Positions 1-47,525 of a stretch of 47,525 nucleotides of DNA are shown piece after piece. Each line of letters starts with the position of its first letter. Position 1 is the first letter of the stretch. The notes under the pieces were generated by a model. It was not told where the DNA came from. It saw only the letters and a list, made by a program, of their open reading frames with translations, and ran no database searches. Source of the stretch: Candidatus Paraprevotella stercoravium (lineage in GTDB: Bacteria > Bacteroidota > Bacteroidia > Bacteroidales > Bacteroidaceae); NCBI GenBank assembly GCA_944320795.1, contig CALUIU010000024.1, forward strand, positions 1-47,525. The letters run 5' to 3'. The position numbers were made by a program, and so were the translations under genes.

Positions 1-252
1 TACATGCTTCAAAAAATTTGCGAGATACTGTTTCTGAACAATATCTCGCAAAAATGGGCTTTTTAAGGGATGACTAAGTACTTGAAGTTTCGAAGGGGAT
101 ATTTTATTACCTAAAAGTTGATGCTAATGGTAAGCGAATTAGGATTTAGAGAATTCGCTATAAACAAGTTGCGCTCCAAAAGCCTGTTATAAGACCTTTG
201 GAGCGCACTTTAAAATTATGAGACAATTTATTTTATTTCTAGAGGGAACTTT
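1..252. other. Noncoding left edge with three hairpins
   Basis: No convincing gene is seen in this edge segment. It holds three inverted repeats. The first has 11-bp arms at 17-27 and 42-52 (TTTGCGAGATA / TATCTCGCAAA). The second has 7-bp arms at 134-140 and 152-158. The third has 11-bp arms at 170-180 and 197-207. The first may terminate a gene lying left of the window. The third lies just downstream of the minus-strand transpeptidase gene. Confidence 0.5.
170..207 (-). terminator. Putative terminator of the L,D-transpeptidase gene
   Basis: A perfect 11-bp stem (TGCGCTCCAAA / TTTGGAGCGCA) with a 16-nt loop lies 46 nt beyond the stop codon of the minus-strand gene ending at 253. The T-tract following it on the minus strand is weak (ACTTGTTT), so termination is plausible but not certain. 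Confidence 0.5.
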
Positions 253-987
253 TTACAAGCTCTGTGTGCCAAGCATATTGCCGTTCTCGGTGTCGTTCAG
301 GATGCTGCTCTGCGCCAGATAATTCTCTTCGGGCGCATAAATGAACATCACGCTGCCGCCCTTGATGGTATTGATGATGGGGCGGGTGAGTGACGGCGGG
401 ATGGCCGGACAGCCGAAACTGCGACCCAGACGACCGCTGCGGGCGGTAGACGGGTGGGCATAGGCTGCGCCGTGCATCACGATGGCGCGCTGGCGGGCGT
501 TGTCGTTCACCCCTTTTTCCAGTCCATCCAGACGGAGGGAGTAGCCGTTGCTGCCCTGATAGGTTTCATTGGTAAGATAAAAGCCCAAAGAACTTTTGTT
601 GGAACCATATTGGTTGGAAAAAGAAGTGGCATAGTTGCCGCCGCTGTTCCGTCCGTGGGCCACGACAGAGGAGTAAAGCAGCTTTCTTTCTTCCATATCG
701 ATCACGGCCAGACGCTTTTCAGTAGAAGCCTTGGAAAAGTCAATAACTGTAAGGATTTCTTTCTTTCGGTCGGTAATCTTGTAGTACCCCACGAAAGCCT
801 GATGAAAGGCGTCCTGACTGATGAGAGAGTCCAGATGCATGGTTTCGTACATGCTTTGCCAGGCCGGTACGACATGCAGGTTGGTAGCATTCAATGTGTA
901 ATCACTGTTTTGTCCGGATTCCATTTGAGTAAGCAGGGATGCACCGGGCAAAAGCAAAAAAAGTACAGAACAAAAAAGACGCATCAT
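253..987 (-). CDS. Murein L,D-transpeptidase catalytic domain family protein
   Basis: This is a 244-residue exported protein of the YkuD_2 type (L,D-transpeptidase fold). The family is thought to act on peptidoglycan in the periplasm. A hydrophobic N-terminus (MRLFCSVLFLLLPGASLLT) looks like a signal peptide, so the start is placed at the ATG pair at 987/984 and not at the longer frame opening at 1200, which would overlap the next gene. The expected catalytic pair is visible: a His in VMHGAAY at about residue 172 and a Cys in RSFGCPA at about residue 193. A second, unrelated-looking L,D-transpeptidase gene lies 85 nt upstream on the same strand. A TATCTTTG box at 1011-1018 suggests that this gene has its own promoter. 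The catalytic motif is clear, but the physiological substrate is not known. Confidence 0.85.
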   Translation of the reverse strand: MMRLFCSVLFLLLPGASLLTQMESGQNSDYTLNATNLHVVPAWQSMYETMHLDSLISQDAFHQAFVGYYKITDRKKEILTVIDFSKASTEKRLAVIDMEERKLLYSSVVAHGRNSGGNYATSFSNQYGSNKSSLGFYLTNETYQGSNGYSLRLDGLEKGVNDNARQRAIVMHGAAYAHPSTARSGRLGRSFGCPAIPPSLTRPIINTIKGGSVMFIYAPEENYLAQSSILNDTENGNMLGTQSL

Positions 988-1010
988 TGCACAAAGAATT
1001 TTTTCGGGTG

Positions 1011-1018
1011 CAAAGATA
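1011..1018 (-). promoter_or_regulatory. Bacteroides-type -7 box for the L,D-transpeptidase gene
   Basis: TATCTTTG on the minus strand matches the Bacteroides TAnnTTTG consensus, 24 nt upstream of the start codon at 987. No good TTG -33 element was found at the usual spacing. Confidence 0.5.
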
Positions 1019-1072
1019 CGTCTTTTCTTTATATTGCTAAATATCAGTAGGTTTAAAAAAGATAAAGATTTG

Positions 1073-2113
1073 TTATTCAAGCACGATGACCAAGGAACTC
1101 CATGTAGGCGCCCAGTCGTAGATGAACTGAGCGTGCGAGGTGGCGTTGCGCACACACATGTGCGAACGGGGTGTGGTGCCCAGTGACCAACTGTATTCAA
1201 TCTGCTTGGTGGCCGGCTTGTTTACGGGCACTCCGTGAATGTGTGCTCCGTTGGTGAAGCGGCTGGCATACGGAGCATAGCCTCCGATTTCCCGGGTTCC
1301 GTCTTTCCAGAAGTACATGTTGCGTTTTTTCTGTTGCAGCACAAAGATGCCCAACGGGGTTTCCTGACCGTAGGGCGGGTTATGCTTGCCCGTGGTGGCG
1401 GGATTCATGCTCCGGATTTTCCACTTGCCCCGTTCCACGAATTCCAGCGTGGCGATGTTCTGGTCCTTGCGGTCCACCACAATCACGTGGGAGAAGAACA
1501 CCGAATCGGCCAGTTCATACAGATAGCGTTTCGGCACCATCCATTCCTTTTCGATGAGCAGCGGCTTTACCCGTACGAAGCTGCCTTCTTCGCCCAGATA
1601 GGCGGCGATGCTGCCGTCCGGTCCGTACAGTTCCGGCGTGATGGTGTCCTCGGGCGCATAGAGCGGCACGGACTGATAGCGGGAAACGCCTAATGTGTCG
1701 GATACAAGGCGTGCCTTGTTGTACTTGTATTTCTTGACAAGCGGCGGATACTGGTTCTGGTTTTTGTAGTTCTGCATCACCACCCAGCGTGTGGGGTTCT
1801 GCTGCACATTCTCCACGAAGGCCAGACTGCGGCGGATGGTCTCCCACTTGAAACTTCGGGTGGTATCCTGATAAGGGTACACGTCCTCCAGCGTGTATTT
1901 GTCGTAAAGTAATTCCTTGGTGAGCAGGATGTCTTCGGGCAGCAGGGGAGGGATGATTTCTACAACGGATTCTTCTGCTACTTCGGGTGGGGGCAGGGCG
2001 ATGCTGTCCTGTTCTGATTCCATGGATTCCGTGTTCTGCGGTGTGTTATAGCATCCTGTCACGGCACTGAGCAGGATGCCGGCACCGATGACCGTCTTCA
2101 AAGCGTAGCGCAT
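1073..2113 (-). CDS. L,D-transpeptidase (YkuD) lipoprotein
   Basis: This is a 346-residue predicted lipoprotein. The N-terminus MRYALKTVIGAGILLSAVTGC is a signal peptide with a lipobox ending at Cys21. That fixes the start at 2113 and argues against the longer frame opening at 2188. The C-terminal third carries the YkuD active-site signature: HIHG near residue 292, and SHMCVRN with the catalytic Cys at about residue 320. The usual SHGC glycine is Met here. The family cross-links peptidoglycan or attaches proteins to it; which applies cannot be read from sequence. It has its own promoter (2158-2188) and is divergent from the DMP19-smpB-metH run. It is not an obvious duplicate of the neighbouring transpeptidase, because the two belong to different YkuD subfamilies. 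Confidence 0.85.
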   Translation of the reverse strand: MRYALKTVIGAGILLSAVTGCYNTPQNTESMESEQDSIALPPPEVAEESVVEIIPPLLPEDILLTKELLYDKYTLEDVYPYQDTTRSFKWETIRRSLAFVENVQQNPTRWVVMQNYKNQNQYPPLVKKYKYNKARLVSDTLGVSRYQSVPLYAPEDTITPELYGPDGSIAAYLGEEGSFVRVKPLLIEKEWMVPKRYLYELADSVFFSHVIVVDRKDQNIATLEFVERGKWKIRSMNPATTGKHNPPYGQETPLGIFVLQQKKRNMYFWKDGTREIGGYAPYASRFTNGAHIHGVPVNKPATKQIEYSWSLGTTPRSHMCVRNATSHAQFIYDWAPTWSSLVIVLE

Positions 2114-2157
2114 GGTATTCAAGTTTAAGATTTTTATAAAACAATCATTCGTGCCGT

Positions 2158-2188
2158 CAAATATATCGTTTTTTTCAGAAAAGCCCAA
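2158..2188 (-). promoter_or_regulatory. Promoter of the YkuD lipoprotein gene
   Basis: On the minus strand TATATTTG (2158-2165) matches TAnnTTTG. It is preceded by TTG at 2186-2188 with 20 nt between, a good Bacteroides -33/-7 pair. The predicted leader is about 35-40 nt. Confidence 0.6.
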
Positions 2189-2240
2189 CGATACCTTAAT
2201 AAAAAAGAGAATTCTGCTTTTTTATGCGCCTTCTTTGCAT

Positions 2241-2248
2241 TATCTTTG
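2241..2248 (+). promoter_or_regulatory. -7 box for the DMP19-smpB-metH run
   Basis: TATCTTTG matches the Bacteroides -7 consensus, 22 nt before the ATG at 2271. The -33 region is T-rich without a clean TTG. With the minus-strand promoter at 2158-2188 it forms a divergent promoter region. Confidence 0.55.
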
Positions 2249-2270
2249 TATTCTGTTTTAAAGAAAGAGT

Positions 2271-2786
2271 ATGGAGAAAAACGAAATAACGGTGCGCGAC
2301 GCCGATTTGTGCGCTGCGGCACAGGAAGGAATGGATGAGTTTATCGCCGTCTTCACCAACCGATATCTGGAGGTGCTGGGCGGTGCGCTCACAGGCGAGA
2401 ACATGCATATGCTGAACGGAGAGCAGATCTCTCTGCTGGCCTACATCATGTTTCGTGACGAGGTGATGGACGGCGGTTTTGTGCAGCTGATCCACAACGG
2501 CTACGGCCCTTTCATCTTTGAGAATCCTTTTGCCAAGGCCATGCGCCTGATGGGAGCGCACGATTTTTCCAAATTAGTGTATAAGGGACGCAAACTGTAT
2601 GAGAAATACCGCGACGAACTGACCCGCGAATGCTCCGACGAGGAGTTTATGGCACTGTTTGAGCGCTTCAGTGAGTTCGACGAGCTGGACGACGCTTTCG
2701 TGGAGATGGAAGAAGAGGTGACTGCGGCATTGGCTCATTACGTGGATGAGCATATCGATCAGTTTGCAACCATTGTGAAAGAATAA
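2271..2786 (+). CDS. DMP19 family protein (DUF4375)
   Basis: This is a 171-residue soluble, acidic, mostly helical protein. It resembles the DMP19/DUF4375 family seen next to smpB and metH in Bacteroidales. The central stretch with QISLLAYIMFRDEVMDGGFVQ and NGYGPFIFENPFAKAMRLMG carries the family look. DMP19-like proteins in other bacteria are described as DNA-mimic or regulatory proteins, but nothing here proves that role. It has no signal peptide or membrane segment. It is the first gene of a plus-strand run, with smpB 19 nt downstream. The start is the first ATG after the TATCTTTG box at 2241. Family assignment is fairly confident; function is open. Confidence 0.7.
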   Translation: MEKNEITVRDADLCAAAQEGMDEFIAVFTNRYLEVLGGALTGENMHMLNGEQISLLAYIMFRDEVMDGGFVQLIHNGYGPFIFENPFAKAMRLMGAHDFSKLVYKGRKLYEKYRDELTRECSDEEFMALFERFSEFDELDDAFVEMEEEVTAALAHYVDEHIDQFATIVKE

Positions 2787-2805
2787 TTATTGACTACGAA
2801 TAATT

Positions 2806-3276
2806 ATGGCAGAAAAGAAAGTAAAAGTAAAGACAGTCAATATCAAGAACAAGCGGGCCTCGTTCGACTACCTTCTGCTAGACAAATATACGGCGGGTAT
2901 TGTGCTCACCGGTACCGAGATCAAGTCGATTCGTGCCGGTAAGGCCAGTCTGGTGGATACCTTTTGCTACATTCACAACGGCGAGGTGTGGGTGAAGAAT
3001 ATGTATGTGGCCGAATATTCCTACGGTTCGTATAACAATCATGCGGCCCGGCGTGACCGCAAGCTGCTGCTCAACCGTAAGGAGATCCGCAAACTGCAGC
3101 AGGACATGAAGAGCCCGGGCTTTACGCTTGTACCCACCTTGCTGTTCCTCAATGAGAAGGGAATGGCCAAGTTGGACATCTATCTGTGTCGCGGTAAGAA
3201 GGAATACGACAAGCGACAGACGCTAAAGGAAAAGGAAGACCGTCGCGAGATGGACCGCAAAATCAAGAATTATTAA
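2806..3276 (+). CDS. smpB: SsrA-binding protein SmpB
   Basis: SmpB binds tmRNA (SsrA) and delivers it to stalled ribosomes for trans-translation. The 156 residues are the usual length. Hallmarks visible are [29 protein letters not shown] near residues 16-44, the [12 protein letters not shown] segment, LYLCRGKK-like residues near 127, and the basic C-terminal tail [12 protein letters not shown]. The tmRNA gene itself was not recognised in the window. The gene sits 19 nt after the DMP19 gene and 23 nt before metH, so the three are probably co-transcribed. Confidence 0.97.
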
Positions 3277-3299
3277 GAATAGTGGTTATAGACAAAAAC

Positions 3300-6041
3300 A
3301 TGACAATACAGGAAATAATCAGAGAGCGTATTCTGATTCTGGACGGAGCCTTTGGAACTGTGATCCAGAATTATCATCTGAGTGAAGAGGATTTTCGTGG
3401 TGAACGCTTCCGCGATTTGCCCGGACAGATGAAGGGTAACAATGATATGCTTTGCATTACCCGTCCGGAACTGATTCAGGAGATTCATGAGGCCTATTTG
3501 CAGGCCGGAGCAGACATTATCGAAACCAATACATTCAGCGCCCAGCGCATTTCCATGGCCGACTATCATCTGGAGGACTGTTGCCGTGAAATCAATCTGG
3601 AGGCCGCACGCATCGCACGTCGGGCAGCTGACTGCTTTACGGCACTTACCCCGGAAAAGCCTCGTTGGGTAGCCGGTTCGGTGGGACCTACGAACAAGAC
3701 CTGTTCGATGAGTCCAGACGTGAACAATCCCGGTTATCGGGCATTGACTTTTGACGAACTGGCTGCGGCCTATCAGGAACAGATGGAGGCGCTGATAGAG
3801 GGAGGGGTGGATCTGCTGCTCATCGAAACGATTTTCGACACGCTGAATGCCAAGGCTGCCATTTATGCGGCCGAGGAAGCGATGACGGCAGTCGGCCGTC
3901 AGGTTCCTCTGATGCTTTCCGTTACGATTACCGACCGCACAGGACGCACTCTGTCCGGTCAGACGCTGGAAGCCTTTCTGGCTTCGGTACAGCATGCGTC
4001 ACTATTCTCTATAGGTCTGAACTGTTCGTTTGGAGCGCGGGATATGAAGCCGGCCCTGCGTAGTCTGGCAGCCCGTGCACCTTATTATATATCTGTCTAT
4101 CCGAATGCCGGTCTGCCCAACAGTATGGGAGGATATGACCAGACACCGGAGATGATGGAGGAAGAAATGAAGGAGTTTGTGGATGAAGGACTGGTGAACA
4201 TTATCGGCGGTTGTTGCGGTACTTCACCGGAATTTATTGCCCGCTTCCCACATCTGGTGGAAGGAGCCCGTCCGCATCAGCCGGCGCCTGCACCCGACTG
4301 TATGTGGGTGAGTGGTCTGGAACTGCTGGAAGTGAAGCCCGAAATCAATTTCGTGAATGTGGGCGAACGCTGTAATGTGGCCGGATCGCGTAAGTTCCTG
4401 CGACTCATCAACGAAAAGAAATATGAAGAGGCTCTGGGTATCGCCCGCAAACAGGTGGAAGACGGTGCTCTGGTGCTCGACATTAATATGGACGACGGAC
4501 TGCTTGATGCCCGTGAGGAGATGGTCACTTTCCTGAATCTGCTGGCTTCGGAGCCGGAAATCTCCCGCATCCCCATTATGATCGACTCTTCGAAATGGGA
4601 TGTGATCGAGGCCGGACTGAAGTGTCTGCAAGGCAAGTGCATCGTCAATTCCATTTCTCTGAAAGAAGGTGAGGAGGTGTTTCTACACCATGCCCGCCGC
4701 ATCCGCCGCTTCGGTGCCGCCGTGGTGGTGATGGCATTTGACGAGAAGGGGCAGGCTGATACTTATGCCCGCAAGATAGAAGTGTGCGAGCGTGCCTATC
4801 GTCTGCTTACAGAAAAGGTGGGTTTCAATCCGCATGACATCATTTTCGACCCGAATGTGCTGGCCATTGCTACGGGAATGGAGGAACACAACCATTATGC
4901 GGTGGACTTTATTGAGGCTACGGGATGGATCCGGCGTCATCTGCCGGGGGCACACGTGAGCGGAGGTGTGAGCAATCTGTCTTTCTCTTTCCGTGGAAAC
5001 AATTACATCCGTGAGGCCATCCACGCCGTATTCCTTTATTATGCCACGCAGCAGGGCATGGATATGGGTATTGTTAACCCGGCCACTTCGGTGATGTATA
5101 GTGATATTCCGGCAGATGTGCTTGAGGCAATCGAAGATCTGGTGCTCGACCGCCGTCCCGACGCATCGGAACGCATGGTGGAGATAGCCGAACGTATGAA
5201 AGCCGAGCAGACTGCAGCGCCCGGACAGGAGCATCAAAAGAAGGATCTGTGGCGTGAAACAACCGTAGAGGAGCGCCTGCAATATGCCTTGATTAAAGGT
5301 ATCGGAGACTATCTGCAGGAAGATCTGGATGAGGCCTGCACCCGTTACGAGCATGCGGTGGATATTATCGAAGGACCGCTGATGGCCGGTATGAACACGG
5401 TGGGCGATCTGTTCGGTGCCGGAAAGATGTTCTTGCCGCAGGTGGTCAAGACAGCCCGCACGATGAAGAAGGCCGTGAGCATTCTGCAACCGCTTATTGA
5501 GGCGGAGAAGGTGGAAGGTTCTTCGGCCGGAAAGGTGCTGATGGCTACCGTGAAGGGTGATGTGCACGATATCGGAAAGAATATTGTGGGCGTGGTGATG
5601 GCCTGCAACGGCTTTGAGATTGAAGACCTGGGTGTGATGACACCGGCCGAACTGATTGTGGAGCGTGCCTTGCAGGGACATCCCGACCTGATCGGTCTGA
5701 GCGGACTGATTACTCCGAGTCTGGACGAGATGGTTCATGTGGTGAGCGAACTGAAAAAGGCGGGTATCACAACGCCGGTATTGATCGGTGGAGCTACAAC
5801 CAGCCGTCTGCATACGGCCTTGCGCATCGCTCCGGCTTACGGCGGACCGGTAATTTGGGTGAAGGACGCTTCGCAGAACACTATGATTGCCCACAAGTTC
5901 CTGAGTGCGGCTACACGCGAGCAGGCTTTTGCAGAGTTGAAACAGGAGCAGGAAAAACTGCGTCAGGGCGCTGCGGAAAATAAACCTCAGCTCACCTCGC
6001 TCGAGGAAGCCAAGGCCAACCGACTGAATCTTTTTGATTAG
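3300..6041 (+). CDS. metH: Cobalamin-dependent methionine synthase, lacking the reactivation domain
   Basis: MetH transfers a methyl group from 5-methyltetrahydrofolate through cobalamin to homocysteine. Domains in order are: the homocysteine domain (residues about 1-320) with zinc-ligand motifs GLNCSFGA near 240 and GGCCGT near 303; the pterin domain (about 350-620) opening with [14 protein letters not shown]; and the cobalamin cap and binding domains (about 650-890) with DVHDIGKN near 754, SGLITPS and GGATTSR. The 913-residue protein ends right after the B12 domain, where E. coli MetH (1227 residues) continues into the AdoMet-dependent reactivation domain. A separate reactivation protein would be needed and is not in this window. 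The ATG at 3300 is chosen over a GTG at 3282, and it leaves a 23-nt gap to smpB. Confidence 0.95.
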
Positions 6042-6061
6042 AATCAGAACATAATATATAG

Positions 6062-6116
6062 ACTCCCTTTTCTGGAAATGTATAGGAAATACGTTTTAGA
6101 AGAGGGAGTTTTTTTG
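6062..6116 (+). terminator. Terminator after metH
   Basis: A 12-bp stem (6062-6073 with 6098-6109, one G-U pair) is followed directly by a seven-base T run. It lies 20 nt beyond the metH stop and looks like a standard intrinsic terminator. Confidence 0.85.
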
Positions 6117-6340
6117 TATATATGGAAGATTTTTCTGTTTTTTCTATCTGAAAAATTCTTTCAAAACCAAAAATCCAAAATTTTGTAAAAACTTCTATTT
6201 CCTGACTTATAAGGGCGAAAAATCCGTTATCGGTAAATTAAAAACAGCATGATTCGGGAAATACTTTCTTTTTGCTTCTTTATAGTGGCAAATACCCTGA
6301 TAAACTCTGCAGAAAAAGTAGCAAAAAAACACCTTTTTCT
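6117..6340. other. AT-rich intergenic stretch before ppdK
   Basis: The whole metH-ppdK gap is 372 bp. Apart from the metH terminator at its left and the ppdK promoter at its right, it is AT-rich. No open frame, clear hairpin or repeat was seen. Confidence 0.5.
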
Positions 6341-6371
6341 TTTTGATTATTGCAATTTTTCTTTAAGTTTG
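6341..6371 (+). promoter_or_regulatory. Promoter of ppdK
   Basis: TTTTG at 6341-6345 is followed after 18 nt by TAAGTTTG at 6364-6371, a good Bacteroides -33/-7 pair. The predicted transcript starts near 6378 and leaves a leader of about 35 nt. Confidence 0.65.
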
Positions 6372-6413
6372 CGTTAAGGAAATTTTAGTTAACTAATAAA
6401 AGCATCATGAAAA

Positions 6414-9134
6414 ATGAGTGAGAAAAGAGTTTATACATTCGGAAATGGAAAAGCAGAAGGTAGAGCTGATATGAGAAACCTTCTCGGTGGTAAAGGTGCG
6501 AATCTGGCAGAAATGAATCTGATCGGTGTTCCGGTTCCTCCGGGTTTCACCATTACGACCGATGTGTGCAACGAATATTATGCAGTAGGTAAGGAAAAGG
6601 TGGTTGAACTGTTGAAGTCCGACGTGCTTGCCTCTGTAAAGCATATAGAGAATCTGATGAACTGTACTTTCGGTGATCCGAAGAATCCGCTTCTGGTTTC
6701 TGTTCGTTCCGGTGCCCGCGCATCCATGCCGGGTATGATGGATACTATCCTGAATCTGGGTTTGAACGACGAAGTAGTTGAAGGTCTGGCTGCCAAGAGC
6801 GGTAATCCGAAGTTCGCATACGATTCTTACCGCCGTTTCGTGCAGATGTATGGCGATGTTGTATTAGGCATGAAGCCTGTCAATAAGGATGACATTGATC
6901 CGTTTGAAGCCATCATTGAAGAGGTGAAGAAGCAGCGCGGAGTGTTGTTGGATAAAGACCTGAATCTGGACGAACTGAAAGAACTGGTTGTTCGCTTCAA
7001 GGCCGCTATCAAGGCTCAGACCGGTCAGGACTTCCCGAACGATCCGATGGAGCAGTTGTGGGGTGCCATCTGTGCCGTATTCGATTCTTGGATGAACGAG
7101 CGTGCGATTCTTTATCGTAAGATGGAAGGAATCCCGGCAGAGTGGGGTACAGCCGTAAACGTGCAGGCTATGGTCTTCGGTAACTTGGGTGACACCTCGG
7201 CTACCGGTGTTTGCTTCAGCCGTGATGCCGCAACCGGAGAGAACCTGTTTAATGGCGAATGGTTGGTCAATGCTCAGGGCGAAGATGTGGTGGCCGGTAT
7301 CCGTACACCGCAGCAGATCACCAAGATCGGTTCTCAGCGTTGGGCCGCTCTTCAGGGAATTTCAGAAGAGGAGCGCGTGGCCAAGTATCCTTCCATGGAA
7401 GAGTCTATGCCGGCCATTTATAAGGAACTGGATGACTTGCAGAATAAGCTGGAGCAGCATTATCGCGATATGCAGGATATGGAGTTCACTGTGCAGGACG
7501 GCAAGTTGTGGTTCCTGCAGACCCGTAACGGAAAGCGTACCGGTACTGCGATGGTGAAGATTGCCATGGATCTGGTGCGTGAGGGCATGATTGATGAGAA
7601 GACAGCTATGCTGCGTTGCGAACCGAATAAACTCGATGAATTGTTGCATCCTATTTTCGATAAGGAAGCTTTGAAGAAAGCCAAGGTGCTGACCCGCGGT
7701 TTGCCGGCTTCACCGGGTGCTGCCAGCGGTCAGATCGTATTCTTTGCTGATGATGCCGCAAAATGGCATGACGACGGTCACCGTGTGATTATGGTCCGTA
7801 TTGAAACCTCACCGGAAGATTTGGCCGGTATGTCTGCTGCCGAAGGTATCCTGACAGCCCGTGGCGGTATGACCTCTCATGCAGCAGTTGTGGCCCGTGG
7901 TATGGGTAAGTGCTGTGTATCTGGAGCAGGAGCCATTTGTATTGACTATAAGGCCAAGACTTTGGAGATCGAAGGACGTGTATTCAAGGAAGGCGATTAT
8001 ATTTCCTTGAACGGTTCTACCGGAGAGGTTTATGCCGGTGAGGTTCCGACCAAGGCTGCCGAGTTGAGCGGTGATTTCAAGGCTTTGATGGATCTGTGCG
8101 ACAAGTACACCCGTTTGCAGGTACGCACCAATGCCGATACACCACACGATGCCCAGATGGCACGCAGCTTCGGTGCCAAAGGTATCGGTCTGACCCGTAC
8201 AGAGCACATGTTCTTCGACGGACAGAAAATTGTGGCTATGCGTGAGATGATTTTGAGCGACACCGTAGAAGGCCGTGAAAAGGCTTTGGCCAAGTTGCTG
8301 CCTTATCAGAAGTCTGACTTCAAGGGTATCCTCGAAGCTATGGACGGTTGCCCGGTAAATATCCGTCTGCTCGATCCTCCTTTGCACGAGTTCGTACCGC
8401 ATGATCTGAAAGGTCAGGAGATTATGGCCAAGGAAATGGGTATCAGTGTAGCTGAAATCCAGCGCCGTGTGGAAAGCCTTTGCGAGCACAACCCGATGCT
8501 GGGTCACCGTGGTTGCCGTTTGGGAATCACTTTCCCGGAAATCACTGCGATGCAGACTCGCGCTATCCTGAGTGCCGCTTGCGAACTGAAGAAGGAAGGC
8601 AAGAACCCGATGCCGGAAATCATGGTGCCGCTTATCGGTATCCTTTATGAGTTCCAGCAGCAGAAGGCTGTGATCATGAAGACAGCCGAGGAAGTGTTTG
8701 CCGAAGAAGGTGTCCGCATTGACTTCGAAGTAGGTACGATGATTGAGATTCCGCGTGCCGCTCTTACTGCCGACAAGATCGCTTCTGAGGCCGAGTACTT
8801 CTCATTCGGTACCAATGACCTGACTCAGATGACCTTCGGTTACTCTCGTGACGATATCGCCAGCTTCCTGCCGACTTATCTGGACAAGAAGATCCTGAGC
8901 GTTGATCCGTTCCAGGTATTGGACGAGAACGGAGTGGGTCAGCTCATCAAGATGGCTGTAGAGAAAGGCCGTGCCGTTCGTCCGGGCATGCGTACCGGTA
9001 TCTGCGGTGAGCACGGTGGTGAGCCTCAGTCTGTGAAGTTCTGCCACAAGGTGGGTATGGATTACGCTTCATGCTCTCCATTCAGAGTGCCGATCGCCAG
9101 ACTCGCGGCGGCCCAAGCAGCTGTAGAGGAATAA
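6414..9134 (+). CDS. ppdK: Pyruvate, phosphate dikinase
   Basis: The enzyme interconverts pyruvate, ATP and phosphate with phosphoenolpyruvate, AMP and pyrophosphate in the cytoplasm. In anaerobes it serves pyrophosphate-linked glycolysis or gluconeogenesis. The 906 residues match the usual 870-910. The N-terminal ATP-grasp nucleotide-binding domain begins with LLGGKGANLAEM and contains SVRSGARASMPGMMDTILN. The central phosphohistidine domain has the catalytic His in GGMTSHAAVVARGMG (residue about 488). The C-terminal TIM barrel has NDLTQMTFGYSRDD and the catalytic Cys in GICGEHGGEP (near 863). An ATG at 6407 runs into a stop after four codons, so 6414 is the start. The gene is monocistronic, with its own promoter and terminator. 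Confidence 0.97.
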   Translation: MSEKRVYTFGNGKAEGRADMRNLLGGKGANLAEMNLIGVPVPPGFTITTDVCNEYYAVGKEKVVELLKSDVLASVKHIENLMNCTFGDPKNPLLVSVRSGARASMPGMMDTILNLGLNDEVVEGLAAKSGNPKFAYDSYRRFVQMYGDVVLGMKPVNKDDIDPFEAIIEEVKKQRGVLLDKDLNLDELKELVVRFKAAIKAQTGQDFPNDPMEQLWGAICAVFDSWMNERAILYRKMEGIPAEWGTAVNVQAMVFGNLGDTSATGVCFSRDAATGENLFNGEWLVNAQGEDVVAGIRTPQQITKIGSQRWAALQGISEEERVAKYPSMEESMPAIYKELDDLQNKLEQHYRDMQDMEFTVQDGKLWFLQTRNGKRTGTAMVKIAMDLVREGMIDEKTAMLRCEPNKLDELLHPIFDKEALKKAKVLTRGLPASPGAASGQIVFFADDAAKWHDDGHRVIMVRIETSPEDLAGMSAAEGILTARGGMTSHAAVVARGMGKCCVSGAGAICIDYKAKTLEIEGRVFKEGDYISLNGSTGEVYAGEVPTKAAELSGDFKALMDLCDKYTRLQVRTNADTPHDAQMARSFGAKGIGLTRTEHMFFDGQKIVAMREMILSDTVEGREKALAKLLPYQKSDFKGILEAMDGCPVNIRLLDPPLHEFVPHDLKGQEIMAKEMGISVAEIQRRVESLCEHNPMLGHRGCRLGITFPEITAMQTRAILSAACELKKEGKNPMPEIMVPLIGILYEFQQQKAVIMKTAEEVFAEEGVRIDFEVGTMIEIPRAALTADKIASEAEYFSFGTNDLTQMTFGYSRDDIASFLPTYLDKKILSVDPFQVLDENGVGQLIKMAVEKGRAVRPGMRTGICGEHGGEPQSVKFCHKVGMDYASCSPFRVPIARLAAAQAAVEE

Positions 9135-9179
9135 ACAGAGATTCATTTTTATATAGAAATAGTTATAAAATAGGAAAAA

Positions 9180-9213
9180 GGGAAGACCGCCGGTGATGGT
9201 GGTCTTCCCTTTT
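9180..9213 (+). terminator. Terminator after ppdK
   Basis: A 12-bp stem (9180-9191 with 9198-9209, with a wobble pair) and a 6-nt loop is followed by TTTT. An A-run precedes it, so it could also work on the other strand. It lies 45 nt after the ppdK stop. Confidence 0.85.
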
Positions 9214-9411
9214 ATATCAAAAATAAGAATTAAGGAATGGACAGATATTTTTTCAGACCGGGAGTCGGTAAGAATTAAGATGTGACGATAGAATATTATA
9301 TTCTTTGTTTCCTTAATAATAACATAAACCATTAACTGTTTTTTACAATCTTTGATCTGCGTCAGTTAGGATATACTGATGCAGGAAGAATTTTATAATC
9401 CATTAAAAACC

Positions 9412-9603
9412 ATGAGTAAGGAAAAGGAGAAAAAGCCGGGTTATTCCCTTTGTTTGTCATTTGGAATGCTTTTCGGTGTGATCTTAGGATCTGCTATGGG
9501 AAAGTTGGCCGTAGGCATGGCTATCGGCTATATGTTTGGCACCATGTATTATCTCTTGTTTTCAAAGTCGGATGACCATGCTGACAAAGACGATAGACCG
9601 TAG
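9412..9603 (+). CDS. Small membrane protein with glycine-zipper-like helix
   Basis: This is a 63-residue protein. A charged, lysine-rich start (MSKEKEKKPGY) is followed by a hydrophobic stretch rich in small residues, GMLFGVILGSAMGKLAVGMAIGYMFG, then a charged tail (SKSDDHADKDDRP). The G-x-x-x-G spacing suggests one or two packed membrane helices. An in-frame ATG at 9379 would add 11 residues. The start at 9412 is preferred because the basic stretch then sits directly before the helix. No family is recognised, and the function is unknown. Confidence 0.55.
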   Translation: MSKEKEKKPGYSLCLSFGMLFGVILGSAMGKLAVGMAIGYMFGTMYYLLFSKSDDHADKDDRP

Positions 9604-9669
9604 TAAGATACATTGTTGTACATTATGATTGTATTATTGCTTCCTGTTTTAGTATTTTCTACCTGTTAA

Positions 9670-9765
9670 AGCCTTATCAAAGTGGTATTAGAGAAAGGCA
9701 TATTGGTATCTGATATATCTGGTAACTTTCCGAAATTTGCATTTATAAAAATGGAAAGGCCATGA
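9670..9765 (+). pseudogene. Possible 3' remnant of a gene upstream of the radical SAM pair
   Basis: After a stop at 9667 an open frame reads to a TGA at 9763-9765, which overlaps the next gene's ATG in an ATGA arrangement. The 31 residues end in GNFPKFAFIKMERP and look protein-like. There is no suitable upstream ATG and the frame is closed further upstream, so it would be a truncated gene end or chance. No family was recognised. Confidence 0.25.
9703..9730 (+). promoter_or_regulatory. Possible promoter of the radical SAM pair
   Basis: TTG at 9703-9705 and TAACTTTC at 9723-9730 (seven of eight to TAnnTTTG), 17 nt apart, lie 31 nt before the ATG at 9762. Confidence 0.35.
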
Positions 9766-10439
9766 CGGTATGCATCAAATCCCTTATTAAAAATATGAAT
9801 CTTGTAATCGGATGTACAATCGGATGCAACTATTGCTATGCAAGAAATAACTGCAATCGGTTTCACATGACGGACAACTTCTCTGTTCCTGAATATATGA
9901 GCCGGAAGTTGCGTCTTATTGATAATCCTACGTCACATGTCTGGCTGCTCACAGGAATGAGTGATTTCTCAGATTGGAAACCTGCTTGGACGGAAGAAAT
10001 ATTCAGTCGTATAGCTATGAATCCGCAACACGCATATATTTTTCTGACCAAACGTCCTGAACGAATCGACTTTCAGACAGATGATGACAATGTGTGGATG
10101 GGAGTTACCGTGACCAGAGCTTCCGAAAAGAAACGGTTAAGTGATTTGAAGGAACATATTCGTGCAAGACATTACCATGCTACTTTTGAACCTCTCTTTG
10201 AAGATGTAGGTGAGATTGATCTGAATGGATTTGACTGGATGGTAATAGGTACGGAAACAGGTAAAAGAAAAGGAAAAATAAACGCAAGGCCTGAATGGGT
10301 GCTCCATTTGGTAGAACAAGCGAAAAAGAATCACATTCCGGTATTTATGAAAGAAGACCTTCTGCCGATTATGGGAGAAGAACGGATGATTCAGGAATTA
10401 CCGGAACAGTTTACAGAAAAAATATGGAAAAAGAAATAA
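9762..10439 (+). CDS. DUF5131-like radical SAM protein (mobile pair member A)
   Basis: This is a 225-residue protein with a radical SAM cluster motif near the N-terminus, CTIGCNYCYAR (CxxxCxxC), followed by WLLTGMSDFSDW, FLTKRPERI and GVTVTRASE. These resemble the Gp37/Gp68 (DUF5131) family found in phages and mobile elements. The reaction is unknown. It overlaps the next radical SAM gene by 16 nt, so the two are translationally coupled. The arrangement matches what genome annotation calls the radical SAM mobile pair. An internal ATG at 9795 (MNLVIGC) is an alternative start. The gene is more AT-rich than its flanks, which fits acquisition by transfer, but no integrase or insertion sequence was seen next to it. 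Confidence 0.75.
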   Translation: MTVCIKSLIKNMNLVIGCTIGCNYCYARNNCNRFHMTDNFSVPEYMSRKLRLIDNPTSHVWLLTGMSDFSDWKPAWTEEIFSRIAMNPQHAYIFLTKRPERIDFQTDDDNVWMGVTVTRASEKKRLSDLKEHIRARHYHATFEPLFEDVGEIDLNGFDWMVIGTETGKRKGKINARPEWVLHLVEQAKKNHIPVFMKEDLLPIMGEERMIQELPEQFTEKIWKKK

Positions 10440-11299
10440 TCAGAGATATAGATGTACAGAGTGTGATGACCAAATCATCCTTGCCGGTAGGCGGTTTCTC
10501 GGTCAATCCTTACGTAGGCTGTCCGCATGCCTGCAAGTACTGTTATGCTTCGTTTATGAAACGGTTTACGGGGCATACAGAGCCTTGGGGCATGTTTCTC
10601 GATGTAAAGCATTGGAAACCTATGGATAATCCGCATAAGTATGACGGGCAGCGGATTGTTATTGGTTCTGTAACAGATGCATACAATCCTTATGAGGAAA
10701 AATTCTGCCGAACGCGCAAGCTGTTGGAAGAGCTTAAGGGCACTGATGCTGAAATCATGATTTGCACCAAATCCGATCTGGTACTGCGTGATCTGGACCT
10801 GCTGAAAAACTTCCGCAAGGTAACAGTCTCCTGGTCTGTAAACACTCTTGACGAACAGTTCAGATGTGATATGGATCGTGCCGTAAGTATTGAACGCAGG
10901 CTTGAAGCCATGAAACAGGTCTATAATTCCGGCATACGCACCGTTTGTTTTATTTCGCCGATTTTTCCGGGGATCACCGATGTAAAAGCTATCATTGATC
11001 GGGTAAAGGATTTTGCAGATCTGATATGGCTGGAAAACCTGAATCTTCGTGGGCAGTTCAAGAGAGATATCATGAATTATATACAGGAAAAACATCCGGA
11101 ACTGATAACCTTGTACCAAGAAATCTATAACAGAAGAAAACAAGATTACTGGCAGGCTTTAGAGCAGGAAATTTCTGCATTTGCCCAAGCCGAAGGTTTT
11201 CCATATCGGGTAAATGATTTGCCTTATGGGCGTTCCCTGAAAGGGAAACCTGTTCTGGTCAACTATTTCTATCATGAAAAAATAAGACTGAAAAAATAG
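10424..11299 (+). CDS. SPL-type radical SAM protein (mobile pair member B)
   Basis: This is a 291-residue protein. It opens with a segment containing GGFSVNPYVGCPHACKYCYA, whose CxxxCxxC binds the 4Fe-4S cluster. The pattern resembles the spore photoproduct lyase-like branch of radical SAM enzymes. Further family-like features are GSVTDAYNPYEEK, the ICTKSDLVLRDLDLL stretch and VSWSVNTLDE. The start is taken as the ATG at 10424, giving a 16-nt overlap with the upstream radical SAM gene; a longer frame from 10295 would lie inside that gene. No substrate is evident. Its stop at 11299 is only 2 nt from the stop of the opposing AraC-type regulator. Confidence 0.8.
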   Translation: MEKEIIRDIDVQSVMTKSSLPVGGFSVNPYVGCPHACKYCYASFMKRFTGHTEPWGMFLDVKHWKPMDNPHKYDGQRIVIGSVTDAYNPYEEKFCRTRKLLEELKGTDAEIMICTKSDLVLRDLDLLKNFRKVTVSWSVNTLDEQFRCDMDRAVSIERRLEAMKQVYNSGIRTVCFISPIFPGITDVKAIIDRVKDFADLIWLENLNLRGQFKRDIMNYIQEKHPELITLYQEIYNRRKQDYWQALEQEISAFAQAEGFPYRVNDLPYGRSLKGKPVLVNYFYHEKIRLKK

Positions 11300-11301
11300 G
11301 C

Positions 11302-12210
11302 TTACTTGATGGAACTGATAAATTCGCTGATAGTCTGTCCTGTCATTTGTTTGAAGAAGCGCATCAGATGATTAGCTTCAGAGAAATGTAAACGATATGC
11401 AATCTCTTTTACAGTCAATCCGGAAAACAGAAGATCACTTTTTACTTCTTGCAACAGACGTTGTTTCAGCAAATGAACGGCAGACAGCCCAAATTCACGC
11501 ATAACCGCCTTGTTTAGCGATATCCTGCTGATATTCATCATTTCAGCATAATCGCTTACATGTGTTTTTTCTGCAATATGCTTTTCAAGCAATTCCTTGT
11601 ACTGATAGGCATAATTGTTCAGAGGAGGGGTGAAAGGAAGATTGAAGAGTTTTGCATAAAATCTGTTCAGCACCAACAAAAACTGATACAAACAGGCAAC
11701 AATCATATGATAGCTGTCTGCAATAGGTTTGCGCAATTCTTTCTTCATCTGTTTTAGCAGATGAAAAAATGGACGCATATCTTCTGCATTCATATCAAAA
11801 GAAGTGGGATAATTATGCTGATAACAATACTGCAGTCTGTACATGAAGTATTTGTCAGAAAGAAAGTTGTTGATAAACTCTTCCTGAAAGATAAGAAAGG
11901 TATAGTCCAGTTTTTCCAGATCTACGTGCCATTCCTGTAACTGGAATGGAGATACGACAAGAACCATATTGGGGTGCAGCTCAATTCTTTTGCCGGCTAA
12001 CAGCATATAGCCTTCGGCCTGACGAAAAAAATAGAACTCGAAGAAATCGGTTTTATATTGCTTCTTGATATTGAACCAGCCTGCTTTTTCTGTACTGTCG
12101 GCAGTATTCAGCAGGAAATCTACACCGCAAGAACTTTTGGAATATTTCAATATAGAAATATGTTTTCCGCTTCCATCAGGAAATATTTTCTCTATGTTTT
12201 TATCTTTCAT
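11302..12210 (-). CDS. AraC family transcriptional regulator
   Basis: This is a 302-residue regulator. The N-terminal half (residues about 20-190) is a cupin-like sensing region. The C-terminal 90 residues carry two helix-turn-helix units: VSDYAEMMNISRISLNKAVMREFG, then VKEIAYRLHFSEANHLMRFFKQMTGQTISEF. The start is placed at the ATG at 12210 (MKDKNIEKIF). A frame opening at 12261 would place its start at the predicted -7 box (12251-12258). It is convergent with the radical SAM pair, and the two stop codons are separated by 2 nt. The placement suggests, but does not show, a link to that pair. The ligand is unknown. Confidence 0.88.
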   Translation of the reverse strand: MKDKNIEKIFPDGSGKHISILKYSKSSCGVDFLLNTADSTEKAGWFNIKKQYKTDFFEFYFFRQAEGYMLLAGKRIELHPNMVLVVSPFQLQEWHVDLEKLDYTFLIFQEEFINNFLSDKYFMYRLQYCYQHNYPTSFDMNAEDMRPFFHLLKQMKKELRKPIADSYHMIVACLYQFLLVLNRFYAKLFNLPFTPPLNNYAYQYKELLEKHIAEKTHVSDYAEMMNISRISLNKAVMREFGLSAVHLLKQRLLQEVKSDLLFSGLTVKEIAYRLHFSEANHLMRFFKQMTGQTISEFISSIK

Positions 12211-12250
12211 CCGCGCAATTTGTATAGCTCTGTTTCTGCTGAGCGTACTA

Positions 12251-12258
12251 CAAAGATA
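12251..12258 (-). promoter_or_regulatory. -7 box of the AraC-type regulator
   Basis: TATCTTTG on the minus strand lies 41 nt upstream of the start at 12210. The -33 element is weak, with no clean TTG. Confidence 0.5.
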
Positions 12259-12432
12259 CAAAATGTGAATGAAACCATCGTAAAGAATCAGTATATCTGT
12301 CGTTTGTATTAGTCAAAATGAAATGGATATGGCTATTCATAACTGGAACTTGATTATGAAATTATTTATGCTTATTGGGGGCAGTGTCCAAGATTACCAA
12401 TCTGGATGAACTGTTCGATTTCGAATAAAAGT

Positions 12433-12463
12433 CAGCCCGCTACCGGAATCCGGGAGCGGGCTG
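12433..12463 (-). terminator. Terminator of the M60-like peptidase gene
   Basis: A strong two-part hairpin lies 14 nt past the stop of the minus-strand gene: a 9-bp outer stem (CAGCCCGCT / AGCGGGCTG) and a 4-bp inner CCGG/CCGG stem. On the minus strand it is followed by ACTTTTATT. Confidence 0.8.
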
Positions 12464-12476
12464 TTGCTTACTCTGT

Positions 12477-14009
12477 TCAGTCTGTCAGCAGAGTGATATC
12501 CTTGGCCGGTTTCTGGTATTTCTTTCCGGCGATGTAGTCTTTGGTGTCCTGTACCATCTTGTCGGTAACCTCAAAATGATAGTTGGCATAATCATTGATG
12601 TCATAAGTTCCGGTCACGAAGAATCCCCATTTCTCGAAGAAGTCGGTCAGGTCTGTCTGGAGCAGGTCGCACGAAACCTTGATGAACTCATACATATTAT
12701 TGATGGAAGCATTACGCTTGCCCTTGTCCGGATTGTTGCGCATATGTTCCATCAGGTCGGCATAGAAGTCCGGATAACCTTTCTCTTCGGCATACAGATA
12801 CAGTTGCCAGAAAGGAACCAGTTTCTCAAACGGACCGCCAGCGTTCAGAATAAACGGCTTCTTTTCGGCATCGATGAAAATCTCGCGTGCCTTTTCGTAG
12901 TTCTTGCTCTTGCTCAGTCGGCTGGGTTGTCCGGCCTTGCGGGCCACATACATGGTGAAGAGATTGTTGCTCACCTCGGTCATACCTCCCCAAGTCAGCT
13001 GCGGACTCATCTGCATCACATGACCGATTTCGTGATTCACGCCCCAGTCGCTGTAAATATTCGGGCCGAGGGCAGATTTCATGGTACCCTCATTGCCGAG
13101 GAAAGCCACTCCGTCGCCGTCGCGGAACATGAAGTAATTGAAGTTCACGCGCGCCAGAATGCGTTTCGGTGGGATACGGTTGTATTTGATGGCTCCGTTG
13201 AATGTGTACTGCTGCTCCATAATCTTGTCGTAGGCCTGAGCCAGTTCCTTTCCTTCCTCATAGCGGAACTTTTTCAGGAACTCCACCGGATAAGCCAGCT
13301 GCATGTAGCGTGTCTTGACATCCATAATCGGACTCACGGCCTCGTCCAGCAGGCGTTTCCAGTCCTCATTGGTCTGCTTTTCGGCATCAAAATATCCGTT
13401 GACCTTTCCGGTTACGAAATGGATGGTGATGGCCGGTGCGGTTTCCGGATCATCCGCAAAATAGTCGATATATACATTTCCCGCTTTCTCCACATTGATT
13501 ACGTTCACTCCCTCGTGCAGGCGGTATTCCTGTTTCTTCAGTCCCCAGCCTTGGGGATCTTCTGTTGGTTTGAAACCCGGAGTAGGCTGACGCATCCAGT
13601 CCGCAATGAGCAGACTCACCTTGCGTCCGTGCAGGTCGCCCACCAGCACCACATTCTCACCTTTCTCCAGATACACGCCGGTGATGTTCTCGTAGCGGCT
13701 GTATCCGTTGTAAAGCTTCAGCTTCTCTTCCAGAATCTTGTTCGATGGGATGGGAGCATAGCTGCCCAGCAGGTATTGTGACTCATACGTGCCGTTCTTT
13801 AGTTGCTCGGCCAGTTGGCGCATCAGCGGACTGTGAAAGAGTTTCAGCTGTTTGTTCTTGAAACCGTCAGCCAGTTGTGATGCGGTCCAGTCCTTGAAGT
13901 ATTCCAGATCCTTGGTAATGGCTTGGGTTGAATAAGAAGGTGATTGTCCGAATGAGTTGGTGGCGATGCAGCAAAGTGCTGCCACGGTCCATGTTTTCAG
14001 TGTTTTCAT
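12477..14009 (-). CDS. M60-like (enhancin-type) zinc metallopeptidase, exported
   Basis: This is a 510-residue exported protein with a signal peptide (MKTLKTWTVAALCCIATNSFGQ). The zinc-binding motif HEIGH is at residues 326-330. A Glu in GGMTEVSNN, 15 residues further at 345, fits the M60 pattern HExxHx(8,24)E. A beta-rich N-terminal region including ITGVYLEKGENVVL and HEGVNVINVEKAGNVYIDY matches the fold that precedes M60 catalytic domains. In gut Bacteroidales this family is associated with cleavage of mucin or other glycoproteins; that activity is inferred from the family. No carbohydrate-binding module or lipobox is seen. The start at 14009 is set by the signal peptide and a -33/-7 promoter just upstream; a frame opening at 14129 is rejected. 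It is probably a single-gene transcript. Confidence 0.85.
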   Translation of the reverse strand: MKTLKTWTVAALCCIATNSFGQSPSYSTQAITKDLEYFKDWTASQLADGFKNKQLKLFHSPLMRQLAEQLKNGTYESQYLLGSYAPIPSNKILEEKLKLYNGYSRYENITGVYLEKGENVVLVGDLHGRKVSLLIADWMRQPTPGFKPTEDPQGWGLKKQEYRLHEGVNVINVEKAGNVYIDYFADDPETAPAITIHFVTGKVNGYFDAEKQTNEDWKRLLDEAVSPIMDVKTRYMQLAYPVEFLKKFRYEEGKELAQAYDKIMEQQYTFNGAIKYNRIPPKRILARVNFNYFMFRDGDGVAFLGNEGTMKSALGPNIYSDWGVNHEIGHVMQMSPQLTWGGMTEVSNNLFTMYVARKAGQPSRLSKSKNYEKAREIFIDAEKKPFILNAGGPFEKLVPFWQLYLYAEEKGYPDFYADLMEHMRNNPDKGKRNASINNMYEFIKVSCDLLQTDLTDFFEKWGFFVTGTYDINDYANYHFEVTDKMVQDTKDYIAGKKYQKPAKDITLLTD

Positions 14010-14045
14010 AATGGTTAGGATTTTGATTATTTGATCAAGTATACA

Positions 14046-14074
14046 CAAAGATATGCCAATTTGTTTCCGATCAA
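14046..14074 (-). promoter_or_regulatory. Promoter of the M60-like peptidase gene
   Basis: On the minus strand TTG (14072-14074) and TATCTTTG (14046-14053) are separated by 18 nt. This is a good Bacteroides promoter 36 nt before the start at 14009. Confidence 0.65.
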
Positions 14075-14094
14075 TAGAAAAATGAGTTAAAAAA

Positions 14095-14532
14095 CTACAA
14101 TATGTATTTGTTGAAAAATGCAATGGCATCTGTCATAATATCCTGATGGTCGAAAGCCAGATCAGGCAGGGAGGACAGCGGGAACCATGCGGCTTTTGCG
14201 GCGTCATCCATTCCCGATACGGCTGTGGGGGCATCCACAATGGCCAGATAAGCGATGGAGACGGTCCGTCCTCGAGGGTCACGGTCCACCTTTGAGTAGG
14301 CTCCGATCTGTTGGATCCGGGTTACGGTGAGCCCGGTTTCTTCTTTCAATTCCCGGACCGCACATTCTTCGGCCGTTTCTTCCATATTCATGAAACCTCC
14401 CGGAAAAGCCCAACAGCCTTTGTAGGGTTCGTTTCCCCGTTGGATCAGCAGGACTTTCGGTTCCTCTTCTTGGGTAAAGACCACGCAGTCCGTGGTGACT
14501 GCCGGTCTTGGGTATTTATAGGTGTAGCTCAT
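14095..14532 (-). CDS. Nudix hydrolase
   Basis: This is a 145-residue cytoplasmic enzyme with a complete Nudix box starting in GGFMNMEETAEECAVRELKE and ending ETGL at residues about 50-73. This is the GX5EX7REUXEEXGU pattern that binds divalent metal for hydrolysis of nucleoside diphosphate derivatives. The preceding LIQRGNEPYKGCWAFPGG is typical of ADP-ribose or NAD-type members, but the substrate cannot be assigned. The ATG at 14532 is chosen because the -7 box TATTTTTG lies at 14579-14586; a frame from 14589 would start beyond it. The gene is divergent from the restriction-modification operon. Confidence 0.92.
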   Translation of the reverse strand: MSYTYKYPRPAVTTDCVVFTQEEEPKVLLIQRGNEPYKGCWAFPGGFMNMEETAEECAVRELKEETGLTVTRIQQIGAYSKVDRDPRGRTVSIAYLAIVDAPTAVSGMDDAAKAAWFPLSSLPDLAFDHQDIMTDAIAFFNKYIL

Positions 14533-14578
14533 AAGATGCTGATTTAAATAACTCGTGTATAATCTGTCCTTGTATCTG

Positions 14579-14606
14579 CAAAAATACAAAAATCATATGA
14601 ATCCAA
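14579..14606 (-). promoter_or_regulatory. Promoter of the Nudix gene
   Basis: Minus strand: TTG (14604-14606), 17 nt, TATTTTTG (14579-14586), followed by a leader of about 40 nt to the ATG at 14532. Confidence 0.5.
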
Positions 14607-14660
14607 GAAAGTCCTTGAATTTTTAGAACAAGAATGCACATCTGCTGCACAATAAATTCG

Positions 14661-14668
14661 TATCTTTG
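14661..14668 (+). promoter_or_regulatory. -7 box of the type I restriction-modification operon
   Basis: TATCTTTG, a perfect TAnnTTTG box, lies 30 nt before the hsdM ATG at 14699. It overlaps a TTG at 14666 that could otherwise be mistaken for the start codon. No good -33 element is seen. Confidence 0.6.
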
Positions 14669-14698
14669 AAAAGAAATCAAAAAAAATCAGACGTTATT

Positions 14699-16702
14699 AT
14701 GAGTGGAGAAGACTTACAGAGACAGACCTCTGTCAATATACAGGAGAAGGCAAACCTGATCTGGGCTATTGCCGATAAACTGGTGGGCTTATACAAGCCG
14801 CACGAATACGGAAAGGTGATTCTGCCCATGTGTGTCATCAAGCGTTTTGAAGATACTTTGGCACCGACCAAGGAAGCCGTCATCAAGATGAACGAGGATC
14901 TTGACGCGAAAGGAATAGCCGTAAAGAAAGGTTTTCTTGAAGCGGCGGCCAAACAGAAATTCTATAACACCAGCAAGTTCACTTTTGACATATTGCTTGC
15001 CGACGCCGACAATATCAAAGACAATTTCGAGAATTATCTGAATCACTTTTCCGAGAATGTGATTGATATCATCAACCGTATGGACTTCTATAACGAGATC
15101 AAGAAGATGGACGACAACAACCGTCTTTATCTCGTCATCAAGGAGTTCTGTTCTGCCAAGGCCTATCTGGGAGCCGATGTGGTTTCGGCAGTGGATATGG
15201 GATATATCTTTGAAGAGCTGGTGCGTAAATTTTCGGAATCATACAATGACCAGGCGGGAGCGCACTTTACGGCACGCGACATTATCTATCTGATGAGCGA
15301 ACTGCTGGTGGGCGACCGAGAACAGGAAATGGAGGACGAAGGCATTGTCGCTTCCATCTATGATATGGCCATGGGAACCAGCCAGATGCTTGCCTGTCTG
15401 GATGAGCGGTTCCGCAAGATAGATCCCGAGGCCGAAATCACCTGTTATGGTCAGGAACTCAATCCGCAGACCTATGGTATTGCCAAGGCCGATATGCTGA
15501 TCAAGGGAGGCAATGCCGACAACATGCGTCTGGGCGATACATTGGGCGACGACCAGTTCAAAGGCTATCAGTTTGACTATATCATATCCAACCCACCTTT
15601 CGGTATTGACTGGCAGGCATCGGAGAAACGTGTCAAGGAAGAGAACGAACTGGGCGAGGCCGGACGCTTTGCGCCGGGACTTCCGGCCAAGGGCGACGGG
15701 CAGATGCTGTTTCTGCTCAATGGAGTGGCCAAGCTGAAAGACGACGGCCGCATGGCCATTATCCAGAACGGTTCGCCTCTGTTTAAGGGAGATGCCGGAA
15801 GCGGCGAAAGCGAGATCCGCGGCTATCTTTTGGAACATGACTGGCTGGAGGCCATTATCCAGCTGCCCAACGATCTGTTTTATAATACCGGTATTGCCAC
15901 CTATATTTGGGTCATTTCCAAAAACAAGTCAGATCAGCGTGCCGGTAAGGTACAGCTGATTGATGCGAGCAAGTGTTTTGAGAAACTGCGCAAGCCGCTT
16001 GGCAACAAGCGTGTGGAGATTACCACCGCTTGCCGTGAACTGATCATGCAGGCTTATCACGATTTTACCGACTGGGAATACAGTTCCGAGGACAATCCGG
16101 AACTGAAGGTGGAAAGCAAGATAAAGGGTGTGGAGGACTTCAAGTTCACGAAACTCATCATCAACCGTCCTTTGCGTCTGGAATACAAGGATATTCATTT
16201 TGATGAGGCTACGGCCGACAATTATAAGGAAGCGGACAGAGCTTTGCTGGAGGAGGTGGCCGCCTACTGCGAGAGCCACATGTCCGGTCAAGCCGGAATT
16301 TCGGATCACACCTTCTTTCTGGAACTGAAGAAAGCCAAGATAAAAGTACCGCAGGGCAAGGTGGCTCTGTTGAGAAACTGTTTCGGTAAGCGCAACCCGG
16401 ATATGCCAGAAGCGTACGTAAAGCCTGCTGATGCCCATAGCGGATTCGCGCCCGACCCGGAACTGAAGGACAGCGAGATTATCCCGTGGAAAGAGGACAT
16501 CGCGGAATATCTGGACAAGAATGTACGTCCGTATGCTCCCGATTTCTGGTACAATGAATCCGAAAGCAAGATCGGTTACGAAATACCGTTTACCCGTGAG
16601 TTCTATAAATACACGCCGCTTACGGCAAGTTCTGTGATCTTCGATGAACTGAAAAAACTGGAGGAGCGAGAATCGGAACTGATGTCCAGGATATTAGGAT
16701 AA
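14699..16702 (+). CDS. hsdM: Type I restriction-modification DNA methyltransferase subunit HsdM
   Basis: This is a 667-residue N6-adenine methyltransferase subunit. Together with HsdS it methylates the host recognition sequence, and it is also part of the restriction complex. The N-terminal HsdM_N helical region (residues about 10-180) begins with IWAIADKLVG. Catalytic motif IV NPPF is at about 298-301 in SNPPFGIDW. The AdoMet-binding motif I region reads DMAMGTSQML at 222-231, where most HsdM proteins have DPxxGTGG. The C-terminal extension with KIGYEIPFTREFYKY is common in type I M subunits of this length. The ATG at 14699 is preferred over a TTG at 14666. It is the first gene of an operon that ends with hsdR. 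Confidence 0.95.
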   Translation: MSGEDLQRQTSVNIQEKANLIWAIADKLVGLYKPHEYGKVILPMCVIKRFEDTLAPTKEAVIKMNEDLDAKGIAVKKGFLEAAAKQKFYNTSKFTFDILLADADNIKDNFENYLNHFSENVIDIINRMDFYNEIKKMDDNNRLYLVIKEFCSAKAYLGADVVSAVDMGYIFEELVRKFSESYNDQAGAHFTARDIIYLMSELLVGDREQEMEDEGIVASIYDMAMGTSQMLACLDERFRKIDPEAEITCYGQELNPQTYGIAKADMLIKGGNADNMRLGDTLGDDQFKGYQFDYIISNPPFGIDWQASEKRVKEENELGEAGRFAPGLPAKGDGQMLFLLNGVAKLKDDGRMAIIQNGSPLFKGDAGSGESEIRGYLLEHDWLEAIIQLPNDLFYNTGIATYIWVISKNKSDQRAGKVQLIDASKCFEKLRKPLGNKRVEITTACRELIMQAYHDFTDWEYSSEDNPELKVESKIKGVEDFKFTKLIINRPLRLEYKDIHFDEATADNYKEADRALLEEVAAYCESHMSGQAGISDHTFFLELKKAKIKVPQGKVALLRNCFGKRNPDMPEAYVKPADAHSGFAPDPELKDSEIIPWKEDIAEYLDKNVRPYAPDFWYNESESKIGYEIPFTREFYKYTPLTASSVIFDELKKLEERESELMSRILG

Positions 16703-16750
16703 TCAGGTATTATATGGAAATAGATTAAAAACAGATTAGCCATTACACTT

Positions 16751-18331
16751 ATGATTTCCGATGCAAAAAGATATATCAAACAGTTAATCAACGGGTCTGA
16801 AAACTCTGAAATCGAGTTCAAATCGGCAAAAGGAGGATTACCGGAAAGTTTTTGGGAAACTTTTTCCGCTTTTGCCAATACGAATGGAGGTATTATTGTA
16901 TTAGGTATAAAAGAAAAGAATGGTGTATTTTATCCTGACGGATTTGACAAACAACAATTGCAAACGTATAAAAAACGATTTTGGGATTGTGCACACAATA
17001 AGGAAAAAGTTAGTGCAACGATGCTTATAGAACGTGATGTCATTGATGCTGAAATAGATGGTAATTTCTTTTTGCTATTTAGGATTCCAAGAGCCTCATA
17101 CGATATACGTCCGGTTTTCCTTACAAGAAATCCTTTTGGAAATACTTTCAAAAGAAATCATGAAGGTGATTATCATTGTACAGATTCCGAAATACGTCAG
17201 ATGTTTGCTGATGCTCATCATTCTACGTTACCTTTCGATAATCAGATATTGCCAAACTATTCGATGAACGATATTGATACTGAAACATTAAGAGGTTATC
17301 GTCAACGCTTTATACTCCGTAAAAACAATCATCCATGGAATGATTTGGACGATTTTAATTTCTTGTGTAAGATTGGAGCTTATCGCGTAGATAGAGAGAG
17401 CGGTCAAGAAGGATTTACCCGTGCTGGAATACTTATGTTCGGTAAAACAGAAAGTATTACAGACCAGGCTTGCTGTCCATGGTATTTTGTCGATTATCAA
17501 GAGAAACTTAGCAATAATATGAATGAAAGATGGTCGGATAGAATATATGCCGATGGCTCATGGAATTCCAATTTATATCAGTTCTTTTTCAAGGTTTATA
17601 ATAAATTAGTACAAACCTTGCCTGTTCCATTCTCATTGAATGGTATAGAAAGAACAGAAGAGACTTTAGCTCATATTGCTATCAGAGAAGCTTTAGTAAA
17701 CGCACTGGTACATTCCAGTTATGCAGAACAAGGCAATATTGTTATTATCAGAGAAAAAGATAAAATAATATTCCGTAATCCCGGAAGAATGCTCATTTCT
17801 TTAGATGATTTTTATTCCGGTAGCCAGAGCGTTTGCCGTAATCCTATCATACAGAAATTTTTTATTCAATTGGGATACGGAGAAAAGGCCGGTAGTGGTG
17901 CCGATTATATTATAAAAGGATGTAACGTAAACAAATGGCATATTCCGGAACTTATTGAAAATGTTCAACCGGATACTGTTTCGTTGTATCTTTATCTATC
18001 AGAGAATAATAATACAAGCTCGAACGATAATAATACAAGCTTGGATCGTAATAATACAAGCTCGAACGATAATAATACAAGCTTGGATCGTAATAATACA
18101 AGTTTAAATAAAGCAGGGCAACGATTAAATAGAGATACATTAATAAACAAAGTCCTTGAATTTTGTGAAGACTGGATAACAATAGATGAAATCTCTGAGA
18201 AGGTCGGTAAGAGCCACCAACATTTAAGAGGAAAGATTATACCAGAGATGCTTAAACTCGGACTTTTGGAGAAACTTTATCCTGAAGCATCAACAAGTCC
18301 TAACCAAAAGTACAGAAAAACAAGGTTTTGA
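16751..18331 (+). CDS. AlbA_2 / HATPase_c_4 protein with winged-helix tail, inside the type I RM operon
   Basis: This is a 526-residue protein. Residues about 15-130 are an AlbA_2 (Schlafen-like) domain, with NSEIEFKSAKGG and FSAFANTNGGIIVLGI. Residues about 310-410 are a GHKL-type ATP-binding domain of the HATPase_c_4 kind, with AIREALVNALVHSSY, IIFRNPGRM and GEKAGSGADYI. The C-terminus (about 460-526) looks like a winged helix. Residues 420-454 are five 7-residue repeats of NNTSSND / NNTSLDR type encoded by a tandem DNA repeat. The family is usually annotated as a putative DNA-binding or transcriptional regulator and is often near defence genes. It is more AT-rich than hsdM and hsdR, which suggests a separate origin. 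It lies 48 nt after hsdM and 35 nt before rhuM. Confidence 0.85.
   Translation: MISDAKRYIKQLINGSENSEIEFKSAKGGLPESFWETFSAFANTNGGIIVLGIKEKNGVFYPDGFDKQQLQTYKKRFWDCAHNKEKVSATMLIERDVIDAEIDGNFFLLFRIPRASYDIRPVFLTRNPFGNTFKRNHEGDYHCTDSEIRQMFADAHHSTLPFDNQILPNYSMNDIDTETLRGYRQRFILRKNNHPWNDLDDFNFLCKIGAYRVDRESGQEGFTRAGILMFGKTESITDQACCPWYFVDYQEKLSNNMNERWSDRIYADGSWNSNLYQFFFKVYNKLVQTLPVPFSLNGIERTEETLAHIAIREALVNALVHSSYAEQGNIVIIREKDKIIFRNPGRMLISLDDFYSGSQSVCRNPIIQKFFIQLGYGEKAGSGADYIIKGCNVNKWHIPELIENVQPDTVSLYLYLSENNNTSSNDNNTSLDRNNTSSNDNNTSLDRNNTSLNKAGQRLNRDTLINKVLEFCEDWITIDEISEKVGKSHQHLRGKIIPEMLKLGLLEKLYPEASTSPNQKYRKTRF
18008..18112 (+). repeat. In-frame 21-bp tandem repeat (5 units)
   Basis: Five 21-bp units run through the AlbA_2/HATPase gene. 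18008-18049 and 18050-18091 are identical 42-bp blocks, each made of two slightly different 21-bp units; 18092-18112 is a diverged fifth unit. Unit length is a multiple of three, so copy-number change would alter linker length without breaking the frame. Confidence 0.95.
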
Positions 18332-18366
18332 AACAGAAGAAGCAAATCTGTAAAGAAAAGTCAGTA

Positions 18367-19329
18367 ATGAACGAGCAGCAAAACAACGGAAATATAATCC
18401 TCTACCAGACAGAGGATGGCAAATCAAGGATAGAGGTAACTCTATGCAATGATACGGTTTGGCTTACGGCCGACCAGATGGCAGAACTGTTTCAGCGAAA
18501 CAAATCTACCATCTCCCGACATATAAAGAATGTATTCGAGGACGGAGAGTTACAGGCAGACAAGGTAGTTGCATTTTTTGCAACAACCACTCAACATGGT
18601 GCTATCAAAGGGAAAAATCAGACTCATCAGGTGGCATACTATAATCTTGACATGATCATCAGTGTAGGTTATCGTGTCAAGTCACACCGTGGGGTGCAGT
18701 TCAGAATATGGGCCACAAATGTCCTTCGTGAATATCTTGTAAAAGGATTTGCCATGAACGATGATTTGCTGAAAAGAGCCGGCGGAGGAAACTATTTCGA
18801 CGAGCTGCTTAGCCGTATCCGCGACATACGTTCCTCGGAAAAGGTATTCTACCGCAAGATACTCGAAATTTATGCCCTGAGTATAGACTACGATCCACGT
18901 ACAGAAGCTACCATGCAGTTTTTCAAGACTGTACAGAACAAAATGCACTACTCTGTTCATGGACATACAGCAGCTGAGATTATTTACGAACGTGTAGATG
19001 CGGAAATAGCCAAAAACTATCTTTCTTCCGATGAATTGGATACGCTCAACAGAATAGTCAGTCTGTATTTGGATTTTGCAGAACTTCAAGCCAAATCGCA
19101 TAAGCCAATGTATATGAAAGACTGGATTCAGAAGTTGGACGATTTCTTGAAACTTTCCGGAAAAGAACTGTTAAGCCATGCCGGAAAGATCTCTGCCGAA
19201 TTGGCAAAGCAGAAAGCGGATACGGAGTACGACAAGTTCAAGGAAAGGACTGTTTACAGCCTTTCGCCCGTAGAGATTCATTTTCTTGAAAACTTTGAAA
19301 AGGAGCAGAAGAAGCTGAAAGACAGATAG
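18367..19329 (+). CDS. RhuM family protein
   Basis: This is a 320-residue protein of the RhuM family, named after a Salmonella pathogenicity-island gene, with unknown biochemical function. The N-terminal part, VWLTADQMAELFQRNKSTIS, looks like a helix-turn-helix. It is followed by YYNLDMIISVGYRVKSHRG and FRIWATNVLREYLVKGF, characteristic of RhuM. The C-terminal region is helical and rich in charged residues. RhuM genes are often seen within type I restriction-modification loci, as here between the AlbA_2 protein and hsdS. The ATG at 18367 (MNEQQNN) is preferred over a TTG at 18328, which would overlap the upstream gene. Confidence 0.88.
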   Translation: MNEQQNNGNIILYQTEDGKSRIEVTLCNDTVWLTADQMAELFQRNKSTISRHIKNVFEDGELQADKVVAFFATTTQHGAIKGKNQTHQVAYYNLDMIISVGYRVKSHRGVQFRIWATNVLREYLVKGFAMNDDLLKRAGGGNYFDELLSRIRDIRSSEKVFYRKILEIYALSIDYDPRTEATMQFFKTVQNKMHYSVHGHTAAEIIYERVDAEIAKNYLSSDELDTLNRIVSLYLDFAELQAKSHKPMYMKDWIQKLDDFLKLSGKELLSHAGKISAELAKQKADTEYDKFKERTVYSLSPVEIHFLENFEKEQKKLKDR

Positions 19330-19335
19330 ATTATG

Positions 19336-19360
19336 AACTGGTTAGTCAGACTAACCAGTT
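19336..19360 (+). promoter_or_regulatory. 25-nt palindrome between rhuM and hsdS
   Basis: Perfect 12-bp arms (AACTGGTTAGTC / GACTAACCAGTT) flank one central A. The element starts 6 nt after the rhuM stop and ends 34 nt before the hsdS ATG. No T-run follows, so an operator or an RNA-processing hairpin is more likely than a terminator. Confidence 0.5.
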
Positions 19361-19394
19361 GAAGATTACTCATATTGTTACGAGATTGAGGATT

Positions 19395-20648
19395 ATGGAA
19401 AATAGATACAATAAATATAAAGATAGCGGGATTGAATGGATTGGGGAGATTCCGGAGCATTGGGAGAAAATATGTTTAAAGCGCCTAAGTAATATTAATA
19501 CAGGTAATCAAGATACACAAGACAGTGTTTCTGATGGAAAATATCCTTTTTTTGTGCGTTCTCCAAAAGTAGAAAGAAGTAACAAATATACTTTTGAAGG
19601 TGCATCTATATTAATGGCAGGTGATGGAGTTGGAGCAGGAAAAGTTTTTCATCTTGCTGATGACAAATTTGCTTGTCACCAACGAGTATATTGTATTAAT
19701 CAGTTTAAAAGAGTAAATAGGATATATTTATTTTATTATTTGAGTTCATTATTCTATCATGTAATAGAAAGCGCAAACTCTAAATCCACGGTGGATTCAG
19801 TGAGATTACCAATGTTAGCCGAATTCCCAGTATTCATGCCTATAGGCTTTGAGCAACAATCCATCGCCACCTACCTTGATCAAAAATGTGGCGAAATAGA
19901 CGAACTGACAACTTTGCAAGAGGAAATGATAACCAAATTGCAAAGCTACAAGCAATCTGTTATTACAGAAGCGGTAACCAAAGGTTTGGATAAAAATATT
20001 CCTTTAAAAGATAGCGGTGTAGAATGGATTGGGGAAATTCCGGAGCATTGGGTATGTACAGTATTTAAAAAGTTTTTGTCAGAGCCAATGCAATATGGTG
20101 CAAATGAACCAGCAGAAGAATGTAATTATAATGATCCAAGATATATAAGAATAACTGATATAAAGGATGATGGAACATTAAGAGATGATACTTTTAAATC
20201 TTTGCCTTTTGAAAAGGCTCAAGAATATATGTTAACAAAAGGTGATCTGTTATTTGCAAGAAGTGGAGCAACTGTTGGAAAGACTTTCTTATACAAGGAA
20301 GATTATGCAGCTTGTTTCGCAGGCTATCTAATAAAAGCCAGGTGCAATAAAAATGATCTTCTACCTAATTTCGTATTTTATTATACACTTTCTAATGTGT
20401 ATCAAAATTGGAAAAACAGCATATTTATTCAATCTACAATCCAAAACATTGGTGCAGACAAATATTCTGTAATGCCTATTATTGTTCCTCCTCTCCCCGA
20501 ACAACAAGCTATCGCCGATTACCTCGACCAGAAATGCGGCGAGATAGACGAACTGATCTCCATCAAGCAGCAGAAAATAGAGAAACTGAAAGACTACAAG
20601 AAATCATTGATTTTCGAGTGTGTCACCGGAAAAAGAAAAGTCTGCTAA
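19395..20648 (+). CDS. hsdS: Type I restriction-modification specificity subunit HsdS
   Basis: This is a 417-residue specificity subunit that sets the bipartite DNA target of the R-M complex. It has two target-recognition domains (about residues 25-165 and 230-375). Each is introduced by a near-identical segment, KDSGIEWIGEIPEHW and KDSGVEWIGEIPEHW, and each is followed by a conserved helix starting YLDQKCGEIDEL. The two recognition domains are unlike each other and more AT-rich than the conserved parts, as expected for exchangeable modules. The start at 19395 (MENRYNKYKDSG) is typical for the family. Only one hsdS is present; no second partial copy or recombinase was found in the window, so inversion switching is not indicated. 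Confidence 0.95.
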   Translation: MENRYNKYKDSGIEWIGEIPEHWEKICLKRLSNINTGNQDTQDSVSDGKYPFFVRSPKVERSNKYTFEGASILMAGDGVGAGKVFHLADDKFACHQRVYCINQFKRVNRIYLFYYLSSLFYHVIESANSKSTVDSVRLPMLAEFPVFMPIGFEQQSIATYLDQKCGEIDELTTLQEEMITKLQSYKQSVITEAVTKGLDKNIPLKDSGVEWIGEIPEHWVCTVFKKFLSEPMQYGANEPAEECNYNDPRYIRITDIKDDGTLRDDTFKSLPFEKAQEYMLTKGDLLFARSGATVGKTFLYKEDYAACFAGYLIKARCNKNDLLPNFVFYYTLSNVYQNWKNSIFIQSTIQNIGADKYSVMPIIVPPLPEQQAIADYLDQKCGEIDELISIKQQKIEKLKDYKKSLIFECVTGKRKVC

Positions 20649-20650
20649 TA

Positions 20651-20709
20651 TCAAAGTGCCAAAGAAAAGGAGTCAAAGAGCCAAAATGGCACTTTGGATG
20701 GCACTTTGA
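20651..20709 (+). repeat. Overlapping inverted and direct repeats between hsdS and hsdR
   Basis: TCAAAGTGCCA (20651-20661) is complementary to TGGCACTTTGA (20699-20709) and, over 10 bases, to a second copy at 20687-20696. Two alternative hairpins are therefore possible in the 93-nt gap before hsdR. Confidence 0.6.
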
Positions 20710-20741
20710 ATTGTAAATATATGATTAAAAACAGAATAACC

Positions 20742-23700
20742 ATGAATACCTCTGACTTAAAGGAAAAGAACTTTGAAGCCGATATAGAACGTTACCTGAT
20801 AACGGAGGGTGGCTATGTCAAAGGCAATCAGGATACATACGATAAGGAACGGGCCATTGATATGCCGGTGCTGATCTCTTTTATCGAAAAGACACAGCCC
20901 AAACAGTGGAAACGCTATGTGACCAAATACGGGGACAAGGCGGAAAGACAGCTGTACCGTGTGTTTCAGGATGATGTAACGCGGTATGGACTGATCTATG
21001 TGTTGCGCAAGGGTATCAGTGATGTGGGTATCAACATCCGCTTCTGTTACTTTGCTCCGGCTTCCCGGCTGAACGATGAACTGGTGGCCAATTATCATGC
21101 CAACATTCTTACGGTAACCCGCCAGTTTGCCTATTCCAAACTGAACAAGGACACCATTGATATGGTGCTCTCCCTGAACGGTATTCCGGTGGTGGCCCTC
21201 GAATTGAAAAACCAGATTACCGGGCAGAATGTGGAAGACTCCAAACGGCAGTGGCGCACGGACCGAGATCCGAAAGAACCGCTGTTTCATTTCAACAACC
21301 GTATATTGGCCTACTTCGGGGTGGACCTTTACGAGGTGGCGCTCACTACCGAACTGAAAAAGGAAAAGACTTTCTTCATTCCGTTCAATCAGGGATCGAA
21401 CGGAGCCGGAGAAGTGGGCGGTGCCGGCAATCCCGAATCTGCGGACGGAGGATATGTCACCTCTTATTTGTGGGAACGCATCCTGCAGCGGGAAATGTTG
21501 CTTGCCATACTCCAGCGTTATATTTCCCGACAGGAGGAAGAAAAACTGAAGATTATCGTCGACAAGCATGGCCGGGAGAAAGAGATTACGGAAACTTCCG
21601 TGAAGATTATCTTTCCCCGTTTTCATCAGCTGGATGTGGTGGAGAAACTGGTGGCTGATACGTATTATGCGAACCTTCCAAACACGACGTGTCATGATAA
21701 CGGGGCGAACTATGACAAGGCGGCAGATGAAAGACCGGAATATGTGTTGCACCGAAGGAAACCGCATGGAAACAATTTCCTGATCCAGCACTCAGCCGGT
21801 TCGGGAAAGTCCAACTCAATCGCATGGCTTACTTATCGTCTGGCCGGACTGCAGAACGCGGACATGAAGAATATGTTCAACAGCGTGTTTGTCATCACCG
21901 ACCGGCGTGTGCTGAACAAACAGCTTCAAAGCACCATCCTCGGGTTTGACCATATCGACGGACAGATAGAAACCATCACGGACTCGGACAATTCGGAGAA
22001 ACTGGCCCGGATCATTAATGATGACAACACGAGAATTGTCATTACGACGCTCCATCGTTTCCCGGTAATCTATAAGGAACTGACCAGCCGTAGCGGAAAG
22101 CGTTATGCCATTATTGTGGATGAAGCGCATTCGTCACAGTCGGGCAAGAGTGCGGAGAAACTGAAAGCCGCCCTGGCAGATACCGATGAGGCTTTGCGTG
22201 AATATGCCGAAATCGAAGAGGTGGAGGCCGAAGAACTCGAAAAGAAGAAGGATGCGCTGATGGAGGATCTGCTGGCTCAGGGGCAGCACAGCAATCTTTT
22301 CTTCTATGCCTTTACGGCAACACCGAAGCCCAAGACGCTGCAGACCTTTGGAGAACTGGCAGAGGAGGGGGAGACGCCGGAGGACAGCAAGTATGTGGCC
22401 TATCACAACTATTCCATGTTGCAGGCCATTGAAGAAGGGTTCATCAAGGACGTGCTGAAATATTATACCACATACGACACCACCTATGAGATTGCCAAGC
22501 GCATCGAGGCCGATCCGTTGTATGAGGAAACTCCGGCCACACGGGCCATCAAGGCCTTTCACGACAATCATGAGCATGTGATTGCGCAGAAAACGGCCAT
22601 CATCGTGGAGAAGTTCCGGGAGGTGACCCTGAACGCCATGCTCGGCAAGGCCAAGGCTATGGTGGTCTGCTCTTCGCGTGCCCATGCGGTCCGTTATTTT
22701 CTGGAGATCCGCAAGTATTGCGAAGAGAATAACATTACGGATGTGAAACCGATGGTGGCTTTCTCGGGCAAGGTGTCTTATCAGGGTGTGGAATATACTG
22801 AACCGAAACTGAACTCCACGGACGAACGGAACATCTCGGAGGCCAAACTGCCGTTGTATTTTGCATCTGATTTATATAACATGCTGGTGGTTGCCGACAA
22901 GTATCAGACCGGTTTTGACGAACCGCTGCTGCATACCATGTTTGTGGATAAGAAACTGAAGAATGTGAAGGCGGTGCAGACTCTTTCGCGTCTGAACAGA
23001 GCGCATAAGGACAAGAAGGACACTTACGTGCTTGATTTCTACAATAAACCGGACGAGATCAAAAAGTCGTTTGAGCCGTTCTATAAGGGCACGGAACTAA
23101 TCAAGCCTGTGGATGTGAATTTTGTCTATACCTTCCGAAAGGATATTCAGATGTATCAGTTGTGGACCGAAGGCGACGAACAGAAATTCTTTGATCTGTT
23201 GCAGAATATCAACAAGCAGAAAGACCGTCTGGGAGCTTTGTCGAATGCCTTCAAGAATACGATGGACCGATATAGTGAACTGGATGAGGAGAAGCAGTTT
23301 GAGGTAAGGTCGAAAATCAAGAACTTTGTGCGTTTCTATGCTTATATGGCACAGATTGCCCGAACATACGATAAGGATCTGTATAAGGCGTATGTGTATG
23401 CGGATTATCTGTATCGGTTGCTGCCCAAGAATGCCCGGGAGAGGATAGACCTGAACCGACAGATCATGTTGGTCAACTCCCGCATATCGGAAGGGGAGAC
23501 GGTGTCCATCCGGTTGGGCGACGATCAAAAACCGATAAAGGGCGAGAATCCGAAAGCCGGCAAGCCGAAGAGTGAAAACGAGGATTTGCTGAGCCGTATC
23601 ATCGACAAGGTGAATCTCATGTATCAGGGGCAGTTCTCGGAGGCGGACCGTGTGATCCTGGAAACCATTTATGACAAGATGGTATCTACCGCTAAAAAGA

Positions 23701-24482
23701 AACTGACCAAACAGGCAAACAATACGGACGAGAAACAGTTTGAGGAAAGTATCTTCCCTCAGATTTTCGATGAAGTGGCCAGAGGCTGTTATGTGGAGCA
23801 GATGGATTCTTTTGCCAAGCTGTTTGAGAACAGTGACTTCTACCGGAATGTCATGACACAGATGGCTCGGGTGTTTTATGCCAGCTATAAGAAGAAGGAA
23901 GATGAACTGCCGTTTATTCCGGAACTGTTCAAACAGAGGCTGTTGGCTGATGTGGAAGTTGAATTTGATGAATTGAAGCAGTTCCTGCCCGACTTTGACG
24001 CTGTGGCCTCCTGTCTGATCCAGGTCCTGAAGGCACAGACGGTGTCTTCCATCGACGGGGCCAATGAACTGCTCCTGGATTCTTTCAACCGGCTGTACTG
24101 TCTGGAGGGTATGAAACTGATAGACAAAAGACGGCATTTCAATACTCTGGTGACCAAATATGAGGTGTTCTTAAAGAAGGTGTATTATTTGCTGAATGGC
24201 AAGGAAATGGTGAACCTCAAGGATGAGAGTAGTATGCCTACATTCATCAACTGCATCCTGTCGCTCAGTTGTCTGAAAGGATTGAAACACAACCCGGATG
24301 AAAGATACCGGAAGTTCTATGATTATCTGGAAATGGTAAAGCAATGGAGAAACAGCGAGTCGCACAACGCGCCCGATGCTTCGATGCAGGAACTGAATTT
24401 AGCCATTCATGTTGTTTCTACCATGTATCTTTGGGTAATCTCCCAAAATATGAAGAGCCTGAATTTTGCCCTTGGGAAATAA
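20742..24482 (+). CDS. hsdR: Type I restriction endonuclease subunit HsdR
   Basis: This is a 1246-residue motor and nuclease subunit that translocates and cleaves DNA lacking the host methyl mark. The N-terminal HSDR_N nuclease domain carries the PD-(D/E)xK-like core DMVLSLNGIPVVALELKNQ near residue 140-158. The SF2 helicase part follows, with Walker A SAGSGKSNS near 351, DEAH in IIVDEAHSSQSG near 459 and FTATPKPKTL near 525. A second RecA domain contains KYQTGFDEPLLHTMFVDK and LSRLNRAHKDK. A long helical C-terminal part is expected to bind the methyltransferase core. The ATG at 20742 (MNTSDLKEKNFEADI) is preferred; in-frame alternatives lie at 20694 and 20721. It is the last gene of the operon, followed by a repeat array and terminator. 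Confidence 0.95.
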   Translation: MNTSDLKEKNFEADIERYLITEGGYVKGNQDTYDKERAIDMPVLISFIEKTQPKQWKRYVTKYGDKAERQLYRVFQDDVTRYGLIYVLRKGISDVGINIRFCYFAPASRLNDELVANYHANILTVTRQFAYSKLNKDTIDMVLSLNGIPVVALELKNQITGQNVEDSKRQWRTDRDPKEPLFHFNNRILAYFGVDLYEVALTTELKKEKTFFIPFNQGSNGAGEVGGAGNPESADGGYVTSYLWERILQREMLLAILQRYISRQEEEKLKIIVDKHGREKEITETSVKIIFPRFHQLDVVEKLVADTYYANLPNTTCHDNGANYDKAADERPEYVLHRRKPHGNNFLIQHSAGSGKSNSIAWLTYRLAGLQNADMKNMFNSVFVITDRRVLNKQLQSTILGFDHIDGQIETITDSDNSEKLARIINDDNTRIVITTLHRFPVIYKELTSRSGKRYAIIVDEAHSSQSGKSAEKLKAALADTDEALREYAEIEEVEAEELEKKKDALMEDLLAQGQHSNLFFYAFTATPKPKTLQTFGELAEEGETPEDSKYVAYHNYSMLQAIEEGFIKDVLKYYTTYDTTYEIAKRIEADPLYEETPATRAIKAFHDNHEHVIAQKTAIIVEKFREVTLNAMLGKAKAMVVCSSRAHAVRYFLEIRKYCEENNITDVKPMVAFSGKVSYQGVEYTEPKLNSTDERNISEAKLPLYFASDLYNMLVVADKYQTGFDEPLLHTMFVDKKLKNVKAVQTLSRLNRAHKDKKDTYVLDFYNKPDEIKKSFEPFYKGTELIKPVDVNFVYTFRKDIQMYQLWTEGDEQKFFDLLQNINKQKDRLGALSNAFKNTMDRYSELDEEKQFEVRSKIKNFVRFYAYMAQIARTYDKDLYKAYVYADYLYRLLPKNARERIDLNRQIMLVNSRISEGETVSIRLGDDQKPIKGENPKAGKPKSENEDLLSRIIDKVNLMYQGQFSEADRVILETIYDKMVSTAKKKLTKQANNTDEKQFEESIFPQIFDEVARGCYVEQMDSFAKLFENSDFYRNVMTQMARVFYASYKKKEDELPFIPELFKQRLLADVEVEFDELKQFLPDFDAVASCLIQVLKAQTVSSIDGANELLLDSFNRLYCLEGMKLIDKRRHFNTLVTKYEVFLKKVYYLLNGKEMVNLKDESSMPTFINCILSLSCLKGLKHNPDERYRKFYDYLEMVKQWRNSESHNAPDASMQELNLAIHVVSTMYLWVISQNMKSLNFALGK

Positions 24483-24556
24483 GCCGTCGGCATAGATTGC
24501 CGGGATGTTGTCGCAAAACTCAGTCTCTTGGGAGAATTTTCTATGCCCGATTATTC

Positions 24557-24660
24557 GTATGGCAGTACTTCGGCCAAGGTACTGCCGTACTTTCGAAAAG
24601 GTACTCCAGTACTTCAGGCAAAGTACCGCAGTACTCCGGGCGAAGTACTGCGGTATTATT
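24557..24660 (+). repeat. Degenerate 22-bp GTAC-rich tandem repeat array
   Basis: Four full units and a partial fifth (24557, 24579, 24601, 24623, 24645) each start with GTAC or GTAT. Each full unit has a second GTACT eight bases later. Neighbouring half-units are complementary, so several nested hairpins can form. The last and strongest is a terminator-like stem. Confidence 0.85.
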
Positions 24661-24665
24661 TTATT
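24627..24665 (+). terminator. Terminator of the RM operon, formed by the repeat array
   Basis: The 10-bp perfect stem CCGCAGTACT / AGTACTGCGG, with an 8-nt loop, is followed by TATTATTTTATTC. It lies about 145 nt after the hsdR stop and uses the last units of the 22-bp array. Confidence 0.7.
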
Positions 24666-24680
24666 CTGTTTTCCGACAGA

Positions 24681-25115
24681 TCAGTCGCGCCAGTTATAGT
24701 TCTCTTCGTAGTTGTCGAACTTGAATTCTTCCGTGATACCGGCTGCCTTCAGTGCCTGGAGCACGATGCCCTGTTCTTTGGGTGAGAGGGCGGTTTCCCC
24801 TCTTCTTCTTTCAAAATAGGAGTTGCGGCTGAACTTGTTGATCAGGATAGACTTGAAGGTCTGATACTGGTCGGGGAACATGCGTTTCTGGAAATTGGTG
24901 AATCCGCGTGCGTAGACGACGGGAGTATTGTCGCGGTAGAAACGGCAGGTATCGTCTTTGCCACATCGGTTCGGATTAATGAGATTCAGGTAATTTTCCT
25001 GTTCCACCAAGGTCTGATAGGCAATCTGGTGCAGACAGGTTGCCGCTTTGGGGCAGTCGTGATGCAGGCATACGGCATAGTTGGCCGGGATGGTTGTGTA
25101 AAATTTCTTAGGCAT
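24681..25115 (-). CDS. DUF6078 family protein
   Basis: This is a 144-residue cytoplasmic protein resembling a Bacteroidales family annotated as DUF6078. The N-terminal half is Cys-rich (CLHHDCPKAATCLHQ, then NPNRCGKDDTCRFYR), which could bind a metal. The middle is basic and helical (GFTNFQKRMFPDQYQTFKSI). The C-terminal part (SPKEQGIVLQALKAAGI) is helical and acidic. No function is known. It is convergent with the RM operon, separated from it by the 22-bp repeat array. The start at 25115 is the only ATG near the N-terminus. Confidence 0.7.
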   Translation of the reverse strand: MPKKFYTTIPANYAVCLHHDCPKAATCLHQIAYQTLVEQENYLNLINPNRCGKDDTCRFYRDNTPVVYARGFTNFQKRMFPDQYQTFKSILINKFSRNSYFERRRGETALSPKEQGIVLQALKAAGITEEFKFDNYEENYNWRD

Positions 25116-25201
25116 GATTTTATGAGGTTATCAGAAAGTGAATTTTTGTGTTTTTATGTCTGGATATTACATTACTTTGGACAATAAAACTTTTCTGAAA
25201 A

Positions 25202-25209
25202 CAAAGATA
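25202..25209 (-). promoter_or_regulatory. -7 box of the DUF6078 gene
   Basis: TATCTTTG on the minus strand lies 87 nt before the start codon at 25115. No clear -33 element was found. Confidence 0.4.
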
Positions 25210-25256
25210 ATCAAACAATAGATATTTTTTAAGAAAAAGATAGATTTTTTTCTTCC

Positions 25257-25275
25257 TGTGCAGAATGAGTGCACA
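25257..25275. promoter_or_regulatory. Dyad element upstream of the hypothetical gene at 25343
   Basis: TGTGCA and TGCACA are separated by 7 nt. A GAACTTTG box, seven of eight to TAnnTTTG, begins at 25285. The dyad would be centred near -33 of that promoter, where a regulator could act. Confidence 0.3.
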
Positions 25276-25342
25276 GTACGTTCCGAACTTTGCGCTGTGA
25301 TTTGGAAATAACGGATTATTAACCTTGTAATAACGATTGTTT

Positions 25343-25633
25343 ATGAAAACTACAGATGCTTTGAATTCAGGAAATGTGAAGACACTAACAAAGGAAGAAG
25401 TACAGGAAATCCTTAATGAAGGTTGTTTTGAGTGTTCCTATCGTATGGGAGGTTCCGACCGACTTGAACCTTATGAAGGATGTGATTCCAATCTTTATAT
25501 GATTCTGGAAGATGAGTCGACAACAGTGGCTGAAGCGGAGCCCGGTCATGCGGACTATCAGCCCGGCTATCGTACGGTGATGATGAACGCGCCCTGCTTT
25601 CCGGCGGTAATCCTGTTGCGTGCGGAGGAATAA
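25343..25633 (+). CDS. Hypothetical protein
   Basis: This is a 96-residue soluble acidic protein. No family is recognised. It has four Cys residues (CFECSYR, EGCDS, APCFP), a helical start (KTLTKEEVQEILNEG) and a Gly/Pro-rich C-terminal half. There is no signal peptide or membrane segment. The ATG at 25343 is used; an upstream TTG at 25337 is less likely. It precedes the lipocalin-like lipoprotein gene by 56 nt on the same strand, so co-transcription is possible. Confidence 0.6.
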   Translation: MKTTDALNSGNVKTLTKEEVQEILNEGCFECSYRMGGSDRLEPYEGCDSNLYMILEDESTTVAEAEPGHADYQPGYRTVMMNAPCFPAVILLRAEE

Positions 25634-25689
25634 GAATAGTAAAGAGTGTATCATTTATTTTATTGGTAACCTTTTAAAAATAATTGAAG

Positions 25690-26079
25690 ATGAAGAACTG
25701 GTTTAAACTGTTGTTTGTGTGTGCGGTTTCTGTTTTCGCGTTTTCCGCTTGTACTAAAGACGAAGATGAAATCTCCCTGTCTCAGGAATTGGTGACAGGA
25801 ACCTGGGATGTGGTATGGGTCGAGGAAGATGGAGAAACACTGGATTTGCCCAAAGGGTATATTTATATGACCCTGACAGAGGGAGGAAATTATCGCACGG
25901 TGATGTTTGGTGATTCGTATTCGGGTACATACCGTATTTCCGGAAATACGGTGATTGGTACGACACGTGATCCGATTACGGAATATTATCGGTTTACTTC
26001 TTTGGACGGAAATAAAGCCACCATCGATTATTCGAATTCTACGGGCGACAAGATGAAGTTCAGAGTGGAGAAGAGATAG
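25690..26079 (+). CDS. Lipocalin-like lipoprotein
   Basis: This is a 129-residue lipoprotein. The signal peptide MKNWFKLLFVCAVSVFAFSAC ends at the lipobox Cys21. The residues after it (TKDEDE) are strongly acidic, like the lipoprotein export signal that sends Bacteroidetes lipoproteins to the cell surface, so surface display is inferred. The mature part is a small beta-barrel-like domain starting with GTWDVVWVEEDGE, as in the lipocalin-like (Lipocalin_4) family. The ligand is unknown. The ATG at 25690 is chosen over a TTG at 25684. A strong terminator follows. Confidence 0.8.
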   Translation: MKNWFKLLFVCAVSVFAFSACTKDEDEISLSQELVTGTWDVVWVEEDGETLDLPKGYIYMTLTEGGNYRTVMFGDSYSGTYRISGNTVIGTTRDPITEYYRFTSLDGNKATIDYSNSTGDKMKFRVEKR

Positions 26080-26113
26080 TTTTCCCTGAATAGAATACTT
26101 TCCTATATGAAGA

Positions 26114-26155
26114 ACAGCCACTTCCCGGTGTTTGTGGGAGGTGGCTGTTTGTATT
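26114..26155. terminator. Bidirectional terminator between the lipoprotein and helicase genes
   Basis: A 13-bp stem (26114-26126 with 26136-26148, one G-U pair) and a 9-nt loop is followed by TTGTATTG on the plus strand. It sits between two convergent genes and could serve both. Confidence 0.75.
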
Positions 26156-26170
26156 GTTTGCGAATATGGA

Positions 26171-28081
26171 TTACACCGTCATTTCCTTCAGCCCCTCCGT
26201 ATACTCATACAGTTTGCGGTAGAAGGCACTATGGCAAAGCGTCTCGCGGTTGCCCACCAGAATCAGTTTCATGCGGGCACGGGTGATGGCCACATTCATG
26301 CGGCGCAGGTCACTCAGAAAGCCGATGTTGCCCTGCTCGTTGGCGCGCACCATACTGATGACAATCACATCCCGTTCCTGCCCCTGAAAACCATCCACCG
26401 TGTTGATACTGATCAGATGGCGGTAGGGCTTGAAGAACGCGTCACGGCGTACCATGCGGCGCAGCAGGATGACCTGTCCCTTATAGGGAGAGATCAGTCC
26501 GATGTCTATCCGCTCCTCCAGAATCCGTTCCTTGCCGATTTTCTCCAGATAGCGTTTCAGGATGTCCAGCGTCTGTTCCGCCTCCTTCGGGTTGCTCCGA
26601 CTCATGCCGTCGGTCAGCTCGCCGCAGTCCGCATCCCCTTCGGGATCGGTGTCGAACCACTCCATGGCGATGTCCCAATCCAGAATGCCACGATACTTCA
26701 CTTCGGGCGCGCTCTTGAGCCGGCCCTGATAAAACCAGTCGCTGGAGAAACGCATGATTTCCTCGTTCATGCGATACTGAATCTCCAACAGCGATACCGC
26801 TTCGGGGCGACGCTCCACAATGGTTTGCATCAGCGTTTTGCCCAGTCCGCCCTGCAAGGCCTGAAGCGACTTTACGGTGGGCGGCAACTGCTGGTGGTCG
26901 CCGGCCAGAATGACGCGTCCGGCTTTCTGCAAGGCAATCCAGCAGGCCGGTTCCAGTGCCTGGGCGGCTTCGTCGATGAAGAGGGTAGAGAACTTCTTGC
27001 CGATCAGTGCCCGGTTGGCACTTCCTGCCAGAGTGCAGGCGATGACACGCGCCTCGTTGAAGAGGTCCTCGTTGATGGCGATTTCCAGCTCGGTGGCACG
27101 TTCTTTCAGACGGGCTATTTTCTGATGCAAGGCATCGGAACCGTGTTTCTTCTGGGCATAAAGGTCGCGGATACCCTTTCGGATGGACCACAACTGGGTA
27201 TAGTGCGGATGGCTTTCGAAGCGCCGTTCGTAGGTGCATGCCAGCATACGGTCGGTCACACGCATCGGGTTGCCGATACGCAGCACGGGCACCCCGCGGT
27301 CGGTCAGTTTCTCGGCAATCCAGTCCACGGCCATATTGCTCTGGGCGCACACCAGCACCTGACTCTCGCGGTGCAGGGTTTCGTAGATGGCCTCCACAAG
27401 CGTGGTGGTCTTTCCCGTGCCCGGAGGTCCGTGAACGATGGCCACATCCTTGGCCCGCAGTACCTTGTTTACGGCTGCTTCCTGGGTGCTGTTGAGCCAC
27501 GGAAAACGCAGGGGCTGAAAGCTGAATTGCTCTTCCTTACGGTTGCCGTGGAAGATTTCACGCAGATCGGCCAGCCGTCCGCTGGTGGCGCGCATCACAC
27601 GGTCCAGGGCTTCGAACATCAGCCGGTAGGTGGTTTCGTCGATGGACAGGTGTACGCCCAACCGCCAGGCGCTCTGCAAGGCGTCGGCCACTTCCGGCCC
27701 CGGCAGAGCTACCACCATGCGGTTTTCTTCCACAAAACTTACCTGACCGAAGATTTTGAAATGGCGCAGTTTGCCGTCGGTGTCACTGCCTTTGCGCGAC
27801 ATGCCCGAAGCGTCCTGTGTGAAGAAGCACACGGGCTTGCCCGGTTCGAACTGATGCTCCAGATCTTCGTTGGCGGTGCGTTCCAGTTCGATGACAAACT
27901 GGTTGAGCGAGTTGTAATAGCTGCGTCCCGTCTTGATGGGATACCAGCACAGTCCCTGACGGACACTGCGTTCAATGCCCCGCACTTCGGTCTGGTTCTG
28001 AAACTGTTGCTTTTCGTTTTCGTATTCCAGTTCCAGCAGCTGGCGCTGTTTCTGGATTTCCAATATGCTTGATTGCGGCAT
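26171..28081 (-). CDS. Upf1/IGHMBP2-like superfamily 1 helicase
   Basis: This is a 636-residue SF1B DNA or RNA helicase. The N-terminal 190 residues begin with a coiled coil (EIQKQRQLLELEYENEKQQF) and include a beta-barrel-like region. Helicase motifs follow: Walker A GPPGTGKTTT at about 218-227, AQSNMAVD, FIDEAAQALEP near 373, GDHQQLPP, LEIQYRMNEEI, ISINTVDGFQGQERDVIVIS and VAITRARMKLILVG. The order and spacing match the Upf1/IGHMBP2-like group common as single genes in Bacteroidales. The cellular role is unknown. The gene stands alone, with a TATCTTTG box at 28128-28135 just upstream of its ATG. Confidence 0.93.
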   Translation of the reverse strand: MPQSSILEIQKQRQLLELEYENEKQQFQNQTEVRGIERSVRQGLCWYPIKTGRSYYNSLNQFVIELERTANEDLEHQFEPGKPVCFFTQDASGMSRKGSDTDGKLRHFKIFGQVSFVEENRMVVALPGPEVADALQSAWRLGVHLSIDETTYRLMFEALDRVMRATSGRLADLREIFHGNRKEEQFSFQPLRFPWLNSTQEAAVNKVLRAKDVAIVHGPPGTGKTTTLVEAIYETLHRESQVLVCAQSNMAVDWIAEKLTDRGVPVLRIGNPMRVTDRMLACTYERRFESHPHYTQLWSIRKGIRDLYAQKKHGSDALHQKIARLKERATELEIAINEDLFNEARVIACTLAGSANRALIGKKFSTLFIDEAAQALEPACWIALQKAGRVILAGDHQQLPPTVKSLQALQGGLGKTLMQTIVERRPEAVSLLEIQYRMNEEIMRFSSDWFYQGRLKSAPEVKYRGILDWDIAMEWFDTDPEGDADCGELTDGMSRSNPKEAEQTLDILKRYLEKIGKERILEERIDIGLISPYKGQVILLRRMVRRDAFFKPYRHLISINTVDGFQGQERDVIVISMVRANEQGNIGFLSDLRRMNVAITRARMKLILVGNRETLCHSAFYRKLYEYTEGLKEMTV

Positions 28082-28127
28082 CCGGTTTCTGATTCTTTTT
28101 AGAGTGTTTGAATTTCTTTTCCGGCTG

Positions 28128-28135
28128 CAAAGATA
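28128..28135 (-). promoter_or_regulatory. -7 box of the helicase gene
   Basis: TATCTTTG on the minus strand lies 46 nt before the start at 28081. The -33 element is not obvious. Confidence 0.5.
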
Positions 28136-28784
28136 CGAGGATTTTTCGGAAAATCGGTTTCCCTTTAAACGGGTTTTAAAACCTTTTTAAAAGGTGTTTG
28201 AAGGAGCCTGATTTTGGGGATATGAATATATGGAGTTTAATTTGATAATTATATTTTGTCTTTTGATATCTTGCGAATTTCAAACAAGAATGTTACTTCG
28301 TATGTTTTGTCAAAAAGTCATATTCTTTGTCCTTTCTTTCTTTATTTATTTTCTATGGTTTACGAAACAGTCATTTCGGAAATGACCGTTTCGCTACCGC
28401 AAAGACCATTTGTTTTTCTATCAGAAAAGACACTGGCTTGTTTGGTTCAGACTGCAGCTTCAGATTTTCTATGTAGCATAAATAATACTCCTTTTATAAC
28501 TTCTGGTATAATTAATGTTTTTATGATGAATATTCATCGGAAACTACTGTAATTGTGCAGCCCGCAATTGGATAAATGCCTAAGATATTGAAGTTAACGA
28601 GTTTGACTAATCACATAGAAATTTTATGCCGGTGCAAAAGTAATGAATAATGTTTGTTTTAATTACGGTTTCTTTATACAAAAAACATCAGCGCGACAAA
28701 CAAAAATACTTGCCTGCCACGCTGACCTACAAAAAAAATTAACCTATTGAAAATGTACTGATTTTTATTTTTAATACAGAAAAA
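28136..28784. other. Gene-poor intergenic region with a long palindrome
   Basis: The 712-bp gap between the helicase start and the GIN-domain gene has no supported gene. It holds a 31-nt dyad at 28363-28393 and a lone TACTTTTG box on the minus strand at 28635-28642, which could give a transcript across the palindrome. It is AT-rich elsewhere. A short ATG frame at 28355 exists only because it spans the palindrome. Confidence 0.5.
28363..28393. repeat. 31-nt near-perfect palindrome
   Basis: The arms CGAAAC and GTCATTTC pair with GAAATGAC and GTTTCG. The only interruptions are one A/C mismatch and a central G. No T-run follows. It looks like a small interspersed palindromic element more than a terminator. 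Confidence 0.75.
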
Positions 28785-28809
28785 GCCTCTTGTTTAGAAT
28801 TTCTGAGGC
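28785..28809 (-). terminator. Possible terminator of the tolC-ABC operon
   Basis: On the minus strand a 5-bp GCCTC/GAGGC stem with a 15-nt loop is followed by TTTTTCTG. The stem overlaps the last codons of the GIN-domain gene. The stem is short, so the call is weak. Confidence 0.4.
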
Positions 28810-29801
28810 GCATCCTTGGAATAGGTCACGTTGGGTTGGCCTTTATAGAATACTTTTCCATGATGTTCTATTTCGCAATAAAGCGTCTGTTCGGCCCGGC
28901 AGTAGATTTCACCGTTGATACATTTCGCGGTTACTTCCTGGGCAATACAGTTCTCTGCATGAAGTTCTCCGAATCCGGCGAACTGATAGTTTGCTTTCCG
29001 GGCTTCTCCTTCCAATCGCAGGATACCGGTACCGGCTACTGCTCCGGCCAGCTCCTTCGTCTGGATTCCTGCAATATGGATGTTTCCCGAACCGGCAATA
29101 CTGACATCGCATTTTTCCGACTCTACTTTGGGGCAGGATATATTTCCCGAACCGGCAATACTTATTTCACATTCCTTAGAGTCTATCTGAGAACTGCTGA
29201 TGTTTCCCGATCCGCTTATTCTCCATTCCAGACTTTCGGCTTGAATATGGGAGCAAGACATACTCCCGGAACCGGCTATGTTCATGCTCAACTTCTGATC
29301 GCATTTCAGGCCGGGGGCCTTGAAACTGCCGCTGCCGGCAATGGATACTTTCAGATGATTCGTGTTCATTTCTTTACTGAGATCTATGCTGCCCGAGCCG
29401 ATGATCTGGATTTCCTCCAAATAACGGTAGGGGAGAATAAGCTCTATATCGTTGTAATGCGCTTCCACATTGTCCTTGAATTTGAGATACAGCCTGTCAT
29501 CGTTTATTTCTGTTTGGATCAGATCGGCGAGGTTTTCCGGCATACGGAGTGATACCTCATTTTTGTTGGTCGGTGTGATGCGAAGCACGATGGAAGTGAT
29601 GTCGATTCTCTTCAGGCTTCTTGCATTCAACTTTTGGGTGATATACTTGCTGCTGGCGTAAAATACCGGGCGGTTAACGCTGCTTCCGGTTCCGATCATA
29701 TGGTTGTACTGCAGGTTGTTTTGTACGGTCTGAGACTGTGCACAGGCGTTGAGACTTACTGAGAACAGGAATATTCCGGCTAAATTTCGAATTGTTTTCA
29801 T
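28794..29801 (-). CDS. GIN-domain (DUF2807) lipoprotein
   Basis: This is a 335-residue predicted lipoprotein. The signal peptide MKTIRNLAGIFLFSVSLNAC has its lipobox Cys at residue 20. The mature part is a repetitive beta structure of the head GIN / DUF2807 type, with a GSG turn roughly every 20 residues (IIGSGSID, IAGSGSF, IAGSGSM, ISGSGNI, IAGSGNI, IAGSGNI, VAGTGIL). The repeat is also visible in DNA as an exact 60-bp period. Such domains probably form a beta-helix-like adhesive or structural surface in the envelope; no activity is known. It is the last gene of the tolC-HlyD-ATPase-permease operon, 20 nt after the permease, which suggests a partner role in the exporter. Confidence 0.85.
   Translation of the reverse strand: MKTIRNLAGIFLFSVSLNACAQSQTVQNNLQYNHMIGTGSSVNRPVFYASSKYITQKLNARSLKRIDITSIVLRITPTNKNEVSLRMPENLADLIQTEINDDRLYLKFKDNVEAHYNDIELILPYRYLEEIQIIGSGSIDLSKEMNTNHLKVSIAGSGSFKAPGLKCDQKLSMNIAGSGSMSCSHIQAESLEWRISGSGNISSSQIDSKECEISIAGSGNISCPKVESEKCDVSIAGSGNIHIAGIQTKELAGAVAGTGILRLEGEARKANYQFAGFGELHAENCIAQEVTAKCINGEIYCRAEQTLYCEIEHHGKVFYKGQPNVTYSKDAPQKF
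29084..29280 (-). repeat. 60-bp coding repeat in the GIN-domain gene
   Basis: TTTCCCGAACCGGCAATACT or a close variant recurs at exactly 60-bp spacing over at least four units, matching the 20-residue IAGSGNI repeat of the protein. Confidence 0.8.
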
Positions 29802-29821
29802 GATGTTTGTTGTTTGGTTGT

Positions 29822-32167
29822 TTATTCTGTTTTAATACTGTCCACGGGATTCTCTGTGGCAACACGTCCGCTTTGCAAGACAACGGTTAGAAGTACCACG
29901 ACGCTGACCATCAGAAAGGCCAATGGGAAGAACCACCAGTATATCGGGGTATGCTCGGCAAAATTCTGCAACCACTTTGTGCTGATATAGTAGCCGACCG
30001 GAGCAGCGATCACGAAAGCCACAAGCAGGGGAACCAGATAGCGTCCGGCAAAGAGCAGAAGCACCTCGTGCACCGTGCTGCCCATAATCTTTCGGATGGC
30101 TATTTCCTTTCTCCGGTATTCCGTTTCAAAGAGCGTGAGGCAGAACACACCGATAAGTGTGATGAAGATACAGATGAAAGCAAACAATTTTACCTGGGCA
30201 ATGAACCGGAATTCTTCTTCATAGGTTATTTGCAGATCCTCGTCCAGGAATCGGAACTCGCACGTTTCTTCTGTGTTCAGCTGCTTGATCAGTTGCTCCA
30301 ACTGCTTCTTGGCTTCCAGTTTGTCGTATCCGTCGGTGATGCGTACAAAGACATTTTTATTGCGGTCGCCCCAGTTGACCGTCATATCGGGGCTCATGAT
30401 GATAAACGCGGCTGGAATGGTATTGTTGTCGTTGCGCATGGAGGTGAGTTTATAATTCTCGCAGATGCCTACTACCGGATAATGGCTCTCTTCGCTTCCC
30501 CAACCTTCAATATCCTGCCCGATGGGCTGTTCCAGTTTGATCCAGGGATATTTCTGAACCATGGCCCGGTTGAGGATATAGGCTCCTTGGCGGTCGTGCT
30601 GATTGAAATCTCTTCCTTCCACAATCTTTATATTCATGGTTTTTAGAAAATGCTCGTCTACACACAGGGCAAAAAATGACAGATTGTGTTCTCCGCTTCC
30701 GCGTCCCCAACTCATATATCCGTCGGTACTGCCTAATACGGATTCGGCAAAACTGCAGTTTTCTGCGAATGGAAGTTTGGTGATTTCCTGCCTCAGATAA
30801 TCTTTCTTGCTCAGGGCTTCATACGGAAGCTGTGCATAGAGTACTTCGTCTTTGTTGAAGCCGTAGTCGGCGTTGAAAATATAATGAGTCTGTCCGGTCA
30901 TGACCAGTACATACAGAGTCATGACAAAGGCCACAATAAACTGCACGGTAAGCATGGTCCAGCGCAGCATCTTTCCTCGTGGTGACAATCCGAACGAGCC
31001 TTTCAGTACGAGTGCCGGTGGAAAAGATGTGGCATACCAGGAAGAGAACAATGTGGACAGGACTCCTATTCCCAAAGTGGCGAACAGAGTGATGCAAACC
31101 AGCCCTCCGTGTGTCTGGAGACTGATGTTTCCGGAAACCAGTTTCATGCATTCCGGACTTTTCTGGAAGAGGAGAATCAGCAGGGTGGCACCAATCAGAG
31201 CAACGACAGACCAGAATACATTTTCCAGAATCATTCCCAAACGCAGGCTGGCGGTTGTGCTTCCCATCACTTTACGGGTATTGATGCTGCGCATGCGCAC
31301 CGGAGTCTGTGCCAGTGAGAAGTTGGTAAAGTTGAGCAGGCCGATAATTAGAATAAAGATTGAGGCTGCCTGCAGCACATAGACAAGTGATTCGTTTCCT
31401 TTATCAGCATAGGCACTTCCTTCAAAGTAGGCGCGGTCCATTGGGATGAGCCGGAACTGTAATTTTGTTTCTTCCCCAAAGCGTTCTTTATATAGCTTTC
31501 CGATTTCCTTTTCCGCCTGTTCCTTGTTTTCGGGATTGTCCAGGCGCAGATAAATCTCGTTGTTCCATTCGCTCATACTTTGAAACCAACTCTCTTGATA
31601 ACACTGGAACAGTCCGTTTTCGAAAGAACAATTCTCTGCAAAATCCTGACATACTCCGATAATGGTCAGGTTTTCACTATTCCATTGCGGAATGGCGAAC
31701 TTTTTACCTACGGGATTTTCCGTTCCGAAAATCTGTCCGGCCAGACTTTCACTGATAATATAACCGTCGGGTTGTTCCTTCCAGCTGTTGGAGCCCGGAA
31801 GCAGATGGATCCCCCAAAAATCCAGAGTATTTTTATCAATGGTGGAAAGTCCCGTCTGAAATAAATTTTCTCCGACTTTGATATTTAAAGGTACTGCTCT
31901 GCACTTGTTCAAGGTTATTTCTTCTATATGAGGAATCTGCCCCCATAATTCTTTCAGTGGAGCCGGCAGGCTGGGGTACCATTTCGAATCTTCCCTACAT
32001 TCTACCCGATAGGTCCGCTGATAATCTTTCAGACTATGATTGAAGGTGTTGTTGTATTTCACCTGTGTCATGAACAGGTAGAAAGCCGCCAAAGCCATGC
32101 TCAGTCCGAGCAGATGGAGCAGTGTGGCCGTTTTATAGCGGCGCAGATAATAAAATAGCGCTTTCAT
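29822..32167 (-). CDS. FtsX/MacB-type ABC transporter permease 1
   Basis: This is a 781-residue integral membrane protein with two FtsX-like modules. A first helix (about residues 15-37) leads into a large periplasmic region (about 40-265), then three helices (about 270-380). A second module follows: one helix near 420, a periplasmic region of about 440-660, and three C-terminal helices with ETEYRRKEIAIRKIMGSTVHEVL. It is expected to work with the ATPase encoded 37 nt upstream and the TolC- and MacA-like proteins of the same operon. MacB-type systems transmit ATP-driven movement across the membrane instead of pumping through a channel. A paralogue lies at 35671-38022. The C-terminal halves of the two are almost identical, whereas the first periplasmic regions differ strongly. 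Confidence 0.9.
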   Translation of the reverse strand: MKALFYYLRRYKTATLLHLLGLSMALAAFYLFMTQVKYNNTFNHSLKDYQRTYRVECREDSKWYPSLPAPLKELWGQIPHIEEITLNKCRAVPLNIKVGENLFQTGLSTIDKNTLDFWGIHLLPGSNSWKEQPDGYIISESLAGQIFGTENPVGKKFAIPQWNSENLTIIGVCQDFAENCSFENGLFQCYQESWFQSMSEWNNEIYLRLDNPENKEQAEKEIGKLYKERFGEETKLQFRLIPMDRAYFEGSAYADKGNESLVYVLQAASIFILIIGLLNFTNFSLAQTPVRMRSINTRKVMGSTTASLRLGMILENVFWSVVALIGATLLILLFQKSPECMKLVSGNISLQTHGGLVCITLFATLGIGVLSTLFSSWYATSFPPALVLKGSFGLSPRGKMLRWTMLTVQFIVAFVMTLYVLVMTGQTHYIFNADYGFNKDEVLYAQLPYEALSKKDYLRQEITKLPFAENCSFAESVLGSTDGYMSWGRGSGEHNLSFFALCVDEHFLKTMNIKIVEGRDFNQHDRQGAYILNRAMVQKYPWIKLEQPIGQDIEGWGSEESHYPVVGICENYKLTSMRNDNNTIPAAFIIMSPDMTVNWGDRNKNVFVRITDGYDKLEAKKQLEQLIKQLNTEETCEFRFLDEDLQITYEEEFRFIAQVKLFAFICIFITLIGVFCLTLFETEYRRKEIAIRKIMGSTVHEVLLLFAGRYLVPLLVAFVIAAPVGYYISTKWLQNFAEHTPIYWWFFPLAFLMVSVVVLLTVVLQSGRVATENPVDSIKTE

Positions 32168-32204
32168 GATTCTCTTAGGGTTGCGTTGTTGTTTTTGTTA
32201 TGGG

Positions 32205-32885
32205 TTAAAGTAGTCCGTTGATCTGTTCTACAATCTGTCCGTCGAACATGTTGATGATCCGTTTTGCGTATGTGGCATCGTGCTGTGAGTGCGTCACCAT
32301 CACGATAGTGCTTCCTTCGCTGTTCAGCTGGCTCAGGAGTTCCATCACTTCCTTTCCGTTTTTTGAATCCAGATTACCGGTGGGCTCGTCTGCCAGAATC
32401 AGTTGCGGATTCCCCACCACGGCCCGGGCAATGGCCACCCTCTGTTGCTGTCCTCCGGAAAGTTGTTGCGGATAGTGCTTGGCTCTATGGCTCAGGTTCA
32501 CCTTGCGCAGGATGTCCAGTGTGCGCTGTTTGCGTTCGGCTTTGGACACCCCGAGGTATTTCAGCTGCAGTTCGATGTTCTCTTCTACGGTGAGTTCCTC
32601 GATCAGATTGAAGCTTTGGAACACAAATCCGATGCGTCCCTTGCGGTATTGGGTTCGGTCTTTTTCTTTCAGCTTGCTTACTTCTTCTTCGCCCAGCCAG
32701 TATGCTCCTTCATTGGGATTGTCCAGAAGTCCTAAAATATTCAGCAGGGTGGATTTACCGCATCCGCTAGGTCCCATAATGGCTACAAACTCTCCGTCCT
32801 TTACTTCGAGGCTGACTCCATTGAGGGCCACGGTTTCTATTTCTTCCGTACGGAAGATTTTGGTAAGATTCTCAATTCTAATCAT
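32205..32885 (-). CDS. MacB/LolD-type ABC transporter ATP-binding protein
   Basis: This is a 226-residue cytoplasmic ATPase subunit with all the usual motifs: Walker [10 protein letters not shown] near residue 38, Q-loop FVFQSFNLI, signature [14 protein letters not shown], Walker [14 protein letters not shown] and the switch His in VMVTHSQHD. It groups with the MacB/LolD/FtsE family that drives FtsX-type permeases. It is the only ATPase gene in the region, so it may serve both permease 1, 37 nt downstream, and the paralogous permease 2. It follows the HlyD-like gene by 50 nt in the same operon. Confidence 0.95.
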
Positions 32886-32935
32886 GATGTTTCGTTTTTA
32901 TGATACAAATTTATAATGTTTCCTTATATTTCCTC

Positions 32936-34186
32936 TTATTCGGTCAGCAGCACAATTTCATTGTTTTTGAATGCCTCATATCCGCTGGTGATCACTTCCT
33001 CGCCGGGTTCCAGACCTTCGGTCACTTCATAGTATTGCGGGTTCTGGCGTCCAATGCGGATAGGACGCCTATAGGCCTTTTCTCCGTTTTTATCCAGAAC
33101 AAAGATCCATTTTCCGCCGGTGGTCTGGAAGAAGGTTCCTTTGGGAATCAGAAGCGCCTGCTCCGACTTTCCTAATTCCAGGTTCAGGTTGTAGGTCTGT
33201 CCGCTGCGGATTTTGTCCGGATGTGCGCCGACAAAGACCATATCTATGCGGAACCGTCCGTCACGGACCTCTGGATATACTTTGCGGATGCGTAAACGGT
33301 AGGTCTTTTCATCGCGTACGAAGGTGGCCGTCAGTCCCGTTCGTACCCGGTCAATGTAATGTTCATCCAGAAGCGCTTCCACCTTGAAGTCCGACAGATC
33401 GTTGATCTGACCGATTTTTTCTCCGGCTCCGATGCTTTGTCCGAGTTCCACATCCAGCAGACCGAGTTCGCCGTCAATGCTGGAGCGTACATTCAGCTTT
33501 TCGCGGCGTTCGCGCACCATGAGCACGTTTTGCCGCATGTTGGCCAGATTCTCTTCCATCTGTTCCATTTGCGCTGAGCGGTAAATGCTGTCCTGCTTCA
33601 GTCTTTGCGAGATGAGTCCGTGCTTTTTCCGTGCCAGTTCATAGTCCTCCTCACTTTGCAGATATTCCTCCCGGCTGATCAGTTTTTCGTGATACAGCCG
33701 TTTGTTCTGTTCATAGTTTCTCTTTTTGCGTCGCACATCCATGTCGAGCGAGATCCGTTCCGTACGGTTGTTCAGCAGATCCTGCTGCATGGTGATCTGG
33801 GTGTTCCGAAGCAGATTCTGCTTTTCGGCCAGTTCCGCTTCCGCGTTAAGAATCTGCAAATCCAGATTGCTGTTGCTCAATTTCAGGATGATGTCTCCTT
33901 TTTTCACTTTGCTTCCTTCTTCGATGATCTTCTCGCGGACAATGCCGCCTTCCTCCGGCGATACCTGCACCACCTGAATGGGCACCACCTGTCCGTTGAG
34001 CCGTACGTAGTCTTTAAAAAGTCCTCGGGTTACCCTGCTGATGGTCTGTTGCTTCTTGGAAGCTTTTACTGCCTGTGTCTGGCTGCCGAGCACCAGCCAC
34101 ATCAGGCCGGTAATCAGGGCGACGGCAGCGGCGCCATAAAGAAGATAACGGTAAATAGGATTTGTTTTTTTTATTTTTCGGTCCAT
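32936..34186 (-). CDS. Periplasmic adaptor subunit (HlyD/MacA-like)
   Basis: This is a 416-residue membrane-fusion protein anchored by one N-terminal helix (about residues 14-34). It has a split biotinyl/lipoyl-like domain (SPEEGGIVREKIIEEGSKVKKGD and RSSIDGELGLLDVELGQSIGAG) around a long coiled-coil hairpin (about 105-225). Beta-barrel and membrane-proximal domains follow (PKGTFFQTTGGKWIFV, ITSGYEAFKNNE). It would link the inner-membrane permease/ATPase to the TolC-like channel. Its start overlaps the end of the TolC-like gene by 16 nt, so the two are translationally coupled. The substrate of the exporter is unknown. Confidence 0.9.
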   Translation of the reverse strand: MDRKIKKTNPIYRYLLYGAAAVALITGLMWLVLGSQTQAVKASKKQQTISRVTRGLFKDYVRLNGQVVPIQVVQVSPEEGGIVREKIIEEGSKVKKGDIILKLSNSNLDLQILNAEAELAEKQNLLRNTQITMQQDLLNNRTERISLDMDVRRKKRNYEQNKRLYHEKLISREEYLQSEEDYELARKKHGLISQRLKQDSIYRSAQMEQMEENLANMRQNVLMVRERREKLNVRSSIDGELGLLDVELGQSIGAGEKIGQINDLSDFKVEALLDEHYIDRVRTGLTATFVRDEKTYRLRIRKVYPEVRDGRFRIDMVFVGAHPDKIRSGQTYNLNLELGKSEQALLIPKGTFFQTTGGKWIFVLDKNGEKAYRRPIRIGRQNPQYYEVTEGLEPGEEVITSGYEAFKNNEIVLLTE

Positions 34187-35511
34187 AAGGCGTTTCCTTG
34201 ATAATAGTTCAACAATCGGGTGTTATAGTACAGGTTCAGGCGACATTGCAACTGCTGTGCCTGACTCTGAAGAAGGGCGACCGTAACGGTCTGGACATCG
34301 ATGGGAGAGGCCAATCCTTCTTCCCATTTACGGATGGTGATTTCTGCGGCAATGCTGTCGGCCTCTACTTTCTGTTCCATCTTCTTGATTTCCTGATATG
34401 CGTTCTCCCAGTCGGCCACAACTTCCGTAATCAGCCGTTGCAGTTCCTGCTGCTCGTATTCCAGATTTTCCTTGGCCTGCTCCAGTCTGTTCCGTCTTTC
34501 CCGAATGGAAGACAGAGTGTTTGTCCGGTTAAACAGAGGAATGGAAAGTGTGGCCGAGAGATATTGACCGGCATTGTTCCGCATCTGTTCCTGAAAGGCT
34601 CTGGCGTTTTTATCATTCATGTTCTTGAAGAATGAGGAAGATACGCCGGCATTCAACGACAGCGAAGGGTAAAGGTCTGCCTTGGCTGTTTTCAGATTGT
34701 ATTCAGCCATCTTCAGTGCGGTCTGGGCCTGAAGGATTTTAGGCTGTGTGTTTCGGGCATATTGGTATATGGAGTCGGTAGATGCGGAGCGGGCTTCACA
34801 GTGCCAGTCGGCAGAGGAAGCAAGAATCAGCGGGTCGCCGGTGGGATAATTCATTTCTCTTTTCAGAGTCAGCAAAGCCTGGTCGAGCAGGTTTTGCTGA
34901 TGCGTTGTTTCAAATTCGTCGGCAGCCAGACTGGCCTGCATCTGTTTCCATTCCGCTTCTCCTTTCCGTCCTACCTCCATCATCACCTGGGTCTGATGAA
35001 GCAGAGCCTTGCTCTGTTCCAGTTTCCGACGGGCAATGCGGAGTGTTTCCTGATAGTAAATGGCATCCAGATAGGCTTTCAGCACATTCAGTGCCACATT
35101 CTCTTTTTGCATCTGAAGAGCCTGTTTGCCGGAAAGAATCTGGGTTTTGGCCATACGGAGCTGGTGCAGACGGCGGAATCCTTCAAAAATGGAGAGAGAA
35201 GCAGACAGACTGTATCCGTTGGAGAAGGTGCTGACATCGGTGTATGTATTGGTCTGTGGGTCGATGGCACGTCCGAAATTGTTTTGCACATTGATATAAC
35301 TGCTTACATAGGGCAGGAAAGAGCCGATAGAACGGGTGCGTTGCGATTGGTAGTCATTCAGATTATAGACTTGCTGCCGTACCTGATGGTTATGCTCCAC
35401 AGCGTAATCCATGCACTGTTCCATGCTCCAGACTGTGCCGGAAGTTTCCTGTGCCTGGATGTTTCCGGTCAGCAGAAGCCAGATGAATCCGATAAGGTTT
35501 CGTTTAGACAT
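34171..35511 (-). CDS. TolC family outer-membrane efflux protein
   Basis: This is a 446-residue outer-membrane channel protein. The signal peptide MSKRNLIGFIWLLLTGNIQAQ is followed by two repeated outer-membrane-efflux modules. These are rich in long helices (AKTQILSGKQALQMQKENVALN, RLEQAKENLEYEQQELQRL), and the protein ends in YYNTRLLNYYQGNALW. It is the first gene of the operon for a TolC/MacA/MacB-like tripartite exporter plus a GIN lipoprotein. Its promoter region carries two TGTATGAT-type palindromes that are also found, at identical spacing, before the beta-barrel gene at 41187. The distance and phase suggest direct activation by a bound regulator. Confidence 0.93.
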   Translation of the reverse strand: MSKRNLIGFIWLLLTGNIQAQETSGTVWSMEQCMDYAVEHNHQVRQQVYNLNDYQSQRTRSIGSFLPYVSSYINVQNNFGRAIDPQTNTYTDVSTFSNGYSLSASLSIFEGFRRLHQLRMAKTQILSGKQALQMQKENVALNVLKAYLDAIYYQETLRIARRKLEQSKALLHQTQVMMEVGRKGEAEWKQMQASLAADEFETTHQQNLLDQALLTLKREMNYPTGDPLILASSADWHCEARSASTDSIYQYARNTQPKILQAQTALKMAEYNLKTAKADLYPSLSLNAGVSSSFFKNMNDKNARAFQEQMRNNAGQYLSATLSIPLFNRTNTLSSIRERRNRLEQAKENLEYEQQELQRLITEVVADWENAYQEIKKMEQKVEADSIAAEITIRKWEEGLASPIDVQTVTVALLQSQAQQLQCRLNLYYNTRLLNYYQGNALWTEK

Positions 35512-35538
35512 GGTGTTTTTGGTTTTAAGTTTTCAGTT

Positions 35539-35569
35539 CAAAGATACGGCTCCGACCGGCAGCGGACAA
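35539..35569 (-). promoter_or_regulatory. Promoter of the tolC-ABC operon
   Basis: Minus strand: TTG (35567-35569), 20 nt, TATCTTTG (35539-35546), 27 nt before the start codon. Regulatory palindromes lie upstream, centred at 35604 and 35627. Confidence 0.65.
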
Positions 35570-35584
35570 GAAAAAGGAAGAACA

Positions 35585-35646
35585 CAGCACCACATTGTAT
35601 GATAATCATACAGTCGGTCGTATAATAATCATACAATGTGGTGCTG
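35585..35646. repeat. 62-bp inverted repeat enclosing the tolC operators
   Basis: Perfect 19-bp arms at 35585-35603 and 35628-35646 enclose 24 bp. The arms extend beyond the operator half-sites. They lie between the TolC-like gene and the stop of permease 2, so read from either strand they could also form a terminator-like stem without a T-run. Confidence 0.75.
35596..35635. promoter_or_regulatory. Paired 17-bp palindromic operators A and B (tolC promoter)
   Basis: Site A, TGTATGATAATCATACA, spans 35596-35612. Site B, CGTATAATAATCATACA, spans 35619-35635 and differs by two bases in one arm. The centres are 23 bp apart, and 65 and 88 bp from the downstream end of the -7 box. Both are inferred to bind the Fis-type regulator encoded at 41430-41951. 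Confidence 0.7.
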
Positions 35647-35670
35647 CCAAGGTTTGAAAATGTATTGGAC

Positions 35671-38022
35671 TTATTCTGTTTTGATACTGTTTACCGGATT
35701 TTCTGTGGCCACACGTCCGCTCTGCAAGACAACGGTCAGGAGTACCACAGTGCTGACCATCAAAAAGGCCAATGGGAAGAACCACCAGTATATCGGAGTG
35801 TGTTCGGCAAAGTTCTGCAACCATTTTGTGCTGATCAAGTAGCCGATCGGAGCGGCAAGCACAAAGGCTGCAAGCAGAGGAATCAGATAGCGTCCGGCAA
35901 AGAGCAGAAGTACTTCATGTACCGTGCTGCCCATAATCTTGCGGATGGCTATTTCCTTTCTCCGGTATTCCGTTTCAAAGAGCGTGAGGCAGAATACTCC
36001 GATGAGCGTGATGAAGATACAGATGAAGGCGAAGAATCTTACTTGGGCAATGAACAGGAATTCTTCTTCGTAAGTAATCTGCAGATCTTCGTCCAGGAAT
36101 CGGAATTCGCAACTCTCTTCCGTATCCAACTGTTTGATCAGTTGTTCCAACTGCTTCTTGGCCTCCAGCTTGTCGTATCCTTGGGCGATGCGTACAAAGA
36201 TCTTTTTATTGCGGTCGCCCCAGTCGGCCATATCGGGACCCATGATGACAAACGCGGCAGGAATCGTATGGCTGTCATAGCGCATGGAGGTGAGTTTATA
36301 GTTTTCGCAGATGCCCACCACCGGATAATGCCCTTCCGGGGTGTTCCAATCTTTGATATTTTTATTTATTGGTTGGTTCAGTGAAAGCCAGGGAAATTTC
36401 CGGCTCATGGTTTGGTTCAGGATATAGGCACCTTTACTGTCCTGTGGATTGAAATCTCGTCCTTTTGCGATCTTAATATCCATGGTTTTCAGGAAGTCTG
36501 CGTCCACACACAGGGCCTGGAAAGATATGCGATGGTTTCCGCTTCCACGTCCCCAGTACATATACCGGTCGGCGTTTCCCAATATATCTGCAGCGAAACT
36601 GCTGCTTTTTACAAAGGGAAGTCGGGTAATTTCCTGTTTCAGATAATCTTTCTTGTTTATGGCCGCATTCGGGATTTGGGCATAGAGCACTTTATCCTTA
36701 TTGAAGCCATAGTCGGCATTGAAAATATAATGTGTCTGTCCGGTCATGACCAGTGCATACAGAGTCATGGCAAAGGCCACAACAAACTGGCCGGTAAGTA
36801 TGATCCAGCGCAGTTTCTTTCCGCGTGGTGATTGTCCGAATGAACCTTTAAGCACAAGGGCCGATGGAATGGAGGTGGCATACCAGGCTGAAAACAGAGC
36901 CGACAGGATTCCAATTCCTAATGTGGTGAGCAAGGTGATGCCTGTCAGTTGCCCGTGATTTTGAAAACTGATGTCACCTGAAACCAGATTCATGCATTCC
37001 GGACTTTTCTGAAAGATCAGAATCAGCAAGACTGCACCGGCTAAGGCTACTGCCGTCAGGAAGATATTCTCCAGCACCATTTCCCGGCGCAGGCTGGCCG
37101 TGGAGGCTCCCATCACTTTGCGGGTGATCATGCTGCGCATACGTAGCGGTGCCTGTGCCAGAGAGAAGTTCGTAAAGTTAAACAGGCCGACAAGCAGGGC
37201 GAGAATGGAGATGATGGACATCATGTGGTCTGAAGGGCGATACCTGCTTCCGTTTGTCTGAGTAAGTTTGCTGAAGTTTGCTTGCTGGACAGGAAGCAAC
37301 CGGAAAGAGTCTTTTTTAGAAGACTGAAAGAAGCTTTCTGTCAGGGCTTTTTCTACGGATATTTTGTTTTTAGGATCGTCCAGACGTACAAAAATTTCAT
37401 AGTTCCAATTGCTCCAGTTTCCTAAGTGAAAATGCTCCCTGCGACGGATAAGTCCGTTTTTTATGGAGCTGTTGTCCGGAAAGTCCTGATAAATGCCCTG
37501 AATGGTTACCGGACGTTTACGGTTTTCTTCTGTAATAAACAAGGTTTTTCCAACGGGATTCTCTGCTCCGAATATCCTTCGGGCTGTTTTTTCGCTGAGG
37601 ATATATTCTGGTAGGTCTGCTTGTGCACTGTTTGCATCGGACTGCATCCTGATTCCCCAAAAACCAATGGCATTCGAACCCAGATCCAGATAACTGAGCT
37701 GGTAGGACATGCCCTTGTATTCCGTTTCGACTTGTTCCGTCAAGGCGCACAGACTGCTGATCTGTTCTATATGAGGCAGGTTCTGCCAGTATGAAACAAT
37801 CTCTATCGGAAACACGATATTCCAGTCATAAGGCTGTGAGGTAAATGAGGAGGTTTCTACCCGATAGGTTCGCTGATAATCTTTCAGGCTGGTATTGTAA
37901 TTGCGGTTGTATTCTGTTTGTGTCTGAAACAGGTAGAATAGGGCAATAGCCATACTTAATCCCAAAAGGTTAAGCAGGCTGGCCAGCTTGTATCTACGGA
38001 AGAAATAAAGCAAATATTTCAT
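35671..38022 (-). CDS. FtsX/MacB-type ABC transporter permease 2 (paralogue)
   Basis: This is a 783-residue paralogue of the permease at 29822-32167, with the same two FtsX-like modules. The last third is nearly identical to permease 1, for example in LEAKKQLEQLIKQL and ETEYRRKEIAIRKIMGSTVHEVL. The first periplasmic region (about residues 45-265) has diverged strongly. The start is set at 38022 (MKYLLYFFRRYK) by alignment with permease 1; an ATG two codons earlier, at 38028, is equally possible. No ATPase gene adjoins it, so it may share the one at 32205 or pair with permease 1. It lies between the beta-barrel gene and the tolC operon. No clear promoter was seen in its 276-nt upstream gap. 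Confidence 0.88.
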   Translation of the reverse strand: MKYLLYFFRRYKLASLLNLLGLSMAIALFYLFQTQTEYNRNYNTSLKDYQRTYRVETSSFTSQPYDWNIVFPIEIVSYWQNLPHIEQISSLCALTEQVETEYKGMSYQLSYLDLGSNAIGFWGIRMQSDANSAQADLPEYILSEKTARRIFGAENPVGKTLFITEENRKRPVTIQGIYQDFPDNSSIKNGLIRRREHFHLGNWSNWNYEIFVRLDDPKNKISVEKALTESFFQSSKKDSFRLLPVQQANFSKLTQTNGSRYRPSDHMMSIISILALLVGLFNFTNFSLAQAPLRMRSMITRKVMGASTASLRREMVLENIFLTAVALAGAVLLILIFQKSPECMNLVSGDISFQNHGQLTGITLLTTLGIGILSALFSAWYATSIPSALVLKGSFGQSPRGKKLRWIILTGQFVVAFAMTLYALVMTGQTHYIFNADYGFNKDKVLYAQIPNAAINKKDYLKQEITRLPFVKSSSFAADILGNADRYMYWGRGSGNHRISFQALCVDADFLKTMDIKIAKGRDFNPQDSKGAYILNQTMSRKFPWLSLNQPINKNIKDWNTPEGHYPVVGICENYKLTSMRYDSHTIPAAFVIMGPDMADWGDRNKKIFVRIAQGYDKLEAKKQLEQLIKQLDTEESCEFRFLDEDLQITYEEEFLFIAQVRFFAFICIFITLIGVFCLTLFETEYRRKEIAIRKIMGSTVHEVLLLFAGRYLIPLLAAFVLAAPIGYLISTKWLQNFAEHTPIYWWFFPLAFLMVSTVVLLTVVLQSGRVATENPVNSIKTE

Positions 38023-38130
38023 GGACATGGAATATTAATTCTACTTTTTATATTGAATTATTCATATTGTCTTTTGTTTGCTTATCGGGCATTTGGGGTG
38101 TTTATAACATTCCAATTTTATCAGAAAAGC

Positions 38131-38162
38131 CCCAGTAGTATGGGATTTCCATAGCTACTGGG
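38131..38162 (-). terminator. Hairpin between the beta-barrel gene and permease 2
   Basis: A long stem (CCCAGTAG with CTACTGGG, continuing into TATGG/CCATA with a one-base bulge) lies about 140 nt after the beta-barrel stop. On the minus strand it is followed by GCTTTTCTG. It may terminate the barrel transcript or shape the leader of permease 2. Confidence 0.5.
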
Positions 38163-38298
38163 TTCAATTTTAATAGCATTTACCGATAATAATGATGCAA
38201 AGTTATGCTTTTTCAGAATACAGTCAATGTTATTTATATAATATTTATTATTTAATTTATTGCTATTATATGAGTGTTTTGGTTGATACTTCTTTTTA

Positions 38299-41187
38299 TT
38301 ACTTTTTCTTGTTTACATTAAACCGGTATACCACATGCAGCAGGGCATAGCGGGGGATGACGTTGTTCCAGGTCTCTGTCCGGCCTTCCGCAGTGATCAC
38401 GTTCCGTACACTGGAGAGCTGTCCCAACAGGTCGAATCCGTCCAGTATCACGGACAGATTACCGTCCATCATCTTTTTGGCGATACGCATGTTCCATACC
38501 AGCTCGTTGGTATTCATGTCTGCCGAGGTATATCCTCTGCGGCTGAACATGGTCAGGTCGGTATTGACTTCCATACCCCAGGGAAGCTCCACTCTTCCGG
38601 TCATTCCATAGTTGAAGTCCACGGCGTTGATGGTCTCGAAGTCTTTTCTTTCCGAATCACTGTGCGTCCAGGTAGCTACTCCTTTCAGTCCCACGGACCA
38701 TTTGTCGTAGCGCATTTCCGCTCTCAGGTTCTCTGTCAGGTAGAGTGATTTAACTTTATTGCGCATCACCCGGTAGGTCTGGTCTTCGCCGAAGAGATCC
38801 ACACTGTTCACATAAGTGGCGTTGGTATTGGTATACAGGGTGATCTTTTTCTGCTTGTCCACCGGGCTGGAGAAGCCCACACTCATTTGCGTGTTCCAGC
38901 GCCCGGAGATATTTTCCGGTCGGGATATCTTTTTGGTTGTGTTTCGGTCGTAGCTGTATCCCATGATCACGGCATTCTTGCTGTAGTTATAGCTCATGTT
39001 GGCAGAGACCGTGCGCTGTCCTTTCAGAAAGTTGGAATAAGTCAGGGTCAAGGAATGATTGATCGTGTTCTTCAGATCCGGATTGCCGTAGATGGTGTTC
39101 ATCGGATCCTTGTCATCCACGACACTGACCAGACTGGTCAGGTTCGGAGCATAGGAATAGCAGTGATAGCTTAGTGAGAGATCATCATGCTTGTCCTTGG
39201 TCTTGTGAGTCAGTTTGACATACGGCTCAAAGAAAACGACATTCCGGGTGATGGTTGTATCCAGCTTGTTTCTCTGGTAATCCATGGCATAATGCTCGAT
39301 GCGCACGGGAGGCTCGATGTATACGGACCATTTGTGCTTCTTCGTGGTATTGAAGTTGTCCCATGTCAAGCGCACGCCCGGCTTGTGCTTGAAGTCATGC
39401 CGTCCCTGATTGTAGCTGTTCTGAACGTCCAGCACCTGATACAGAGAGTCCTCTGTAGAAGGAATGATGCCTATGTCGTGCCCGTTTGGGAATCCCCATG
39501 CGCCATATTCTCCCAGCTGATAAATACGTTCGCTACCGGAGTTGAAGCTCTGTCCGTACTGGTAGTAAGGAGTCAGGTCGAGCGATTGGGTCCGTGTGGG
39601 CAGGTAGAATCGGTATTCCGCCCGTGCGGAGTAATTGTAGGACTTTTGCGGCGTATCCCGGTACATGTTTCGGTAATCGGTTGTTGCGGTCTGGTTGTTC
39701 GGATAGTTGTAATAAATTCTTTGGAAGATATCATAATCGGCCTTGTTCCAGGAGCCGTCCAGAAATATTCTCAGAAAGTCGTAGGTGTGGGCAATCTGTT
39801 TGGAAAAGACTCCGCTGAATTTGGCGTTCATTTGGTCACCCTTATAAATGTAATCAGCGTACCCCCTCATCAGCAGATATTTATAGAAATCGAAGTTGTT
39901 TCCTTCCAGGAACAGACTGTCCATCACATTTCCCAGATTCTCCGGATTGACACTGAAATTCGCTCCCGTGGATATCCCGTTCGTTTTGTTCTTGTTGTAA
40001 GAGAAAGACGTATTGGTTGTCAGCTGAAGCTTTCCCTTTTCCTGCAACCGGTTTATTTCCAGCGCATGATTGGCATTCAGTCGCCAGGAGTCATTCCGGC
40101 TATTGGAAGAGCTTTCCTTGAAAGTGTTTCCTTCTGACAGGAAGTTCTCACCGCTTGTTCTCTGCCGGTTGTCCGCATGGAGATGGGTAACCTGCACATT
40201 CGTGCTCGACTTGTATATCTTGTTGTCCGTAAGAAAATGGTTGATGCCCGCGATTTGTCGCTCCTGAAGCCCGTTGGTGTTGTTTCCCGGGGTCCAGTTG
40301 CTGTTGGCACCCGGTGTGCGCTCATCATTCAGGTTGTTCACGTTGGCGAAAACCGAGATCCTTGAAAAAGGCGTGAAGCGGGAGGCGAAGAGACGTCCCA
40401 TGTAGCGGTTGTCTGTTCCATATCCCCCTTCCACGTTACCGACATACCCGGTGGAATATTCTTTTTTGAGGCGTACGTCCATCACCAGATTGCCTTCATC
40501 GGCCTTGAGCTGCATCGCTTCGTTGAATTTGTCCTTTTTATTATAAACCTTGACTTTGTCCACAGTCATAGCCGGCAGGTTTTCCAGAAGCACCTTGCTG
40601 TTGTTACCAAAAAACGCTTCGCCGTTCAGGAGCAGGCTGGTCACGAACTTGCCTTTGGCAAAGATGCGTCCGTCGTCCTTGATTTCCACACCCGGCAGTT
40701 TCTCGATGAGCTTGTCCAGCATGGAACCCTCGGCCAGCCGGAAAGCAGACGCGTCATACACCACGGTGTCTCCGTTCATATAGAACTTCACCTTGGTGGC
40801 CTTGACCACAACCTCATCCATGACCTGTTCTTTCAGATCATATTTTTTGCGCATGTAAAAGAATCCCAGATCGGTGTTCGGCGCTCTCCGGTAATATTTG
40901 ATGGTTACGGGATAATAAGCTGTCTCAAAACCTTCGTGCTCAAAACGGAGCAAGTATTCCCCCGGTTTCTCCCATGGCATCCGGAAATATCCAGAACCGG
41001 TATTCATGGAGTCTATTGCAGTACTATCCTTTTGGAGTAGATATACTTTGACATTGTTTATATTTTCGTTTGTAAAAAAATTCTTTACCAGTCCGGAAAT
41101 GGAACGGGTTCTTTGGCCTTGGGCTGAGGTTGCTCCGAACATTATCGCGAGCATCAGAAATAGAATGGTTTGTTTTTTCATCGTCAT
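38299..41187 (-). CDS. Outer-membrane beta-barrel family protein with carboxypeptidase-regulatory-like domain
   Basis: This is a 962-residue outer-membrane protein. After the signal peptide (MTMKKQTILFLMLAIMFGATSAQGQ) comes an N-terminal beta-sandwich with RSISGLVKNFFTNENINNVKVYL. A plug-like domain follows, with VVVKATKVKFYMNGDTVVYD and LIEKLPGVEIKDDGRIF. The rest is a long barrel of alternating aromatic-rich strands. This matches the OMP_b-brl_3 family, which is TonB-receptor-like but is not a SusC. The substrate is unknown. A frame opening at 41280 would run through the operators, so the ATG at 41187 (or 41181) is used. The promoter carries the same palindrome pair as the tolC operon, and the regulator is divergently encoded next door. 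Confidence 0.88.
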   Translation of the reverse strand: MTMKKQTILFLMLAIMFGATSAQGQRTRSISGLVKNFFTNENINNVKVYLLQKDSTAIDSMNTGSGYFRMPWEKPGEYLLRFEHEGFETAYYPVTIKYYRRAPNTDLGFFYMRKKYDLKEQVMDEVVVKATKVKFYMNGDTVVYDASAFRLAEGSMLDKLIEKLPGVEIKDDGRIFAKGKFVTSLLLNGEAFFGNNSKVLLENLPAMTVDKVKVYNKKDKFNEAMQLKADEGNLVMDVRLKKEYSTGYVGNVEGGYGTDNRYMGRLFASRFTPFSRISVFANVNNLNDERTPGANSNWTPGNNTNGLQERQIAGINHFLTDNKIYKSSTNVQVTHLHADNRQRTSGENFLSEGNTFKESSSNSRNDSWRLNANHALEINRLQEKGKLQLTTNTSFSYNKNKTNGISTGANFSVNPENLGNVMDSLFLEGNNFDFYKYLLMRGYADYIYKGDQMNAKFSGVFSKQIAHTYDFLRIFLDGSWNKADYDIFQRIYYNYPNNQTATTDYRNMYRDTPQKSYNYSARAEYRFYLPTRTQSLDLTPYYQYGQSFNSGSERIYQLGEYGAWGFPNGHDIGIIPSTEDSLYQVLDVQNSYNQGRHDFKHKPGVRLTWDNFNTTKKHKWSVYIEPPVRIEHYAMDYQRNKLDTTITRNVVFFEPYVKLTHKTKDKHDDLSLSYHCYSYAPNLTSLVSVVDDKDPMNTIYGNPDLKNTINHSLTLTYSNFLKGQRTVSANMSYNYSKNAVIMGYSYDRNTTKKISRPENISGRWNTQMSVGFSSPVDKQKKITLYTNTNATYVNSVDLFGEDQTYRVMRNKVKSLYLTENLRAEMRYDKWSVGLKGVATWTHSDSERKDFETINAVDFNYGMTGRVELPWGMEVNTDLTMFSRRGYTSADMNTNELVWNMRIAKKMMDGNLSVILDGFDLLGQLSSVRNVITAEGRTETWNNVIPRYALLHVVYRFNVNKKK

Positions 41188-41205
41188 TTTTGTTTGAGGT
41201 TCGCA

Positions 41206-41213
41206 CAAAAGTA
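41206..41213 (-). promoter_or_regulatory. -7 box of the beta-barrel gene
   Basis: TACTTTTG on the minus strand fits TAnnTTTG and lies 18 nt before the start codon at 41187. There is no TTG at -33, as expected for an activator-dependent promoter. The operators are centred 65 and 88 bp from the downstream end of this box. Confidence 0.6.
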
Positions 41214-41262
41214 GGGGGAGAATTTGGGCTGGCCATGCTTTCGGAAGGGCGTAACGGCGGTT

Positions 41263-41302
41263 TGTATGATAATCATACACTCTGCTGTATGATAATCATA
41301 CA
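41263..41302. promoter_or_regulatory. Paired 17-bp palindromic operators C and D (beta-barrel / regulator intergenic)
   Basis: Two perfect copies of TGTATGATAATCATACA lie at 41263-41279 and 41286-41302, centres 23 bp apart. The spacing to the barrel gene's -7 box equals that at the tolC promoter. They lie in the divergent region shared with the response regulator gene at 41430. Confidence 0.75.
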
Positions 41303-41361
41303 AACTGTTGCCGGCCCGATTAAAATGACGATGGCAGGGTGGGGGCTATTCCGGAATTTGT

Positions 41362-41369
41362 TATCTTTG
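41362..41369 (+). promoter_or_regulatory. -7 box of the response regulator/kinase operon
   Basis: TATCTTTG matches the consensus, 60 nt before the ATG at 41430. No -33 TTG is visible. Operators C and D lie 70-100 bp upstream, so autoregulation is possible. Confidence 0.5.
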
Positions 41370-41429
41370 AACTGTGTTAAGAAACAGCACGCGATAGGAA
41401 AACAATAATTTATACGATTCATTATATAT

Positions 41430-41951
41430 ATGGCAAATTACGGAACAATTCTGGTTGTGGATGACAATCCGGCGATTCTGACCGCCGCGAAAATCTGTCT
41501 CGACGGTGTCTTTGAGCGGATTATCACATTGTCCAAACCCGACAGCATTATGGTGACGCTGAATCAGGAAACAATAGATGTGATTCTTCTGGATATGAAT
41601 TTTACGCTTGGCGTGAATTCGGGGCAGGACGGACTACTCTGGCTCCGGATGATTCACCGCCAACATCCCGATATCCCTGTGGTGCTGGTTACAGCTTATG
41701 CTGATGTGAAACTGGCGGTGCGCGGACTGAAAACCGGGGCTGTGGATTTTGTGACAAAGCCGTGGGACAATGAAGAACTGGTGCGTGTGCTGAAGGATGC
41801 CATTGACAACAGTCGGGAGGTGGTTCCATTGGAACAGGTGGAGCTGGAGCATGTGCACAAGGTTCTGGACAAGTGTCATGGAAATATCAGTAAAGCTGCG
41901 GAACTGCTCGGCATTACGCGGCAAACCCTTTATGCCAAAATGAAGCGATGA
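41430..41951 (+). CDS. Response regulator with receiver and Fis-type HTH, no AAA+ domain
   Basis: This is a 173-residue regulator. The receiver domain (residues about 5-125) has the acidic pair DD at 11-12, the phosphoacceptor Asp55 in VILLDMNF, Thr88 and Lys110 (VTKPW). A short linker leads to a Fis-type helix-turn-helix (about 138-173, ISKAAELLGITRQTLYAKM) like that of NtrC proteins. The central AAA+ sigma-54-activating domain is absent, as in ActR/RegA-type regulators, so it should act at ordinary promoters. It overlaps its kinase gene by 4 nt (ATGA). The likely targets are the TGTATGAT palindromes next to it and before the tolC operon; this is inferred from proximity and dyad symmetry. 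Confidence 0.92.
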   Translation: MANYGTILVVDDNPAILTAAKICLDGVFERIITLSKPDSIMVTLNQETIDVILLDMNFTLGVNSGQDGLLWLRMIHRQHPDIPVVLVTAYADVKLAVRGLKTGAVDFVTKPWDNEELVRVLKDAIDNSREVVPLEQVELEHVHKVLDKCHGNISKAAELLGITRQTLYAKMKR

Positions 41952-42787
41952 TGATTTACGGTGTGGTGATTGTCGGGATAGTTGTTCTGTGGGCCGGAAT
42001 CTGGTTCTACCGCCATCAGAAACTGCTTGAGGAGCGGGCCTTTCTGCTCCGGGAGGCGGTGCGCAACCGTGATTTTGCCCACCGCTTGCCGGTCAAGGGA
42101 CTGTTCTTCGGCGAGCGTGCGCTCCAGCGTACGGTGAATGATCTGAGCGAGGACATCAGCCGTCTGTTGGCCCAAAATGAAGTGGAGTCCTGGCAACGCC
42201 TGACACGTGTGCTGACGCATGAAATCATGAATGCCACAGCGCCTATCTCCAGCATCAGTCAGGCGTATCTGAATCATCCCAAGATCAAGGGCAGTTTTTA
42301 TGAAGAAGGCATCCGGGCCATTTATGAAACCAGTTGCGGACTCTCGGCTTTTGTAGACAGCTATCGCAAGCTGACCAGTCTGCAGGAGCCTAATCTCGAA
42401 GAGGTGGTCTTGTGTCCCTTTGTGGAAAGCATTCGGGCGCTCTATCCCGATTTGGAATGGCATCTGAATATAGAGCCGTCCGTCATCCTCAGTCTGGACG
42501 AGAACATGTGGCGGCAGGTGCTGATTAATTTGGTGAAGAATGCCCTTGAGGCTGGTGCCACGAAGATGGATATCCGTTGGCGCGACGGTCTTTATGTCAG
42601 CAACAACGGTTTGCCTATTCCGGCAGATGTGGCCTGTGAGATATTCGTTCCTTTCTTTACGACCAAGAAAACCGGTTCGGGCATCGGACTGTCCTTGTCG
42701 CGTCAGCTGATGGTCCGTCAGGGATATATGCTTACGCTGACCGAAAGACCGGTGAGCGGTTATACGGTAACTTTTATGATCCGGTAA
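41948..42787 (+). CDS. Sensor histidine kinase partner of the Fis-type regulator
   Basis: This is a 279-residue kinase with one N-terminal membrane helix (about residues 3-20) and almost no periplasmic part. It probably senses from within or near the membrane or cytoplasm. The H-box is RVLTHEIMNATAPI with His91. The ATPase domain has the N-box NLVKNALEA near 194-202, a G1-like SNNGLPIP in which the usual Asp is Asn, and FVPFFTTKKTGSGIGLSLSRQL. Its H-box is close to that of the kinase at 43873, which suggests common ancestry. Translation is coupled to the regulator by an ATGA overlap. Confidence 0.92.
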   Translation: MMIYGVVIVGIVVLWAGIWFYRHQKLLEERAFLLREAVRNRDFAHRLPVKGLFFGERALQRTVNDLSEDISRLLAQNEVESWQRLTRVLTHEIMNATAPISSISQAYLNHPKIKGSFYEEGIRAIYETSCGLSAFVDSYRKLTSLQEPNLEEVVLCPFVESIRALYPDLEWHLNIEPSVILSLDENMWRQVLINLVKNALEAGATKMDIRWRDGLYVSNNGLPIPADVACEIFVPFFTTKKTGSGIGLSLSRQLMVRQGYMLTLTERPVSGYTVTFMIR

Positions 42788-42850
42788 TTACGGAGCCTCT
42801 TTTCTGTTAAAATGTTTTGTAAAAATATTCCGACTTTCAGATTATTTTTT

Positions 42851-42858
42851 TATGTTTG
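42851..42858 (+). promoter_or_regulatory. -7 box before the secreted protein at 42889
   Basis: TATGTTTG fits TAnnTTTG, 30 nt before the ATG at 42889. No -33 TTG is seen at the usual distance. Confidence 0.45.
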
Positions 42859-42888
42859 CCTCATACAATCTTTTAATCTGATAAAACC

Positions 42889-43722
42889 ATGAAAAAGAAC
42901 TATTTTTTATTCGCTCTGTTGGGAGCAGGTTTTTGTATCCAGAATCCGGTGATGGCCTCAGAGGTTTCCGGTAATGAATCGGTTAAGGTGTCTGCTGTGA
43001 TGCCTGTGGCTGACGTGCCTCAGACCGTGAAACCGTTCAAGGGACAGTGGTATTCTGATGAGATCTATATGGATATTGATTTTTATGGGAATACGGTTTC
43101 CGATCCGAATTCTATGGATGGCGATCCTTGTCCGGGTATCATCAAAGTGAGAAAAGGGGGATCGGAGATGAGTTATACCATTCTTTCCATGAAGGTAAAT
43201 GGAAAGAAAGCATCCGGTATTGTTTCCGACAATGATTTTCAGGAGCAGCCGATGAGTGCGGAAATATTGGCCGACGGCACGATGAAGATTACCATTCCGG
43301 CTCTTAAACTGATTATGGGAGAAGGAGACATTAAGGTATTCAAAGGAGAAAAGATTTTGAGGAAGGCTGCCCCGTTTGCCGGTAAATGGAGTCTGAAAGG
43401 GAATGGCATTGTTGCCGAAATGATCCTGAACCTGTATGACCGGTGTATCATGGGAATGAATGCCGACATGAATGATGCTCTTAGTTATGGCATTATCAAT
43501 ATTACCATGGGAATGAATGTGGACGATTGCAGTATTCTCTCTTGGGAAGGAGCAGGGAATACGGTGGATGTGAAGTTTGTCAGTTCGCGTTCGGGAGGCA
43601 TTTACAAAGCCAAACTCACTTATCTTCCGTCTACAAAAAAGATCAAGGTAAGTCAGGTGACTCCGGTAGGTTCCGATGCCGGAGAATGTTATCTGACAGA
43701 CGGCATGGAGTTCGTTTATTAA
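42889..43722 (+). CDS. Secreted protein of unknown function with two similar halves
   Basis: This is a 277-residue exported protein. The signal peptide MKKNYFLFALLGAGFCIQNPVMAS gives a soluble or loosely attached product with no lipobox. The mature part seems to hold two related beta-rich modules, one starting PFKGQWYSDEIYMDIDFYG and one PFAGKWSLKGNGIVAEMILN. Each is followed by Gly/Met-rich strands, a lipocalin-like look. No family is assigned with confidence. It follows the kinase gene by 101 nt, has its own -7 box and ends in a strong terminator. Its position between two two-component systems suggests an envelope role. Confidence 0.7.
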   Translation: MKKNYFLFALLGAGFCIQNPVMASEVSGNESVKVSAVMPVADVPQTVKPFKGQWYSDEIYMDIDFYGNTVSDPNSMDGDPCPGIIKVRKGGSEMSYTILSMKVNGKKASGIVSDNDFQEQPMSAEILADGTMKITIPALKLIMGEGDIKVFKGEKILRKAAPFAGKWSLKGNGIVAEMILNLYDRCIMGMNADMNDALSYGIINITMGMNVDDCSILSWEGAGNTVDVKFVSSRSGGIYKAKLTYLPSTKKIKVSQVTPVGSDAGECYLTDGMEFVY

Positions 43723-43755
43723 AACGGCTTCCGGTTGGAAACATGCCATCAGTAA

Positions 43756-43820
43756 AACAGGAATAGTGGTATCTTTACTCTGGATGAACAGAGCAGGATA
43801 CGGCTATTCCTGTTTTTTTT
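43756..43820 (+). terminator. Terminator after the secreted protein gene
   Basis: The 11-bp stem AACAGGAATAG / CTATTCCTGTT encloses a long loop (about 37 nt) and is followed by TTTTTT. Its location between convergent genes suits termination from the left. Confidence 0.75.
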
Positions 43821-43872
43821 ATAATGACCTGTAATCTTTCGAAATGTTTATTGGTATTAGGACACAATTTTT

Positions 43873-45147
43873 CTATTCTGTGAATTCCAAAACAAACTCA
43901 CTGCCGCTTCCGGGTTCGGAATGAACCAGAATGCTTCCGTCGTGCAGGGTAATGATCTGGCGACACAGGCTCAGGCCGATGCCCGAACCGTTGGGCTTGG
44001 TGGTAAAGAAGGGAACGAAAATCCGTTCGCGCACTTCCGGCAGGATGCCTTCTCCATTATCTTTTATGGTGAATATAATCCGCTCCTTTTGTTTGTTGGC
44101 GCGCACGATGATTTCCGGTTCCGGACAGTTGCGGCAGGCCTCACGGGCATTTTTCAGCAGATTGAGGAACACCTGTTCCATCTGGGCACGGTCGGCATGC
44201 CAGACGCAGCCGGCGGGCGTATCGTCCGTGAAGCGGATGTCTGTGCCGCCGACTAACCGTTGCAGGTCTTTCAGAAAGGCGTTTATCCCGATAGGAACCT
44301 TTACTGGCGGAGCGATGCGTGTCAGCTTACGGTAATTCTGTACAAACTCCATCAGTCCCTTGCAGCGCCGGTGGATGATGCCCAACCCTTGTTGCAGGGT
44401 CTGCTGTACCGATTCGCTCAGCGGGCCTTCGTTGCTCCGCTCGCAAAGTGTGTCCGACAGGGAGATGATCGGAGTGATGGAATTCATGATCTCATGCGTC
44501 AGCACGCGGATCAGTTTCTGCCAGGCCTCCATTTCCGTGCGGTTCAGAGTGCCGTGCAGATTCTTCAGACTGATGATGCGGCACTCGCGTCCCTGCACCA
44601 GCATGCGGTTTTGCGACAGAGCCAGATCCATTTGACGACTGTCTTTTTCGTAATGTATAACGTCATGACCCGCAACAATACCTTGATGGATACATTCCGG
44701 TAGATACATTTGTTGTCCGAACAGGTTTTCAGCTGAATGGTTGTACCATTCGATTATCCCCTTATTGTCTGTGACAATCAAGGCCGTGTCTACTTCTTGG
44801 AGCAATTGGTTATAATAAAGAAAGCGGGACTCTTCCTTTTGCATTTTTTCCTTTTGACTTTGAAGAAGCGTATTTAGCTGATTGGCTATTTGGGTAATCG
44901 CCCGCGTTTCAAAAGGGGCATGGATTTTTTCAGAAAGAGACTGTGACTGGACACATTCTACAATCCGCTGCAGCATTTTGGTTTGCTTTATTTGCATGCG
45001 ATATAAATTTATTGCCAGCAGTGACAGTAGAACGAGACATCCTGCCATGGAGAACCACAGATGATGGTTGCCCAAATATACACCTAAAATACTGCATATG
45101 ATGATTCCTGCTATATGGAAAGTCAGATAAAAGAAATAGCTTTTCAT
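43873..45147 (-). CDS. PAS sensor histidine kinase (NtrB/NtrY-like)
   Basis: This is a 424-residue kinase. Two membrane helices (about residues 5-25 and 30-48) are separated by a very short loop. A HAMP-like helical stretch and a PAS domain (about 110-200, with LQEVDTALIVTDNKGIIEWYN) follow. The H-box is RVLTHEIMNSITPI with His218. The ATPase domain has N-box NLLKNAREA near 329-337, G1 IKDNGEGILP and FVPFFTTKPNGSGIGLSLCRQI. It lies 13 nt after the sigma-54 activator gene and is its obvious partner. The lack of a periplasmic sensor suggests that it responds to a membrane or cytoplasmic signal through the PAS domain. Confidence 0.93.
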   Translation of the reverse strand: MKSYFFYLTFHIAGIIICSILGVYLGNHHLWFSMAGCLVLLSLLAINLYRMQIKQTKMLQRIVECVQSQSLSEKIHAPFETRAITQIANQLNTLLQSQKEKMQKEESRFLYYNQLLQEVDTALIVTDNKGIIEWYNHSAENLFGQQMYLPECIHQGIVAGHDVIHYEKDSRQMDLALSQNRMLVQGRECRIISLKNLHGTLNRTEMEAWQKLIRVLTHEIMNSITPIISLSDTLCERSNEGPLSESVQQTLQQGLGIIHRRCKGLMEFVQNYRKLTRIAPPVKVPIGINAFLKDLQRLVGGTDIRFTDDTPAGCVWHADRAQMEQVFLNLLKNAREACRNCPEPEIIVRANKQKERIIFTIKDNGEGILPEVRERIFVPFFTTKPNGSGIGLSLCRQIITLHDGSILVHSEPGSGSEFVLEFTE

Positions 45148-45160
45148 GTTTTCTCTGTTT

Positions 45161-46537
45161 TTAGAGATTCAGCTTGTTTATTTTCCGATAGAGGGCAAAG
45201 CGTGTGATACCTAACAATTCTGCGGCAAAGGATAAGTTTCCGTTACTTCGGCGCACTGCTTTCTCTATGGCTTGTTTTTCCAGTTTTTCCAGATTCAGTT
45301 CCTCAAATTCAGTTTCTTTTTGTGTTATTCCCTGATCCGAAGAAAATTGCAGATCCTCGGGACGTAATATTTGATTGTGACTTAAAATAGCGGCGCGCTC
45401 CATGATATGCTGCAGCTCGCGCACATTGCCCGGCCAGTTGTATTTCATCAGTTTACTTTTGGCTTCCTGACTCAGTCCCGTAATGTTCTTTTTATATTTC
45501 CGGTTATACTGCTTCAAAAAGTGCATGGCTAGCAGGATGATGTCCTCGCCACGTTCACGCAAAGGCGGGATGTGCAGTTCGATGGTGTTGATGCGGTAGA
45601 GCAGGTCCTGACGGAAACTGCCTTCCTGAGCCTGTGCCGTGAGGTTGGCGTTGGTGGCGCAGATAAGGCGGATGTCGATGTCGCGCGTCTCCACCGAGCC
45701 CAAACGGGTGATGTACCGCTTCTCCAGAGCTGTGAGCAGTTTGGCCTGCATGGGAAGCGACAGGTTTCCGATTTCATCCAAAAAAAGTGTGCCGCCTGAA
45801 GCCATTTCCATACGTCCCGGTTTTGACGTGCGTGCATCGGTAAAGGCTCCCTTCTCATATCCGAAAAGTTCACTTTCGAACAGCTGTTCGGGAATGCTGC
45901 CCAAGTCGATGGTGATCAGTGCTTCATGGCGGCGCGGTGAGAAGTGTTTCACCATGTGGGCCACAACGTCCTTTCCCGTACCGTTTTCTCCCAAGATCAG
46001 GATATTGGCGTTCGTATCCGCTAATCTGCGGATGGTTTCCTTGACTTGAAGCATTGCCGGAGATTCTCCGATCAGTTCCGGCAGTTCATTACCTTCTTTC
46101 AGGGCCGACACCTGTTCCTGCAGACGGTAGATTTCCTTTTGGGATTGACTGAGCTTGAGTGCCGAGGAGAGGGTAGCCAGCAACTTTTCTTTTTCCCATG
46201 GCTTGGATATAAAGTCGGTGGCACCTGCCTTGATGGCACGCACGGCTTTCTCTGTGTCAGCATATGCTGTCATGAACACCACGACAGCCTTCGGGTCGAC
46301 CGACAGAATCTGCCCTAAATATTCAAAGCCTTCTTGCCCGTTGACGGCATTATTGCAGAAGTTCATGTCCAGTAGAATGATGTCCGGATGGAAGGTTTCC
46401 ATAAAATAGCGGATCTTTTCCGGATCCGTCGTTACTTTGATTTTTTCAAAGATTGGTTCCAATAATAATTTTAGTGAAAAGAGAATATCCTCATCATCAT
46501 CAATTATCAGTATTTTCCCATTTTGGAACATAGGCAT
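45161..46537 (-). CDS. NtrC-type sigma-54-dependent response regulator
   Basis: This is a 458-residue activator. The receiver domain (residues about 8-125) has Asp57, Thr90 and Lys112. The AAA+ domain (about 152-390) has Walker A GENGTGKD at 183-190, the sigma-54 contact loop GAFTDA at 230-235 (canonical GAFTGA has Gly where this has Asp) and Walker B LFLDE at 251-255. The Fis-type helix-turn-helix is at about 418-455 (NLSFAAELLGITRFALYRKINKL). It should activate RpoN-dependent promoters when phosphorylated. The kinase gene follows by 13 nt. A TATCTTTG box and a pair of GTGC/GCAC palindromes lie upstream. An internal ATG at 46531 is an alternative start. Confidence 0.95.
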   Translation of the reverse strand: MPMFQNGKILIIDDDEDILFSLKLLLEPIFEKIKVTTDPEKIRYFMETFHPDIILLDMNFCNNAVNGQEGFEYLGQILSVDPKAVVVFMTAYADTEKAVRAIKAGATDFISKPWEKEKLLATLSSALKLSQSQKEIYRLQEQVSALKEGNELPELIGESPAMLQVKETIRRLADTNANILILGENGTGKDVVAHMVKHFSPRRHEALITIDLGSIPEQLFESELFGYEKGAFTDARTSKPGRMEMASGGTLFLDEIGNLSLPMQAKLLTALEKRYITRLGSVETRDIDIRLICATNANLTAQAQEGSFRQDLLYRINTIELHIPPLRERGEDIILLAMHFLKQYNRKYKKNITGLSQEAKSKLMKYNWPGNVRELQHIMERAAILSHNQILRPEDLQFSSDQGITQKETEFEELNLEKLEKQAIEKAVRRSNGNLSFAAELLGITRFALYRKINKLNL

Positions 46538-46576
46538 TGTTGTAGGGTTAAAAAGAGATTTCTATTTTACTGATTA

Positions 46577-46584
46577 CAAAGATA
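46577..46584 (-). promoter_or_regulatory. -7 box of the NtrC-type regulator operon
   Basis: TATCTTTG on the minus strand lies 39 nt before the start at 46537. There is no TTG at -33. The paired palindromes at 46607-46640 are centred at about -44 and -64 of this promoter. Confidence 0.5.
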
Positions 46585-46606
46585 AAATATTTTTGTTGGG
46601 ATATGT

Positions 46607-46640
46607 GTGCGATAACGCACTTTTTTGTGCGAAAATGCAC
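46607..46640. promoter_or_regulatory. Paired palindromes, candidate activator or autoregulator sites
   Basis: GTGCGATAACGCAC (46607-46620) and GTGCGAAAATGCAC (46627-46640) have centres 20 bp apart, two helical turns. They lie between the NtrC-type regulator gene and a sigma-54-like promoter pointing right. Binding by that regulator is inferred from position. Confidence 0.55.
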
Positions 46641-46695
46641 TCGCTTTTTTAGTCCTTATTTTTTCAAGTGCTTGTATTCCAGTTTGTTAATTTTG

Positions 46696-46712
46696 TTGGC
46701 ATACTTTTTGGT
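46696..46712 (+). promoter_or_regulatory. Candidate sigma-54 promoter
   Basis: TTGGCATACTTTTTGGT resembles the -24/-12 pattern TTGGCAC-N5-TTGC, with GG at -24 and GG in place of GC at -12. The paired palindromes would sit at about -109 and -89, where sigma-54 activators usually bind. The first gene downstream is at 46847. Confidence 0.45.
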
Positions 46713-46846
46713 ACTTAATAAGTAAAAGGACCAATTTGGACTTCTCCTATAGCTGTTTGGGTTAATGGAGTTTGTAGCCATGAGGTTATTTGATGACCGG
46801 AAAAAGGTTCCTGTTCAGAAATTAATGATAAAAGTAAGGAAGAATT

Positions 46847-47419
46847 ATGGCATTTGTAGATGAAAGTATTTTGTTGTTAAGGACCTCTATAGAAGAAATG
46901 TATGGAAGAAGATTCCTGACTCCGAAAGATTTTACATTTCTTTCAACAGAAATTTATAAGCGGATTCATTACTATATCAGTCCTACTACGTTGAAACGTT
47001 TATGGGGATATCTGAAAAATGAAAAGGTAAGTCCTAGTAAAACAACCTTAAGCATTCTTTCTTTGTTCGTAGGCTATAGTAATTGGAGAGATTTTTTGGA
47101 TAACAATGATTCGTTTTTAGAACGGCAAGAACTTTGCAACAGAATAATTGCGGCAGAAGTAGTGGAAACCATTGACATTAAAAGTGCACAGATCCTGAAG
47201 CTTGTGTGGAGCCCAAAAGGTTATTGTCTGGTTAAATGTTTGGGAAACAGTATTTTTGAGGTCCTGGATTGTAAAAAGACTTTTTTAAAGAAGGGAGATA
47301 CTTTCAGATGTTGGATAGTTGCTGTCGGAGAGCCATTATATGCAACAAATCTGATGCGTAATGGAATGAATTTGGGGAATTTCGTTTTAGGGCAAAAGCA
47401 AGGTATACGTTTTTGTTAG
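46847..47419 (+). CDS. Putative DNA-binding protein, Bacteroidales-specific
   Basis: This is a 190-residue protein. The N-terminal 85 residues (DFTFLSTEIYKRIHYYISPTTLKRLWGYL, then SKTTLSILSLFVGYSNWRDFLD) resemble a helix-turn-helix-like module common at the start of uncharacterised Bacteroidetes proteins. The C-terminal 80 residues are beta-rich, with VKCLGNSIFEVLDCKKTFLKKGDTF. No named family is assigned. It is divergent from the NtrC-type regulator and lies downstream of the sigma-54-like promoter, so it is a candidate target of that system. Confidence 0.65.
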   Translation: MAFVDESILLLRTSIEEMYGRRFLTPKDFTFLSTEIYKRIHYYISPTTLKRLWGYLKNEKVSPSKTTLSILSLFVGYSNWRDFLDNNDSFLERQELCNRIIAAEVVETIDIKSAQILKLVWSPKGYCLVKCLGNSIFEVLDCKKTFLKKGDTFRCWIVAVGEPLYATNLMRNGMNLGNFVLGQKQGIRFC

Positions 47420-47448
47420 GTAGAACTTTAGAGAAGATTGTTTTTTAC

Positions 47449-47473
47449 GAGGGTGTGTCAAAATACCCTCTTT
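47449..47473 (+). terminator. Putative terminator after the last gene
   Basis: A 6-bp GAGGGT/ACCCTC stem with a 10-nt loop is followed by TTT, 30 nt after the stop at 47419. The left arm sequence GAGGGTGTGTCAAAAT also resembles arms of longer terminators common in Bacteroides. Confidence 0.5.
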
Positions 47474-47484
47474 ATAACAGAAGA

Positions 47485-47525
47485 TCGCTATATAGCCGAA
47501 CTTTCTTATAAAGTGGCCATATAGC
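47485..47525. repeat. Inverted repeat cut by the window edge
   Basis: GCTATAT and ATATAGC, with neighbouring GCC/GGC, face each other around a 17-20 nt spacer at the very end of the window. Its nature cannot be judged because the right flank is missing. Confidence 0.4.

Follow-up and report, generated by a model that had tools for sequence, protein, structure and literature searches.

The window analysed here, a stretch of 47,525 nucleotides from Candidatus Paraprevotella stercoravium, holds a two-component system next to two rows of outer-membrane and transport genes. The response regulator (41430..41951, plus strand) is a protein of 173 aa, in which a receiver domain (PF00072, residues 7-121), a Fis-type helix-turn-helix (PF02954, residues 134-173) and no other Pfam family were found, giving it a REC-Fis layout. 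The sigma54-interaction AAA+ domain is absent from this regulator and present in the NtrC-type protein at 45161. The histidine kinase (279 aa, 41948..42787, plus strand) has one hydrophobic N-terminal stretch and no Pfam domain besides HATPase_c. The putative targets in these two rows all lie on the minus strand. The first one encodes a beta-barrel outer-membrane protein (OMP_b-brl_3, 38299..41181) and is followed by a permease with an FtsX/MacB_PCD domain match (35671..38028). The second predicted target operon begins with a TolC-like outer-membrane factor (34171..35511) and continues with a HlyD/MacA-like adaptor (32936..34186), an ABC ATPase (32205..32885), a second FtsX/MacB-like permease (29822..32167) and, as the last gene of the row, a GIN-domain (DUF2807) protein (28794..29801).

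MacAB-TolC and DarBCD exporters likewise combine an adaptor, an ATPase, an FtsX permease and a TolC-like factor in a single gene row. In the window, however, ATPase and permease are separate proteins, and every exporter model stayed below its curated cut-off, so that membership in either system was rejected. The best NCBIfam matches of the adaptor and the ATPase were DarC (209.5 against 450) and DarD (289.4 against 375), respectively; MacB reached 229.9 against 966 and DarB 88.5 and 81.8 against 700.

The 17-bp dyad TGTATGATAATCATACA occurs without mismatch at 35596, 41263 and 41286 and with two mismatches at 35619, exactly as the first-pass annotation had it. A scan of both strands of the window with up to three mismatches gave eight matches, all at these four places, against a chance expectation of 0.10 (100 shuffles), in line with the earlier remark that no further copy was noticed there. 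The predicted operator dyads of site 1 (35596..35612 and 35619..35635, minus strand; centres 35604 and 35627) belong to the tolC promoter. Those of site 2 (41263..41279 and 41286..41302, no strand assigned; centres 41271 and 41294) lie between the barrel gene and the regulator. From sequence and box geometry, -7 boxes were assigned on the minus strand to the tolC operon (TATCTTTG, 35539..35546) and to the barrel gene (TACTTTTG, 41206..41213). Centre-to-box distances of 65 and 88 bp had been claimed for both promoters, and they are exact with respect to these boxes. Sequence and family profile place a -33-like CTTG (35567..35570, minus strand) 20 bp upstream of the tolC -7 box; the corresponding element of the barrel promoter is weaker (CATG). 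The -7 boxes at both targets and at the regulator conform to the Bacteroidota primary-sigma consensus, TAnnTTTG at -7 with a TTTG-like -33 element, as given in the passages of PMC7366714 consulted here.

Beyond the window, a genome-wide search with up to two mismatches gave only two single dyads with two mismatches each (contigs C37 and C40). A 40-bp model of the pair recovered the window sites with E values of 1.5e-8 and 3.5e-6, two weak partial matches inside site 1 and the next match elsewhere at E 0.9; no further site appeared among the 150 of 1234 first-look candidates that were scored. A weight matrix trained on 60 sites, none of them from the window, L042 or L043, gave the two window sites scores of 49.6 and 40.9; the next-best place in the window reached -5.6.

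Site 1 is embedded in an extended inverted repeat (35585..35646, no strand assigned) with 27-nt arms that are 93% complementary. The repeat is not conserved in the family. Both pairs fold strongly, at about -35 to -42 kcal/mol with z values of -7 to -9, and site 1 lies 24 nt past the FtsX stop codon, with an interrupted U-rich tract after it and with flanks complementary at 11/11 bases. Such features would be expected if the elements acted as nucleic-acid hairpins (terminators, attenuators or a REP/MITE-like repeat) and not as protein operators. We regard this as very unlikely, since the fold of two dyads is a consequence of their symmetry, the elements are placed upstream of promoters, and outer-flank complementarity across the family averages 3.5/11, against 3.1 for mixed flanks, with only site 1 (11) and one further locus, L071 (8), standing out. 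A hairpin or repeat as the main meaning was rejected because flank complementarity is not conserved despite the strong folds, and a MITE or REP element because only two pairs exist in the genome. The inverted repeat is possibly the terminator of the preceding FtsX gene, and site 1 may have this role in addition to that of an operator.

The distance between dyad and -7 box turned out to be a rule of the family. Of 120 non-redundant sites, 108 had a TAnnTTTG box whose end lay 64-66 bp from the centre of the facing dyad, and the other 12 had none at this distance; the same test with 29 permuted motifs gave a mean of 0.4 and a maximum of 4. The spacing of 23 bp between dyads was likewise preferred (42 of the 60 best pairs in 350 bp upstream), while 300 shuffles gave a flat distribution. 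In the family profile of sites with a 65-bp box, the -33-like position was enriched for C/T-T-T-G, and ATCnGC adjoined the operator. The first-pass annotation had argued from the two window promoters that identical geometry reflects selection and not chance, and the recurrence of the spacing in relatives supports this. Chance, or the recent copying of a single promoter region, is a negligible possibility as the source of the common geometry. The two similar FtsX genes of the genome do go back to a past duplication of part of the locus, but the stretches between dyads and boxes have no evident resemblance in the two promoters, and the recurrence in 108/120 sites already contradicts such an explanation.

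The pairs also accompany the regulator. Within 2 kb upstream of a REC-Fis regulator, a pair with 23-bp spacing was found in 50 of 60 loci, a set in which the window and L043 are near-identical. Among the ten loci in which the pair was missing above threshold, one was cut by a contig end. A single dyad is apparently present in L111 and in several loci of about 50-55% identity, and L117 scored just below threshold. Further close REC-Fis orthologues, on which the matrix had not been trained, had the pair in 29 of 30 cases; 13 distant relatives (at most 46% identity) were without it. Cultured carriers of the system include Segatella copri iA622 and Parabacteroides strains. Across family genomes, pair-model matches were found in 43/51 with the short regulator and in 20/348 without it, and 14 of 16 loci fetched from pair-positive genomes of the latter kind had the sigma54-type arrangement discussed below. 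The exact pair pattern was too strict for this purpose, matching only G000 and G010 in 201 family genomes, and divergent pairs were recovered via the regulator neighbourhoods instead. The target genes of 63 sites encode TolC (26), FtsX (14), MacA (4), ABC (3) and barrel proteins (3), with 11 unmatched and two without ORF. In G009, where the orthologue is 87% identical, the regulator has tolC itself as its neighbour, again with dyad distances of 65 and 88 bp. Sites, geometry, conservation and association with regulator and efflux genes are thus direct observations, and the proposal that the pairs would be operators of the adjacent REC-Fis regulator gains support from the locus and genome counts.

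Another regulator might bind the pairs, the full-length NtrC-type protein at 45161 being an example, and full-length NtrC-type relatives elsewhere do adjoin similar dyads. We hold this to be highly improbable. The 45161 protein falls into another group of the NtrC-type tree, and the pairs track the short regulator across genomes. A dyad-pair scan of 3-kb stretches from its group (L017-L035) found none, for which reason this protein was rejected as the binder.

Recognition helix and half-site vary together, which is suggestive but not significant by independent pairs. R166 went with the half-site TGTATTA in 12/12 loci and in 0/65 others, and N169 with the C-type half-site in 26/26, this half-site being found in 0/43 of the non-N loci. 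Only a handful of independent changes on the tree underlie these associations, too few for significance to be attainable. Mutual information with the half-site was equally high at several receiver positions, so the covariation mostly follows descent.

On the plus strand, a further -7 box with the sequence TATCTTTG (41362..41369) forms a candidate autoregulated promoter of the regulator/kinase operon, at a distance of 75 bp from the opposite face of the site 2 pair, as measured from the dyad at 41286. This box, the inverted repeat around site 1 and the sigma54-type relatives were absent from the first-pass annotation, which also looked to Bacteroides for relatives; the nearest named records are those of uncultured Paraprevotella. 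Across loci, the distances of such own-promoter boxes form roughly a ladder of helical turns, of which the 75 bp of the window are part. The ladder signal is of moderate strength, with p 0.02-0.04 at cluster level, and some signal appears at a period of 12.5 as well. For 13 of 62 regulator-side boxes the centre of the facing dyad is no more than 24-25 bp away, so near that protein bound there would cover part of the -33 region. The pairs could accordingly be operators of this same regulator with a repressing function, or could block only its own promoter. We consider this unlikely. The window's own promoter is at 75 bp, not 25, and on the target side the dyads keep an almost invariant distance at which the -33 and -7 elements stay uncovered, as for an activator. 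Moreover, the relatives with full-length AAA+ regulators have their dyads before sigma54-type promoters, a class that depends on activators.

Taken as sequence evidence, these data make it probable that both pairs serve the neighbouring two-component system as operators, for class I-like activation of both target operons and for autoregulation, and that the regulator descends from a REC-AAA+-Fis ancestor. Binding, cooperativity, activation and operon boundaries are predictions of this model. The kinase would phosphorylate the regulator, whose dimers would bind each 17-bp dyad via the Fis-type helix-turn-helix. With a spacing of 23 bp, about 2.2 turns, two dimers would sit roughly on one face of the DNA and may act together. 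From their fixed place upstream of the -33 element, with distances of 65 and 88 bp to the -7 box end, they would recruit RNA polymerase with the primary sigma factor to the barrel-FtsX and tolC-macA-ABC-FtsX-GIN genes in the manner of a class I activator. Seen from its other face, the 41263 pair would also control regulator and kinase.

The relatives give a hint to the origin of this arrangement. They have similar tandem dyads, spaced mostly by 21-22 bp, before sigma54-type promoters. A TGGCA element resembling -24 lies 52-55 bp from the tandem dyads in 21/21 loci (20 places), a figure defined by TGGCA at this distance, since the strict score was missed at several loci. TGGCA is a weak motif in itself, and its constant place makes it telling. 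A sigma54 scan reached the strict score in 8 of 14 loci (L229-L242), the others having a -12 element ending in GT or similar. A full-length REC-AAA+-Fis regulator adjoins 11 of the 21 loci, and one locus (G016) comprises the same TolC-MacA-FtsX-ABC operon in the genus of the window, so that both versions, with short and with full-length regulator, are found in one genus. Around the 63 REC-Fis-type sites, in contrast, sigma54 -24/-12 promoters were at background (7 left and 3 right; 8.4% per 260 bp), and the targets carry primary-sigma boxes in their place, not promoters of the NtrC type.

The best reading of these sequences is that the short regulator goes back to an ancestor whose AAA+ motor was lost, and that promoters probably changed from sigma54 to primary sigma with the operators kept, the direction of the change being our inference. 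We lean towards a natural change of sigma class, in which a motor-less descendant took over a sigma54 efflux regulon: dyads and targets would have been kept, the 23-bp spacing and a primary-sigma promoter, fixed at 65 bp with almost single-base precision, gained, and the regulator's own promoter would have slid in helical-turn steps. That the AAA+ domain was lost because sigma54 itself had disappeared was rejected, since the sigma54 DNA-binding domain is kept in 21/21 genomes tested, G000 included.

Several known systems share parts of this picture. RegA/PrrA/ActR-type redox response regulators act at primary-sigma promoters and have the layout of the window regulator, a receiver and a Fis-type helix-turn-helix without AAA+. 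Partner kinase, targets and dyads differ, however, and the window regulator, which scored 61.6 bits where the NF033791 cut-off is 250, was not assigned to them. Its closest relatives here are NtrC-type enhancer-binding proteins, to which its receiver domain is nearest and which have tandem 17-bp dyads with the same half-site types before sigma54-type promoters of FtsX/ABC genes. It differs from them in the missing AAA+ domain, in primary-sigma boxes instead of -24/-12 and in the 23-bp spacing instead of mostly 21-22 bp. Rhodobacter capsulatus NtrC, likewise Fis-type NtrC kin, binds tandem sites and acts at primary-sigma promoters without sigma54, but keeps the central domain, which is absent here. 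For Bacteroidia, sigma54 control of FtsX-like ABC permeases has been predicted and called the first evidence for the family, according to passages of PMC12316311; target family and host class are the same as here, and those passages do not mention the REC-Fis branch, the tandem dyads or a primary-sigma version. Our literature search found no description of a REC-Fis branch with tandem dyads.

If the model is true, the Bacteroidales would have a two-component efflux regulon whose operators can be read as a code and whose spacing is strict enough for targets to be predicted from the sequence by itself. The system would, in addition, illustrate with unusual clarity how an activator can lose its sigma54 motor and keep its regulon by exchange of the core promoters. 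With both states on the same TolC-MacA-FtsX-ABC gene set in one genus, the steps of this change would be reconstructable and testable.

The paired 17-bp dyads in the window, at 35596 and 35619 (site 1, facing tolC) and at 41263 and 41286 (facing the barrel gene), were re-checked against the sequence. The four dyads, their 23-bp spacing, the two TAnnTTTG boxes (35539-35546 and 41206-41213) and the 65- and 88-bp distances reported in the first-pass annotation were all confirmed. Eight dyad matches were seen in the window versus 0.10 in shuffles, all at these four places. The whole-genome search for the palindrome, which that annotation had proposed, found the pair nowhere else in the genome; with up to two mismatches, a single-dyad search added only two isolated, imperfect dyads, both outside this contig. 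A 40-bp pair model, applied to 150 of the 1234 first-look candidates, recovered both sites, two weak partial matches within site 1 and a next best match at E 0.9.

The regulator at 41430 consists of a receiver and a Fis-type HTH without an AAA+ domain, and the start of a kinase gene overlaps the end of its gene. Left of it, on the minus strand, follow a beta-barrel gene, an FtsX permease, TolC, a MacA-like adaptor, an ABC ATPase, a second FtsX permease and a GIN-domain protein. The best NCBIfam names for adaptor and ATPase were darobactin exporter parts, with scores below cut-off. Since the 41263 pair sits between divergent genes, its distance is 65 bp to the barrel promoter on one side and 75 bp to the box of the regulator itself (41362-41369) on the other. 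Downstream of the kinase gene, a 277-aa protein (42889-43722) has a signal-like N-terminus and matched no Pfam family. Elsewhere in the window, a 21-bp tandem repeat of ACAAGCTYGRAYSRTAATAAT-like units (18021-18100) lies in or near the end of ORF 16751-18331.

Complementarity continues for 11 bases beyond site 1 on both flanks, giving a near-perfect inverted repeat with 27-nt arms (35585-35646). Because no other site has comparable flank complementarity (the nearest, locus L071, reaches 8 of 11), this hairpin is a local feature, perhaps the terminator of the preceding FtsX gene. The repeat lies 24 nt past the FtsX stop codon and is followed by a U-rich stretch; a terminator and the operator may overlap here.

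The regulator was searched for in 18 genomes of the genus, 399 of the family and 393 of the order. The family yielded 67 matches, 60 short (REC-Fis) and 7 full-length (REC-AAA+-Fis), and the neighbourhoods of all 60 short-regulator loci, the window included, were fetched. When two 17-mers in the 350 bp upstream were scored by symmetry and mutual likeness alone, with no sequence specified, the best gap was 23 in 42 of the 60 loci; the distribution was flat in 300 shuffles. A pair matrix (threshold 24), applied to the 2 kb upstream, detected a pair in 50 of 60 loci, or 49 of 59 without L043, which is near-identical to the window. No pair above threshold was found in that range in L084 (which ends at a contig end), L092, L111, L116, L117 (score 19), L118, L121, L122, L123 and L125, several of which carry a single dyad upstream. 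Upstream of the regulator, L118 and L125 have about three tandem TCATGATGGAATGATGA-like dyad copies at 22-bp spacing; these lie near a more remote REC-Fis branch, and just one TGTCTAA-type dyad was seen in the upstream sequence of that branch itself. The same matrix was applied to a named collection, leaving out 13 repeats of earlier loci and 17 partial or receiver-only matches. Of 30 additional close orthologues (63-81% identity; three from the order-level search), 29 had the pair, L171 being the sole exception, compared with 0 of 13 distant relatives; several loci are near-copies of one another, so these counts are not independent trials. Across the 399 family genomes, under stricter filters and with 16 candidates scored per genome, the pair model matched at least 43 of the 51 that carry the short regulator versus at least 20 of the 348 that lack it.

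The position of the pair was nearly invariant. In the first set of 63 sites, which omits L043 and was picked, like all sites counted here, by the operator alone with the box ignored, the distance from the end of the target-side box to the facing dyad centre was 65 bp in 48, 66 in 6 and 64 in 2. In a second set the box lay at 65 bp in 32 of 35 rows and at 88 in one more, L147 (Parabacteroides distasonis NM39_I3), because this locus carries three consecutive dyads, spaced by 23 bp, upstream of the regulator. Over non-redundant sites, including ones elsewhere in the genomes, 108 of 120 had a box at 64-66 bp on one side; 29 permuted motifs averaged 0.4 such sites and never exceeded 4. The promoter profile further revealed, 20 bp upstream of the -7 box, a -33-like element. 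On the target side, ATCnGC is conserved immediately next to the proximal dyad and partly kept in the window; regulator or polymerase might make an additional contact there. Towards the regulator, a box accompanied 60 of the 73 primary sites, at about 25, 55, 64, 76 and 87 bp, with a few at 45, 48, 120 and 126. These distances were periodic near 10.25-10.5 bp (R 0.80-0.77, all 62 boxes); with each cluster counted once p was 0.02 to 0.04, so we regard this helical periodicity as suggestive.

The nearest target ORF of the 63 sites matched TolC in 26, FtsX in 14, MacA in 4, ABC in 3 and the barrel protein in 3; another 11 matched none of the window proteins, and 2 sites lacked an ORF. In genome G009, the barrel gene and first FtsX gene are absent at the corresponding place; there tolC itself diverges from the regulator, and the 65/88 geometry is kept. 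Genome G241 has several pair copies on other contigs (C29, C40 and C91; L227, L228), some letter-identical and mostly upstream of different FtsX genes; judging from these copies, its regulon has apparently expanded.

Pair-bearing genomes without the short regulator numbered 20, and loci were fetched from 16. In 14 of these the dyads were spaced by 21 or 22 bp (G016: 23), a TGGCA element lay 52-55 bp from the operator end, and a TAnnTTTG box at 64-66 bp was found in none; the other two, G080 and G324, had 23-bp pairs of the short-regulator kind. Within the genus, six of seven further loci with full-length regulators (L009, L012-L016) had 22-bp pairs with TGGCA at 54-55 bp; the seventh, L010, duplicates the G016 place, so the 21 loci represent 20 places, and L011 had no pair above the scoring rule. 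TGGCA at 52-55 bp accompanied the pair in all 21 loci of this sigma54-type arrangement. A strict -24/-12 score was reached in 8 of the 14 loci, the remainder having a weaker -12. In 11 of the 21 loci (10 places) the pair lies next to a full-length regulator; in the other 10 the fetched stretch contained no regulator. In G016, of the window's own genus, the row reads TolC, MacA-like, FtsX, ABC, with TGGCACGGCATTTGCT at 55 bp before tolC. Sigma54-like motifs around the 63 short-regulator sites (7 and 3, versus a background of 8.4% per stretch) are at background frequency, and sigma54 was kept in all 21 genomes tested.

In a receiver-domain tree of 124 rows the 88 short regulators fell on one side of a branch (SH-aLRT 81), and so did the 20 in a careful tree of 56 rows (75/92, 70% of bootstrap trees), in which the outgroup did not lie on one side of a single branch. 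In both trees their neighbours were the full-length proteins with dyad pairs. Of the 20 in the careful tree, 17 formed a starred clade and three sat at an unresolved fork. A single AAA+ loss would be the simplest reading of these trees, more than one a possible reading. Half-sites were of the types TGTATGA, TGTCTAA, TGTCCAA, TGTCAAA and TGTATTA, and the recognition helix tracked them: SRQRLY occurred with TGTATTA, TRQTLY[AKR] with TGTATGA, and N at position 169 in all C-type loci. We take the tracking residues to be counterparts of the base-contacting residues in E. coli Fis. The association amounts to one or few tree events and did not reach significance.

In conclusion, our data support the earlier proposal that the pairs are operators of the adjacent REC-Fis regulator, and point to a two-component efflux regulon with predicted paired operators at a nearly fixed position. 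Two features set it apart from ordinary regulons: how widely the position rule holds, and the sigma54-type sister version within the same genus.
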